A DNA stretch of 64,000 bases from Cylindrotheca closterium. Lineage: Eukaryota > Bacillariophyta > Bacillariophyceae > Bacillariales > Bacillariaceae. The notes below the pieces were generated by a model. It saw only the letters and a list, made by a program, of their open reading frames with translations, was not told the origin of the DNA and did not search any database. Made by a program: the position numbers and the translations under genes. Shown piece after piece: positions 1 through 64,000 of the stretch; the stretch's first letter is position 1; each line of letters opens with the position of its first letter. The stretch is from positions 59,058-123,057 of the forward strand of contig CAKOGP040002169.1 in the NCBI GenBank assembly GCA_933822405.4, read 5' to 3'.

Positions 1-267
1 ACACACAAACAAACATACGTAATGAAACAATGGAGTGTCTTTCTCTATCGCTGTAACTCGGAGAATATCCAAAACCAACTCGCAACATGACGCTCCGATG
101 CTAGTCCAAACCTTTCTGCATCATTCGATGATTGCTTCATTCATCACTCATTGCTTCGTTCATTGTTGTGCAATATTACTTCATTCTTTCGATCAAAACG
201 TGCATTGTCGACCAGTGTTACTTTGACTCATCCAACAGAAACACGCTGTGGCTTGTATTTTGTTGTT

Positions 268-1290
268 ATGGGAATTCCTTTCTACCCTTCTCTATTCTCA
301 CCCTCGGAAGAGGAAGACACTGATGCACGGTGGGAGGAAACCAAAGGACTACTCCAAACAAACCCTCAACTCCTTACGGTGGAGTTACTCTTGTCTATCT
401 TGAAACAACAAGCACCAGTACATGTGGTGGAATTTTTCCTACTATCATCCCAACCAACATTGGATCTGATGCCCAAAGTAGGTCCGACTCCGCTCCAACT
501 GGCCGCCGCGGAAGGTTGTTGCCCAAACGTGGTACAATTGCTGATTCGAGCTTGCCCCTGGGCCCTCTGTGTGACCAGTGTGGCAGAACCAGAGGATCCA
601 CTCTCTTTGGCCAAAAAGTTTGGCCAAGAGGACTTGGTGAAATTGCTGGAACGGCCATTGGTGGAGTGGTTGGAGGAATCATCATTACTGTCATCGCCTC
701 TAAAACAAACAACACTACTCCAAGGTTCCAGCACCATCCTCCAGCAGCAGCAGCAACAAGAACAACAAGAAGATTTGGCCAATGTCAAACTTTTGTGCGC
801 CCGCCTGTTGAAACGAAATCAACAACTTTCAAAGGAAATCAAGCTCTGTCAACAACAACAAGTCATGTCCATGGGGGTGGTGATTCCAAAATTATCCTCC
901 CAGCAAACGATGACAACGGCGACTCGAGAGCAAAACATGAACGACAGCGACAAGGCCACGAACACTAGAATTGCCGAGTTGGAAATTAGGTTGGATAAGG
1001 AAGCGACCCTTCATGAAATGGTGAGAAATGACTTGAAAGAGTGCAAACAAGGCATGACGACGGTAATGATGATGATTAAACAACATCAGCAACAACAATA
1101 CATGTGGAAACAGCAAACCGCGCAATCACAAAAGAAGGAAGAAGAATCTATCTTCCAGGATGATGAAAACAGCCCCCCTCCTACCTCTGACAGCAATAAG
1201 AAGAAACAACAGCATGAGAGTCAAAGGCTAACCAATCGGCCCAGACGAAAAAGCGTTTGTCGACCATTCAACTCGGTCATGCTGAAATGA
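268..1290 (+). CDS. Ankyrin-like, Gln-rich coiled-coil protein
   Basis: A 340-residue protein. The open frame extends upstream, but the first ATG is at 268, giving an N-terminus MGIPFYPS. Residues about 72-95 (GPTPLQLAAAEGCCPNVVQL) match an ankyrin repeat, and the following stretch ending in EDLVKLLE looks like a second, degenerate one. A Gln run follows near residue 160. The rest, to about residue 290, is rich in Lys, Glu, Gln and Leu with heptad spacing and probably forms a coiled coil. The tail is basic (RPRRKS), which could be a nuclear signal. There is no signal peptide or membrane span. This layout is common among diatom ankyrin proteins of unknown role, and no function can be assigned. 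It converges on the DUF1415 gene, with about 160 bp between the two stop codons. Confidence 0.65.
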   Translation: MGIPFYPSLFSPSEEEDTDARWEETKGLLQTNPQLLTVELLLSILKQQAPVHVVEFFLLSSQPTLDLMPKVGPTPLQLAAAEGCCPNVVQLLIRACPWALCVTSVAEPEDPLSLAKKFGQEDLVKLLERPLVEWLEESSLLSSPLKQTTLLQGSSTILQQQQQQEQQEDLANVKLLCARLLKRNQQLSKEIKLCQQQQVMSMGVVIPKLSSQQTMTTATREQNMNDSDKATNTRIAELEIRLDKEATLHEMVRNDLKECKQGMTTVMMMIKQHQQQQYMWKQQTAQSQKKEEESIFQDDENSPPPTSDSNKKKQQHESQRLTNRPRRKSVCRPFNSVMLK

Positions 1291-1449
1291 TGACATGAAA
1301 CTCAATATGTTTCGTCGACTTTTTGTTACAATTGAGGGAACCGACTGACTGACGACCATCCATGACTATCTATCTATCCATGCCAATTGTCAACATCAAA
1401 AACATAAATATATCATTAATGCCTTTTTTAAAGATAATTGCAAAATATT

Positions 1450-3170
1450 TTATTCAGTTTGATTCAATACGACTTGCCCCACAAGATCCTCTCTTCCATC
1501 ACCGGAAGCGGGGTCCTCAAAGTCATCTACAATCGCTTGGTGGCTCTCTGTGGCGGGCGACTTTTCCTCTGGCCCACTATCTGCTACACGATTCAATTCT
1601 TTGAGCAAAAAATCTGTGGCCATGATTGCAGCACTGGTCTCGGGACCGCTCAAAGCAGCAAAGGTAGTAGCAGTAGTAGTAGAACCAGACAACCGTTTCG
1701 ACAATGCTTCCAGCACAACATTGACAAGGTCACCTTGTTCAATTTGTCTCCCATCAACCTTATTGGCAGCTGGTGTTGCATCATTCGAAAATGAAGTATC
1801 ATCCACCTTGATGGTTCCTGATTCTTGAAAATCGCGAGCAACCCTCAAGGCTTCAATTTCTTTTCGGTTCACTTTCACATCTTTCATGGCTTCCCAGTCT
1901 CGCAGTCGAAGGCAGGTTTCCAATGTGTCCACACCGACGCTAGAAAGAGTCTTTTCATTTTGCTTGTACACCAGTCCGGTGGGAATACCCTTTTGTGCCG
2001 CTCGAACTTGGCTCGTCCGAAGAATATTGATCATTGGCCATGGACTTCGACGGGCGTAGTTGGCTGCAGCTCCGATGCCTTCTCTGGCGCTTCCATCACG
2101 GAAGGACCAGTTGGGATGAAAGAAAACTAGTTGAATAGAAGACTCCAAGTCCAATGCAGACAGGGGTTGTGTGAGTGTGGTGCTGAATTGCTCAAAAATC
2201 TCAATCTGATCTATACAGAATTCGGGTGCCACAAGAAGAGTTGTGGAAAGTTCGCTCTGGTCTTGGTTTTCCACTCGCACAACTTCTGCCCAGTACCGAG
2301 CATACATATCTTCCAAAGAAGTGCATCGATCAATACAGTAAAATACAGGACCAATAGGCAGTCCAGCCTCTTCTGCACCCTTGGAGAACGGACAAATTCC
2401 CATGTCAGAACAGATCTTTTCAACCCAAGCCTTCGATATGTCAATGATCTTGTCATCGTCATCTGGAATCTTGTCTACAATTTCTGGATACTTGTCCACT
2501 GCCAAATCTTCATCGTCGACTCCTTCGTAGTTCCAATCGTCGCCATCGTCCCAAAAGGGATCGTAGTCAAATTCATAATTATCTGGATCTTTGTCTGGGT
2601 TTCGAAAGGACTTGACAGTAAACCCCTTCACTTTTCCGCCACTGATATATGGCTGCAAGGTGGTTGTGACTCCAAAATTGTCGGTTACATCTTTGCAACC
2701 GTCGAGATGCGCAGTTACAAGATTTAGATACCGTGGTGTGAATTGGGATTCCATATCTGGAAATAGAACTGTTTCGGATTCCTATGTAGTCATAAAGAAA
2801 GGTACAACAACAAGAGGTTAGAAAGCATTTGATCCTGCAAACACCACGGGCATGACCGTCACATCAATGGATCACTTACTCCGCGAACCATGCTGTTTCC
2901 TCTTGCAATCAGTTCCCACAGACCACACAAAAACTTGGATGTACTATTTGCATTGTCAACAAGATAAGAGTCCTCGATGTCATCCGCAACATCATCTTGA
3001 TCCTGGCTAAATTTTGATACAGAAGCCTCTGAAAAAAGGGCGAAGATGCTGCTTTCGATTGAACTTCCCAGATGCAGACTGGTCTCGCCGAAGGTATTGG
3101 GTGTTGTGAATGGACTCACTAATGATGGCAACACAGAAATGGCCATCAAGAGAGTTAGTTTCGTCATCAT
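1450..3170 (-). CDS. DUF1415 protein with signal sequence (2 exons)
   Basis: Two exons, 2880..3170 and 1450..2781, encode 540 residues. The 98 bp intron starts GTAAGTG, ends TAG, and is phase 0. Exon 1 begins MMTKLTLLMAISVLPSLVSP, a signal-peptide-like N-terminus. The 3' exon holds the diagnostic DUF1415 pieces: MGICPFSKGA near residue 225, corresponding to the bacterial CPFA motif, and FHPNWSFRDG near 319 followed by ANYARRSPWPMINILR, corresponding to the bacterial FHPxY...NRSPYPxLHLLRE block. A strongly acidic insert (FDYDPFWDDGDDW) lies before the domain. The C-terminal 130 residues carry no recognised domain. DUF1415 proteins have no established biochemical role. The signal sequence suggests the plastid or the secretory route, but no clear ASAFAP motif is seen. 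Confidence 0.82.
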
Positions 3171-3466
3171 CTTGTTTTGTAGTCTATCTATCCACTATTT
3201 TTCTCGTTGGTTGATGCACAAAGAGTATCCCGAAATGCTCTCTGACCTCTATTATCTTCTGGTGATTGTGTTGTTCGCTTCAACTGATGTTACGATAGAT
3301 GCAGAATTGATGGGTGAGTTGATTGATGCCAGACAGTTTCGTCCTTCATTCGTCCGAATGTTCGATGTTGAATCCTTTGTAGTCGTGTCAGTCGTTCATT
3401 TGGCCATGTGAAATTCAAACACAGTAAAAACAGTCACGCCGCCAACATCCAATGCTAACAACATGA

Positions 3467-6400
3467 ATGCCTACCGTAAACAGTAACACGAGAGCAATGA
3501 AGCGCCATTTATCGGACAGAAGCAGTATGACAAGTCAATCGTTCCTGAAAAGAGGACGAATACGCTTTCTCCGTCGTTGCATTCCACTATTCGCAATCCT
3601 GTCAGCAATATTTCCTTTCATTGTCCATCACACAACTCAATTCGGAAGTATAAGTCATGACACTAGCTTAGAGACATTACAAGAACCAAGAAAGGCGTCT
3701 ATAATACGTAGAACGGATCTGACAGGCAATGCTGAAGCTGCGCCACTACTAGGGCGGACAAAACGCATACTTCATAATTCAACACTCCAGAAATGGTCGA
3801 ATGACCGAAACATAGTTCATGTCATCTACAGTCGATTCATGCAGCACCAACCAAATCTCTTGGAACTTGGATTGGCAAGATTACAGCTTTTCAAAGCGAT
3901 ATGTCTTCCAACTATCAAGCAACAGACCAATCAGCAATTTTTATGGATCATCCGAACGGATCCTGAAATACATCCGACCTTGAAGGAGAATCTTTTAGAG
4001 GATCTTCAAGATCTACCCAACGTCGCTCTTGTAGGTTCCAACGAGATTAAGAAAGGTTCTCTGGACGACGGATTTCGAGGTGGAGATGCTATCAAAGACA
4101 TTACAACCTCCTCTCTTTTCCTTGGGAATATGGACCTAGTTCAATCATATCATCTGAGTGCCCGAAAGAACACGGTCTTGGAGACAAACCTGGATGCTGA
4201 TGATGGCTTTGGCCTGAACTTTGTCGAGACTGCGCAAAGGGTGACCGAATCGAAGTTTCGAAAGAATAAAAGGAAGACAGCATGGCTCAACCTGTGTGTT
4301 GGTCGCCATCTAGAGTGGCAATACTTCGCCCCATGGGATAATACTACAGACAGGGGATCTCTGAACCTAGGTAGCACACATATATGTGTTACCGCTGGCT
4401 TGAGTTGGGCTACCATGGCGAACGCAGAGCCAGACTTCACTGAGGCTCATCACCTGATCAAACAGGAGACCAAGGAATGTAAGAATGTGAAACGAAAACA
4501 TTTGGGGTGCTGGGATGAATTACCTGATAGCGAACTGTTGGTGATCCGTGCTCGCACGCCTACTTCAACTGGAATGGCCCGAGTTTTAACACCAGAATCG
4601 GAGTGGACGCAGGATCAAGTTGATGCTCACAGCGGGCTATGGCCAATGCTTCCAACCTCATTTGGGATTTCGACGGCAGACATCATAACATCCCACAAAT
4701 ACCTGACAGATCATATGGAAGATATCGTGGGAGATAACCTGAGAGGTCAATGCCAAAAAGACCATTCCTGCTCGGAAGGAATCAAGAAGAAACTCAAGAA
4801 GATCATATACAAGGATCGCATGTGGAAAAACAAGCATGATGTTGTTCATGTAATCCAAACTTCAATCGATTCGTTGCTGAGTGCGAATGTTCTCCGGCAA
4901 TTCAGTTTTGATTCTTTGGAGGCACAGACGTCGTACGAGTTTCTATGGATAATTCGGGTGAAAGAGGTATCAGATTCACAGGAATTGAATGATTTTTTAA
5001 CCAGCAAAATTGTGGGCAAAAGTCCGCTGAACATACTTGTGGTACAGTCTGATCAGACATCAACAGTCAACTTTCGAGTTCCACAGGCAATGGTCGGCAT
5101 TTCGGAGGAAACCTTGCTATATGGGGAGATGGATATCCTTGAGGCCTTTCACGAAGCGGCGCAAGATCGAACTCTGGTAGAAACATTCCTGGAACCGCAC
5201 GATGCTCTCAGCAAATCCTTTGTGGAAGAAATACAAGAATCAACTGTGATGCAACTAGAGACAAGCCAAATGATGGACGATAAGAATGTGTGGTACTACC
5301 GATGCACCTCCAAGTTTATTGAATGGAACTACTTCACTCCAGAAGGGTACGATAACGATGCAGGATTTCTGAGTCTCGGAGGATCAGACGGCATTCAATG
5401 CGTCGAAAACCCAGGTGTGACTAGAATAAGTCGTCCCGGAGCAGAAATTCCATACTCGGGTGATGCAAATCAAATCTCAGAATGTCATACTTTGGTGCTC
5501 CTTCAAATCAATAGCGGGTGCTATGCGCCCATGTTTTCAAACGAAACTTTGACGGCACGAGCAATAATTCCTGAATCAGTAGAAAAGCCAGTACCGAGAC
5601 AGGTAGAAGCAAGCGATTTAGAGGTCCTGGGTGAAGAAGACAAGCACCTGCGGAGCGTGCTTCGAGATTCCATTAACATACATCCCTCTGCGGTTGAGAC
5701 AATGCGCTCATACATCAAGAAAAATCAATGCAGCGATAGTCGGACGTGCAATGTCGAATGGGATAGTGAGCATGGGGTAACGCAAGTGATCCAGACTTCA
5801 CTGAATGATGAGTCACTGTTTCTTTATTGGCGGTACTTTTGCTTGTCGCTGGAAGCTCAAAGTACAAATAAGTTCTTGTGGATTATCCGCGTATCTCTGG
5901 ATTCAGTCCTGATGGAGAAGTTGATGACAGTGATTCGGAACATTCCATTGAACGTGATCGTGGTGAAGTCAGCTGTCAGTCCCGATGTGTCCTTCCGACA
6001 TGTGGAAGCTATCAAGGATATTCGAAATGAAACGCTGGCGTACGGGGACATGACATTGTTGGAATACTTTCATCTCAGTGCGCAACGTCAGCCGCTTCTG
6101 GAGACATTCTTGAGACCCACCGAGGGCCTTTCGAAGCAATTCGTTGCAAAATTGCAAGAGTCAGCAGCTGCTAAAGCCAAGAATAATACTGGCGTAAGCA
6201 ATCAAGATTCCTGGTATTACCGTTGCGCATCCCAAGTTGTGGAATGGCGAGTAATTGCGTCAGAAGATCCTCTGTTTGAAGCCGGAAAAGCGAGCCGTGC
6301 AAACGATGACACCGAAGCGTGCATGAATCGTCCAGGAACTACGAGAATAAGTCTTCCTGGAGCGGATATTCCATCTGGGGATCGGAAACGTACTGTTGAT

Positions 6401-9400
6401 CGAGCATGCAGTGGATCGATTGGTTTGTTTCGAAGCGGTTGCTCGGCGCCCATAAAGCAGGGGATAAGGGCAGCCCGGGTCGTAACAACAGCACAAACAG
6501 AGGAACAGCAGCCGGAAGTTGTCAACGCAACTGCTTATTTGGAGGAGCAGAAAGGGTGGTATGATTTCCTTGGGGAAGATTTTGGTATCTATCGGATGTC
6601 GCTATTGCAATTGGTTTCCAAAACCAGAAGGAAAGCATTGTCATCTGCACCAGCCATGTGGCAGAATCAGAGGAATATTGTCCATGTTGTCTACAGTCGT
6701 TTTATGCAACAACAAGGATCTCTAATGGAACTAGGGGTAGCGCGACTGAATCTAATGAAGGCACTTTGCGTTCCAACGGTGTTCGAACAGACAAACAGCG
6801 ACTTTCTGTGGGTCGTTCGTACCGACCCAGAACTGCTTCCCTCACTGAAGGAAGGCCTGATTGACGTGCTGAAAGGGATTCCTAATGTTGTTTTAGTTGC
6901 ATCTGACGTTGCCGTCGACGGGTTCAGCGACGGTAGTTTCCGCAAAGACAGTGCGATGGGCGAGTTCAGAAAAGAATCATTGTTGCTTGGAGACTTGAAC
7001 CTGCTTCGTTCATACCACGAGGCTTCAAAGAGTAATACACTTGTAGAAACAAACCTGGATACTGATGATGGCATTGCTTTGAACTTTGTGGAAAGTGTTC
7101 AGGCACATGTGCATTCTCTGTTTGATGTGGACCGAGACCAGGATGGTTGGCTGCAAATCTGCATAAGCCGTCACATGGAATGGCATGTTTACTCGCCTTG
7201 GGAAAAGCGGTCTGACAGAGGTTGCATGTTGCCTGGGAAGGGCCGATCGTGCATTAAATCTGGATTAAGCTGGGCGACGCAACCGAAATCGACGCCCGAA
7301 TTCTCGAAAGAGGTGCATAACTTGAAAGAGTATGTAGCCAGTTGTTATGTTGGTAATTCAACCGAAAATTCGCTTTTCAAGGGATGTTGGGTCAACGTGC
7401 AAAGGCAGGACCCTGAAAATGATGTCGTAGCGATCAGGTCGATGACACCGGCTTCATCCGGTTTGGCGAAAGGAACGATCTCGTCCTTTGATTGGAGCAT
7501 CAAATCTTTGCTCTTTGACAAGAGTGCTTGGTCGCTTTTGGATCCGTACTTTTCGATTCGACCAGCGGAAGTCAAAGAGCTCCGAAAGTACTTGGTTGAC
7601 AATCAGGAACAAGTGAATACAGACAATGAACGAAGCAAGTGCACCCACGAGAAGACATGTGCTGGAAAGTGGAAGAATAAACACAAAGTTGTTCATGTTA
7701 TCCTTACGGATGTGCAAGATCCAAATTTTTCCGATCCGTGGCATCGTGTGAGTTTGTCATCACTCACAAGACAGTCCACGTATGAGTTCCTCTGGATCAT
7801 ACGCGTTGCAGACTTCACGGACTCTCGAATTATTGAAACTATACTGCGGCCCATGGAAGAAAGTCCATTCAAGGACAAAATAATGGTCGTGAACTCGTCT
7901 AGTTTCTCCTTCGAGTCTTTCCGTTCGCCTCAAGCCATTGCTGATATTTCTGAGAGCAGTCTCCTTCATGGAAATGTGAGCATAATACATGATTACCATC
8001 AAGCTTCGCAGACCAGACCACTTCTGGAAACCTATTTGCAGGCAACTGAGGGGCTGACAAGAACATATGTCGATGAGATACAAGTATCTGCATCTTCATG
8101 GGGTCGAGAGAACGATGCGAATGACGGAGACACACGTATGTGGTACTATCAATGCGTCCCAGAGTATATGGAAGCCAATTACAGACACCCCCGTGGTGAT
8201 TTTGTTGAAAACGTTTTTCTTCGGACTATTGGACTCAACGAAAGTAGGTGTGTGGATCGTCCAGGCACAACAAGGGTCAGTCTACCGGGCAGCAAGATTG
8301 GCGTTGACACAAGTTTGCAGGATGCGCAAGAGTGCAGCCATTACAATAACACACCAAGGATTGGGTGTTTCGTTCAAGTGGAGGCGCTCAAAACGCTAGC
8401 CCTACGCTTGTGTCTGCCGAATCAAGTCCAACAAGCCACGTCACTGAGTGAAAGCGAGATAGTTGCTCTTGAAAAGCAGCAAATGCGATTTGTGATGCAG
8501 TTACGGCTTCAGTACAGCGTCTTTCCCCCAACGCTGACAACAATGAATCGGCTTATTGCCGACAACTCGCGTCAAAGTATCCATGTTATACATACGTGGA
8601 TTCAAGACCAACAGTCCATTCTAACGTGGCGTATGCTTAGCATTGATACTCTTGTCAAGCAGGACGACCAAAATTTCCTTTGGATCATACGCACAAACAT
8701 CACCGACGTAGATGTTATCAAGGGCATATCGTTTCCGATTAGGTTCAATTACAATGAGCCAGACAACATATTCTTAGTGCGATCAAATAGGAAGACGACG
8801 GGGATCGATTTCCGCAGGCCCGAAGCCCTAGCCGATGTGACGGAAGAAACACTTGTGCGTGGAAAGCTCAAGAATTTACGAAATCAACAAAAGGCGGCAC
8901 AAGGTCGAACGGTTATAGAGACATATCTCAGTCCAACTGATGGTCTAAACACCGGATTTGTGAGGCAAATACAGGACTCTGTCTCATCTGTTATGCGTTC
9001 CAGCAATTGGGTTGGACATAAGACTAGAATCGGCGATATGACGAATGAGAAAGAGTCTTGGTATTTCCAATGCGCCGACAAACATCTGGAATGGACTTTC
9101 TTTTCACCACAAGGTGACACGCGAAAGACTGGATACCTTAGCATGCGCAGAGCAACGACAAACGCGTGCGTGTCTAATCCAGGGGCGAGTAGAGTCAGTT
9201 TTCCTGGTTCCGAAGTATCGTATGAAATGAACTTTTCTGGCATCAAAAGCTGTACTGCCTTTCACACCAACGGTTGCTCTGTCCCATTTTCTTCGAAACA
9301 TGTAATGGCAGCACGTGCAGTGATTCCAGATTCGGTCGAAAACGCACCACTGCCGGCCAGTCCTGGAAACACGGGAAAGAAAATACCAGATCAGAACGAA

Positions 9401-10456
9401 CTCTTGGATGTAATGTTTACTGAGTTTGGTATGGGACCGAATGGGTTCGAAATCTTGCGAACCGAAATGCACAAGTTGCAATGCAGCGAGGAGGGTGGGT
9501 GTTTGGGTCGATGGGAGTCACCGTTTGGGGTGACGCACGTGATGTACACATCGCTGCGGGATCTACTGACAACCGCAGTGTGGAGACAATTCACCTTTGC
9601 GCTTGAGCAACAAACCAACAACAAGTTTTTGTATATCATTCGAGTATCACCAGACAAAGATATTCTCAAGGAAGTTATCAAGCCGTGCATCAAGACCCCC
9701 TTGAATATTATCGTTGCCAAGTCGACAAACGACCCATCCATGGATTATGACTTTCGTCAACCAGAAGCCATTGCAGATTTGAATGCCAACACAATAGTCA
9801 CGCTGAATGGTGAGGAACCAGAAATGCTGAAGCACTTTCACGAGAGTGCTCAAAATAGCACCCTTGTGGAGACATTTTTACAACCCGGTGATGCGCTGAA
9901 AAGCACCTTTGCAATGGAAATTCAAGATTTTACCGCCACGCACATCAAGAAGCGACAAACCCCTAGCGTGTACTATCAATGTTCTCCGACTCACTGGGAA
10001 TGGAACTACTACACTCCTGACGGGCACGACATGGACCACGGTTCCCTCGAGATCGTCAATGCGAGCACGTCCCAGTGTATGGACCGTCCTGGCAAGACAA
10101 GGATCAGTTTACCAGGTGCACAAATAGACGCTTCCTTCCCCGGTCCATCGAAACTTTGTACGGAATCCTCAATCGAGCATGAATGTTACTTGCCTATGAA
10201 ATTCTCTGATCAAAAATATGTACCGTACGGAGCACGAGTCGTTGTCCCAGAGTTTTTGAAGGACGAGTCATCCTCCTTACCGCATCCACATGATGACATT
10301 ACGACTGCCAATCACATTCAACGTCAAATGCAGGCTTTCAAGCAAGCTTTCTCTGTGAAACCGCTTCCTTTGAAACACATGAAACAAAAGATCAAAAATC
10401 TTTTGGAAAAGGAATTCAACGCTCTGGAGAAGAAATCGAAACGCCAATTACGATAA
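3467..10456 (+). CDS. Seven-domain tandem rhamnosyltransferase-like protein
   Basis: An uninterrupted 2329-residue ORF. Residues 35-55 (CIPLFAILSAIFPFIVHHTT) after a basic tail form a type II membrane anchor, so the bulk should lie in the Golgi lumen. Seven copies of one domain follow, starting near residues 108, 452, 762, 1064, 1399, 1701 and 2014. Each opens with VHVI-type strands, then a (Q)xxxxFLWIIR block, then an ETxL/ETFL block, then a W(Y)xxC...EW block. The pattern matches the putative rhamnosyltransferase family PF11316 (assignment by eye). Copies 1 and 4 keep SRFMQ near the start and an acidic motif NLDADDG or NLDTDDG (near 241 and 1195). The other five have FLEPHDA, FLRPTEG, YLQATEG, YLSPTDG and FLQPGDA, and are probably catalytically weak or dead. 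Copies 1 and 4 also lack the RPG(x)TRISLPG block that ends the other five. Substrate and product are unknown. Nearby Golgi-type genes are unlinked in strand. Confidence 0.85.
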   Translation: MPTVNSNTRAMKRHLSDRSSMTSQSFLKRGRIRFLRRCIPLFAILSAIFPFIVHHTTQFGSISHDTSLETLQEPRKASIIRRTDLTGNAEAAPLLGRTKRILHNSTLQKWSNDRNIVHVIYSRFMQHQPNLLELGLARLQLFKAICLPTIKQQTNQQFLWIIRTDPEIHPTLKENLLEDLQDLPNVALVGSNEIKKGSLDDGFRGGDAIKDITTSSLFLGNMDLVQSYHLSARKNTVLETNLDADDGFGLNFVETAQRVTESKFRKNKRKTAWLNLCVGRHLEWQYFAPWDNTTDRGSLNLGSTHICVTAGLSWATMANAEPDFTEAHHLIKQETKECKNVKRKHLGCWDELPDSELLVIRARTPTSTGMARVLTPESEWTQDQVDAHSGLWPMLPTSFGISTADIITSHKYLTDHMEDIVGDNLRGQCQKDHSCSEGIKKKLKKIIYKDRMWKNKHDVVHVIQTSIDSLLSANVLRQFSFDSLEAQTSYEFLWIIRVKEVSDSQELNDFLTSKIVGKSPLNILVVQSDQTSTVNFRVPQAMVGISEETLLYGEMDILEAFHEAAQDRTLVETFLEPHDALSKSFVEEIQESTVMQLETSQMMDDKNVWYYRCTSKFIEWNYFTPEGYDNDAGFLSLGGSDGIQCVENPGVTRISRPGAEIPYSGDANQISECHTLVLLQINSGCYAPMFSNETLTARAIIPESVEKPVPRQVEASDLEVLGEEDKHLRSVLRDSINIHPSAVETMRSYIKKNQCSDSRTCNVEWDSEHGVTQVIQTSLNDESLFLYWRYFCLSLEAQSTNKFLWIIRVSLDSVLMEKLMTVIRNIPLNVIVVKSAVSPDVSFRHVEAIKDIRNETLAYGDMTLLEYFHLSAQRQPLLETFLRPTEGLSKQFVAKLQESAAAKAKNNTGVSNQDSWYYRCASQVVEWRVIASEDPLFEAGKASRANDDTEACMNRPGTTRISLPGADIPSGDRKRTVDRACSGSIGLFRSGCSAPIKQGIRAARVVTTAQTEEQQPEVVNATAYLEEQKGWYDFLGEDFGIYRMSLLQLVSKTRRKALSSAPAMWQNQRNIVHVVYSRFMQQQGSLMELGVARLNLMKALCVPTVFEQTNSDFLWVVRTDPELLPSLKEGLIDVLKGIPNVVLVASDVAVDGFSDGSFRKDSAMGEFRKESLLLGDLNLLRSYHEASKSNTLVETNLDTDDGIALNFVESVQAHVHSLFDVDRDQDGWLQICISRHMEWHVYSPWEKRSDRGCMLPGKGRSCIKSGLSWATQPKSTPEFSKEVHNLKEYVASCYVGNSTENSLFKGCWVNVQRQDPENDVVAIRSMTPASSGLAKGTISSFDWSIKSLLFDKSAWSLLDPYFSIRPAEVKELRKYLVDNQEQVNTDNERSKCTHEKTCAGKWKNKHKVVHVILTDVQDPNFSDPWHRVSLSSLTRQSTYEFLWIIRVADFTDSRIIETILRPMEESPFKDKIMVVNSSSFSFESFRSPQAIADISESSLLHGNVSIIHDYHQASQTRPLLETYLQATEGLTRTYVDEIQVSASSWGRENDANDGDTRMWYYQCVPEYMEANYRHPRGDFVENVFLRTIGLNESRCVDRPGTTRVSLPGSKIGVDTSLQDAQECSHYNNTPRIGCFVQVEALKTLALRLCLPNQVQQATSLSESEIVALEKQQMRFVMQLRLQYSVFPPTLTTMNRLIADNSRQSIHVIHTWIQDQQSILTWRMLSIDTLVKQDDQNFLWIIRTNITDVDVIKGISFPIRFNYNEPDNIFLVRSNRKTTGIDFRRPEALADVTEETLVRGKLKNLRNQQKAAQGRTVIETYLSPTDGLNTGFVRQIQDSVSSVMRSSNWVGHKTRIGDMTNEKESWYFQCADKHLEWTFFSPQGDTRKTGYLSMRRATTNACVSNPGASRVSFPGSEVSYEMNFSGIKSCTAFHTNGCSVPFSSKHVMAARAVIPDSVENAPLPASPGNTGKKIPDQNELLDVMFTEFGMGPNGFEILRTEMHKLQCSEEGGCLGRWESPFGVTHVMYTSLRDLLTTAVWRQFTFALEQQTNNKFLYIIRVSPDKDILKEVIKPCIKTPLNIIVAKSTNDPSMDYDFRQPEAIADLNANTIVTLNGEEPEMLKHFHESAQNSTLVETFLQPGDALKSTFAMEIQDFTATHIKKRQTPSVYYQCSPTHWEWNYYTPDGHDMDHGSLEIVNASTSQCMDRPGKTRISLPGAQIDASFPGPSKLCTESSIEHECYLPMKFSDQKYVPYGARVVVPEFLKDESSSLPHPHDDITTANHIQRQMQAFKQAFSVKPLPLKHMKQKIKNLLEKEFNALEKKSKRQLR

Positions 10457-10691
10457 ACAAACTATAGAACTTAGAATCATATGACAAGCGTATTACGGAT
10501 CCATAGTTCTTGAAGTCAATGCAGTCGATTCAATCATCTAGTGCCGTTGCATCCAATGTCGAAATGATCACTTTTAAAAATAAAAGAACAACAGTCGTCT
10601 TGGACTATATGAACATGGAACAAGAGTTGTTCATTATTGAAGTTACATATGTTTGACGTGGATGATGTAGTATACATGTGGTTTGTGGTAT

Positions 10692-11210
10692 TCAGCAAAT
10701 CCATTCGTCTTCTTCGTCTTGCTGGTCTTCCTTGAGGAGTTGGTAATCCGAGGACGAAAGCTTGACCGGTCGACGTTGTTCCCAGTACAGAACTTGTCCC
10801 GCAGCAACAAGTCCAAGTAGCGAAAGTGCGGCAGTGAAAGTGACCAAGTAAGTGAAGGCCTCCTCTAGCTTTCCAAATATGGCGATTCCAAGCAAAATAT
10901 TGGTAAAGAGTTCTGGAAGTAGTAGCAGAACCATTGAATCCCATGGATGTCGACGAAGGACTTGTCGATAGACTCCCGCCACCAGACAAAAGAGAAAGAC
11001 CATGACCTGAACAACTCTCCAGTCCATTTTCAATGTAGATTCATTCATTTGCTTGTACATGGTTACCCCAAATTGAATGAAGAGTAGAGCAGGAAATACC
11101 ACCCAATCTAGACAAAAATCGGCAACCTTTGCAGAAAGATTGCGTCTGCCTGGTGCATCGACATTTTCAGTGTCGATTTTCATTTCTTTCAGCGGCGACC
11201 GAGGCATCAT
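10692..11210 (-). CDS. Small four-helix membrane protein, unknown
   Basis: A 172-residue protein starting MMPRSPLKEM at a double ATG/ATG-like CATCAT on the complement. Four hydrophobic segments are visible at about residues 33-51, 65-83, 93-112 and 119-142. The tail is acidic (KEDQQDEEDEWIC) and presumably cytosolic. A HPWD turn lies between helices 2 and 3. I do not recognise the family. It converges on the giant transferase gene and diverges from the sulfotransferase-like gene across 368 bp. There is no signal peptide apart from the first helix. Codon use and continuous hydrophobic patterning support a real gene rather than a shadow. Confidence 0.65.
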   Translation of the reverse strand: MMPRSPLKEMKIDTENVDAPGRRNLSAKVADFCLDWVVFPALLFIQFGVTMYKQMNESTLKMDWRVVQVMVFLFCLVAGVYRQVLRRHPWDSMVLLLLPELFTNILLGIAIFGKLEEAFTYLVTFTAALSLLGLVAAGQVLYWEQRRPVKLSSSDYQLLKEDQQDEEDEWIC

Positions 11211-11578
11211 TGTTGCGTGCTGGTTGTATGTACCAGTATATTACTTGACTGTTGTACCCTTTCCAAGCTAGTTATACGGGAAGAAGGTATGGTATGGTGT
11301 GGTGGTTTCCGTTTCCGTTTTTGTTTTGGATAGAAAAATACCGGTCGAAAATAATGGGAACCGAACGTAACGATCATCTGTGTACCTTCTGTAAAAAACA
11401 TACCAGGAGATCAAATTAACGGCAACAAAGCGGCTGGCGCGAGAACAATCCCGAGTCCAGCTTTACAAGTCACGAGTGTATTGCGGTCACACAAGTCGAG
11501 TGGAAGTCACACCGAATGCTTGAGACATCACCGTCATAAACTCAACAATGGCTGGAAGATAGCCGCCATAAGAGGACA
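11211..11578. promoter_or_regulatory. Divergent intergenic region
   Basis: This 368 bp stretch separates the start codons of a minus-strand membrane protein and a plus-strand sulfotransferase-like gene, so it should hold both promoters. There is an A/T-rich patch near 11320-11350 and a GTTTCCGTTTCCGTTTTTG pyrimidine-rich short repeat near 11307. No consensus core element can be named with confidence. Confidence 0.35.
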
Positions 11579-13070
11579 ATGGCAAGCGGACGAAAGCTTG
11601 ACATTGCCACGGATAATCGTGAAACGGGTCATGTGAACAAACATGTTGAAGACGACGCTGTTTCTTCCCTTGGCGATGCTTCCCCAATGAACATTGCGGA
11701 GGTACTGCAACAACGTCGACAAAAGGCAACCTATTGTAAATTGGCTTCTTTCTTTGGGATTGCCATATGCTCGCTTATCTTCAGTTTGTTGAATAACAAA
11801 TTGAATGAATATATGAACAAGCCTGCATCAACTGCGACCAATAATGCAAAGGAGTATTCAGTTGAAGACATGCGAACCCTCCATTTTGAACGAGTGGCAT
11901 CTTCGATGGCTCGGCCTTTTTTGCCGGTGGCATCCGACATCTGGTGCATCGATGCACGGTTAAAGTATGAACAAGCCAAGCGGCGACCAATGGGGCTATC
12001 GTATTTGAGAATCCCACGAGCCGCCTCCTCGACTCTCTCTGGGATTAATCAGGTGTGTACCAAGAAGAATGTGTTTGGATGCAATAGAATAAAGATTCCT
12101 GCAGTACTGTAACATGCTGAGAGGACAACTGAAAAGTTTGTACTCACATTCATATTTCAACCCTCTCATCTTGTGTCATCAGAGAATTGCTCGCAACTTT
12201 GCAGCTCGGACTGGACTCAAAAAGAATTGTATTCGACACGATGGAAGAAAGGCAGGCCCCTATTACAGTGCCAGAGACCCCCTGAGTTTCTTATGGACCT
12301 TTGTTCGTGATCCAACCCAGCGTGCCATGAGTCGTATTGGTGCCTCCCTCAAGAAACAGCGTGGAATACTACACAATACCATGCCCTTGTATGATTATTC
12401 CGATGAGATTGTGGAATCCCTCCAGACAGCGAACGATGTCCAATTTGGTGTCATTAGTGCTGGCAGAGGGGGATTCCAGCTCCAATACAGCATGCTTTCC
12501 ATCATCGAAGAATGGAGTGCGTTCAATTCCAGCGAACCTACCAAAGTTAAGGATCCAAAAAAGGTACAAGGGTATGTACGGGAAGTTGTCAAGGGGTACA
12601 ACTTCATTGGCTTGGTGGAGCGTTTTGATGAATCTCTAGTCGCTTTGCAATTGCTTATGGGACTTGAACCAAACGACATTCTCTATTTTGCAATCAAGAC
12701 GCGGAAACAATTCGAACTGAGTCCCAAAGAAAAGGTGTGTTTGGCGCCATTGGACTGGAACGAGTTGCTCTCAGAAAAAGTGAATCAGCACTTGGCAAGT
12801 GACGAGTGGTTTGCGCAAAACTATGGCGACCACCTCTTGTACCAAGCTGCTAATATGAGCCTTGACCAGACTATCCTAAGCTTAGGGCTAGATGTCTTTT
12901 CCACAGCATTGAAAGACTTTCGAAGGCTGTTGGACAAAGCCAAATCAAGCTGCGACCCAGTTTTTCCTTGTTCTTCCAATGGAACTCTTCAAGTGGAAGA
13001 GTCAAACGAGGACTGTTACGAAGGGGCTTCGTGTGGATACAAGTGTCTAGATAGCTTACCTTTGCATTAA
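11579..13070 (+). CDS. Sulfotransferase-like type II membrane protein (2 exons)
   Basis: Exons 11579..12052 and 12183..13070 encode 453 residues. The 130 bp intron begins GTGTGT, ends TCATCAG, and is phase 0. The join gives ...SGINQ-RIARNF... and puts the two halves of a sulfotransferase fold in one frame. Residues 53-72 (CKLASFFGIAICSLIFSLL) are a signal anchor. LSYLRIPRAASSTLS at 140-154 resembles the PAPS 5'-phosphosulfate loop, with R-I-P-R-A-A in place of the usual P-K-x-G/A. FVRDPTQRAMSRIG at 198-211 matches the 3'-phosphate binding motif (FxRDPxxRxxS). The C-terminus is Cys-rich. The likely role is transfer of sulfate from PAPS to a glycan or protein in the Golgi. The acceptor cannot be read. 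The unusual Arg in the first loop leaves some doubt about activity. Confidence 0.72.
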
Positions 13071-13322
13071 ATGTTTTAAATATGCTTTTGTTAACCTCCT
13101 AGACTGCATTTTCCAAATTCATTCTTGATTGACATCGAACCAGTGTTCGACTTGGTAGAATGCTTTTACATGCAAGCAAGTGGAGAGAATACGTCGAGAT
13201 GGGCTAAAGGTATCGGGTACAATATCGAAGCCGATGCAAACAGATCGCTGCTCCTAAAAACTTGGTTGCGTTTCAATTTTATTTTGTGTAGCTGCAGATT
13301 AGTACGCCTACTAACAAAACTA

Positions 13323-14105
13323 CTACACCACTTCGACCTGTGCACCAACTGCCTCTAGCGCTGCCTTTAGCTCTTCCGCCTTTTCTGCCTTCAAATCCTT
13401 TTGTATGATCTTTGGCGCAGACTCCACGAGTTCTTTAGCTTCCTTCAACCCCAGTCCTGCAATCGATCGAACTTCCTTGATGACCTTAATCTTCGCCTTG
13501 GCGTCAAAGCCTACCAGTTTCAGGTCAAAGATCGTCTTTGCTTCCTGGACTTCTTCCACTGGCGCGGCTGCTGCTGCTTGGCCACCGCCACCTCCATAAC
13601 TTGCGGCCATCATTTCTTCATCAAATCCAAAGTGGTCCGCAATCTTGTTGGTGAGCTCCTTCAATTCCAACAAATTTAGGTGGACGATTTCATGTGCTAG
13701 ATCGTGGACATGAGGGGGCGCTACGACTTTGTCCACGTCTGTTTCAAAGGGAGGCAAAGGATTGGTAGGCATTTCCTCTCCTTCAAAGTCTTCTTCAAAC
13801 TGTTTCTTCATGTTCTCATCCTCATGGTGCAAAGGATTTTGCCACACGGGGATCGTCTCCTCTGTTTCATTCAATTCTTCTTCTGTTGGTTTAGCCGCTT
13901 CCGCATCCTTATTTGCTATCTGACGGAACATAGATGTTGCATGGAAATTTCTACGACCAGGATACTGAAGGGTTCTATTAATACTGGTCGCGTTGTTGCT
14001 GATGGAATGATGATGATGATGATGATGTCTGACAGAAGACAGTGCGGTTCGGGCCACAGTTGTGGCTTTCCGTGATACCCTCAGTAGGTAAGAAGGTTGT
14101 AACAT
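13323..14105 (-). CDS. Mitochondrial large ribosomal subunit protein bL12m
   Basis: A 260-residue protein. Residues about 188-260 are a textbook L7/L12 C-terminal domain, with FDLKLVGFDAKAKIKVIKEV, then RSIAGLGLKEAKELVE, then a closing AALEAVGAQVEVV. A dimerisation region precedes it (LNLLELKELTNKIADHFGFD), followed by a Gly/Ala-rich hinge. The N-terminus (MLQPSYLLRVSRKATTVART) is basic and hydroxylated, a mitochondrial presequence, and it includes a run of seven His encoded by an ATG/ATC-type trinucleotide repeat on the opposite strand. An acidic linker (residues ~70-115) lies between presequence and domain. bL12 forms the ribosomal stalk that recruits elongation factors. Length beyond the bacterial 120 residues is typical of mitochondrial versions. 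Confidence 0.93.
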   Translation of the reverse strand: MLQPSYLLRVSRKATTVARTALSSVRHHHHHHHSISNNATSINRTLQYPGRRNFHATSMFRQIANKDAEAAKPTEEELNETEETIPVWQNPLHHEDENMKKQFEEDFEGEEMPTNPLPPFETDVDKVVAPPHVHDLAHEIVHLNLLELKELTNKIADHFGFDEEMMAASYGGGGGQAAAAAPVEEVQEAKTIFDLKLVGFDAKAKIKVIKEVRSIAGLGLKEAKELVESAPKIIQKDLKAEKAEELKAALEAVGAQVEVV

Positions 14106-14627
14106 GGTGATGATGCTATTGTTGTGTGTATTAGTATTGAACGAAGGTTTATCGCCAAATGTGGACGATCAGATGGGAAGATATCGACACCTTTCCTGGT
14201 GTGTTGATGATGGACGATCGATCGAGCCACCTCAATAATCTCGGACGAAGCTGGACCAGTCAGTTGATGGGAGTATAGAATCCGGAATCAAAGCAGAAAA
14301 CAACTGTGAATTCTAAAAGTTAGGATATTTTTGGAAAACCACGTCAACAAAGGACTTCACCAGTCCATGCGTTTTCATGAAAAGAACAGATCCAGCTCAA
14401 TGTGCAAAGAGTAGGTTATTGCCTTGCATTTGGGCTGTTACTGCACCCTCTGAGTCTAGTAAAGACTCTAGATCAAATTGAGTGAATCACAATAAATATA
14501 CGTGCCATAGAAGATTGGATAGGGATTCTTTATTTCTTATTGGGACTGAAAACCATCAAGAAACTGGGTGCCATTGGAAACCTCATCGAATTCTCATCTC
14601 TGACACGCCCAAGCGAGACCTGAAACG
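14106..14627. promoter_or_regulatory. Divergent intergenic region
   Basis: A 522 bp gap lies between the bL12m start (minus) and the plastid TPR gene start (plus). It must contain two promoters and 5' UTRs. No repeat, RNA gene or convincing ORF was seen. Confidence 0.35.
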
Positions 14628-16769
14628 ATGTCATTCACACCATCGGTGCGGTCGTTGCCATTCACTCTTTTTCTTTGGCTATGCATCAACCTCTTGCTGA
14701 GCACGAATTGCAATTCGGTGAATGCTTACCTTCCAACCTGTCCAAGATCATCCAAAACAACCGCATTGGGAGCACTTTCTCGTGAGGATGAAATAAGGAG
14801 GCAAATTGTCAAGCTGAAGAAGCAAGGAAAGATTCGCAGTGACGGTGATAACTCTGCGACGAGTAGTGAGCCATCTACGATGGAGTCCTATGATGATAAA
14901 ATTCGAAACAAACTAGGGAAAAAGAAAAGTCAAATGCTTGGATTTGGAGGAAATGATGATTTCGAAGGAACGGAAGAGAATCTAGAAGACTTGAGAAGAA
15001 TTCAAGCCGAGTTGGATGAAGATGATGATACTGAAAATGAAAACACTTTCAATCCCAGATCCCCAGGTCAGATTGGGTCGCTCCCAGAAACCTCACCTAC
15101 GACTACAGAGGGAACAATCCTGGACACTCTCCCTGGTGGTGGCCCAAAAATACAAGATGAAAAGCCTATTACAACAGCAACGTCAAAGTCAACAGAGGAA
15201 AGAAAGCCAATCATCGATCCTTCCTTATTTGATGAAGAACAACAAGAGGAAATGTCGGAAGAAGATCTTGTCGAACTCGTAGCCCAGAAATTAGCAGAGA
15301 AAGCGAGAGCTTCAGAACAAAAGAGAGCAGAAGAAGCAGCAGCCAATAGAGCTGTAAAGATGGAGCAACAGGCAAAACAAAGAGAAGCACCGAATATGAA
15401 TAGTGGACGAACGACGAGTGGAGTTGGTGGAAAGTGGGAAAAAGAAGACGGAGAAGAATCTTCGGAACTGTACAAACCAAAATCGGGGAGTTGGGGCGCC
15501 TTTCCTCGGCCCAGAAATATCAGTACAGCGTACGGCGGTGGCCGGAGAGTTGGAGTTGGATTTTCCAACGAAGAAGATGCCGCTGCGGATGTCAACACCA
15601 AGAAACTGTTGCAGGATTATCGAAGAAAAGTCGGCATTGATGTTCCCACAGAGAAGGAGCATGCAGCTGAGATTGAAGAGGCCCTCAAGATTGGTCAGCT
15701 TGCCATGCAGCGAGGTATCTACACCACTGCAGTCTCAGCGTTGGAAAAAGTCACGAAGTGGTGTTCCACAAACTCAAAAGTTGGTAGTCAAATTTATCTC
15801 GAACTTGCAATGGCATACGAGGCAAGTGGACGGACCCAAGAGGCTATGAAGGTGTACACGACTTTGACGCAGTGTCGAATGGAAGATGTCAAATTCAATG
15901 CTAAGCGCCTACTGTATGGAATGGAGGCTATGGAAGTCATGAAAGCTGTATCTTCGGATTTCTCGCGAAAACAAATCAAGAATACATTCATCGAAACCAC
16001 TGGACTCAGGGATATTGCAAAAAATTTTGACGATGTCTATCAAACTGCCTATGTGGATACCGAAGGTAGCTTTTACAAGAAATTGACGCAATCCGCTGTT
16101 CGATCGAATCGTGAGGCACGTCAAGTCCTGTTGAAGGCTACTGGAAAGGGAGAAGTTCCACGCCTCAGAATCGTTCAAGCATTGCGAAGTATTGCTCGCT
16201 ATTTCGATGACGCACTTGAAGCAGAGATCGCCGCCAATACAAAAATCGAACCAACCGCATTTATTGACGGAAAGCCTCTTATCATAGAATCAAGGGAAGA
16301 AAAAGATTCTAGCACCTCCGTCAATCTGGATGAATTCGTACTTGCCAGCTCTAAGCAGATGATAGAAAACCTTGAGGGTACCTGGCAACTGCAGCTACTT
16401 GCAGATAAGACAGGAGATGGCGTTTCCTTCTTCAACACGACGATTGCCACTCAGAAATTCTGCATCAGAAGCATGACATTTTCAGCCTCGGGCCCTTCAG
16501 GTTTGACTCGAGTTGAGAAGTCTGGCGACATTACTTTTGAAGTTGAGAAGCGGATACTAACGAGATCAATGGATGCATCATCAAACGACGGAGGCATTTT
16601 CGGTTTCCTAGCTGGTGGGTCAACCTCGGGCTTTGGCGGAGCAGTATCACGGGAGCAACAAATCATGAGCGTCGACTCGGTTCTTCTGATCACGAAATCC
16701 CCAATGGGCTCCAGGCAGGGAAAAGGCGCGGAGAAGGAGCACTTTTGTGTTTGGAGAAAAGTTATATAG
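14628..16769 (+). CDS. Plastid-targeted TPR protein with lipocalin-like C-terminus
   Basis: A 713-residue protein. The N-terminus has a hydrophobic segment (LPFTLFLWLCINLLLS) ending NSVNA-YLPTCPRSSK, close to the diatom plastid signal in which an aromatic residue follows the cleavage site. Low-complexity Asp/Glu/Ser sequence and a Glu/Ala/Lys coiled coil (LAEKARASEQKRAEEAAANR) fill residues ~60-260. Residues ~350-430 form helical TPR-like repeats (AMQRGIYTTAVSALEKV; LELAMAYEASGRTQEAMKVY). The C-terminal 140 residues start ENLEGTWQLQLLADKTGDG and end HFCVWRKVI, with several beta strands, similar in style to plastid-lipid-associated/fibrillin domains. The role is probably in a thylakoid or stromal complex, but no specific function can be given. 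The TPR and plastid calls are firm; the fibrillin likeness is tentative. Confidence 0.78.
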   Translation: MSFTPSVRSLPFTLFLWLCINLLLSTNCNSVNAYLPTCPRSSKTTALGALSREDEIRRQIVKLKKQGKIRSDGDNSATSSEPSTMESYDDKIRNKLGKKKSQMLGFGGNDDFEGTEENLEDLRRIQAELDEDDDTENENTFNPRSPGQIGSLPETSPTTTEGTILDTLPGGGPKIQDEKPITTATSKSTEERKPIIDPSLFDEEQQEEMSEEDLVELVAQKLAEKARASEQKRAEEAAANRAVKMEQQAKQREAPNMNSGRTTSGVGGKWEKEDGEESSELYKPKSGSWGAFPRPRNISTAYGGGRRVGVGFSNEEDAAADVNTKKLLQDYRRKVGIDVPTEKEHAAEIEEALKIGQLAMQRGIYTTAVSALEKVTKWCSTNSKVGSQIYLELAMAYEASGRTQEAMKVYTTLTQCRMEDVKFNAKRLLYGMEAMEVMKAVSSDFSRKQIKNTFIETTGLRDIAKNFDDVYQTAYVDTEGSFYKKLTQSAVRSNREARQVLLKATGKGEVPRLRIVQALRSIARYFDDALEAEIAANTKIEPTAFIDGKPLIIESREEKDSSTSVNLDEFVLASSKQMIENLEGTWQLQLLADKTGDGVSFFNTTIATQKFCIRSMTFSASGPSGLTRVEKSGDITFEVEKRILTRSMDASSNDGGIFGFLAGGSTSGFGGAVSREQQIMSVDSVLLITKSPMGSRQGKGAEKEHFCVWRKVI

Positions 16770-16917
16770 AGCAAACCATTGATTTCTTTGCAGTTTCAAT
16801 CACAACCAACTATTGAAATGAGTAATCAAAAGAAGTGATAGGCTTAGAAAAAGAAGAGAGGAGAACCCTCTTCATATGTTTGTAGAATATTATTAGTCCA
16901 TGTTATCGATAACTTGC

Positions 16918-19287
<2,370 letters not shown>

Positions 19288-20598
19288 ATGGCATTAATCC
19301 TTCGAAAGACAAGCAGTGTATTTTTTACTACGAGTACTCAATCCTCTTACAAACAACTGTTGACGACACGCCTATCCTCAGTGATATCCAACTCAAACAA
19401 GCCTACCAGCACGTTATTTTCTACTTGGACCATGTCCGACAACAGCAGTGTTGACAGTGGTAATGCTGGTACTGCTGATCCAATGACGATTGTTGTTGAC
19501 GACATTGATGTGGAAGACCTGCATTTGCGTGCACTAAAAAACGCATCTTCAACCTATATTGATCCTCCTACCGGCTTTACTGTCTTTACTGATTTGATTC
19601 ATCTGAAGCGAGGGAACTGTTGCGGCAACAAATGCCGGCATTGTCCCTACGGATTTGAATCAGTCCCCGGCGTACCGAGACGTCCCGCAAAATTACGGTC
19701 AGGAGATAGACAAGCAGCCGATTCTCTCATTCAAGCCATTCAAAATGGGACTCCCGTCATGGAAGCAACATTGCCTCCTCTTACCGATATCGAGCTAGAA
19801 GCGAAATACAAGAATAGCAATATTGTCAAACCCAAGAGACGAGGATATGTTCGAAGGAAGGATCGTCAGGCTATTTCACCAAACAAACTAGCAACATTAC
19901 CATCGTCATCTGCATCATCATCTGCATCATCATCTTTCTCTACCAAAGCTACTACTTCCAAAAATGTTCCTTACACACGCAAGGGCGATGGTGGATCCTC
20001 AATGCTGGGAACTGGAGAACGACGACCCAAGGACGATGCAAATTTTGAAGCCATGGGCACAGTGGACGAGTTGTGCTCTGTGGTGGGCGTCGTCGATGCC
20101 CATCTTTCCAAGGACATTGATTATGGAAATCTTTCTTCTCTTCTACAGAGTGTCATGAGTCGACTCTTTGACATTGGGTCGCACATTGCCAAACCATCCA
20201 AAGAGTACCAGGCCAATGGCCTCGGGGATGGCTTTGATCCAAAGCATACTGAGGATCTGGAGGAATGGATCAACATTATGACGGAGGAGTTGCCCGAATT
20301 GACTTCGTTCATTCTTCCAACGGGCGCGAAGGCGGCAGCACACTTGCATGTGGCAAGGACTGTCTGCCGACGAGCCGAACGACGAGTCTTGCCGTTGGTA
20401 AGGGATGATCAGACGTGTGATCCTCACGCGTTGAAATATTTGAATCGATTGTCGGATTTCTTTTTTGTGGCAGCCCGATGGGTAAACTATTGTCATGGCG
20501 AGCCGGAAACGCAATATCAACGGCATGCTCCAGGAATGACGCAGCGAGAAGTTGTGTCGAGATCATTGCAACAGCAGGATAGTGGGGAAGAAAGATAA
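19288..20598 (+). CDS. DUF5522 - cob(I)alamin adenosyltransferase fusion
   Basis: A single 436-residue ORF with two domains. Residues ~88-124 are a DUF5522 Cys motif, with [20 protein letters not shown] followed by [13 protein letters not shown]. Residues ~228-420 are a PduO/MMAB-type ATP:cob(I)alamin adenosyltransferase, with the ATP loop [12 protein letters not shown] at 229-240, GTVDELCS at 257-264, the [11 protein letters not shown] helix and [14 protein letters not shown]. It makes adenosylcobalamin, the cofactor of methylmalonyl-CoA mutase, in mitochondria. The basic, Ser/Thr-rich N-terminus (residues 1-48) fits a mitochondrial presequence. A Ser/Ala-rich linker joins the domains. The four clustered Cys suggest metal or cobalamin handling, but that is inference. 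All key adenosyltransferase residues appear present. Confidence 0.88.
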
Positions 20599-20890
20599 AG
20601 GACGACGACTCTTCTGTAATGTTTATTATTCTGGCGAATCAAAGCCTTAGACTCGAGGAAGGTATCCGTTGGCTTGATTGGGCTGAGTGGATCTACTGCA
20701 ACTATTCAGTATTTTTAAAACTTCAGATTTTGATAGTCAGAATCTCATTTTACCAGTATCAAGTTGTGCGCATATTGTGTGTCTGTCACTGGATTGATAC
20801 GGTCTGCTTAGGGTTTTCGTTGAACAGCGCACCAAAATAGCGGAACTATTGCTGGAGAGGGGCGCGGATCCCAACAGTTCCATTTTCATG

Positions 20891-23800
20891 CTATCTGTCA
20901 GTCTCTTCAGACAGTTCATCGCTTTCGTCCCCACCATTCCAACCCTCTCCCTCTTCCTGTGATTCCTGCGATCCTACTTCCTCGTCGGAATCTTCGTCAT
21001 TGTCGACCTCTAACCCTGCACGCCTTTCTCGTACAGTCCGCAGCAGCGTTAGGAAGAAGCCCATGAGCCAGAGTTTGTTCCGGGCGCGACGAAGAATCAT
21101 GTATCGATCAATGTTGAGCATGGCCAAGTCCATAGCTTCTGTACCACAAACTTCGTCGTCTCTTGCTTTGTCCGAAACAAACCCATCGGGATGACGCACC
21201 CGGATCGCCTCGATTTTGTCACGAACACTCTGTGGCATCCACGCCTCTAAAGACTCTTGCACAAACGGCGCCTCACTAGTCAGGAGACAATCAAACAGCT
21301 TCTTCCACCTTCCGTCGTCGCACAGCACCCATTTCGGGTTCAAAGGAAAGGTGTAACCCTCTTTCACGCGTTCAAAAAGAAAGTCCAGCAACTCTTCCAC
21401 GCCCACGTAGCGCCACTTCGGATCGTCGGGCAGAGACTCGGACACGATTAGAAACTCGTCATCAAGATCTTGGGGAAAATAAAAGTTGAAGCATTCGGCT
21501 CCGTGCCGAACTGCCCCACTCTCTTGAAGGAAGTCGACGGCGTTTTCAACAATGTCGTATGACTTTTGTATCGAGTAGACAAAACATGAGTATACGTTAG
21601 GGAACAGAACAACATCACTCGCACCGCGTAACACATTTCGTGCCTTACCTTGGCATCACCAAAGCCGTATTTAGGGATCTCTGGATGAAACCCTTTCTTT
21701 GCGCTAGATTTCAACACGTCCAACCACCGATCTGTCCACGTCGCATCCTTCGAAGAGTTTTGACGATCCAGGACGTCTTCAATGTTTGACACGCACCAGT
21801 CGAGAAGCTTGATCTGCTCTTCTGGCAGCACGTCATAACGGATTTGCCTCGTTCCCATTGTGAAACAATCGAAATCTGAGACTACTGGACTTACTCGTCC
21901 ACATTCTTCGTAGGCCATAACAAGACCTCTCGGATCCAAAGGATTGTCATCGACGCCATCACCGGTGCAGGTTTGCCAGAGCACAACCAGCGGGTCTTCG
22001 GCCACCCCTTTCTTTTTCTTCTTCTTCTTTTTCTTGGTCTTCTTTTGATTCTTTCTTGACTTGGATATCGCAATGAGGTTCATATCTTGAAAGGCTGGCT
22101 GTGATGGACGTCCAGTAAACCATCGGGAATCTTCTGGCCGCGAAATGTCGCTGTCGACAACGAATGCCTGCCAAAGGAGACGATCTGGGAGCTCAATACC
22201 GTAGCACCGGGGGCTGTAGTCATCAATCTTTCGTATGGAAGGGTCATCCATATCCCATAACAGTCGTTTCAATGCAAATTCTACTTCATCGTCTTGTTCC
22301 CCATTCGAAATCCCCATCCCCCTCACTGCTGTTTTGGCTGTGCTGCTCGCTTGAGCGCCCACCATCGACGCACGCCTTTGGATGCTGCTACCAACGTGAA
22401 CGACACTGCCGGCGACAGGATCTGCGACAGTCGTTGAAACGGTGGAAGCTGCTTGCGTGACTGTCTTCTTTGCCACCTTACCCGTCTTCTTTGCCGCCTT
22501 CCCAGCCATTGACACTGAACTTGTTACAGTATCCGTGACGGAGACCCTCGCGTTTGAGACTCCCTTAGCAGCCTTGAAAAGGGAGCTTGTTACAGTACCA
22601 GCAGCCATGGTCACGCCCTTTTTGACGCCGCTTCGAACTGGGCTGGTGAAATGGGCGACAGAATTACCAACGGGATTGGTCGCTTTGGCTACAGTGGTGC
22701 TAACGGGACTGGTGAAGTTGGCTATGGCCCCGCCAGCAGATGATACAGAGTTTAATGTTCGCTGAGAGAGCTTTGAGACAGAACCCCCTGCTTGCGATAA
22801 TCCTTTCGAGGCACCACTATGGATAGCATTACCGGCCGTCACAACAGACGTCGAAACGGTGTTAGTTGCGAGAGACACCGTGCTGCTTGCCATGGCGGCT
22901 GTTTTCTTGGCCGTTTTCTTGGCCACCTTGCCCGCCTTTTTCACCTTTTTCTTTGCGTGATGAGGAACATACAGCACCTGTATCACACTGTGTCTGACGG
23001 TTCGCTTGGCATCCTGCACGGCATTGAGAATGTTATTCTGAAGTGGCCCAAGATCATCCAAGACTGCGTCTCGTGCTTTCTCTGTCGCAAAGAAGATTCG
23101 TGTTCGACCACCTCGCTCCATCGTTCTGACCTTAGACTTGTGTTCTTCTTTGTTAATCTGCAGATAAGGGACAAAGCCAGAGAGGGCGCCCGCCTTAGAA
23201 CTTTTCCCTTTTATCTCAAGGCCTTTCCCGACTCCTTCGCCTTCGACCATTTTGCGGATTGCTTCGGCCGATGTCGGCCTCCAAATAGTAAACACAGATG
23301 ATTCAGAAGAAGACGGTTTTTCCTTACCATTCATCACGGGAGGCCGCTCAGACTGTAAAGTTGTTGGATCTTCAGCAACAGATGGCGATGCTGCTAGCGA
23401 GGAAGTTACGATCTCCTCTGCTGAAACAGTGTTGAAGTAGGTTAGAATCTGAAGACGCGGATCAGTCAATGAATCCCCAGACTGTAGGTGGTCCTGTTCT
23501 GGCTCCTCTTCGTCATCATCGTCATCATTTGCGCTGGCAGTACTATTCGCATCCTCCCCATCTAACACAATATTGGCAGCGGCTTCTACGGGTGGCTCGG
23601 TCTTGGACTCATCAGAAAAAAATTTGGGTCGTTGCTGCTGTTCTAGTGCCTCTTCGTCATCATCGTCACAATTCGCGGTGGTAGTAGTCGCATCTTCCTC
23701 ATCTGGCGCACTGCTTGCAGAGATTTCTGCGGGTAGTGCCGTCTTGGTAGTAGTCGCGCCCTGCTTAGCTGGCACACTGTTAGCAGCTGCCAGTGACTTG

Positions 23801-24711
23801 TTGGAAAAGGTTTCTGCAGACAGTTCCGTCTTGGTTTCGTCTGAAAAACCAATTTGTTGTTGCTGCTGCTGTTCTGGCACCTCTTCGTCATCATGATTAT
23901 TATTTGCGTTGGTAGTATTGAGGGTATTCGCGTCCTCCTTCACTGGCGCACTGCTAGCAGCTATTACTGAGTTGCTGGCAGCGACTTCTGTGGAAAGATC
24001 CGTTTTAGATTCATCTGAAAACACCATGGGATCTCCCGACGATGCTTCGAATGGCAAGCGTTTATTACTACTAGGATCAGGAGTAGGAACATTCCTGATC
24101 CCCGGTTTCATTGTTCGGGTCGGTTCTTGTTCCACTTGTTTTCGTTGTTGTTGGCCTCCCGTTGCGTCTTGATGATGGGATCGAGTGCTTTTGGGATCAT
24201 CGTCACCATTAACATTTAGCCCCAAGCTTCGCTCTAACTCCAAACGTTCTCGTTCAAGCTCTGTTCGTTGATGTGAAAAGTCCATCTTTTCCATTCGAAT
24301 TTGTTGGAGCAAATCGTGATTTTGTTCCTGGATCTCGGCAAATTGAGATTGGAGCCGCTGGTTGAGGGTTCTCTTGCGTTTTATTTCGCTCGGTTGCATC
24401 CATTTCTGCAGGTGTTGTTTGGGATTGAGTTGCTGGAACTTGTTGCTACTGATAGCAGTTGTCGTCGTCGTCAATGCAGAAGATGACGAAGAGGAGGACT
24501 GTGCAGCTCGAGACTTGAAAGAAGCTCTTATTCGCTGTTTGGAAGTATTCACTACATTTGCAACCGCTCGGTATTTGCGGTTGACGTTGACTTTATGAGC
24601 ACTAAATTTTGAATATTTCTTGCTGCTGGTGCTAGGCGGATGATTATGATCACCATTGTCTTGTGCTGACAAGTCTGGAATCAATCTTGGAATCAACACA
24701 GGTGAATCCAT
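20891..24711 (-). CDS. Large disordered protein with acidic and LEA-like repeats (2 exons)
   Basis: Exons 21649..24711 and 20891..21562 encode 1244 residues. The 86 bp intron begins GTAAGG, ends AAAAG, phase 0. Layout: a basic N-terminus; a coiled coil at 115-165 (MEKMDFSHQRTELERERLEL); three imperfect acidic repeats at 231-282, 289-360 and 365-408, each opening FSDE(S/T)KTE and ending in an Asp/Glu run then Gln; a ~200-residue Ala/Ser/Thr/Val/Lys-rich stretch (~590-790) with recurring KKTGKVAKKT and TVSxxV units that resembles LEA or lipid-droplet amphipathic proteins; a Lys run near 890 (KKTKKKKKKKKKG); and a folded-looking C-terminal ~300 residues with aromatic motifs (CFNFYFPQDLDDEF). I do not recognise the C-terminal domain. 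There is no signal peptide. Function is unknown. Confidence 0.75.
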
Positions 24712-25443
24712 GGCTATCCAGAATCTTTAAAAACTGAGTGATTCTGAAGATCGATTCAGATATTCCTATCAACACCTACAGCTTCGATAAAAGTAATGCC
24801 AGATAACTGCACTCTTGTTCATTAACACTGTACCAATGAATACTTTGAAGTATCAATATTGAAGGATGAGTGTTCAACAACCATGTCTCTAAGATAGAAT
24901 AGGTCCGCTCCTGCAGTATTGCTATGCATGGAACGAATATGGTGACAAAGGTAGAGGCATGCGCGCGCCTGCGGGCGGGCGATAGTGTTTTGCATTTCGT
25001 ATTTCGTCCCAGCCATTAAGTAGAATATACCGGTTCAGCACAAAAGTCCACAGAACACCCCCGATCGTCGAGTCGTTGCAATTCTGTTTTATTGCGCAAC
25101 TATAATAGACATCATCTAGACCAAAGTTGGTAGTACATTTCGTGATACTGTTGCTCTCCGTCGTTCTGTTTTTGTCGTTTCTCTCTTCTTACATATGAGC
25201 ATCACACCCAGCAAATGATCCATCCCAGTTACCAGTACTTGTATTATGCTCCTCTGAAAACCAATTTTCAATACATAGGTATGCGAAGAATGAACGGATT
25301 TTGTTGGCAAACATTTCGTCTTGTAAGGAAGTCTGGAAGTCATTCCAGGCAGCTCTCTGTCAGAACTTCCGTACTCTTGTCTCGGAAGAGTCAGAAAACA
25401 ATGCGATTTCTTCTTTTCCAATCTTGTGGGACAAAAGTTGGTA
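24712..25443. other. Intergenic region without a supported gene
   Basis: This 732 bp gap lies between the start of the disordered protein and the stop of the exostosin-like gene. It holds a GC-rich alternating patch (GCGCGCGCCTGCGGGCGGGCG at about 24961) in otherwise A/T-rich DNA. Small ORFs have no family resemblance. It probably carries a promoter on the low side and a 3' UTR on the high side. Confidence 0.4.
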
Positions 25444-26697
25444 TTACGGGAGTAATAGTCGTTTATTCTTGTTGATCTCAATTTCCACCTTGTTCCACCA
25501 ATATTTCATAGTCAGTCGTTCGACCACCTCGGCCCGCTTTTCTGGATTTTCAAACAAAGGTGCTAGCTCATCCAATTGGGCTGACAAGTAGTCCGGTGAA
25601 AAAAATTTGGAGTTTGGATCGTTCCATTTCCCATCCGTCACCACTATTGGCAGGCCCTTGTACATGGAGTCACCCGGGAAGGGTGCCATGATTGGTATGA
25701 CCCCAGCTATAAGGGCCTGGAATAGATTCGGATTTGGATCCACACCTCCACCGTGAACACAAATCAAGAATGTATGGTTCTTGATTTCTCGTAGAAAATT
25801 TGTCTGATCAATCCTAGCTTCTGTACAATGAGGCAATGCTTCGCACAAATCCCTTGCTTGACCCCGCTCTACCCATTGATCTCCATTCCGAACTCGATTC
25901 GTAAATAATACACTAATGGGTTTGCGCTTGGATATCTCCACGGCACCTTCCAACTCTTTGACAGCCGCCTCGTCCGTGAAACTTTTGAATTCTCGGGGAT
26001 TCAATCCCAACGGAATGGGAGTGACTTGACTGGCAGGCGCTGGTGAATCCAAATGTTCCACAAATAAATGTGATATCCGCTTGTCTTTCAACCAAGAGTC
26101 CCAAGTTCCAGGTTTCATGACTGGTTCGTATCGTTTGTCAGACTGCCGGGGTGTCGATCGATCGTCGTCTCCTGTCACAAGGACAAAGCGATGATTTTTC
26201 GGTATGCATGGTAATAGATGATCGTGGAACCGTTGCTGCTGCAAGACTTGAATGAAAATACTGTCCGGCAATCGATTCGTGTACCCCCAAGCAATATCTG
26301 GTCCAACCACCTTTAGATTTCTCTTCCATGGCCGTATTCCAAGAATCCAATCATGATGGGTCGCAAATCCAATGGGCTGATCATTCTTCGCTTCGACTGT
26401 AGACATAAAGTGGCCTCTTATAGCGCTCTTGCTGTGAGGATCCCATGGTCGGAACTTGAAACCAGAACTGTTGACGCATTGTTGGAAGGCTTCTGGATCA
26501 AAGGGTGCTGCCATGATGTCGGTGTCGGCGTCGTTCAATACGTCATCCATGAGTGAAGTCATACTCACTGCCTGGTGAATGTATTGCCATGCCAGTGATA
26601 TCATCAGGACTGTGCATAACCTCCTTGAAAATGACAACGTGAACATGGTGGAAATAGAGAATGGGAATTTTCGTTTCTTCATCGTTGTCATTTTCAT
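25444..26697 (-). CDS. Exostosin-like glycosyltransferase (type II)
   Basis: A 417-residue protein. A basic tail (MKMTTMKKRKFPF) and hydrophobic residues ~16-40 form a signal anchor. The luminal part has the features of the exostosin-like families common in diatoms: HLFVEHLDSPAP and IPLGLNPREF in the middle, then FLICVHGGGVDPNPNLFQAL-type sequence near 325, leading into IAGVIPIMAPFPGDSMYKGL, the donor-binding half of a GT-B fold. The C-terminal helix ends YWWNKVEIEI. Donor and acceptor are unknown. An exostosin (GT47/GT64-like) role in Golgi glycan elongation is inference from pattern. It is head-to-head with the arsenosugar-type GT2 across 266 bp. Confidence 0.68.
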   Translation of the reverse strand: MKMTTMKKRKFPFSISTMFTLSFSRRLCTVLMISLAWQYIHQAVSMTSLMDDVLNDADTDIMAAPFDPEAFQQCVNSSGFKFRPWDPHSKSAIRGHFMSTVEAKNDQPIGFATHHDWILGIRPWKRNLKVVGPDIAWGYTNRLPDSIFIQVLQQQRFHDHLLPCIPKNHRFVLVTGDDDRSTPRQSDKRYEPVMKPGTWDSWLKDKRISHLFVEHLDSPAPASQVTPIPLGLNPREFKSFTDEAAVKELEGAVEISKRKPISVLFTNRVRNGDQWVERGQARDLCEALPHCTEARIDQTNFLREIKNHTFLICVHGGGVDPNPNLFQALIAGVIPIMAPFPGDSMYKGLPIVVTDGKWNDPNSKFFSPDYLSAQLDELAPLFENPEKRAEVVERLTMKYWWNKVEIEINKNKRLLLP

Positions 26698-26963
26698 TGC
26701 ACTGTTTGTGTCTTGCGGTTGAAATAATGTTTGTTGAAAGTCCCTGATCGACCCCTTCGATTGACTGAGTCATACGAATCGAATTTCACCAAATTTGCAA
26801 AGCAAATCCACAACGCATCATAATCGAAATCGATCTCGTTGTTTTACACACCATAGATACCCAACGTTATTGTCATTGTTGGTCAGTGGTATTCATTCAT
26901 AAAAGCACCACCCGTCAGCTTTGCCGTGTAGTATCGATATAATAAAAATATGCAACAAGAAGA

Positions 26964-28592
26964 ATGAACAAGGGTACCGAAAAGAAACATAACCTGTCGG
27001 ACCTTATTCGGCGACAACCATGGATTGGTGGCCCAGGATCCAGATTGCCATTTGTGGTCGAATCGCTTTTAGGTTGGGGATTGGCAATAAGTTGTTTAAG
27101 TGTTGCCTGTTATCATTACGTCCGCCAAATGGTGGCTTCATCATCGTCACTTGCACTTCTCGCGGCGTCCTCCAGTTCGCAAACAACGATAGAAGGAGGA
27201 TCCAAATCGACGGTTCGATTCACCAAAAGTCCTCTGCTTCCTTTAACGACACACAGTCGCAAGGAAATTCTTGCCAAGACGACATTGGAAAGATATCAGC
27301 AGCTCCATCAGTATCTGCAAAAGTTGCTGAGGATGGATCATCATCAAGCAGTCAATAAGATGACGGGTTCTTGGCCACGGGACGAATTGGTGATGCTCAT
27401 CCGATCCGATCTCATATTGAGACGATTGGTTTCCCTATTCATGGTCAAACAACAACAAGATCCATTGTTAAACACTACTGCTGACGAAACAAGCATGGAT
27501 TTGATTCATATCTTGACCACTATCTGGCCCACGTTGGTCCAACTTCCTTTGAAAGAGGATGATGAATCCAAGTACGACCATGACATCTCGGTAATTGTCC
27601 CTGCGTATCGAGAAAATGGTCATGAATTGTTTCGAAAGCTGCAAGAAGCACATGATTTGATAACAACGGCGACAACAACAACAACAACTACTACTACTAC
27701 AACCACCACCACCACCACCAACCATCGTCGTTGCAAGATGGAAGTGATTGTCGTGCATGCCCATTGCACCGATATGGACGAATCCTTGTTGTTGGTGGTA
27801 AAAGATGGTCGTCATCACCAATCCAAAATGCCCAATTTTGCCAAGATTACCTGTACTCCGGATTTGGGAGGAGGACGTGGACCCTGTCTCAATCATGGTG
27901 CGCAGATTGCCAATGGCAGGATTTTGACCTTTTTGCATGCGGATACCCGGTTGGCTCGTGGATGGAATCAAGCCATCTTGGACGCCCTTCCTCCAGCAGC
28001 AGCAGCAACAACAACAGCAACAACAACCTCCATGTCAATACCACCACCACCACCACAAAGAATTGTCACCAATGCTTGTGCCTTTAGTTTTGCCATTGAT
28101 ACGAGCAATGTGGCGGTACTAGACAACAACAACGACAACAACAACGACAACAACAACAAGAAGAACGGCTATTTTCCTCCTGGCATTCGTGCTGTGGAAA
28201 CCACCGCCAACTGGAGGTCACGTTGGTTTCATTTGCCCTATGGGGATCAATGTTTGTCCGTGCCAACCTATGTGTTTGAGCATGTGGGTGGATATCCTCA
28301 TCAGTGTTTGATGGAAGATTACGAGTTGGTTCGACTGTTGCGGCAACGGGTGGTTGCATGTAAGGAGGAATTGAAAATTTTGGACTTGGTGGCCAAGTGC
28401 GACGTTCGTCGATGGCAAAAGTTTGGTGTCTTGTACGTGACCTTGACCAATAGCAAGTTGGTGAACTTGTACAGCCGACAAGACATGACGGCAGATGAAC
28501 TATTTGCCATCTATTATGGTACGGATCCGGAAGGAAAGGACGATCCCATTCCGTGGGAAGTCGTGCTGGAAGACCATTTGAAGCAGTCATGA
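26964..28592 (+). CDS. GT2 glycosyltransferase, arsenosugar-biosynthesis type (TIGR04283-like)
   Basis: A 542-residue protein. The catalytic domain begins ISVIVPAYRENGHELFRK near 207, then LTFLHADTRLARGWNQAI near 322 with the metal-binding HADT motif, then NWRSRWFHLPYGDQCLSV near 420, then VGGYPHQCLMEDYELVRLLR near 445 and RRWQKFGVL. This series matches bacterial TIGR04283, described as an arsenosugar-biosynthesis glycosyltransferase. A hydrophobic span at ~31-55 and a helical region precede the domain. Three low-complexity inserts, a Thr run at ~235-252, a Thr/Pro block at ~345-360 and an Asn/Asp block at ~390-402, sit in loops and come from ACA/ACC, CAGCAA and AACGAC repeats. Algae methylate arsenic and form arsenosugars, which gives a plausible role. 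Confidence 0.83.
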   Translation: MNKGTEKKHNLSDLIRRQPWIGGPGSRLPFVVESLLGWGLAISCLSVACYHYVRQMVASSSSLALLAASSSSQTTIEGGSKSTVRFTKSPLLPLTTHSRKEILAKTTLERYQQLHQYLQKLLRMDHHQAVNKMTGSWPRDELVMLIRSDLILRRLVSLFMVKQQQDPLLNTTADETSMDLIHILTTIWPTLVQLPLKEDDESKYDHDISVIVPAYRENGHELFRKLQEAHDLITTATTTTTTTTTTTTTTTTNHRRCKMEVIVVHAHCTDMDESLLLVVKDGRHHQSKMPNFAKITCTPDLGGGRGPCLNHGAQIANGRILTFLHADTRLARGWNQAILDALPPAAAATTTATTTSMSIPPPPPQRIVTNACAFSFAIDTSNVAVLDNNNDNNNDNNNKKNGYFPPGIRAVETTANWRSRWFHLPYGDQCLSVPTYVFEHVGGYPHQCLMEDYELVRLLRQRVVACKEELKILDLVAKCDVRRWQKFGVLYVTLTNSKLVNLYSRQDMTADELFAIYYGTDPEGKDDPIPWEVVLEDHLKQS

Positions 28593-28889
28593 TGATGGAA
28601 TAAAAAAGAGGACGGGGGTGGGGCTAGGTTGTAATAGAATACATGTATATATATGTATATAATCTATGGTACAATAATGATTACAGTACTTTTGCATTAT
28701 GTTTTGTTGTTGTCTAGTAGTATCTATTGCAATACATACATGAAACAAAGCATTGCTGCAAACGTACGTCAAGGAAGGATGATTGATTCTATTCTTTTCT
28801 ATTCTATTCTAGCTGCAGAGTGGATGAATGGTTTAGCAATCAATCAATCAATCAATCAATCAATAGATCAATGGATCAATGGTTCAATC
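28593..28889. repeat. AATC tetranucleotide tract in a convergent gap
   Basis: AATC is repeated about seven times at 28838-28864, followed by related ATCAATGG units. The surrounding sequence is A/T-rich with ATATATGTATAT at about 28645. It is 3' to the arsenosugar-type gene and no gene is supported here. Confidence 0.7.
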
Positions 28890-29005
28890 TCATCGCTTGC
28901 TTCCTTTGTTTGCTGCTTCGTAGTCATCCATCATCAACAAGGAAGGAGGCAGAAACAAGCTATTATTCAGGCGTCTCAAGTAACACTGACAGTCGGGAGT
29001 ATGGC

Positions 29006-29051
<46 letters not shown>

Positions 29052-29387
29052 GGTGGTCATGCCGCCATTGACGCTTTGTCCATGGGATGCAGTAGCAGAA
29101 GAGGTGGCATCCGTTGCAACCGCATCAGCAATGCCGTTTGGAGCATGATTATCATCATTCGCCAAGTCCATCACATCAGTTGTTGTTTCCTGTGGGATAG
29201 ACGTGGTCGAGCTTCCAGATGTAGCAGTAGTATCAGCAGCGGTTACTGTTTCGTTCTTTTTCTTGCGATGCCTTAGAGAAGGAGGAGGACGACGCCGACC
29301 CTCTGAGATTTCGGATCCATCCAATACTTCATTGCTTGAGTTAGCAACCTTGCCTCGAGCCTTTCGACTGCTAGTCTTTCGTGCCAT
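28890..29387 (-). CDS. Possible small low-complexity protein
   Basis: A frame starting at the second ATG of the ORF (29387) gives 165 residues beginning MARKTSSRKARGKVANSS. It has a basic head, a basic middle (RRRPPPSLRHRKKKNE), then Thr and Asn runs encoded by (GTT)n/(GGT)n on the plus strand at about 29003-29058, and a short tail with CQCYLRRL. Its start lies only 36 bp after the stop of the upstream membrane protein, with no room for a normal promoter. It could be part of that gene's 3' UTR, a second reading frame on the same transcript, or a real short protein. No family is recognised. Confidence 0.3.
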
Positions 29388-29423
29388 GCTAAATAATATG
29401 AACAAATATATCGTTGTTTCTCG

Positions 29424-29813
29424 TTAGTCTCCCTTTGGTTTGCTGCTTTGGTTGGTTTCGTCAGCAGTGTTGTTATTGTTGTTGTTTTTATTGTTGTTTT
29501 TATTGTTGTTGTTGTTGTTGTCGTTATTGTTTTCCTCTTCTTCCACACCACCAGCGACAATGGTAATCTCCTCGTTTTGTTCCGCTGCAAGGACTGCCTG
29601 TTTATGCAATTTGGACAAGAAATAAACTACCAACAAGGATATCAGCGCTAGCAGACGCGATAGTGGTGGAATTGGATCCAAGACAAACAAAATGGCGCAC
29701 ACAATCAAGGATCCTTTGGCCACGTATTGAAATGGAACATACGATAACAATGCCAAGCCAGAAGCCAGAAGAAGATTGTTGCTACCAGTGCCTGCTAATC
29801 TGCTTGGAGCCAT
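29424..29813 (-). CDS. Small membrane protein with Asn-rich tail
   Basis: A 129-residue protein. Hydrophobic segments lie at about residues 13-32 (NLLLASGLALLSYVPFQYVA), 34-47 and 51-67 (LLALISLLVVYFLSKLH). They are followed by an acidic turn (GGVEEEE) and a 30-residue Asn/Lys tract encoded by an AAC-type trinucleotide repeat, ending SSKPKGD. A KQAVLAAEQNE helix joins the two halves. The compact hairpin of helices looks like an ER or mitochondrial membrane protein. The family is not identified. Confidence 0.55.
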   Translation of the reverse strand: MAPSRLAGTGSNNLLLASGLALLSYVPFQYVAKGSLIVCAILFVLDPIPPLSRLLALISLLVVYFLSKLHKQAVLAAEQNEEITIVAGGVEEEENNNDNNNNNNKNNNKNNNNNNTADETNQSSKPKGD

Positions 29814-30634
29814 TCCACAATCCCAGTAGACTTGGAGGATCTCACGCCAACCACAGTAGAACGTACTGTAGAATGATGTTGTCTGTTGCCCTCTTCTTGC
29901 AAAGCTTTTGGATGGTCAGTACCTGGTACGTGTACTGTACGTGTACGACCATCAGAGACGTCGTCAATCGGCATGTGATATTTTTTTGGCATATGCGAAT
30001 CCTGATGTACCGCATTTTTCTACGGTATTATATTGCGCGCATGCCACTACCTACCGGTACACGTACAGTATGGGACAAACTCCTCCTCCTCTCTCGTCTC
30101 CCTGCCTCCATCCTCGGTGAAAACGAAATGCCAAACGGCTGTGTCTCCTTTTTTTTCTCTTTCTTCCCATCGCGATCAGATTGTACTTGTATCGACTGAC
30201 TGCAGAACAACACCTAAAGGAATATCTCCATTCCTTTCCGTGTCTTGCTTCAGCTTCTCTCTCTCTCTGTACCATTCTATTTTCCAACAAATACACACAC
30301 ACACTCTACTGATAATCATCATTTCACACAATACAAACACAAAATTGATTGGAACAAAGAAAAACGAAAAAGTCTGGTGGTCATTTTCATTGTCTCGATC
30401 CATACCACATTTCTACAGTACCAAACTGTATAATACTTTTGGAGCAACCAAACAAAACGCCAAAATCCAAAATAAAAGAGTGCAACAGCAACACTACGCA
30501 ATTACCTCGTTTGCTCCTGGTTGGGCGCGCAATTTCGTTTGATTTTATTTTGGGGGAAGTGCATCGTTGAACCATTGAACCATTGAACCATTGAACATTT
30601 TATCAAGATTAAACGATTCAAGGAAAAAGCGTCC
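29814..30634. promoter_or_regulatory. Divergent region with an 8-bp tandem repeat in the SET-gene leader
   Basis: An 821 bp region lies between the small membrane protein (minus) and the SET-domain gene (plus). It is pyrimidine-rich at 30140-30310, with TCTCTCTCTCTC and ACACACACAC tracts. ACCATTGA is repeated three times exactly at 30571-30594, with a partial fourth, ending 40 bp before the SET gene start codon, so it probably lies in the 5' UTR. No gene is supported. Confidence 0.5.
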
Positions 30635-32819
30635 ATGTTGTACAGTCGCCGAAAGCACCGACCATTGGTGGAGGAACGCCCAACACAGGACAAGTATGAT
30701 CGCTTTGAAGAATGGTTGCGGCAGAATGGAGCACAATTTGAATATGTAAGTTTCTATTTGTGTTATATGTGTGTGTGCGTGTGTTTGTGTGCGTGCATGT
30801 GTGTGTGTGTTTTGTATTCGTTACATCCTACATCATGACTCATATACTCTCTCCTCTACTACATATACTGCTACATACACTACAAATGCAGTTGGAATTG
30901 CGGGAATACGATTCACCCACGGCAACGGAAAACGAAGAAGAGAAAAAGGAACAACCACCGACGCTCAACAAATCGGGCGACGAAGAATCGGAAATACGAG
31001 GAGTCCATGCCAAGACACATTTGCCACCCCACACTGTTTGTATGGCCATTCCACGGCGTTGTCTGATCACGGTCGAAATGGGTCAAGAAACTCCCATTGG
31101 ACAAGCTATTTTGAGATCGGAATTGGATTTGGATGCTCCCAAACACATATTTCTAATGGTCTACTTGCTCTGGGATCGGAAGGTCAATGGCGAAAAATCG
31201 TTCTATCATCCGTACTACGAAATTCTTCCGCCAACACTCCGCAATATGCCCATCTTTTGGAATGCGGAGGAATTGGAATATCTCAAAGGATCCTATTTGC
31301 TTCAACAGATTGAGGACCGGAACGAGGCCATTGCCGAAGATTATCATGCCATTTGCCAAATTGCTCCGCTGGCCCAAATATGCACCCTCGATGAATTCAA
31401 ATGGGCCCGCATGTGCGTTTGTTCCAGAAACTTTGGATTGCAAATTGATGGTCACCGGACTTCGGCCTTGGTTCCGCAAGCGGATATGCTCAATCACTTT
31501 CGACCGAGAGAAACCAAATGGACCTTTGACGAAGATCGCCAAGCATTTACCATTACCACGTAAGTGTATTACTGTACTAGGGGATAGTATATAGTATATT
31601 GTGTGTGGGGGGAGTGTGGGGAATGTGCTCTCATTCTGCCAGTGGACATGCATACATACTCTGATTGCATCTAACTCTTTTGCTTGTTTCTTTGTTTGTT
31701 TGTCCGCATATCATATCTTATTCTATCATACCATACCATATCATACCTTGCAGCCTACAACCCATTCCTGCTGGATCACAAGTCTACGATTCCTATGGTC
31801 AAAAGTGCAATCACCGATTCCTACTGAATTATGGATTTGCGGTGGAAGACAATCGCGAGTTGGATGGATTTTGTCCCAATGAGGTTCCTCTGGAACTAGC
31901 ATTGGATACAGAGGATCCAACTTATGCACAACGATTGGACTTTTGGATGAGAGGAGAAGCCGGTTATTCTCATTTGCAGGTACCTCCTCCACATCACTCG
32001 TCCTCCTCTTCCTCCTTTTATCCTACTCCACCCCATGCTACTAGTAGTATGATGGCTCCTGGTGCCTCGTTGTCGCAACAACAACAGCAGCAGCACCCTT
32101 ACAAGCAATCTCCAAGCTACACAAAACGAGTACGCATTTGTGTTTCCAACAATGAAAACACAAGGCTGCTGTTCAGTCTGCTGCGAGCAATGACCTGCAG
32201 TGCGGAAGAACTCCAAGCCATTACTTCTCCAGTCAACAGTGAAATGCGGTCACTCTTTCTGGGAGATAGTTCCAGAAGCTCTTCTGGATATTACCGCAGT
32301 TGTCGTGACATTCGACACCCTCTAAGTCTCACGAACGAACGAGCGGTGATGCGCAAGCTGTTGCACATAATATCGCAAGCGCTTGCCGGTTACGCAACGT
32401 CGTTGAGTCAAGATCGCAAAGATCTTTTGGACCAGCGAATGTATCCTCCCTATTCCAATGTGCGCCATGGGAAGATCCAAGTCCGCGGAGAAAAGGAAGT
32501 CTTGCACCATTTTGCGAGGTGGGCGCGAACTGCAATTCAAGTCATTGACGTTATTGAACAAGATTTGAAGGAAGAACAACAACGAGGAGTGGAGGTTCAA
32601 TTGGGAAGAGGCATTGTCGCGGATGATTCGTCAAGAAGCTGTGGATATGACTACATTATACGGCGAATGGAAGAAGACGAGGATGGTGTACATCATACAA
32701 TTTTGCGATACTGTGCAGATGTCCTTGGGAGCGTTCGACGGGAGGCCTTTAAGAGTATGCGAAAAAAACGGGGAATAATATCTGCGGCAACGAAACGAGG
32801 AGAGAGCTATATCTTTTAA
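30635..32819 (+). CDS. SET-domain protein methyltransferase, RuBisCO LSMT/SETD3-like (3 exons)
   Basis: Exons 30635..30745, 30892..31559 and 31754..32819 encode 614 residues. Intron 1 (146 bp, GTAAGT...GCAG) is phase 0 and is filled with GTGTGTGCGTG repeats. Intron 2 (194 bp, GTAAGTG...GCAG) is phase 2. The SET domain is split: an N-part (HAKTHLPPHTVCMAIPRRCL), an insert of the i-SET type, then ALVPQADMLNHF near 230 and, after the join, TITTLQPIPAGSQVYDSYGQ with FLLNYGFAVEDN, the SAM and substrate site. The C-terminal ~260 residues fit the helical LSMT substrate-binding domain, with a Ser/Gln-rich insert. The family methylates lysine or histidine of cytosolic or plastid proteins. No presequence is evident. 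The target is not predictable. Confidence 0.85.
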
Positions 32820-32958
32820 AAAAAATGGTATGAAACCTGTTTATAAAAGGTTAATTTTAAAATATTATAATGATTGTGATAGACAAAATGATATACTGAA
32901 ATGTCCACTGGCGTGTTCACAAAGCGAAGTCTAGAATAATGAATCCTACTACTGTAGA

Positions 32959-33786
32959 TCATCGTTTTGCTGGGCGTTTCAGCACAAAGCATCCAGCCTT
33001 CAGTTCGTGGCTTCCATCCCTGACCCATTCCCATTCTCGAAAGACTTCTTTACGAAGTTCATCTGGAACGACGCCGGAGACACTCAAGAGGACACCACCT
33101 GGTTTCAATACTCGTTCGATTTCTTTCACACTCTGTTCCAGGTTCCCATCACCAGAAAGATATATGGCGTCAAAAGCCCCCTTCTCCAGCACGGCATCAA
33201 ACCGACCAGTCCAATCTCCTTCCATTTGTCGAGCGTCCATTGGCATCAGTTCGACTGCATCCTCCGAATACTCATAGGACACTAGATCTTTTTGTCGTTC
33301 AATGGCATGTTCCGAGTAATCTGTCGCTGTAAGTCTATTGTAACCGTTCCTCAATAGATCCAGCAAGATGCCGTCATTCCCTATCCCCGGAATGAGAATC
33401 TCACAATCTTTGCTAACGATATGCTCCTTCACAAGCTTTCCATATCCTTCCCATCCAAAATACCAAGAGTATTCCTCGGCTGGAAAGTCTCCACGTCCTT
33501 GATACAGCTCATCCCAGTAATCCTTGGTCCCAAATTGGCTCCTCGCATCGTCGTCAGTGGTGGATATGACGATATCTTTCGGTGAAGTGATGGACGACAC
33601 TGACAAAGTAGTAGTAGTAGTAGTAGCAGTGGCGTGGTGTGATGATATTATTGATTGCAAGGATGCTGATGATGATGATGATGATGATGATGATGCCGAT
33701 TGTTGTTGAGAAATGACAAACGAGTTACAAGCAGGAACGTATGCGAATAAGATACATGAGATTAGAATGTGTTGGATGGAATTCAT
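32959..33786 (-). CDS. Class I SAM methyltransferase, METTL13/EEF1AKMT4-like
   Basis: A 275-residue protein. It opens with a signal-like sequence (MNSIQHILISCILFAYVPAC) and a Ser run from a TGA/TCA repeat. The domain begins SQFGTKDYWDELYQGRG (the family's FGxxxYWDxxY), then ILIPGIGNDGILLDLL as SAM motif I, ATDYSEHAIERQ as the acidic loop, FDAVLEKGAFDAIYL as motif IV, and IERVLKPGGVLLSVSG. This order is typical of the EEF1A lysine methyltransferase group. Motif I has Ile-Pro-Gly in place of the usual Gly-Cys-Gly lead-in. The signal-like N-terminus suggests plastid or ER location rather than cytosol, which is unusual for the family. It is divergent from the LRR/AMN1-like gene. Confidence 0.83.
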   Translation of the reverse strand: MNSIQHILISCILFAYVPACNSFVISQQQSASSSSSSSSSASLQSIISSHHATATTTTTTLSVSSITSPKDIVISTTDDDARSQFGTKDYWDELYQGRGDFPAEEYSWYFGWEGYGKLVKEHIVSKDCEILIPGIGNDGILLDLLRNGYNRLTATDYSEHAIERQKDLVSYEYSEDAVELMPMDARQMEGDWTGRFDAVLEKGAFDAIYLSGDGNLEQSVKEIERVLKPGGVLLSVSGVVPDELRKEVFREWEWVRDGSHELKAGCFVLKRPAKR

Positions 33787-34197
33787 GGCAGCCGCTTGTG
33801 TGTGTATGTGACTGATTCCTCCTCTTCCTGTCGACAGAAAAAGAAGAATGATAATGCATGCCGAATACAGAATAATGAAAGTGAGGATGATGTCGTCATC
33901 AGTTATTTAGTCAATCAATCGAAATCGTCACTCCAATGAACGACTCCCTCGAATGATTATTTCTGAAACCGAAAAGGGGATAGAGGAAGGTACTGTAGTT
34001 ATTTCGGGGATTTCAATTGTCGTCTGCTCGTCCGGCAGTTTTTGTTTTACGGTACCAAATTGAAAATTGAAAATTCACCTCATCCTCGATCCATCATCAT
34101 CATCTACTCTCACACATTGAAAGATCATCTCGTCAGCCACCTGTGTCAACTGAATAAGACCTTCCACTACTGTACTGTACCATAAAAATACTATACA
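33787..34197. promoter_or_regulatory. Divergent intergenic region
   Basis: This 411 bp gap lies between a methyltransferase start (minus) and an LRR protein start (plus). It contains AATTGAAAATTGAAAATTC at about 34059. No gene or large repeat was seen. Confidence 0.35.
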
Positions 34198-35586
34198 ATG
34201 AGAGAAATACCTTCGCTGCAAGTACTATGCTTGAGATCTGTCGGAGGCCTCGGATGCAGTGCAGAACGTACGTTTGATCCCAATAAGGGCAAGAAGAAAA
34301 AGAATGAAAATAAGCGAGGCAACAATAGTAATGCCAAACAAGATGATAACCTTCCACAAAATCCCACTTCGGCATCCAAGTTGCTGCAAAGTTTCGACGG
34401 TGAAATCAAAATTAATCGCACTCCCGCAATAGGAAAAGGTGCAGTGCGTCGCAAACAAGCCAATGATGTTGACTTGAATCATCCTTGGATTGGAATATGG
34501 TCATCCGATGATCGAGAAACGCAAGTCCTGCAAATGGAGTACGGTTCTCCTAGTCTGGACGTCTTGCAATGCTTCATTGATTCTCTCGTAGAGTTGGGCC
34601 GAATGGATGATTGCAAGCTCGGTGTTCACTTCTTTCGAGAGTGGAAGGCCAATGTACTAGCCAAGAAAGAATCCAATACGGTTGTTGTCAAGTCCAAGAG
34701 TAGGAAGCAAACTCCACCCAAGAAAAAAGCAAGACGCGAACAAGAAGTGTCTGTCAAGCTTGGTTCCTTGAGTTTGCACAATTCAGTACTAGGCGAAGAT
34801 ACTGTAAATGCCATGGTGGAATCCAAAATGGCCAGCCATTTGGCAGTCTTGGACATGACTGGTATTCAACCACTGACGGATGATCTACTGTTTCCAATTT
34901 TGAAGGATGCCAGTAATCTGAAGCGACTTTCCGTCAAAAATTGCCGTCGACTGACGAGTAAGACACTAGAACACCTTGGACAATATACCTCCCAGCTGAC
35001 TAGTTTGGATATTGGTGGAGCCTATAATCTCAAGCCGCAAGCAGTCTTGGAAGCCTGTGCCAACCTATTTTACCTGGACGAACTGTACGCAAGTGGCCTG
35101 GGGTGGACAGATGGTCTGTTGCAAGAGCTTACTAGTTTGCGAGGATGGAAGGGGCTGTCTATGGGATTTGCTCCTCTACTGACTGCCGGTGGGTTCAAGG
35201 CCGCCATGCTCTCGCAAACCAAATCACTCATAAGCTTATCAATTCCCTTTTGCGAGCAAATGGTGGACGCAGCCTTGTTGGGAGCATTGGGTCGCCATTT
35301 GCCTCTTTTACGAGCCTTGGATGTTAGAGGGAATACCAACTTGGTCTCGTTGACGGGATGGTATGACGGTCGGGCAACCTTGGCACCAAAACCAGAAGCA
35401 CAGCCTCTGCTGGTATTGGCACGATATTCAGGTGTAGCGAAAGCGAGTCTGGAGGATACAAAACGCATCCATCCACTGGATGCATTGCATCTGGATTGTA
35501 TATTAGATTCGGATGGTATTGGATTGGGGATCCAACGAACAATGGAAGTGCCATCGGAAAATAACGACGAAGAGATGCAATTATAG
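34198..35586 (+). CDS. AMN1/F-box-type leucine-rich repeat protein
   Basis: A 462-residue protein. The N-terminal 190 residues are basic and low in structure (NKGKKKKNENKRGNN; KSRKQTPPKKKARREQE), with two likely nuclear signals. From about 215 there are LRRs of the cysteine-containing AMN1/RNI type: LAVLDMTGIQPLTDDLLFPI, LKRLSVKNCRRLTSKTLEHL, LTSLDIGGAYNLKPQAVLEA, LDELYASGLGWTDGLLQELT, LISLSIPFCEQMVDAALLGA and LRALDVRGNTNLVSL. No F-box is recognisable. Such proteins often serve ubiquitin ligases or nucleolar complexes. The basic tail favours the nucleus. It is unrelated in sequence type to the extracellular LRR cluster downstream. Confidence 0.8.
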   Translation: MREIPSLQVLCLRSVGGLGCSAERTFDPNKGKKKKNENKRGNNSNAKQDDNLPQNPTSASKLLQSFDGEIKINRTPAIGKGAVRRKQANDVDLNHPWIGIWSSDDRETQVLQMEYGSPSLDVLQCFIDSLVELGRMDDCKLGVHFFREWKANVLAKKESNTVVVKSKSRKQTPPKKKARREQEVSVKLGSLSLHNSVLGEDTVNAMVESKMASHLAVLDMTGIQPLTDDLLFPILKDASNLKRLSVKNCRRLTSKTLEHLGQYTSQLTSLDIGGAYNLKPQAVLEACANLFYLDELYASGLGWTDGLLQELTSLRGWKGLSMGFAPLLTAGGFKAAMLSQTKSLISLSIPFCEQMVDAALLGALGRHLPLLRALDVRGNTNLVSLTGWYDGRATLAPKPEAQPLLVLARYSGVAKASLEDTKRIHPLDALHLDCILDSDGIGLGIQRTMEVPSENNDEEMQL

Positions 35587-35764
35587 TTGGAGGGACCAGG
35601 TCCTCTGTTCAATAGTCTATCTAATGAAAATTTTCAGATGTAGGAGTTCCAAGTAGCATTTCTTTTATCTACCTATATAATATCGGACGCTGTTTTGTAT
35701 GCCAGTTTCAGCAAACTCTGCTTTCTAGTAGGAGTCACAAGAACATCTCGTCGTCCTGTTGCCA

Positions 35765-37039
35765 TCATTCCTTCTTCTCATCCAATGCTTTCTTCACTGT
35801 TTCCAATTGCCGTCGTGCTTTGTTAAGATATCCTGACGAAGAAAACAAGTTGTAATGATTCAGTTGGTGGTAGGCATCGTAAAGGGGTTTTCGATCCCAA
35901 AACCCTTCATCTTCCGGTAGGATGGAGCGATATCCCTCCCAAAAGGTCGATCCTAACGAAGCACACCAAGACATGCCCCATTCGGCCTCGTGGTGCCCCC
36001 AATAGCAAGCAGGATCGTAAATCGTGGGCTTGCTACCATCTCCATCACCTTCTAATATCCTGACAGAGCCAATATTTCCACTCCACAGATCTCCGTGCAA
36101 CAAAGAGGGTTTGACTTGGATTCCCTCAAACAAACGATCGAGACGAGGAGCAATGTCTTCTTTCCATAATTGAATCAAGTATTCGTCTTCCGCCAACTCC
36201 AATTGATGCAGGATTCTATGGGTCCCATAGAATTCAATCCAGTCTTTTGTCTCGCCACAGTGGGTCCATGGATTGGGCTGCGGCGTGCCTCCAATAGTAT
36301 TGTCCAACGGGAATCCAAATTTTCCAAACGGATTTCCAGCTTTTGGTGCTGTATCCACTGGATTGGCAAGGTGCAGATTGGCCATGGCTTGTCCAAAGGC
36401 ATAATCATCTCTTCTTGGACCAAGGAACAAGAATTCCATAATCAGCAAGGAACCAGAACTGCTACCTTCCGATGATTCGACATCGCCCGAATAAAAGACT
36501 TGAGGAATCTTGAGCGATGCGATGGATGATGTCGAGGAGGTACCTTGGTCATCCCTGATATCATCAACGCCATCCTGGACCGTAGTATGACTACTACACT
36601 CATACATGGCCTTCAGTCCTAGAGCTTCACCGTCGAACATCTCGTGAGCTTGTCGGGATTTTGCATGCTTGACGAAAAATGCCATGTTTGGTTTGGGGGG
36701 ATGACTGACATGGACTTTGTAGAAGGACGCCCAACCTGACCTTCCAGAGTTGACACATGATTCTACCTCTCCATAACCGGCATCTTTAGCCCAAGAGGCG
36801 ATTTCCTCTTCTAGCGGATTCGATGCGAATAATGCAGAAGAAGCAGGTTGTAGTCTTATTTTTGGCTGCCAATAACGTTCTGGTCGATCTTTTCTGCCAA
36901 ATGTCTTTCTTGCTTTGGATGTGCTGTCAAATGCTAGACCTGCACTTGGAAACTCCACAAGGAGGAGAAGGCTTGCACATACCGCGAGGCGGCAATAGAT
37001 CAAATAGTACAAGAACGTTATTGATGCACGTCTTTTCAT
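35765..37039 (-). CDS. Fructosamine-3-kinase-like protein, plastid-type presequence
   Basis: A 424-residue protein. The N-terminus (ASITFLYYLIYCRLAVCASL) is hydrophobic and is followed by AGLAFDSTSKARKTF, an ASAFAP-like site, so plastid import is likely. The kinase region starts near residue 85 with SGRSGWASFYKVHV as nucleotide loop, then FFVKHAKS with the ATP lysine. SLLIMEFLFLG is the hinge, FGKFGFPLDNTIGGTPQPN is a family signature, LLHGDLWSGNIG (near 315) is the catalytic loop, and TIYDPACYWGHHEAEWGMSW contains the metal-binding Asp. These are all diagnostic of the fructosamine/ketosamine kinase family, which phosphorylates sugar-protein adducts for repair. The usual redox Cys of the P-loop is not obvious. 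Confidence 0.9.
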   Translation of the reverse strand: MKRRASITFLYYLIYCRLAVCASLLLLVEFPSAGLAFDSTSKARKTFGRKDRPERYWQPKIRLQPASSALFASNPLEEEIASWAKDAGYGEVESCVNSGRSGWASFYKVHVSHPPKPNMAFFVKHAKSRQAHEMFDGEALGLKAMYECSSHTTVQDGVDDIRDDQGTSSTSSIASLKIPQVFYSGDVESSEGSSSGSLLIMEFLFLGPRRDDYAFGQAMANLHLANPVDTAPKAGNPFGKFGFPLDNTIGGTPQPNPWTHCGETKDWIEFYGTHRILHQLELAEDEYLIQLWKEDIAPRLDRLFEGIQVKPSLLHGDLWSGNIGSVRILEGDGDGSKPTIYDPACYWGHHEAEWGMSWCASLGSTFWEGYRSILPEDEGFWDRKPLYDAYHQLNHYNLFSSSGYLNKARRQLETVKKALDEKKE

Positions 37040-37085
37040 GTCTGCTTATATATTCTCATACTTACATTCGTGTTATTATTCTGAG

Positions 37086-37109
37086 ATCTCCCGTTTTTTG
37101 GCGGGAGAT
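37086..37109. other. Perfect hairpin upstream of the kinase gene
   Basis: ATCTCCCG at 37086-37093 and CGGGAGAT at 37102-37109 are perfect inverse complements with an 8-nt loop TTTTTTGG. It sits 47 bp upstream of the fructosamine-kinase start codon on the minus strand, in the gap shared with the plus-strand orphan gene. It could be a leader structure or a palindromic protein site. Confidence 0.5.
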
Positions 37110-37295
37110 ATATCAGATACGTGTACCGGGATACGGGACGCTTGGGACGAACGTATTGGAGGCGGCGAAAACCCTGCCCGCCCGCCACAATTTGAAAAAA
37201 TCATCAATCCCACATTATAGAAGAAGATAATCTATCTCATTGAATTCCAATTGGAAAGCTGCGAGGTAGGTAACAGGCTCTTTGAAAGCAAGCAG

Positions 37296-38300
37296 ATGGA
37301 TAGGATGAGTAAATCCACAGTCCCTGAGATGAAAAGACATGGAAAGACCGGAGTATTCAACAACGGCCAACAACGAAAGGTCACCGCCGTTTCTGCACCC
37401 ATCATGCCCCGTGATCGACTCCAAGCCATGGTAGACGACTTTGATGAAAAAGAAAAGACTGCTTTTGCCTGGAAAATGCATTGCCTCTACAACAAAAAGA
37501 TTGAGTATTGGTACGTCTTCCTACCGCCCGAAAAGTACTGCTCGAGCAACGCCTTTGTCCCCATCCAGTACAATTCACTACTTCCACCTGGTATCAAAAA
37601 GAGCCAAATCAAAAGGGAGACCGCATCTCTTGTGTTGAAAAAGGGTACCCAAGGGATCCATTTTGCCATTGGATGGCAGGAACTCTATGTCATGCTACTG
37701 GAGTATGGAATCTTTGCCAACGATCCATTCTTTGACGACGAGCCAAAGCTCGTTCCGGCTCGCGGTAGAGTTCCAGAGCTGATTGGGTTCCAAGCGGCAG
37801 CCTTGGATTTGTCGGACACAGACGACAAGAGTCCCACCATGGGATCGATCCTATGCGAAACAAAGCGATACCGCAAGGCGACTCGGGGCATCAAGAACTA
37901 TACCAGTAATACTCCAAGTCAACAAGAAACTTTGATTTGTCGAATCAAGCGCAAGTCTGATTCGGAACCCAATGGCGAATGGAATCCAGCCGTCCAAAGC
38001 AATTCGAGATTCACAAGGGGTTCCAAAAAGGCTAGATACGAACAGGAAGAAAGGGAAGCCAAGACTGCTATGGATCTCAAGCCGGCGACAAGCGGCAATC
38101 TCAACAAGGCAGCGGTCGCTAGCACACACCAACAAAATGATGATACCGCACTCCATTCTGCTGTGCAAGAAGATCCTACTGTAGTCAAGGACTCCAAGAC
38201 CAACCTTCCTTCCTCTCAAGATGGGAATTGGATACCATCTACTCCCCCCACTCCTCCAGTTCAATACTGGCTAGAGAACTATGCTCATGGCTCGATATAA
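37296..38300 (+). CDS. Orphan diatom protein
   Basis: The first ATG is at 37296, giving 334 residues; the frame upstream opens without an ATG. Residues ~25-170 look folded, with YNKKIEYWYVFLPPEKYCSS, YNSLLPPGIKKSQIKRET and IHFAIGWQELYVMLLEYGIF. The second half is low-complexity and basic (RYRKATRGIKNY; FTRGSKKARYEQEER), ending with a Pro-rich piece (WIPSTPPTPPVQYW). The basic clusters could direct it to the nucleus. I do not recognise a family. There is no signal peptide or membrane span. Confidence 0.6.
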   Translation: MDRMSKSTVPEMKRHGKTGVFNNGQQRKVTAVSAPIMPRDRLQAMVDDFDEKEKTAFAWKMHCLYNKKIEYWYVFLPPEKYCSSNAFVPIQYNSLLPPGIKKSQIKRETASLVLKKGTQGIHFAIGWQELYVMLLEYGIFANDPFFDDEPKLVPARGRVPELIGFQAAALDLSDTDDKSPTMGSILCETKRYRKATRGIKNYTSNTPSQQETLICRIKRKSDSEPNGEWNPAVQSNSRFTRGSKKARYEQEEREAKTAMDLKPATSGNLNKAAVASTHQQNDDTALHSAVQEDPTVVKDSKTNLPSSQDGNWIPSTPPTPPVQYWLENYAHGSI

Positions 38301-38484
38301 ATGACTCGATATAACTATTGTACTACCCTATCATGGGGACACGTGATGCTAGCAGTTCTGAAAGTACTAGCTGTAAAATACTAAATGGGGCAGAGAATTA
38401 GAGTATGTCTGTAATTGTAGATATGTATTTTATATAAAGGCTCTTTTCACCACATAAAGTATCTCATTTCAGTCCATGGCAGTA

Positions 38485-41225
38485 TTACACGGAACATTGA
38501 TCACACATGGTGCTCTTGTTGCCGCAGTCGCAAATTGTACAATCGCTTTTGAAATTCACAAGTTCTCCTCCATCAAACACCCAAAGCTTACAAGTGTTTG
38601 CATTCATACTTGTGAATCCATTGTTTTGAACCTCAAAAAGATTCAATTCTGTGTTGAATTTGTGGTTTCCTGGAAGTGCACCTATGATAACAAAATGAAA
38701 AAGGTTAGAGTCGATGTCAGCGTCACATGCAACATAAGACCCATTTCTTTGAGAGTTTTAGCAGCACTCACCCGTGAATCGATTGTCGTTCAGTAGTAGG
38801 GAGTGTAATCTACCATCGCCTGCGTTTATGGGAACTGAGTTGCCCGAGAAGTTGTTGTGGTCCAAGTTCAAATGTCGAAGACGAACATACTCGGTTTCCA
38901 AATCACTCGGAACTGTTCCTGTGAACTCGTTCCGCCCCAAATCCATATAGTAAAGATGTCTAAGCTTGAGGTTGGCTGGAATGGTACCGGTCATTTGGTT
39001 GTTGTAAACATTGAAGTATCCTGTGACGTTAAGAGAGGTATGAATAGGATAATTGATGATGAGTGAGTTGCCGAAATGTGACAGTTGGTTTCAAGCTTCC
39101 GCACAAGCTTCGTATACTTACGGATACCAAAGATTCCTCTTGAATTTGATTTCATCGTCGACGGGATGGATCCTGTCAACCGATTGCTGTGCAGAACAAA
39201 ATCTGTGAGATTCCACAGATTGATAATTTTGTCGCTGATCGTTCCGTCCAAGCGATTTTTGTAGAGGAATAGCTTCTCAAGGGACACAGCATCGTAAAGC
39301 TCTTCCGGCAAGGTTCCATAAATATTGTTCTTGGAGAGATCCATTTGTGTCAACGCCTGCAACAAACCAACTTCAGATGGAATGGTCCCTGCCAGACCTT
39401 GTCGTCCAAGGAGAATGTCAGTGACTTCTTGGTTGTCGTTGCACGCCACTCCTTTCCATTCGCATTCGTCTTGCCCGAACTGACCCCATTCAATTTCAGA
39501 CTGCCTGGAAGTTCCGCTGACTCTATTTGCAAATGCTAAATTCATATTCATCAAAGCAAACCGCTGAACAGTCTTTGGAGTAAGAAGAATTTCACCATTG
39601 CCTCCATTTGCTGTGGCTTCCTCCATCAGCTGGGCGACTGCTAGCTTTGCTTCGTCAGATTCAATGGTAATCCCAAACTCATCCTCGAGATATATCTTGA
39701 TTGGTGGGACAACTGTTGGCTGCGGAGTGGAAGGACTTGTTGGGCTGGGTGCAATGGGATCGTCTAAGAATGGATCAAAAGGAGCAAATCCACCACTGTT
39801 TGTTCCCCGTTCTGGGTTGGCGTATTTCTCGCGAAATTGTACCAGAGACCAAATTAAGAAAACAAGCGTTACCAAGAGCACCAATAACACAGCACCGCAA
39901 AATTTCTTCTTGTGCCTTTTCCATTTCGTGTGATTTCCACCTTCGCATCCATAGTATTTGTCCACTGGATCGGTTTCCAGCGATTTGCTCCTTGGTGCCT
40001 CTTCGTCTATATCCACATGATCAATCTTCTTGTCACGATTATCTTGACATCTAGGTGATTCTTTCTTTACCGCAGTCTTCTTGATGTGCTTTTCCTGACC
40101 AGTTGTGGACTTTTTGCTCAGATGAGGTGAATGAGATCGCTGTGTTTGTTCGTTCGTTTGTTCATTCTTATTCATAACTGTAGCCTGCCCTCGAGGAGTA
40201 CTACGGTTCCCCTTTTGTTCAACAGTTTTCGATTGAACGTGTTGGGGACTATTTGGTTTTCCCTCATTCGTTTCCGCTTTGGCCTTCGTCACTGCAGTCT
40301 TCGCTAGAGTGCTAGCTGCACCCATTTCTCCAAAAGTTTTCGATTGAAGTTGCTGGGAACTGTTTGACTTTCTCTCATTCATTTGCGCTTGGGCCTTCAC
40401 AACTGAAGTCTTCGCTGGACTACTAGCTGCAACCTTTCGTTCAACAGTTTTCGATTGAACCAGTTGGGGGCTGTTTGGCTTTCTCTCGTTCGTTTGCGCT
40501 TTGACTTTAGTTTGCTCTGGTGTGCTACAATGCTCCTTTTTCGGTTGCTTGACCTTTTCGTCCACATCAGTACTTTTTACTTGAGGTGACAGAATTGGTT
40601 GTGATTGTTTGTTCGTCTCCTCTGCCGCTTCGCTCTTTTTGGGCAGCTCTGTTTTGCTCGTCCTTTTGGCTTTTTTCCTATCATCAGCACTTTTGGATTT
40701 TCGATTTTGGATATTAGGTCCTTGTTCATCTACTTGCGTGTCTTTCAACAATGTAGCTTCACTTTTTGGTTGCAATAGACTTGTAGTCGCCTTTTCACCA
40801 TCGCTCTTTTTTGGCTGCTCTCTTTTGCTCTTCCTTCTGGATTGTTCCTTCACATTTGAGCTTTCCGATTTTCGCTTTTGGCTTATAGGTGCGTGTTCTT
40901 CTGCTTGCTGCTTGTCTTTCGTCACTGTAGCTTCACTTTTGGGCTGCACTTTATTTGTACTCGCTTTACGACCAGCATCACTCTTTTCTTCGGATTGACG
41001 GTTTTGGCTTCTTGATGATCGGCGCTTCTCTTGTTTCTCTGCTTTCTTCGCAGAGCGCTCAGTTTCTTTTCCGTCATTGAAAGTTGGATTTTTTCCCTCC
41101 TTTACTGCAGTGGAAGTTGGTGATGTCTTCTTCACTGGGAGGATGGTCTTTCGTTCATTGTGTACTTGGTGTACCTGTACTTGTTCACGACGCCGCTTGA
41201 AAGCAGCAGCCAGCTCAGGATCCAT
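38485..41225 (-). CDS. LRR membrane protein A (3 exons, long repetitive cytosolic tail)
   Basis: Exons 39122..41225, 38772..39020 and 38485..38681 encode 849 residues; introns are 101 and 90 bp, both phase 1. It starts MDPELAAAFKRRREQVQ. Residues ~1-430 are basic, Lys/Gln/Ser-rich and repetitive. One span lies at ~432-452 (FCGAVLLVLLVTLVFLIWSL); the basic residues before it predict N-in, LRR-out. The stalk is very short (SPTSPSTPQPT). The LRR N-cap is IYLEDEFGITIESDEAKLAV, then DECEWKGVACNDN. Six or seven LRRs follow (LTQMDLSKNNIYGTLPEEL; FLYKNRLDGTISDKI; VYNNQMTGTIPANL). The terminal Cys module is SDCTICDCGNKSTMCDQC. There is no kinase domain. It is probably a cell-surface recognition or adhesion protein. 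Confidence 0.82.
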
Positions 41226-41493
41226 GGTGGCTATCGAAGTGAAGAAATGATGAATCGATGTCTCTTGTATGGATGAATGATCATAGAAGAAAAAAATATT
41301 TTCGTTGCATGATCTTGTAACCAAAACATGACGCCCGAATTCGTCGACTTCGAGAGTGTTTGCACGATTTGGTCAAAATCCGTGATTAAAAACACTACTA
41401 CCGCGCCGGGGGTTGGGATCTTATTTAGTGTTTTTAAGGTACTGGTACTACTGTAGGTTTATTTTTATTGGCATATACGGTACCTCCAAGTTC

Positions 41494-43873
41494 CTAGTTG
41501 TAACAGTGTTTACACATCTGATCATTTTTTCCACAGTCGCATACGTTACAGTCACTCTTGAATTCAGTCAGTTCACCAGAATTCAAGACACTGAGCTTAC
41601 AAGTTTGGTCATCCATGCTTGTAAATTGATTGTTCTGTGCAGTAATTTGCATTAGCTCATTGATGAACATGTGATTTCCTGGCAATGCACCTAGCTCGAA
41701 GTGGAATGTAAAGTGTTAATATGCTAGAAGAATAAAATACGCCAACTGATTCGTCACACGAATAGCACTTACCCCTGAACCGGTTGTCATTCACAGCAAG
41801 GGCTTTAAGCCTGTTGTCTCCGGCGCTCATTAAATCGGAAGGAAGCGTTCCCGTGAACTGGTTGTGGTCAATGTACAAGTATCGTAGACGGACAAATTCA
41901 GTCGCAAATACTGATCTTGGGATGGTCCCTGAAAATTTATTTCGTCCTAAGTCCAAATAAAACATCTGGCGTAGTCTGGAACCTTCAGCTGGAAATGATC
42001 CAGTCATTTGATTGTCATACACATTGAATGTGCCTTTACACAAAGTGACCAATGATGAAAACAAGACAAAAAGTGAAACAAAATACCGAAGGTGAGAGGA
42101 GCACTACAGAGTCTGTTGCTACAATGCAGGCAAGTTCCATACTCACGAATTTTGTAGATCCCACGACCACCGGAACGCATTGTAGATGGAATACGCCCTA
42201 TATACCATCGTATGGTAGACATATAATTTATGAGAAATGAAACACAAAGAGACAGAAGTTTCGAAGCAGAACTTACCAGAAATCCGATTGCTGCTGAGAT
42301 TGAAATCCGTAAGACTCCACAGTTTGATAATTTTGTCGCTGATTGTTCCTGTCAAGCGATTCTGATACAGGAATAGCTTCTCAAGGGACAGGCAATTGTA
42401 CAATTCTTCTGGAAGCTTGCCCTGAAGATTGTTGCTTGCAAGGTTCAATTGTGTCAACGCTTGTAACAAGCCAATCTCACTTGGGATGCTCCCTTGCATT
42501 CCTTTTCCTAAAAGCCGAATGTCAACCACTTCTCGATTTCCATTGCATTTGACCCCAGTCCAAGAACATTCATCTTGTTTGAATCGACCCAAATTTCCAC
42601 CGGCGCTGCTATCAAAGAGTGCCAATTCCATATTGATCATTGCGTATCGTTGAACAAGTTTTGGTGTTAGAGATTCATTCTCATCTGCCTCCTCCGCAAT
42701 CTGTGTAATAGCTTGGTTAGCTTTGTTGGATTCGACTAGGATTCCAATGTCATCTTCCAAATAGCTTTGTAGCTTCATTTTGAACGTTTCCGTAGGTCGT
42801 CGAGTTGGTGGATTTGTTGGTGATACCGTTGGAATTCGGGTCGGTGATTCTGTCGGAGACTTGGTAGGGCTTTGTGAAACAGTTGGGCGGTCACTGGGTG
42901 TCATTGTCGGACGATTGCTTGGTTGGGTTGTGGGCATTTCCGATGGTGCATCACTAACGGTAGGACGTGTAGATGGTCGGTTGCTAGGCACGTTCGAAGG
43001 AGCATTGCTTACAGTTGGACGTTTGGATGGGCGCTCGGTAGGGCTCTTTGACGGTACTTCGCTAGGTCTGATGGTAGGCCGGGCGGATGGTTGGCTTGTA
43101 GGTCCCTTCGTGGGTGACTCGCTCATCGTCGGGCGACTGCTTGGTCCACTTGATGGCTTGCTAGATGGCGATGCACTTAATGTTGGACGATTGGATGGTT
43201 GGCTAGAAGGCCTCATCGTTGGCGAAATGCTGACAGTCGGAACACCGCTGATAGTAGGAATCATGGTGGGAGATTTCGAGGGAGTTCTTGTGGGAGGACT
43301 AGTTGTCGTTGGAGAGCTTGTGATGATAGTTGGATTTGGACCCGAACTGTTGGCAGGATCAGTAGCATTGAAACGTGATGTTTTGAGGACAGTATCAGTA
43401 GTGTCAAAAAAGAAAAAATTCAACACTGCACCTGCGCACAACGCCAATAAGACCATGCCAAACACTAGTTTGATAGGCGTTCCGCACGATGCTGACTTTT
43501 TTTCAAAAACAGGAGCCCTTCCTTCGCTTTGTTCCTTGCTGGTGCTTTCATTGCTTTCCATTTCATGTTCGTCGGTGGCATTTCCTTTGGTTGAATCTTT
43601 GTCGTTGTTCGTAGGCACCTGTTCCGCAGGAGACTCAACATCCACCACCATGTTCACTGCTTCTTTATTAAGTTGGTCGACTTGTGGAACAGGAAGCTCC
43701 ACAGGAGGTTCGTCGCCAGCACTCTCGTCCAAGGTCGTTGCATCCTTATTCTCAGTGAGCGATTGTTCTGCAGGCTCCTTTTGATCCATCTCCTTCTTTT
43801 CTGTTTCTGGCGCTAGATGGGAGTCTGAAGACGCGGTTATTTTGTTTGTCCCTTGCTGAGTAGGATGATTCAT
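41494..43873 (-). CDS. LRR membrane protein B (4 exons, Pro-Ser-Thr stalk)
   Basis: Exons 42277..43873, 42147..42197 (51 nt), 41773..42033 and 41494..41690 encode 701 residues; introns are 79, 113 and 82 bp, all phase 1. A cytosolic acidic tail (1-130) leads to a span at ~134-155 (LVFGMVLLALCAGAVLNFFF). The ~180-residue stalk repeats RPT(x)S(x)SP and RPSxxP units. The N-cap is KLQSYLEDDIGILVESNKAN, with DECSWTGVKC. LRRs include LTQLNLASNNLQGKLPEELY, FLYQNRLTGTISDKI, VYDNQMTGSFPAEG and YIDHNQFTGTLPSDL. The C-terminus is FKSDCNVCDCGKNDQMCKHC. It has no kinase. The broken copy E at 51 kb derives from this gene or a close relative. Confidence 0.85.
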
Positions 43874-44201
43874 ACCGGCTGCTTCTTCTGCTAATGGTAA
43901 ATAGTCTTTTACATTGATTTGTCATGGGATGGTGAAGATCGATTGATGCATTTTTCGTCGTGTAGTTTCTATTTTCGGTCAAAAATACCAAAAATACCAC
44001 CATTAATTTTTCAAAACGCATTCGCACGCTTGCCAACGGAAATTCGCAGTACCACATGTACAGGGTTCAATCTGTTCGTGCTTTAAAATTGCTCACCTAA
44101 ACTACTTAGTTTTTTTACAGAGTTCTAGTATGCATGCTGTTACAGACAAGAAACTAATGTATGTATTTAAAACAGTTACACTCTGAAAAATACCCCCATC
44201 A
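43874..44201. other. Gap between LRR genes B and C
   Basis: A 328 bp stretch upstream of LRR gene B and downstream of gene C's stop. It should hold B's promoter and C's 3' UTR. AATACCAAAAATACCACC at about 43983 is a short direct repeat. No gene is seen. Confidence 0.35.
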
Positions 44202-46995
44202 TTAGTTGTAACAGTTTTTACACATCTGATCATCTTTCCCACAAACGCATACATCACAATCACTCTTAAATTCTGGCATCTCTCCAGTTTCCATGACATT
44301 GAGCTTGCAAGTTCGGTGAATCATGGTTGTGAATTGATTGTTCTGTGCAGTGTATTGAACCATTTCCGTGATGAACGTATGCCACCCGGGCAGTGTGCCG
44401 GTGAGCTTATTGTCATTCACAGTGAGGACTTGAAGCCTACCATCGCCAGAATTTATGACGTTGCCCAGGCTTCCACTGAACTGATTGTGGTCCAGATGTA
44501 AGTGACGTAACCGAACAAAATCCAAGAATGTCGGCAAGATTCCTGAAAATCGGTTTCGTCCAAGGTCAAGATAGTATAATTGCCTGAGATTGGCTCCATC
44601 TAGGGTTGGAATTACGCTTCCAGTCATTTGGTTGTCGTACACATTAAATGTGCCTGTGAAATCAAGCATATATTGTGAAGGTTATGCGATGCAACACATC
44701 ACAAGAAGAACAATTCTGAAGATGAGAAGGGTATAATCAGATTGGTTCCATTGGCACAACGTCATACTTACGAATTCTGTAGATTCCACGACCGTTCGAT
44801 CGCATTGTAGATGGAATGCGCCCTATATCATCGTATGGTGGACACATTTTATAAATGAGAAATGAAACACAAGTGACCAAAGTTTCGAAGCAAAACTTAC
44901 CGGAAATCCGATTGCTGCTGAGATTGAAATCCGTAAGACTCCACAAATTAATAATCTTGTCACTGATTGTTCCCGTCAAGCGATTCTGATAGAGGAATAG
45001 CTTCTTAAGGGACACGCAATTGTATAATTCTTCCGGCAAACTTCCTTGAAGCTTATTGCTCGCAAGGTCCAATTGTGTTAGCGCCTGTAGCATCCCAATC
45101 TCACTTGGGATGCTGCCTTGGAGATCTTTTCCTAAAAGCTTAACATCTGTCACTTCTCGATTCCCATTGCACTTGATACCACTCCAAGAACATTCGTCTT
45201 GATTCAATGCACCCCAATTGCGCTGGTTTTGTCTTACTATTGGATCAACGAATCCACTGGCGCTGATATCAAAGAGTGCGAATTCCATGTTGATCATTGC
45301 GTATCGTTGAACTAGTTTCGGTGTCAGCGGCAATTCGCCATCTGCCCTGGCTTCCTCCAATAGCTGAGCGACAGCCTGGTTGCCATTGGTGGATTCAATT
45401 CCGACTCCAAAGTCATTTTCCAAGTAATTTCGCAGCTTGACTCCAAGCTCGGGAATGGGGTCAGGAGGTCTAGTAGGTGGAGATGTGGGTCTTGGTGAAA
45501 CAGGAGCAACTGAAGGCGAAGCAGTGGGAGGCGGGGTGACAGGCAGGGTGACAGGCAGCCGGGATGGTGTCGTTGTTGGAACTCTTGTCGGAGACTTGGT
45601 TGGACGCATCGTTGCTAGATCTGTAGGAGATGTGGTTGGAACTGGCGGCGCTGTCGGGTCGAGTGTAACTTGTGAAGGGGCAACTGAAGGTAACGAGGTG
45701 GGAGTCCTTGTTGGTTGGACAGTAGTCGTGGATGGAGCAACGCTTGGTCGAATAGTGGGTGCCCTTGTGGGGGGTTCGAGAGCGACCTCCGATGGCAAAA
45801 TGCTTGGGTGATCAGTGGAAGTCCGAGTCGGTGCAAGAGTAGCATCCGACGGCGCAGCGCTTGGGTGATCAGTAGGAGTCCCTGTCGATGCAAGAGTGCC
45901 ATCCGATGGCGCAGCGCTTGGGTGATTGGTGGGAGTCGGTGTCGGACGATTGCTTTGTTGGATCGAAGGCCCCGTAGATCCGGTCGAGGGTGACTCGCTA
46001 GGTCTAATCGTCGGACGCTTTGATAATTCGACGGTAGGCCCGATTGAGGGACTTTCGCTGACAGACGAAAGCTTGGATGGTTGACTGGAAGACACAGCGT
46101 ACGTTGCATCGCTGATAGCAGGAACACCGCTGATGGTCGGAAACAAAGAGGGAGCCCGTGTCGGGATTCTTGTGGGACGACCGCTCGACATTGAAGCATT
46201 TGTACTGCCCGTCAAGGTTGTACTTGGAGAAGAACTCGGCGAAAATGAGTCCGAGCTGCCACCGCTATTAATATCATTTAAAAGTGATGATGTGGTTGTG
46301 GTATCGGCGTTGTTGTTGAAGACAAGGAAGTACAACAAAGCGCCTCCGCACAATATCAAAAATAGCACACTAAATACAAGGTTTCGGCATGTTCCACGCC
46401 GCGTCCGCGATTCTTCGGCTTGACCAACAGAAGGCGACTCGTTGTTGTCACTGCTGATGGTGTTTCTCTTGGTTTCTGTCTCATCCATGGTTATGGCATT
46501 CCCTTTGGTTGAATCTTTGTGGCTGTCTGCAGGCGCTTGCTCCGATGGAGACTCAACATCCACCATCGCCTTTGCTCTTTCTTTCAATTGGTCAGCGTCT
46601 CGAACGAGCTCCTCGTCGTCTTTCTTCTCCTCTTCAGCAGGAAGGTCCACACCTTCGGTTGACTTTTGCTCCACAGGGGGTTCACTATCTCCTAATTCAG
46701 CAATGTCGTTACTTTCAGTATACATTTCCGGCTTGTTGCTTTGTTGCTGGTCCACAATTGTGGCATTTCTCTTGGTTGGATCCTCCTTGTTCTCAGTCAC
46801 AGGCGATTCTCTGAAAGGTTGATCCGTATCGATCTCCTCCTTTTCCGTCGCTGATATTTCAATGTCTTCCTTCCTGACATCGTTTCTGCTTGGACTTTGT
46901 TCCGTACGGGAATCGGCAAATTCAACTTCAGACAGATTTGGACCGTTCTCGTTCTCTGTTGATCTCTCTTTCACCACCAATGACTCCGTATTCAT
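44202..46995 (-). CDS. LRR membrane protein C (3 exons, longest stalk)
   Basis: Exons 44901..46995, 44773..44822 by printed base count or 44772..44822 by frame (51 nt, the latter preferred), and 44202..44653 encode 865 residues. Introns are 78 and 118 bp, phase 1. The cytosolic tail is ~200 acidic residues with the span at ~203-222 (NLVFSVLFLILCGGALLYFL). The stalk (~240-520) carries THPS and PT repeats (TDHPSAAPSDATLAPTRT). The N-cap is KLRNYLENDFGVGIESTNGN, with DECSWSGIKC. LRRs include LTQLDLASNKLQGSLPEELY and FLYQNRLTGTISDKI. The C-terminus is FKSDCDVCVCGKDDQMCKNC. Exons 3 and 4 of gene B are fused here. The 78 bp intron is open in frame, so unspliced RNA would add 26 residues. Confidence 0.85.
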
Positions 46996-47513
46996 CTTCT
47001 CGTTTTGGTTTCAGGCACTGCCTTGACCTCTTTAGTGACAGCGTCTTCTTCTATCTTTCTTTTACGACTAGTAGGTAGGATGATTCTTCTTCATACACAA
47101 TTTTTCCTCTTCTCATGATTCTTCATTATTTTTTATTGCCAAAGATTCATTTGACATGATGTTGATTCATTCATTTATCTTTTCAGCCCGCATGGCAACA
47201 ATGCTGACACACCGTTCGAACGGAAAGATTTGATAAGTTTCTTCTAAATGGCAACATAAAAGTCTTCGACAACGGAAGAAGCATCCTCGACCGACTAGTG
47301 CGAATGAATATCTCTTTTAAGTGCCAAGAGATTCGATCCATGTGGATCCAATCCCCCTCAACTGCCGACAGATGGGAGATGTGAAAGGACTCGTCCCAGC
47401 TACGCCGTTTCCTATATTTGACAGAGTTCTATAGTCTAATTACAATTGTTCCCAATGCACACTTCACAAGTGCATCCATTCCATTCCAATGCACTATACT
47501 ACAATACAATACC
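46996..47513. other. Gap between LRR genes C and D
   Basis: A 518 bp stretch holding the promoter and leader of LRR gene C and the 3' UTR of gene D. There is an A/T-rich stretch near 47098-47160 (TTCATTATTTTTTATTGCC). No ORF of interest is seen. Confidence 0.35.
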
Positions 47514-49648
47514 CTAATCGTAGCAATTTCGGCACATTTGGTTGTTCCTTCCACAAATGCATATATCACAATCACTCTTGAATTCAGGCAGTTCTCCCGT
47601 TTGCAACACATTGAGCAAGCAGGTTCTTTCTCCCATGCTTGTGAATCGATTGTTCTGTGCTGTGAATTGCACCATTTCCGTGATAAACATGTGATCTCCT
47701 GGCAAGGCGCCCGTGAATTGGTTGTCGTTCAAACTCAATGTCAAGAGTCTACCGTCGCCTGCATTAATGACATTTCCCACTGGCCCAATGAACTGATTGT
47801 GGTCCAGATGCAAGTGACGTAGCCGAACATATTCCGTGAAGTCCGGCAGGATCCCACCAAATTGATTCCGTCCAAGATCAAAATTGAACATTTGCCGTAG
47901 CTTGAGGTTATTTGGAATGGTGCCGGTCATTTGGTTGTCAAATACGCTAAAGGTTCCTGTCAAAATAAAACAAGAATAGAGAACAACAACGTTTTGTGGT
48001 GAGCCAAATGGAATCAATCATAACGATACTGTAGCAATGGATCATGGATCATGATCGTCAAACAATACAGTATATAGTACAACATACAACATCGTATACA
48101 CTTACGAATCTTGAAAATACCTCGACCGCCCGATTTCATGGTAGGTGGAATGGGCCCAGTTAGTTGATTGACCGAAAGGTTGAAATCAGTGAGATTCCAC
48201 AGCCGTTCAATCTTTTCCGAAATGGTGCCGCCGAGTTGATTTTTATAGAGAAAAATCTTTTGCAGCGACAAGCAATTGTACAATTCTTCTGGCAGACTTC
48301 CTTGGAGCTTGTTGTCTGCAATATCAAGCCAAGTCAGTGCAGAGAGCAACCCAATTTCGGTCGGAATCCTTCCATTCAAATTGCGTTGTCCCAATTCAAT
48401 TTTAACCACCTGTTGATTGGAATCGCAAGTAATGCCTCGCCATGCGCATTCGTCTTGATTAAAGGCACCCCATCTCGAATACAAGGATTGCAACTGTCGA
48501 CGACGACCGTTATCATTATTATTATCATTGTCCATAAGAATCGTATCCACCACCGAATCACCACCATTATCATTCTTAATTGGATCAAAGAAATCACCGA
48601 CAATGCCATTGTTGCGTGTTCCAAAGAGTACCAAATCCATTTTCAACAAGGCAAATCGTTGGGCCAATTTGGGTCGCAAGGCAAGCTCACCATTGCCCCC
48701 ATCGGCCTTGGCTTCTTCCAACATGACTTGCAAGACTTGCTGATTATTTTCATTCCCATTTGCACTAATCCCAAAATTGTCTTGCAAATATTGAGTCAAG
48801 GGTTGTTCAAAATTGATCGTGGGAATGGGCGTGGGGAATTGCGTTGGATTTTGGGTGGGACTGGGAGTGGTGGGAGTCCGGGAGGGAGCTCCCGTGGGAG
48901 TACGGGTTGGGGGTGCCGGAGCCATGGTGGGCAGTCCAGTGGGAGCCATGGTGGGCAATCCGGGCGTGACTGTCGGGTTGGGTGTCGTGGGTTGTGCGGT
49001 TTCGTCTTCGCTGGGGTTACCGTCCCCACCGAGAATTCCATCACCATCGGGAGTGAGAAGGGGGGGAGCATGACTAGCAGCAGCTTTCTCAGTTTCGTCG
49101 GCTCGGCCAACGAAAACAATCAAAAGAGCCACAATGGCAATCAAAAGTAAGACCAAGACGCAACAAAAGATATTCTTGTACTTTTTGAATAGAGTCGGCG
49201 AAGTGGATAATTCTTGTTCCGCTGTTGTTGTCGTTGTCGTTGTCGGGTGGTGGTCGTTGACTTTGACATCCATAGGCTTCTCCTCCTCCTTGACAGGTGC
49301 TGCCCTGTCTTTTGCCTGCTCTTGTTTCTCTACTTCTGGATCATCCTGGTCCTTCTTTTCTTCTTGGTGGTGGTATTGCTGGTTCATCTTTGGTCGTTGC
49401 CTATTCGTTTCAGTCATTAAAGATGATTCCTCAGTTGCTGGTGGCGGTGGTGGTGGTGGAGGAGGAGGAGCTTCAACATCATGTCCATCATTTTTTGCTG
49501 TTGATGGTGGTGGTGGTGGTGGTGGAGCTTCGACACTGCCATCATCATCGTCCAGTTTTCCACGATTGACTGTCGCTCCATTCTTCTTGACAGCTGGAGT
49601 CTTCGTCGCCGCCGTCTTCATTGGAATTTCTCCTACTTCTGGTTCCAT
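47514..49648 (-). CDS. LRR membrane protein D (2 exons)
   Basis: Exons 48106..49648 and 47514..47956 encode 661 residues; the single intron is 149 bp, phase 1, at the I|R position shared by all four paralogues. The cytosolic tail has two Pro runs of seven and ten (VEAPPPPPPP). The span is at ~156-180 (NIFCCVLVLLLIAIVALLIV). The stalk is short (TMAPTGLPTMAPAPPTRTPT). The N-cap is LTQYLQDNFGISANGNENNQ, followed by an Asp/Asn-rich insert and DECAWRGITC. LRRs include LTWLDIADNKLQGSLPEELY, FLYKNQLGGTISEKI, VFDNQMTGTIPNNL and HLDHNQFIGPVGNV. The C-terminus is FKSDCDICICGRNNQMCRNC. It lacks a kinase and has the simplest gene structure of the four. Confidence 0.85.
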
Positions 49649-50116
49649 TTTGAATTTTTTCTTTTAAGGGATGAATGAAACCGACTGTATCGTCTCTTTT
49701 CTCCGTATCTACAGTGCTGCTGTTTGGTTTGGTGTAAAATGTAATACTGGTGAAGGTATATTGAATGTTGCGATACAGCATGGAACGCTCGTTTGTTCGA
49801 TGATGGTATTTGACGATGATAATGATTGATTCGATTCGCATGCCTGCTGGCTGGCTGGCGGGCGTGAGCGTCGGTCCAATCAAGATCCAATGCCGCACTC
49901 TTCTGCATCGTCTTGCATTCGACCTTTCCCCGTCTGTCATTCGTAGGGTGACGATATATGAGGTTCTATTTTAGACGCAATCTCGTGTTGGAAAAAATGT
50001 TACGTGCACAATAATAAAACACCAACAAGGTATAGAGGAAGCAAAGCTGCCCTGGGAAAAGAAGGCGGGTCACTTTGCAGATTAAACGCAATCTACCTCC
50101 CGCCTGTCAAGTCATT
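49649..50116. promoter_or_regulatory. Divergent LRR-D / MEKHLA region
   Basis: This 468 bp gap lies between the LRR gene D start (minus) and the MEKHLA gene start (plus). It includes GCCTGCTGGCTGGCTGGCGGGCG at about 49841, a local G/C-rich tract. No gene is supported. Confidence 0.35.
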
Positions 50117-50782
50117 ATGGGTAACAATATGCTCATGACGCTTCTCCTTTGTTTGTTTGGCTTGCATCATGCCGTTGCACTGTTATCAAGTACATGGCAC
50201 CAAGATCGATGTTGGTTTTCCAGCTTCAGAATGGCAAAGGGCAGCAACTCCGCCGCTGATGATCCATATGACCAGTGTTTTAGCGGTGGTTGTATCGATA
50301 ACTTGAGTGCTCATATTGGACATCTAGATCGTTCTCTGAAAAAGTCTTCAGGAACTGGTCTGTTTGACTGGATAAACGAAAGATCGGAGGATGTTGAAGT
50401 GACAACTGCTGATCTTCTTGATGAAAATCAGAGGTTTGGCGTACTATCGCACGGAATGCAACCTGACCCCATATTCAACTATGGGAACAAAGCGAGTCTT
50501 GAGCTTTTTGGCTACGAGATAAAAGATCTTTGTCGAACTGCAAGTAGGCTTTCCACCGTTCCTGAGTTAATGAAAGATCGCGAAACCCTTATCAAGGAAA
50601 TCGAGTCTCGCGGGTACGGATATATCAGTGATGCTGTACGGGTGAAATCTGATGGTGAGCTGTTTGTCATAGATAGAATATTGGTCTGGACAGTGTTTGA
50701 CGACGCAGGAAGAAGGATAGGTTTAGCGGCAGTGTACGACAGGGAGAATGCAAGAAGTTATGTTGCACCAACGTACCAGTAG
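50117..50782 (+). CDS. Stand-alone MEKHLA (PAS-like) protein with signal peptide
   Basis: The first ATG (50117) gives 221 residues. The N-terminus MGNNMLMTLLLCLFGLHHAV is a good signal peptide or plastid signal. Residues ~75-221 match the MEKHLA domain, a PAS-like fold: SGTGLFDWINERSEDVEVTT, then DLLDENQRFGVLSHGMQPDP, then IFNYGNKASLELFGYEI, then REN near the end. In plants the domain ends class III HD-Zip factors; in bacteria and algae it occurs alone. The ligand is unknown. It sits between LRR gene D and the broken LRR copy E and is unrelated to them. Confidence 0.85.
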   Translation: MGNNMLMTLLLCLFGLHHAVALLSSTWHQDRCWFSSFRMAKGSNSAADDPYDQCFSGGCIDNLSAHIGHLDRSLKKSSGTGLFDWINERSEDVEVTTADLLDENQRFGVLSHGMQPDPIFNYGNKASLELFGYEIKDLCRTASRLSTVPELMKDRETLIKEIESRGYGYISDAVRVKSDGELFVIDRILVWTVFDDAGRRIGLAAVYDRENARSYVAPTYQ

Positions 50783-51054
50783 GTAATGTTGCAAAAGTTA
50801 TCAGTATACCTATATCTATCGACTTTGGGTGTTGTTTTGCAATGCTGCGAAAGAAATGAGATTCTTGGCTCTAGTTTGCATTGATTGAATGTTTCGAAAT
50901 TCCATGGATTCTAGACAGAAATTTGCAATTCAAAGTGCATATACCTACAACTCTAATGTATGTACATTAAAAGCAAATATTAGTTATTCAATTAACAAAA
51001 TTTGTAATCAAAACAAGGTCTTATCGTACAAGATGGAACTCTTGCCTCTTGTTG

Positions 51055-51590
51055 TTGCCGAATTTCGGGCCTCCTCTGCAATCTGTGTAATAGCTTGGTT
51101 GGCGGCCTTGTTGGATTCGACTAGGATTCCAATGTCATCTTCCAAGTTCAAAGTAGCTTCGTAGCTTCATTTTGAATGTTTCTGTAGGTCGTCGAGTTGG
51201 TGGATTTGTTGGTGAGACCGTTGGAACTCGTGTCGGAGATTCTGTCGGAGACTTTGTAGGGCTTTGTGAAACAGTTGGGTAGTCACTGGGAGTCATTGTC
51301 GGACAATTGCTTGGCTGGTTCGTTGGCGTGTCCGATGGTGCATCGCTAACGGTAGGACGTGTAGATGGTCGGCCGCTAGGCGCGTTCGAAGGAGCATTGC
51401 TTACAGTTGGACAATTAGATGGGCGCCCGTTTGGGCTCTTGGATGGTACTTCACTAGGTCTGATGGTAGGCCGAGCAGATGGCTGGCTTGTAGGCCCCCT
51501 CGTGGGTGACTCGCTCATCGTCTGGCGACTGCTTGGTTCACTTGATGGCTCACTTGCATCTTTGTTCGATGTCAATAGTAGCATAAAATG
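51055..51590 (-). pseudogene. LRR gene fragment E (stalk and N-cap remnant)
   Basis: The minus strand carries a Pro-Ser-Thr stalk (RPTIRPSEVPSKSP, then RPTVSDAPSD, then TPSDYPTVSQSPTKSP) almost identical to LRR protein B, running into RRPTETFKMKLRSY. In gene B this is followed by LEDDIGILVESN; here the next bases (about 51145-51160) contain an insertion, the frame is lost, and the following N-cap DNA at 51070-51145 is still recognisable as that of gene B. There is no membrane span, no LRR and no Cys module, so it is a partial duplicate. Confidence 0.85.
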
Positions 51591-51845
51591 ACCACCTGTC
51601 GTTTTCAGATGATTCAGAGTGATAATTCAATAATTTTACCTACCTGCTCCGTCTTCTGGTGTGAAGTATTTGGAGAACTAGCGAGAGAGAGAGAGAGAGC
51701 CGCACAATAACACATTCGAAGCGGATGGTGTAAATATCATAGAGTATTGCCGCAATCCTGCCTACCGATACAGTACCTCATCAAACGTGCTGCTTTCATC
51801 ATTGCAATCATACAATAATAGCCCTAGAGTACCGGTATTAACAAT

Positions 51846-52772
51846 ATGGCAACACCACCACTAACAACAACAACACCATCAACAACAGCACCAACCAAGG
51901 AAGAAGCCGACATGACCCAATCGTTGGCACAAGATCGTCCCACCATTGATGCTGCCATCAAGTCCTATATCAGTTTGGTATGCGCCAAAGTATTGACTGC
52001 GTCAGCGACAGATGATGGTACATTGTCTTCTACTTCGTCAGTTCCAATGGCAACAACTAATACTACTACCTTAACAGAATCCTCCAAGACGTTGCTGGGA
52101 TTGATTCCATCTTCCGGGCTTGTTAATACTAGCAACAGCAACAGCAAAAGTGTGCAACAACAAGTATTGCAGCTGGCGCGGATCATCTTGCAAACACTCA
52201 ATCAATTCACCTTTCCCATCCATTGCACGGTCATGGCAGATTCCATGATGGTGAAAAAACCGGGCGCTTCCAAACAACATTTGCTCGAATTGAGCATTGC
52301 GGCGCAATTGTGGAATGGCCTTGTGCAAAGCAAGCAAAAGCCCTCCCGGTTCTTGGGCCGTCGAGCCTTGAAACATGCCTGGAAGAATCAATTGAAAGGC
52401 GAAATCTTTACCAAATTAATGGAAGGAAACAACAACGACACCAACAAGGATCACGATAAGGATGATAATGATAATGATGGTAGCTCTGACGCAATTCATC
52501 AACACCACCAACAACAACAACTGCATTGGTTCCAAGAATTTGAAAGGCTCTTGTTTTATGATGAGAATACTATTGACAATGACAATGACAATAACAATCC
52601 TAATGCTAATGCTGACAATGATGCAGCGTTGATTTGGGCTGCAGATGGGGGTGCCCAAGAATTGGCCAAGCGACGAACCAGGCGACAAGAAGAAGCTACC
52701 AAACGGGGAGACAGCAGCAATATTGCAACAACAACAAGCGATACTACAATGATGGATACGATCAGTGAGTGA
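51846..52772 (+). CDS. Orphan low-complexity protein
   Basis: A 308-residue protein starting MATPPLTTTTPSTTAPTKEE. The middle (~100-205) looks folded and helical: LQLARIILQTLNQFTFPIHC, ELSIAAQLWNGLVQSKQKP, RFLGRRALKHAWKNQLKGE. It is broken by Asn/Asp/His/Gln runs from AAC, GAT and CAA repeats, followed by a helical basic segment (LAKRRTRRQEEATKR). No signal or span is seen. The family is not recognised. The ordered core between repeat tracts argues that it is a real gene. Confidence 0.55.
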   Translation: MATPPLTTTTPSTTAPTKEEADMTQSLAQDRPTIDAAIKSYISLVCAKVLTASATDDGTLSSTSSVPMATTNTTTLTESSKTLLGLIPSSGLVNTSNSNSKSVQQQVLQLARIILQTLNQFTFPIHCTVMADSMMVKKPGASKQHLLELSIAAQLWNGLVQSKQKPSRFLGRRALKHAWKNQLKGEIFTKLMEGNNNDTNKDHDKDDNDNDGSSDAIHQHHQQQQLHWFQEFERLLFYDENTIDNDNDNNNPNANADNDAALIWAADGGAQELAKRRTRRQEEATKRGDSSNIATTTSDTTMMDTISE

Positions 52773-53074
52773 GTTATGAATGGCAAGTCCAAGGTATATC
52801 CATGATGCGCGTACCATTTTGTCAACCCCAACGGCGCTCTTCCATTCGGAGAAGCAAAACTAAATTGAATGAATCTACTCCAAGTCTGGCTATGCAGGTT
52901 ATAGCAATGCCGGTAGGTCCTACCATCATAGGATACAATCAATTCATAGGTTATAAAATAACTTGTTGTGATGTCTATAATAATGTATGTGTACAACAAC
53001 GCAAATGCATACAGTCTTGCTCAAACACACACTGCATCAAGAACAATCCAAGAGAGAACGTCGATACAAACGAG
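52773..53074. other. Convergent gap
   Basis: A 302 bp gap between two convergent stop codons. It is A/T-rich (ATAAAATAACTTG at about 52953). Nothing else is seen. Confidence 0.35.
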
Positions 53075-55371
53075 CTAGTAGGCAGTCTTCTTTTCGTCCC
53101 GACTGGAGGACATGTCATTGCCATTCCCAGACACGTCCAAAAAGGCAAATCGTTCTTTTCGGATACCTCTCCAGGCTCGTTTGGATGCCTTGACTTCTCG
53201 TCGCATCTTTTCTTCTTCTTCTCGTTCCTTTCGGTTGGGGTCCAAAATCATATCGTAAGCTTCCATGGGAGCTGCCACCAGGGTACCCCACATGGACTTT
53301 TGGGCTTCTTCCTTTTCGTCCTTGAGCATTTTGTCATAGGCCTTGAGTTTCTTGCGAATCACCTCCGCTTCGTCATTTTGGCCCATGCTCCTCAAGACTT
53401 GTTCCAAGTATCCATATAACAGCATGGTTTCGTGATGCTCGGGACCAATGTCAGGAGCACCCGTTCGTAGTCGAATCAAATGCCGAAGAGTAATTTCAGC
53501 CCACACGTGCAATCCATGCTTCATAAAGAGTCCAATCTCGGCAAAATAATCCAAGATAAACTTTTCTTGGAACCATTCCAAATCATCCAATGGGGTTTCG
53601 GCGACGGCTTCTTCGGCCATGACAATCAGTTCTGCCATTGTCTTGCGATCCAATCCCTCCAAGGCATCATATGCATTTTCAAAGGAATCCGTATTGTATT
53701 CCAAACAGTGGCGGTAATGACGGAATCCATCGACACCGCAAATCAACCACATGGGCCACAAGTGGACTTGAATTTCGCAAATGTGCTCCTTCAATTCAAT
53801 ATTAATAATACAATCACGGTATCCACCCGTCTTGGCGCTGCAGTCCGACTTGAGGCTGCTCAATTTGACCCGACGAATCAAGGGTCCAAACGAGTCGCGG
53901 GCCAACTCCAAGAGCGCCAAGAGAGAAGGAAAGTCCTTGACAACGACCAAGGCACGGCAATAGTCCGTCACTTTCAGCAAATCTCCATCATACTTCTTTT
54001 CTGCCTTGCGTAGCGAAGCTGGCATTTCCTTGATGGGTCCCACACCTACTTCTTCCATTCCCAAGCTGCCCGCCAACGCCTTGCAGATCTCCACCAACGA
54101 CGGCAGTGCCGCATTGGCGTGTTGAATCAAATCTTCGGCCACTTCCCGTCTAGTCATTTTAGAGTATTTGGGCAAATCCTTTTGAATGAGTGCCTTGTCG
54201 TGGTTGACATATCCAGTTTCACCAGGATCGTTCAATCCCGTCATGGAATTGAGGTAGGGAAATACCGGATCGAGTTGCATCTTGCGATAGACTTCTTCGT
54301 ATTTGCGTCGATCTCTCAACAAGGAACAAATCATTCGATAAAAGTCCCAGGAATCCTTAATGACCGCACGACGCTTGGCAATCGATTCGAGTGCTTCTTG
54401 TTCAAAGGCTTCGGCAGGGTCCTTGGAGACTTCAATCGAGTAATAGATCCCACTGGCTTCCGACTTTTTGGATTTCTTGTCGGCCCGAATGAGCTTGTTG
54501 GAATAACTGGCCAAGTTAAGATATTGACCTTCAATTTGATCCAATTCTTCGCCACTGAGGTTATTCTTTCTCCATTCTCTGGATTCGCTCTTGCTTCCCT
54601 GAGATGTTCAAATGTGTGATAAATACAAAATGTGTGAGTTGTGTGAAAAGACAAAACACCACAATCCAACAAGAAAGCATATACAGTACTTACAGTCTTT
54701 CGCAATCGCCTCTTGTTGGCAAGCATCATGTCAATGGCTTCCATCCAAGCAATGGCCGTTCGTTGTTCGCAGGCGACTAGGGTCACGGTAGTCCCATCGA
54801 CGCCCTTGACGAGCATCCCACGGCGGGTTCTTCCATTGGCCGGTCTGGCACTGGCAATGACCATTTCTTCGACCAAGGTCATGGTGTCTGTTTGAGAATG
54901 GGGTTGACTCATGAGTGTTAGAGTCTGATTGGCCGTATTCAGTTGATAAATGAGAATTCCTTCTGGAACGCGGTTGTATCGATTCCGGCGACGGACTTCC
55001 TTGGCGCGTTCCATCTTGAGATCGTAATGATCCTTGCGAGCGTCCAAGGCTGCCTTCTTTTGGAGTTCCCATTGGTGCATTTCGAGCATGTCCTCGTCAT
55101 TCGCTTTGGAGCAGCATTGCCAGAATTTCTTTTTCGGCGGTGGTTTGGGTACTGGTTTGGGTGGAATCGTCATGCGTTGTCGTTGGGAATCCGTGGTGGC
55201 TACCGAAGCATTGTCGTCCAGCAGATTGACACTCGCTTGCAATTCAATGGCATTCTTTCCTTCGCCTTCTGGTGGAGGCCAAGTATAGGCTGGGTCCACA
55301 AAGGCAGCTTCGAGGACAGTTCCATACGAAGAATATTGCTTCGTGTCAGTCTTTTGTTCTGGTTGCTGCAT
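53075..55371 (-). CDS. PH-like plus RelA/SpoT-like nucleotidyltransferase protein (2 exons)
   Basis: Exons 54694..55371 and 53075..54598 encode 733 residues; the 95 bp intron (GTAAGTAC...CTCAG) is phase 0. Residues ~140-220 resemble a PH domain (GILIYQLNTANQTLTLMSQP; closing helix TAIAWMEAIDMML). Upstream are a Pro/Lys patch and a Cys pair (KKFWQCC). Residues ~435-505 resemble a RelA/SpoT synthetase fold: KVTDYCRALVVVKDFPSLLA with Asp438, TGGYRDCIINIELKEH, and ICEIQVHLWPMW with Glu501. The C-terminal helices (HHETMLLYGYLEQVL) look TPR or kinesin-light-chain-like. Classical (p)ppGpp synthetases are plastid proteins; this one has no presequence, and the PH region suggests membrane association. 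Activity is inference. Confidence 0.72.
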
Positions 55372-55441
55372 GGTGATATGTGCTATGTGCTATGTGCGAT
55401 GTTTGGTATTGACAATATTGGTCTTCAGCAATGATAACAGA

Positions 55442-55489
55442 TGAATCAATCTGATGGAATGAATCAATCAATGAATCAATGAATCAATC
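55442..55489. repeat. AATCAATG tandem tract
   Basis: The motif GAATCAATC/GAATCAATG recurs about five times with small changes, ending about 70 bp upstream of the start codon at 55371 on the minus strand. It is a simple tandem repeat, likely in the leader or promoter. Confidence 0.75.
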
Positions 55490-56351
55490 TGCTTTAGATG
55501 GATCAATTGTTCTTCTGAATGTGCCTGTTGTTGTCTGTTGTTTGTTGTTTGTTCTTGCTGTATTATTGTCTACCAGTATTGGAATGGGAGACGTTTATGA
55601 TGTTGACTTCGAAGACGATGGTGACGGAGTCAAATGAAGCCTTGGAATGAAAATTTGGTTTGCCAACTATCGTGTGTGTGTCAATGCAAGCAAGGAGTTG
55701 AGTGCTTGTCAAATATAAAAGCAAGAATACCTCGCTCGGATTGGATGACGATCTTGGGTCGTTCTGCGGGAGTTTGAATTGGATGGGGCATCGCTAATTC
55801 GGGGTGGCTGGCGAAGCATTGGATGTCTTATTTACTGTCTGTCACGCGCGTGGCGTCCGTTGATTGACCATCAACCGATTGAGTCGTATTTTCCAAACAC
55901 CATTGGGTACTTTTCCACGTTAGTTTTAAACACACCCTTGTGTGAACGCAGTGCAGACGACGATCGTAGTTCTGGGATGGCATACCGGTAGAGGGAAATC
56001 GCTGCCTAGATACAACTGGAAACCTGCTCATTCTTACTAATGATGGAACAACCAGTGCTGCACAGCAATCTTGTTTCAACAGCCATGCTGTGAAGATTTT
56101 CGTCATCTTTGATTTGCCAGGCGAGTTGCTGTACAAGCAGTCACACTCCTCATTACTCCTCCATGTATCGTGTTTCAGCGCTCCTTGGAGGAGGCATGCT
56201 GGTTTGAAGGTGTATCAATCATTGGAAAATTGTCGCCAAGCAATTGCTGCTGCTCCTGCCCCTGAAACCTTTCTTTTGAATCAGCTACAGTCGCATTTTC
56301 CTTTATATGCTGCACTTCCCTAATATCTCACACAGTTTGCATCAAAGCCCA

Positions 56352-56640
56352 GTTCTCATTTCTTTCACTCTACCCACTTGACGAGAACGCCCATGCTGAT
56401 TTGCAAGAAGCCAACTAGAAGATGACGAAACAACCTCATTGCATTTACTGGCAAGAGTTTGCCTTCATCCGCTTCCTTGCCTTGAAATTCAGATGTTCTC
56501 ATTTCGTTCAGCCTTTACAGTGGACGACAGCGCCCATGCTGATCGTTGAAGCCAACGAGAAAGTAGATGGCAAAACAATATTATTCCCCTTGCTGGCAAC
56601 ACATTCTCCGGTATCAAGCTCGTTCATTTCGGCAGTGGCG
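56352..56640. repeat. Degenerate ~143 bp tandem duplication
   Basis: GTTCTCATTTCTTTC...ACGAGAACGCCCATGCTGAT at 56352 onward recurs as GTTCTCATTTCGTTC...ACGACAGCGCCCATGCTGAT at 56495 onward, and both continue with AAGCCAAC and a CTGGCAA ending. Identity is moderate and visible without alignment. Origin and function are unknown. Confidence 0.6.
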
Positions 56641-57856
56641 GTAGATTGTTGGCGAGACCTATGTTTCTTCCTCTGCTTCAGTTCCAATCTTGTCTTCTTT
56701 ATCATTTGATGGCTCGGTTTAGGGGTCCGACTCGTCGCTTGCCGCCGCCGTTGTGGCTTCGCTTCGTTGGATTAGAAGAAAAACGCATCATAATTGCCAA
56801 CTGCCGGCAGCTTTCATCATCAATCTATTCTTTGTCGCCTGCTCTCGTTTTCGTTTGTTGTTCGATGAGTCATTCAACACTATACTCATCGGTCAACAGT
56901 GTCATCATCTCTTTATATATTCAGGTTACTTTGGCCATCTGATCATGGGCGGGCTTCACGACCGCCAAAAAGTTTTACATACCGAATTTTTGCCGCCAAT
57001 CCGACAACGCGACTCAAAGGACCAGCTTCACACCACCCGCCAGGCAGGGAGCTTGGGTAATTCCGGGTTACCCGCGTTATCGTTTTCGATTGAGAAATCG
57101 ATTCGATGACTTGAAAAGTTTTCACATTTATTGCTTGTTTGTCTGACGTGTCCTATGACAGTTTGAAAGTCTCTACCGGTAGATTATCTTGAGATATTCC
57201 ACAGAATTTTTTTTCTCCATACAAATTGAAAATGGACGATGAAACGGTTCATCAGATTGGCCTTGGGACGGCATCTGCGTCCAAACCACCACTTGTGTCA
57301 AAAAAATAGACTTCCTAAGCAAGCTAGAGTTCCTGCTTTCCAGAGTCCGCAATAACACCATGATTGCTTCTAAGGGAGGCAATCAATTGGTGGATTTTCT
57401 CTAAATTTCGTTAAATCCGCTGTTCCTAGGCTCTAGAGCTTCTGCTACAGCCAGCTAGGCACCAAACGGTCCACAGACAACAGATAGCTTAGCTTTCAAA
57501 CTACAACTTTAATATGCAAAGTAATATGATCAGATCTCTGTGGCAAACAGGGGACTCTTCGGAACATAGTGAGTTTATGGAAATTCGATCTTCCGTATTA
57601 TCCAAGATTTTACCGCGGTGCTTGCGCTAGTCCAGCTACCGATGGGTGCGAGCACTGTGCGGTTCTGGCCATATTGAATATTCTGAAAGGCTGGTCGAAT
57701 TCGAATCCGAGCTTGTTTGCAATTTTCCCAAGGAATAGTGAGCGGTATCTGTGAAACTAAGTAATTTATCATGATCCCTTACTGTATATTACGAAACACA
57801 ATATTCTGGCATATTCAGTGTAGATTTTTTTTGGTTTCAGTTGACATTCCTTTACG

Positions 57857-59083
57857 TCATGATGCTCGTGCCCCTTCTTGGCTGTCAAATAAGAATATGT
57901 CCGACAGTAGTGAATCCCACTGTACTCCTTTATTCCACCATTTGACATGAGCGAATTCCTCAGGTCCTTCATATACCCCAGCATCGATTGAGCGCAGGAC
58001 GTCTTCCACATGACTGAATAGGTTTCCAAAGTCTGCAAATAGGACTCGGCCGCATTTTGTGTATCGATCGATCCCAATCGTATCTGCAAACTTTTCCATG
58101 ATCGGTATGCACCCAAAGGGTGCAAATTCTGATAGTCGGTGATATTCACCTCCTGACGTTTGTCTATACGAATGTGTCACAAGGCATACTTTCGAATCTC
58201 CATATGCCTTGGACATGACTTGAGTCTTTAAGGAACCAACTTGTTTCAATGTCACTGTTCGGTTGGGATTCTGCTCCAAGAACTTTCTTTTCTCTTCTTG
58301 TAGTCTTTTTCGTCGAGGCGTAATGAGCCCGAAAAAGGAGACGTCTATGGAGCGATTGACAAATGGAATCAACCGAAGGGTGCCTTCTTTGTCTTGTGGT
58401 GGTGGAATGAGTACTAGTCGGCTTGGATGTTGATGCATGGTTGGTAATAGAATCGTGGAATCGCCCCAACCTTTTTCTTGCAACAGCCTGAAATTGTAAT
58501 CCGAGAACTCGACAATGATGCAGTTTAGTGATGCATGACAGTCTCCAAGACGTGACTTTAGGGTTTGTTCAGTCTGGATGATGATGCGACCAGCATCCAC
58601 AAAGTTTGGATTTTGAATAGGGCAATGAGAATGGAGCAAAGTTTCTACCAAGGTTATATCTGAACAGTTCGATTCTGTTGGAATGTCGGTTGTTTCCTGC
58701 ATGAGACCGTTGCTAGTGAACATTGAAGTCAATGATTCTTGATTTGATTTGAATATTTTCCGTGGGAAATTGATGTGAAAGGATGGGTTTCGGTGAAGTA
58801 CATGGCGAAGTTTTCGAAACGAGCGAGACCCAGGAGGGCTGGAATGCCGGAACATATCGAGGGCAATTGAGTGCAGCGATCCTTTCTCTGTAAAACAAAA
58901 GCTTGGATATGCCGAATTTGCAATTTGGTTCGCATCCTCATCGTCCAAAAAGGGCTGAGCAGCACAGTGATCATTGCTTCCCCAAACCGCTTTCGTGATA
59001 ATCCTAACAGAAAGCAAGAGTGCACAAAAGGAAGAGATTCTCGCAGCTGAAGTTTTCGCACCAGCACGTTTGGTTGGCTTCAT
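57857..59083 (-). CDS. Exostosin-like glycosyltransferase 2
   Basis: A 408-residue protein. The N-terminus (MKPTKRAGAKTSAARISSFC, then ALLLSVRIITKAVW) is a basic signal anchor. The middle has CIIVEFSDYNFRLLQEKGWG and STILLPTMHQHPSRLVLIPP, and the C-terminal half FVNRSIDVSFFGLITPRRKR, YRQTSGGEYHRLSEFAPFGC and IPIMEKFADTIG. The pattern RxSExxPFGCIPIM fits the exostosin donor-binding half. It is not closely similar to the exostosin-like protein at 25.4-26.7 kb. Acceptor and donor are unknown. Its 5' side abuts the direct-repeat copy at 59222. Confidence 0.65.
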   Translation of the reverse strand: MKPTKRAGAKTSAARISSFCALLLSVRIITKAVWGSNDHCAAQPFLDDEDANQIANSAYPSFCFTEKGSLHSIALDMFRHSSPPGSRSFRKLRHVLHRNPSFHINFPRKIFKSNQESLTSMFTSNGLMQETTDIPTESNCSDITLVETLLHSHCPIQNPNFVDAGRIIIQTEQTLKSRLGDCHASLNCIIVEFSDYNFRLLQEKGWGDSTILLPTMHQHPSRLVLIPPPQDKEGTLRLIPFVNRSIDVSFFGLITPRRKRLQEEKRKFLEQNPNRTVTLKQVGSLKTQVMSKAYGDSKVCLVTHSYRQTSGGEYHRLSEFAPFGCIPIMEKFADTIGIDRYTKCGRVLFADFGNLFSHVEDVLRSIDAGVYEGPEEFAHVKWWNKGVQWDSLLSDIFLFDSQEGARAS

Positions 59084-60011
59084 CAGCAGACTACCAACGA
59101 TAAGTGCACATCTGTGTCATGCTGCGAGCTGCCCGAATATATGCAATACCTAAATACGACGACGGGTTCGGTGGTGGAGGCAATCAGTTTGACTTGATCA
59201 GTTTCAGTTTTCAGTTTCGGTGATTGATCGGCAAGACGGGAGACGTATGGGCGTTTCTAGCTCTTCCTTAGTCTCAATCTCCGTCGTGTCGATTGCGGCG
59301 CGTCGCTTCAGTGAAGTACACGGTTGGCGGACGGAGCGAAGAGTGTCGACGAAGAGGACGGAAGATTTGGAGAAGACATTGTTCGCAATGGGAGCTTGTG
59401 GGATGATGGAGACGATAGAAGGAGCTTAGCTGCTCGGTCAAGACCGTCAGCTTTTTTGCTTTTCCCGCCCTCACCACCCTCTCTCTCATTTGCACCATAG
59501 CTCGGTACCCCATTTGGTCCGGGTTTGTCTGTCAATCCTATTGATTGTCCTTTTCGAATCCTATGATTCGACCTCGGTGCAAACCAGTCACTAACTTAGT
59601 ACCTCGCTACTGTGCCAAACCTACTCGCTTCTCGTATGTAGCATCAGGCTTTTGCCACAGTTTCCATGGTAGCATACGTGCGCGATCTCTCCAGACAAAG
59701 ACTACATCATGCGATTCAAGCCCAGGAGTGGAGGCGGCGCCGGGTAATCTTCGATTATCTAAAAGAATGAATATTTTCAGTTTGAAGTTGATATGCACGT
59801 GTCTACGACAACCTTTGATAAGTGCACATGCCACCAAAACTGATATGGCCTTGATACTTAGGGAAATCGATCGTGTGGAAATGATTTTTCTTCGAAACGG
59901 AAACTGCGCGCAGAAAAGTCCGGCCAAATCGTCAGTTTCAGGTTCGCTTGGAAGTGGCCTAAACCCGAAATTAAGCTCCCAGCCATCTTCGGGATATTTT
60001 GATTGGGAAAC
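59084..60011. other. Intergenic region containing direct-repeat copy 1
   Basis: A 928 bp stretch between divergent exostosin-like and PC-esterase-like starts. Apart from the repeat copy at 59222-59430 it shows no gene. The ORFs at 59.5-60.1 kb on both strands lack family features and cross the PC-esterase start. Confidence 0.4.
59222..59430 (+). repeat. Direct repeat, copy 1 (pairs with 63842-64000)
   Basis: The sequence starting GATTGATCGGCAAGACGGGA shares its order of blocks with 63842 onward: GGCAAGACGG, TAGTCTCAAT, CTTCAGTGAAGTACA, GAAGAGGACGGAAG (copy 2 GAAGAGGACAGAAG) and ACATTGTTCGCAATG. Orientation is the same. Copy 2 is cut by the window end. Small gaps and substitutions show both copies are old. 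Confidence 0.82.
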
Positions 60012-61139
60012 ATGCCGAATTTTAGCAAAGGAATATTTGCTTTTTCCGCTATTTGCATTGCTTTCGGTGCAATCCATCTCCTCCATCGGGTTCAGATCAT
60101 TGTCAAACATGTGCAAATCTCTACTAAAGTTGATCCAAAAAGAGATACAGTGAAAGTCTCACTCAACAATGAATCTTGTGTAAACAATTCGCTCGCTCCT
60201 TTGAACTGGTGTATTGATAACGAGTTCCACAAACCTAGGTTTGTGGGGAGAGATGAAGAAGGAGATGTGTGGCCACCAAGGACAATACAACTTTATTCTT
60301 CCGAAGGATACGAAGCATGTTTAGCGAACAAAGTAATTGTTTTCATTGGAGATTCAAGGGTCCGCTATCAATTTTTGAATCTAGCTGGGTTCTTGAAGTA
60401 CCGTAAATTTATGAGATGCAATGATTATCCATCAGGATATGAGAGAGATGAAACATGTGTCCTCATCAATGAACAGATGCGGAACAATTGGAACATCTGG
60501 TATCAAGACACTACAGAGATACTTCAAGAAGCGTCAAAACAATACAGTCTTTGTGATTGCCATCGTTCTGGAGTGTTCGCTGCGAACAAGTCCTATGAAA
60601 ATCGTTATATTCATCGAGTCACTCAATTTGGAGATATAAAACTTGTTTATCTACAGAATTTTGAGGACCTCATCCGAATTGATAAAGAATTTCCACCCTT
60701 TTCCACCTCATACTTTCCCAGTGGCTCTCAGTGTAAGGCTGGAGAGTGTGGCCAAGAAAATCGAACAAATGCATTTGAAGGAAATCTTGAGAAGACTGTG
60801 TGGGAAGTGTTGCCAAAACTGAAGGCAACGCATGCTTTTGTTAGTGCGGGTTGGACTAGAAACCCCAAAAGGCTTTCGCATCTGTCCTGCATCCTTGAGG
60901 AATTTCAGCTTCATCAGCAAGGAATTCAAGCTTTCTTGATCAGCAATCCATATCCATCAACTACGAAGAAACCTATAGTGTTTGAATCAAAGAAACTGAA
61001 ATGCCGATGCAATGTATTCGATCGTGCTGTGATGAGCAAAGCTGTGCCAAGGGAATGGTATTGGGATTCTTTACATCCTTGGAGTATTCTGAATGAAGAG
61101 TTCAACCATCAATTAATCAAGTCCATTTGTCCAATCTAG
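60012..61139 (+). CDS. PC-esterase-like (GDS/DxxH) glycan acyltransferase
   Basis: The first ATG at 60012 gives 375 residues; the earlier in-frame codon is TTG. Residues 6-24 (KGIFAFSAICIAFGAIHLLH) form a signal anchor. The GDS block is KVIVFIGDSRVRYQF near 110, and the matching C-terminal block is WYWDSLHPWSILNEEFNHQL near 350, with the Asp and His of a DxxH motif. This pair defines the PC-esterase/TBL/CASD1-type family, which transfers acetyl groups to or from glycans in the Golgi. Cys residues in CNDYPSGYERDETC and CKAGECG suggest luminal disulfides. The frame is intact although it lies next to a decayed retroelement. Confidence 0.75.
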   Translation: MPNFSKGIFAFSAICIAFGAIHLLHRVQIIVKHVQISTKVDPKRDTVKVSLNNESCVNNSLAPLNWCIDNEFHKPRFVGRDEEGDVWPPRTIQLYSSEGYEACLANKVIVFIGDSRVRYQFLNLAGFLKYRKFMRCNDYPSGYERDETCVLINEQMRNNWNIWYQDTTEILQEASKQYSLCDCHRSGVFAANKSYENRYIHRVTQFGDIKLVYLQNFEDLIRIDKEFPPFSTSYFPSGSQCKAGECGQENRTNAFEGNLEKTVWEVLPKLKATHAFVSAGWTRNPKRLSHLSCILEEFQLHQQGIQAFLISNPYPSTTKKPIVFESKKLKCRCNVFDRAVMSKAVPREWYWDSLHPWSILNEEFNHQLIKSICPI

Positions 61140-61484
61140 AAAATGTAAATGGAATAAGCAAACATGCGAGGGCAACAGGAATACAACTTCATCATGGGTA
61201 AGGTTTGACTCGCCGTAGAGATACGCGCTCAATAACATGAGGGGCAAGTCGAATGGTAAGGGTACCATTAGAATGGACTCGTTTGGTGATGGGGTACTGA
61301 TTGGAGTCTGTGTAGAGATGATAATACGGTCTTAGTTGTACTATTATTCAGATTGTGTCACATTCAGCGAAGGTCAGTTTTTGATTCAGCGAGGATGAGC
61401 TCCGGTGTAACCCAACCTTCACAGAGTCACAAAGAAAATTATCGATGTACTTGAGAGTGCTTATGTCGACCTAATGACTAAGGT
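61140..61484. other. Gap between PC-esterase gene and retroelement
   Basis: A 345 bp stretch downstream of the PC-esterase stop. It has G-rich patches (GGTGATGGGGTACTGATTGG at about 61286) and nothing that reads as a gene. It may include the 3' end of the decayed retroelement. Confidence 0.35.
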
Positions 61485-63133
61485 CTAGTTCTGTACCCAA
61501 CCGAAGGAGCTCCTAGAGTTCAAATACCTTGGGCCTGTTCTATCGGCCGTTTCACTATTCCCCTCTATGCTCAAAGCTTGTCGTTTCTCCTGTATACTCA
61601 AAAGATTGACAATCACAGGAATGTTGAGGAACATGTCATGAGCAAATACAACTTCACCTGGAGTGTTGTTTTTCAAAGATTGAGAAACAGAACATCTCAT
61701 GGCATGATTGCATGCAGTGAGAGCATAATCGACGGCTTGAGTAGTTGTCTGAATGTTGGGAGCCATGTTGTTGTTGTTGTTGTTGTTGAATCTTGTTTGT
61801 AGGATGTTGCCAACAGTGTGATGCATTCGTTCACACATAGCATTGGCACTTGGATTCTTGCTTGTCGCCAATGCATTGCAAATTCCCCACTGTTGTAGTT
61901 TCAATTGAAAATTGTGACAATTCACCTCCTTGATCATGAATGCACTTGTATGGTTTTGGATATCAAGAAAGCCAAAGATTCTTGAAGACATTTGTGACGT
62001 GGGCTGAAGTTTTGTTCTCAATACGCGCAAGTTCAGTGAGATTTGTTACGAGATCAATACATGTGAGCGCATTGAATTCAATTTCTATACTGTTGACCTT
62101 GATCTTCCAAGGTCCAATCAAATCCACAGCCACAAAAAAACACAGGACCAAATCTGCGTGTCTTTCAGGTAGATGTCCATATTGGATTGTTACATTTTTG
62201 TTCGCTTGGCAAACTTCACACTTGAGAGATTCGACTTTCCTTTTCAAAGCACGAGCATAGAATCGTCTGACGATTGTATTGTACAAAGAGGTAGTGCTTC
62301 AATGTCCAAGAACCAAATGGTACCACACAATCACTGGAGCAACCAAAGTTTCAGGCAAGTGAAATCTCCCTTTGTTAGGTTTATTCAAATCTGCACAAAA
62401 GCAGATCACATTTTGATTGTCAATTTGCATGATGGGGTACTGAGCCCAAGTTGCTGTGTTTTGCAATTTTTGAATGAGTGCAACATCTTGGAGCTGATGT
62501 TGTTGGATGTTTGCCATTGCAATTGGGTTTGGCATAACTTCCAATGTAGGATGATTCAAAAATGATTCAAGCATCTCATCATTTTTTATTGCACCATGTC
62601 CATGATCACAATCAAGCAAACATAGATCTGAAGGTACAATTAAATTCCGCTTCAGATGGAGGAGGAAGAAGAACTTCTTCTTTGAAAGAATACATTTCAT
62701 CTTCAGGATCCATTTTGACATTGAGTTTGTCAAATGCAATCAATTTACCTTTTGAAAGCAAACTCTTCCCCTCGGACAGTTTCTCCATTTGCGGTAAACG
62801 CAAGAAACCACAGTTGGCCAAAACATTATCTTTTCTAGGCAAGTAGTTAAACATGGCTGTACATTAGCCAGCATAAAACTTGTTGTGTATTCAATGTGCG
62901 GAAAGTGAGATTTTTGTGAGCAGTAAAAATTGTCCATTGCGTAGCTGCTGTAAAGCATAGAACAAAACTCTTTCAAGCAATGCACAATAGCCAAAATTTC
63001 TTTTTCCATGACTGAATAATCCTTTTGTGCATCGTTGAGTTTTTGACTCCAGAACGCTACTGGCTTTTTGTCTTGCATGATCACAGCGCCCATTTGATTG
63101 GGTCTTCAAGAGTAGTTGTGAAATTGGCTTCAC
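61485..63133 (-). mobile_element. Decayed Ty3/gypsy-type retroelement (RNase H and integrase)
   Basis: Read on the minus strand from high to low coordinate, fragments appear in gypsy order. First is an RNase H-like part (AVIMQDKKPVAFWSQKLNDA, EKEILAIVHCLKEF) at ~62930-63093. Next is the RNase H end (FNYLPRKDNVLANCGFLRLP) in a different frame at ~62790-62854. A linker leads to VWYHLVLGH, a stop at 62299-62301, and then the zinc-finger part ESLKCEVCQANK and the core piece VDLIGPWKIKVNSIE. A frameshift follows into NPSANAMCERMHHTVGNILQ. An Asn run comes from a TTG/CAA repeat. Several stops and shifts make it inactive. Reverse transcriptase and gag are not recognisable in the remaining ~700 bp. 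Confidence 0.8.
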
Positions 63134-63841
63134 CGTGAAGCTTGGTATCCATCTCTTTTGTTATGATCTTAATTAAAAGCATGATTGTTGATTTAATGGT
63201 TCACTTGTTCATTTCAAAGAATGCAGATTGTTTCATGTTTTTGGCAAGCTCTGCAGAATAGAGAATTTTGTTTTCATCCATCTCTGTTTGTTTTGCAAGT
63301 TCTTCAGTTTTGACTGGAACAGTCAATATTGGTTTGATAGCATCAAAGTTGATTGACTTTCCGTTTCAAATCAAAGACTCCATGTCTTCAGCACATCTCA
63401 TTCCAGACAATTGGATGTAGCCAGTTGTTCTTTGGCTTCTTTGTATGAGGATTTAGCCTTGATGTTGGTTTTGTCCTTTGTTTGAATTAGATGTTTCACC
63501 AAACTTGAGACTTGGTTTGAATTGCTCTTGATTTTCTGAGGAATCACACGTCCTCTTCCAGCACCAGATGGAGAATGTCAACAAATCACTCACTCTTTCT
63601 TCAATAAGGCAGTGCTGTCTTGACGGGCTGTTTTTGTATTGTCTTTTGTAATTGAATCTTATAAATAAGCAAAATGTGCTCTATTGTAAGTGCCTTTAGC
63701 GCTCAATACAACACTTCCACAATATCAGTTCTCCTGTATTAGATATACTATTGAGTGAAAGTGTTCCTATTTGGTTAATGTTTTGCTTGAATTGATGATT
63801 CAATCTAAAAAGTGAGTTGAAAAAATTTCGTTTTTGGAAAT
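63134..63841. other. A/T-rich degraded sequence, possible retroelement remainder
   Basis: Upstream of the RNase H fragment on the minus strand. Short open pieces such as LYSAELAKNMKQSAFFEMNK are visible, but no polymerase motif. It probably belongs to the decayed element; the boundary with the repeat at 63842 is not sharp. Confidence 0.4.
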
Positions 63842-64000
63842 TTGATTGGCAAGACGGAAGACGCATGGGACTTGAGAGCTCCCTTTAGTCTCAATTCCGT
63901 TGAGTCGACTGAGGTGCGCCACTTCAGTGAAGTACAGTTGGCAGACAGAGTGAAGAGGACAGAAGGTTGGAGACACAACATTGTTCGCAATGAGAGCTTG
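63842..64000 (+). repeat. Direct repeat, copy 2 (truncated by window end)
   Basis: Begins TTTGATTGGCAAGACGGAAG (from about 63840) and ends at the window edge with ACATTGTTCGCAATGAGAGC. It pairs with 59222-59430 in the same orientation, with about 15 bp less in the middle. Confidence 0.82.

What the first reader, a model, noticed from the sequence alone, without database searches (positions are those of the whole stretch)
3467..10456. Seven tandem rhamnosyltransferase-like domains with only two intact acidic motifs
Seen directly: one ORF holds seven copies of the same transferase-like unit behind one membrane anchor. Copies 1 and 4 keep a D-x-D-D-G motif (LDADDG, LDTDDG) and a distinct SRFMQ start; copies 2, 3, 5, 6 and 7 share a different ending (RPG-TRIS-PG) and have lost the full motif. 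The order is therefore A-B-B-A-B-B-B. Established: PF11316-type proteins usually have one domain. Inference: two catalytic units may each be followed by pseudoenzyme or binding units, a processive or scaffold glycosyltransferase not described to my knowledge.
Basis: partly seen in the sequence, partly recalled or inferred. Interest (0 to 1): 0.87.

Follow-up and report, generated by a model that had tools for sequence, protein, structure and literature searches.

The report
Seven-unit diatom sugar transferase, mostly pseudoenzyme
A diatom gene encodes one giant protein made of seven related sugar-transferase-like units in which only the first keeps every residue that is nearly invariant in its single-unit relatives; the five units that lost the metal-binding motif are likely inactive and would hold the sugar chain or scaffold the enzyme, which would make it an unusually elaborate glycan-building machine.

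Summary
ORF 3467-10456 (+) is 2,329 codons without a stop and holds seven PF11316-related units behind one predicted membrane anchor, in the order A-B-B-A-B-B-B. The genome is that of Cylindrotheca closterium or a very close relative. The order is conserved: 12 of 12 distinct proteins with seven units show it, two of them from transcripts labelled complete, and five four-unit relatives read A-B-A-B. The window's five B units belong to one old clade that lost the D-x-D site. AlphaFold2 models of A1, B2, B5 and B6 match GT-A glycosyltransferases, so the B units look like pseudo-glycosyltransferases, not another fold. In 16 of 16 arrays it keeps D-x-D-D but has lost three other residues that are nearly invariant in single-unit relatives. 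So the array has one canonical, one divergent and five degenerate units. Most likely it is a Golgi glycosyltransferase whose B units scaffold it or bind an extracellular or cell-wall glycan; donor, acceptor and activity are untested. Verdict: a new variant of a known kind.

The parts
3467..10456 (+). single uninterrupted ORF, 2,329 aa, seven tandem GT-like units
   Evidence: relatives with the same layout
3569..3625 (+). predicted N-terminal membrane anchor (aa 35-53), type II by position
   Evidence: best hydropathy window 1.85, no other window above 1.6; orientation and Golgi location are inference
3788..4789 (+). unit 1 (A1), canonical
   Evidence: PF11316 45.7 bits; 0 of 32 near-invariant columns lost in the A1 class of 12 rows
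4190..4207 (+). LDADDG, putative metal/donor site of A1
   Evidence: motif columns
4817..5764 (+). unit 2 (B2), degenerate unit
   Evidence: no Pfam family at E<=1; AF2 GT-A-like fold
5753..6652 (+). unit 3 (B3), degenerate unit, in one clade with B7
6653..7675 (+). unit 4 (A4), divergent: D-x-D-D kept, His/Arg/Thr of second half changed
   Evidence: PF11316 44.5 bits
7055..7072 (+). LDTDDG of A4
7664..8563 (+). unit 5 (B5), degenerate unit, own branch among B units
   Evidence: fold
8552..9511 (+). unit 6 (B6), degenerate unit, weakly grouped with B2
   Evidence: fold
9506..10435 (+). unit 7 (B7), degenerate unit, in one clade with B3

Best explanation
The ORF encodes one chain of seven related units in the order A-B-B-A-B-B-B behind a predicted membrane anchor, and it likely works as a Golgi glycosyltransferase in which unit A1 is predicted to transfer the sugar while the five B units, which have lost the D-x-D site, would be pseudoenzymes that hold the acceptor glycan or scaffold the active unit. 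Shown by the sequence: the units, their order, its conservation in 12 of 12 distinct proteins with seven units, and the joint loss in B of many positions that are nearly invariant in single-unit relatives while shared Cys, Trp and Gly positions stay. Predicted: GT-A fold of A1, B2, B5 and B6, and the anchor. Inferred: A1 is the enzyme; A4, which keeps D-x-D-D but changed the second half of its putative pocket, either has another acceptor or donor or only binds donor; the B units give the chain several glycan-contact sites so that acceptors stay bound between transfers. The probable product is an extracellular or cell-wall heteroglycan; nothing here identifies the sugar.
Against: No activity, donor, acceptor, location or expression level is known. 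Three transcript ORFs also labelled complete are shorter: P0012 (six units, starting inside B2) and P0030 and P0032 (one A-B pair, 850 aa), so shorter forms or truncated transcripts exist. B units keep D or E at the last acidic position (103 of 105) and have conserved residues of their own (Tyr-Tyr, Arg, Ser, Pro), so an unusual metal-independent activity is not excluded. The A4-B5-B6 model is weak (pLDDT 71.2; much of the second half of A4 is under 50), so the A4 pocket could not be judged by structure. B units evolve faster than A units as a rule (e.g. window vs C201: A 65 and 63%, B 65, 52, 50, 35, 39%), as expected of units under weaker constraint.
Confidence: 0.55

Rival explanations
1. 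The array is a bifunctional polymerase: A1 and A4 are both active with different sugars and alternate, as in LARGE1 or K4 chondroitin polymerase, with B units only as spacers.
For: A4 keeps D-x-D-D and the first-half residues R31 and D58 in 16 of 16; A4 is a clade of its own (100/100), as expected of a changed specificity; the best whole-chain Foldseek hits of A1-B2 are the two-GT-A proteins LARGE1, heparosan synthase 2 and K4CP.
Against: A4 has no His221 (0 of 16) and Met for Arg256 (16 of 16), which 107 and 106 of 108 single-unit rows keep. The Foldseek hits have TMq about 0.2 and rmsd about 19-25 A, so single domains match, not their arrangement.
Confidence: 0.22
2. The B units are active metal-independent glycosyltransferases with a rebuilt site.
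For: D/E kept at the last acidic position in 103 of 105; B-specific conserved Arg (95 of 105) and Tyr pair (95 and 91 of 105). Metal-independent GT-A enzymes exist (recalled, GT14).
Against: The positions lost include the L24-R31 stretch, the D of RTDP, His221, Arg256 and Thr259, i.e. far more than the metal site.
Confidence: 0.13
3. The B units are decaying copies without function, carried along by A1 in the same frame.
For: B units, chiefly 3, 6 and 7, diverge faster than A units.
Against: Five B units are present in 12 of 12 proteins with seven units, down to 32% identity to the window's, with unchanged order and with B-specific conserved residues.
Confidence: 0.07
4. Gene-model or assembly artefact: several neighbouring genes read as one.
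For: Some transcript ORFs labelled complete are shorter (P0012, P0030, P0032).
Against: Uninterrupted frame in genomic DNA, the same in three further own-genome loci of 2,359-2,422 open codons, and seven-unit transcripts labelled complete.
Confidence: 0.03

Closest known systems
PF11316 (Rhamno_transf), single-unit diatom proteins
   Same: A1 and A4 score over the Pfam cut-off; 108 single-unit A rows share the motif set, among them Phaeodactylum P0127, Seminavis P0099, Epithemia P0052
   Different: seven units in one chain, five of them below Pfam detection and without D-x-D
Human chondroitin polymerase CHSY-CHPF
   Same: active GT paired with DxD-less relatives; the paper assigns CHPF a stabilising role (PMC12748766); CHSY3-CHPF is among the Foldseek hits (9o4g_B)
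   Different: separate chains with two GT domains each, of other GT families; here one chain of seven units of one family
Single-chain bifunctional GT-A polymerases (LARGE1, K4CP, heparosan synthase 2)
   Same: tandem GT-A domains in one chain; best whole-model Foldseek hits
   Different: two active domains there (recalled); here one canonical, one divergent, five degenerate; the arrangement does not superpose (TMq about 0.2)
Two-unit A-B proteins P0034, P0035, P0036 (unnamed sources)
   Same: A followed by a B of the same clade
   Different: one pair only, as far as their contigs show; a plausible ancestral state of the four- and seven-unit arrays
B-A proteins P0022 (Epithemia) and P0023 (unnamed)
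   Same: a D-x-D-less unit joined to a canonical A
   Different: B comes first; its D-x-D loss may be independent (groups with A, with B; one origin not rejected, p-AU 0.189)
'Multiple glycosyltransferase domain containing protein' of an algal giant virus (CeV-01B)
   Same: several GT domains in one chain by name; Foldseek hit at rank 48
   Different: TMq 0.24 only; not examined further

Membership tests
PF11316 Rhamno_transf (units 1 and 4, whole ORF) | profile score at or above the curated cut-off (23 bits) | tested here: met
   units 1 and 4: 45.7 and 44.5 bits; whole ORF 79.4 bits
PF11316 Rhamno_transf (units 2, 3, 5, 6, 7) | profile score at or above the curated cut-off (23 bits) | tested here: not met
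   no PF11316 match at E<=1 in 5 of 5; kinship of B to A rests on the alignment and the fold
GT-A glycosyltransferase fold | predicted fold matches solved GT-A enzymes | tested here: met
   A1, B2, B5, B6; units 3 and 7 not modelled, unit 4 modelled poorly
GT-A, metal-dependent | D-x-D | tested here: met
   units 1 and 4 only; absent from units 2, 3, 5, 6, 7
Rhamnosyltransferase | transfers rhamnose | not testable with these tools
   label of the family; the match to RmlT is tied with GT-As of other sugars
Bifunctional polymerase (LARGE1/K4CP type) | two intact catalytic domains | tested here: inconclusive
   A1 intact by sequence; A4 lacks the His221, Arg256 and Thr259 equivalents in 16 of 16
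Type II Golgi glycosyltransferase | single N-terminal anchor, lumenal domains | tested here: inconclusive
   one hydrophobic window at aa 35-53, 16 sequons and 43 Cys; topology and location not tested

The most novel reading that the evidence does not exclude
A single-chain glycan assembly track: one catalytic glycosyltransferase unit, a second donor-handling unit and five pseudoenzyme copies of itself that were kept as a fixed series of glycan-binding stations, setting the length or repeat of a diatom polysaccharide. Pseudo-glycosyltransferases would then be a way to make a processive enzyme without a channel.
Probability: 0.25. Interest if true: 0.85.

Novelty: new variant of a known kind. 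Interest (0 to 1): 0.62.

Why it matters
How cells control the length and order of polysaccharides made without a template is open. An array in which one family supplied the enzyme and five retained degenerate copies, with an unchanged order in paralogues and relatives, gives a built-in test: remove B units one by one and measure product length. It also gives a natural series (A, A-B, A-B-A-B, A-B-B-A-B-B-B) in diatoms, whose cell-wall and exopolymer glycans matter for adhesion and carbon export and whose enzymes are largely unknown (general knowledge, not from a call).

Tried and rejected
Bacterial outgroup to root A against B: two scans of genome contigs and one of viral contigs matched 86, 48 and 50 stretches by pattern, none confirmed by tblastn; so the trees are unrooted, and 'B derived from A' rests on D-x-D being the usual GT-A state (recalled) and on the many single-unit A rows. 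NCBIfam: no family for 3 of 3 proteins tried. PDB by sequence with the A1-B2 alignment: 0 matches. Tandem Repeats Finder lists nothing in the ORF, but its longest period is 500 bases and the units are about 950, so that says nothing.

B as a free-standing family: the profile search (limited by protein length and by shared words) gave P0144, P0145 and P0146, which hold B units side by side and no A, and P0072 and P0147, which lie among A units. P0147 has N-x-E-D in place of D-x-D-D, a separate change. So no free-standing B was found by that search; others may exist.

Viral structure library: GT proteins of phages and giant viruses, TMq 0.16-0.25; not pursued.

Limits of the counts: A rows were called by D at positions 136 and 138, so D-x-D in 164 of 164 is by construction; the tree without these columns and the other columns are the independent evidence. 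Set aside: seven fragments under the limits; then 32 units of five database proteins taken as the same genes as own-genome ORFs (305 units to 273). Left out of FastTree: two short rows (271 of 273). IQ-TREE used 93 of 273 units. Core B (105 of 109 B rows) leaves out P0022, P0023, P0147 and C57. The 108 single-unit rows hold at least one array fragment (P0037, labelled partial; beside C6b unit 1). dN/dS was not possible: no DNA of a close strain was at hand.

Literature: absence of a description rests on the searches in an open-licence library; most subscription papers are missing. One paper there names PF11316.

Full report
What is there. The ORF at 3467-10456 (+) is 2,329 codons, starts with ATG directly after an in-frame stop and is uninterrupted. 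Seven units cover aa 108-2323 with short linkers at most. They are 23-41% identical to each other. Pfam sees only units 1 and 4 (PF11316, 45.7 and 44.5 bits against a cut-off of 23); the other five reach no family's cut-off. One hydrophobic stretch at aa 35-53 is the only anchor candidate.

Where it comes from. The window lies in a 47.6 Mb assembly. Four related proteins, from contigs of 448,426, 452,644 and 100,676 bases, are named Cylindrotheca closterium in public sources, and these lengths equal those of contigs C201, C190 and C6 of the same assembly. By PF11316 the assembly holds at least four seven-unit genes (window, C190, C201, C6), one four-unit gene (C6) and three single-unit loci (C33, C57, C201); such counts are lower bounds.

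The order is a conserved design. Unit order was read from an alignment of 273 units. All 12 distinct proteins with seven units read A-B-B-A-B-B-B. Six proteins hold four whole units: five read A-B-A-B, and the sixth (P0021, A-B-B-B) begins with the tail of a further unit and fits the rear of a seven-unit array. Other multi-unit rows of this kind fit as parts: BBABBB, ABBAB, ABB, AB, BB. P0014 (1,794 aa) and P0144 (552 aa), both from a contig of 34,495 bases, look like the two parts of one more seven-unit gene (inference). Two-unit A-B proteins P0034-P0036 branch just outside the arrays among the rows sampled. P0068 (Amphora) is A-A, and P0022 (Epithemia) and P0023 (unnamed) are B-A. P0002 and P0013 are seven-unit transcript ORFs labelled complete. 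Against this, P0012 (six units, starting inside B2), P0030 and P0032 (one A-B pair) are also labelled complete, so shorter or truncated transcripts exist.

One origin of the array's B. FastTree on 271 units put 103 core B units in one clade (0.995), and with P0022 and P0023 at 0.927. IQ-TREE with a mixture model on 93 units, five motif columns removed, put 49 of 51 B units on one side of a 100/99 branch; the B units of P0022 and P0023 fell among A units, beside their own A, at 89/80. One origin for all 51 is not rejected (p-AU 0.189). So B arose once for the arrays and perhaps a second time in the B-A proteins. B3 and B7 group together (99/96); B2 and B6 only weakly (78/45). This fits a block duplication of B-B, which I infer.

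What was lost and kept. Of 32 columns conserved in at least 95% of 108 single-unit A rows, B lost 17 (under 15% left) and kept 11 (over 80%). Lost: R16, Q19, Q21, L24, L27, A30, R31, D58, P59, L61, D136, D138, H221, R256, T259, G262, C322 (unit 1 numbering). Kept: Q46, E132, Q150, C170, W177, G190, C200, G204, C231, C241, R254. By recalled GT-A knowledge several of the first set sit where donor and metal bind, and the second set looks structural; I had no coordinates to test this. B also has residues of its own: Tyr-Tyr before the shared Cys, and R, S, P in PG-T-R-I-S-x-P. The last acid of the motif stays D or E in 103 of 105.

A third class. A4 of the seven-unit arrays (16 rows, four of them from incomplete arrays) keeps D-x-D-D, D58 and R31, but has T202 to K in 16 of 16, no His at 221 in 16 of 16, R256 to M in 16 of 16 and T259 to A in 14 of 16. 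A1 lost none of the 32 columns (12 rows). In the four-unit proteins both A units stay canonical (10 of 10 for His221 and Arg256). Of the nine A4 rows printed, four, the window's included, have a His one residue further on, so a shifted ligand is possible in those; in CHSY3 a His completes the metal site with D-x-D (PMC12748766, passage seen).

Reading. A membrane-anchored glycosyltransferase in which A1 is the likely enzyme, A4 a changed second unit, and five B units pseudoenzymes kept for scaffolding or acceptor holding. A DxD-less partner needed for the active one has a precedent (CHPF). C. closterium EPS and the C. fusiformis frustulin glycan contain rhamnose, xylose and galactose (PMC4584364, passages seen), so a role in such a glycan is plausible; the donor is unknown, and the family name rests on one tested sequence according to PMC9145935 (passages seen). 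A neighbouring ORF at 12114-13070 resembles galactose-3-O-sulfotransferase (E 6.6e-6, just under its Pfam cut-off), which would suit but does not prove a sulfated-glycan setting.

Verdict. Real, conserved, encoded as one polypeptide, same fold where modelled. Its nearest kinds are known (single-unit PF11316 proteins; active plus inactive GT pairs; tandem GT-A polymerases), so I file it as a new variant of a known kind.

Noticed in passing
window 11579-12112 and 12114-13070 (+): Two adjoining frames; the second resembles galactose-3-O-sulfotransferase (PF06990, E 6.6e-6, 25.7 bits, cut-off 27). Perhaps one gene with an intron or frame break next to the array.
   Followed up: partly
window 38991-49648 (-): Four minus-strand ORFs (38991-41324, 42143-43873, 44737-46995, 48014-49648) share a leucine-rich stretch of the type IP[ST]E[IV]G[LM]L[QS]ALT after acidic or P/T/S-rich parts: a tandem family of LRR proteins (read).
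   Followed up: no
window 60003-61139 (+): Weak NXPE4_C-like match (E 1.8e-4, under its cut-off).
   Followed up: no
L012 3073-7782 (-) and L013 1922-9187 (+): A four-unit and a seven-unit array gene lie about 16 kb apart on contig C6 in opposite orientation.
   Followed up: partly
P0147 (426 aa): Single-unit relative among A units whose motif reads N-x-E-D: an independent change of the D-x-D.
   Followed up: partly
window 1450-2754 (-): DUF1415 protein (E 6.4e-36), upstream neighbour on the opposite strand.
   Followed up: no
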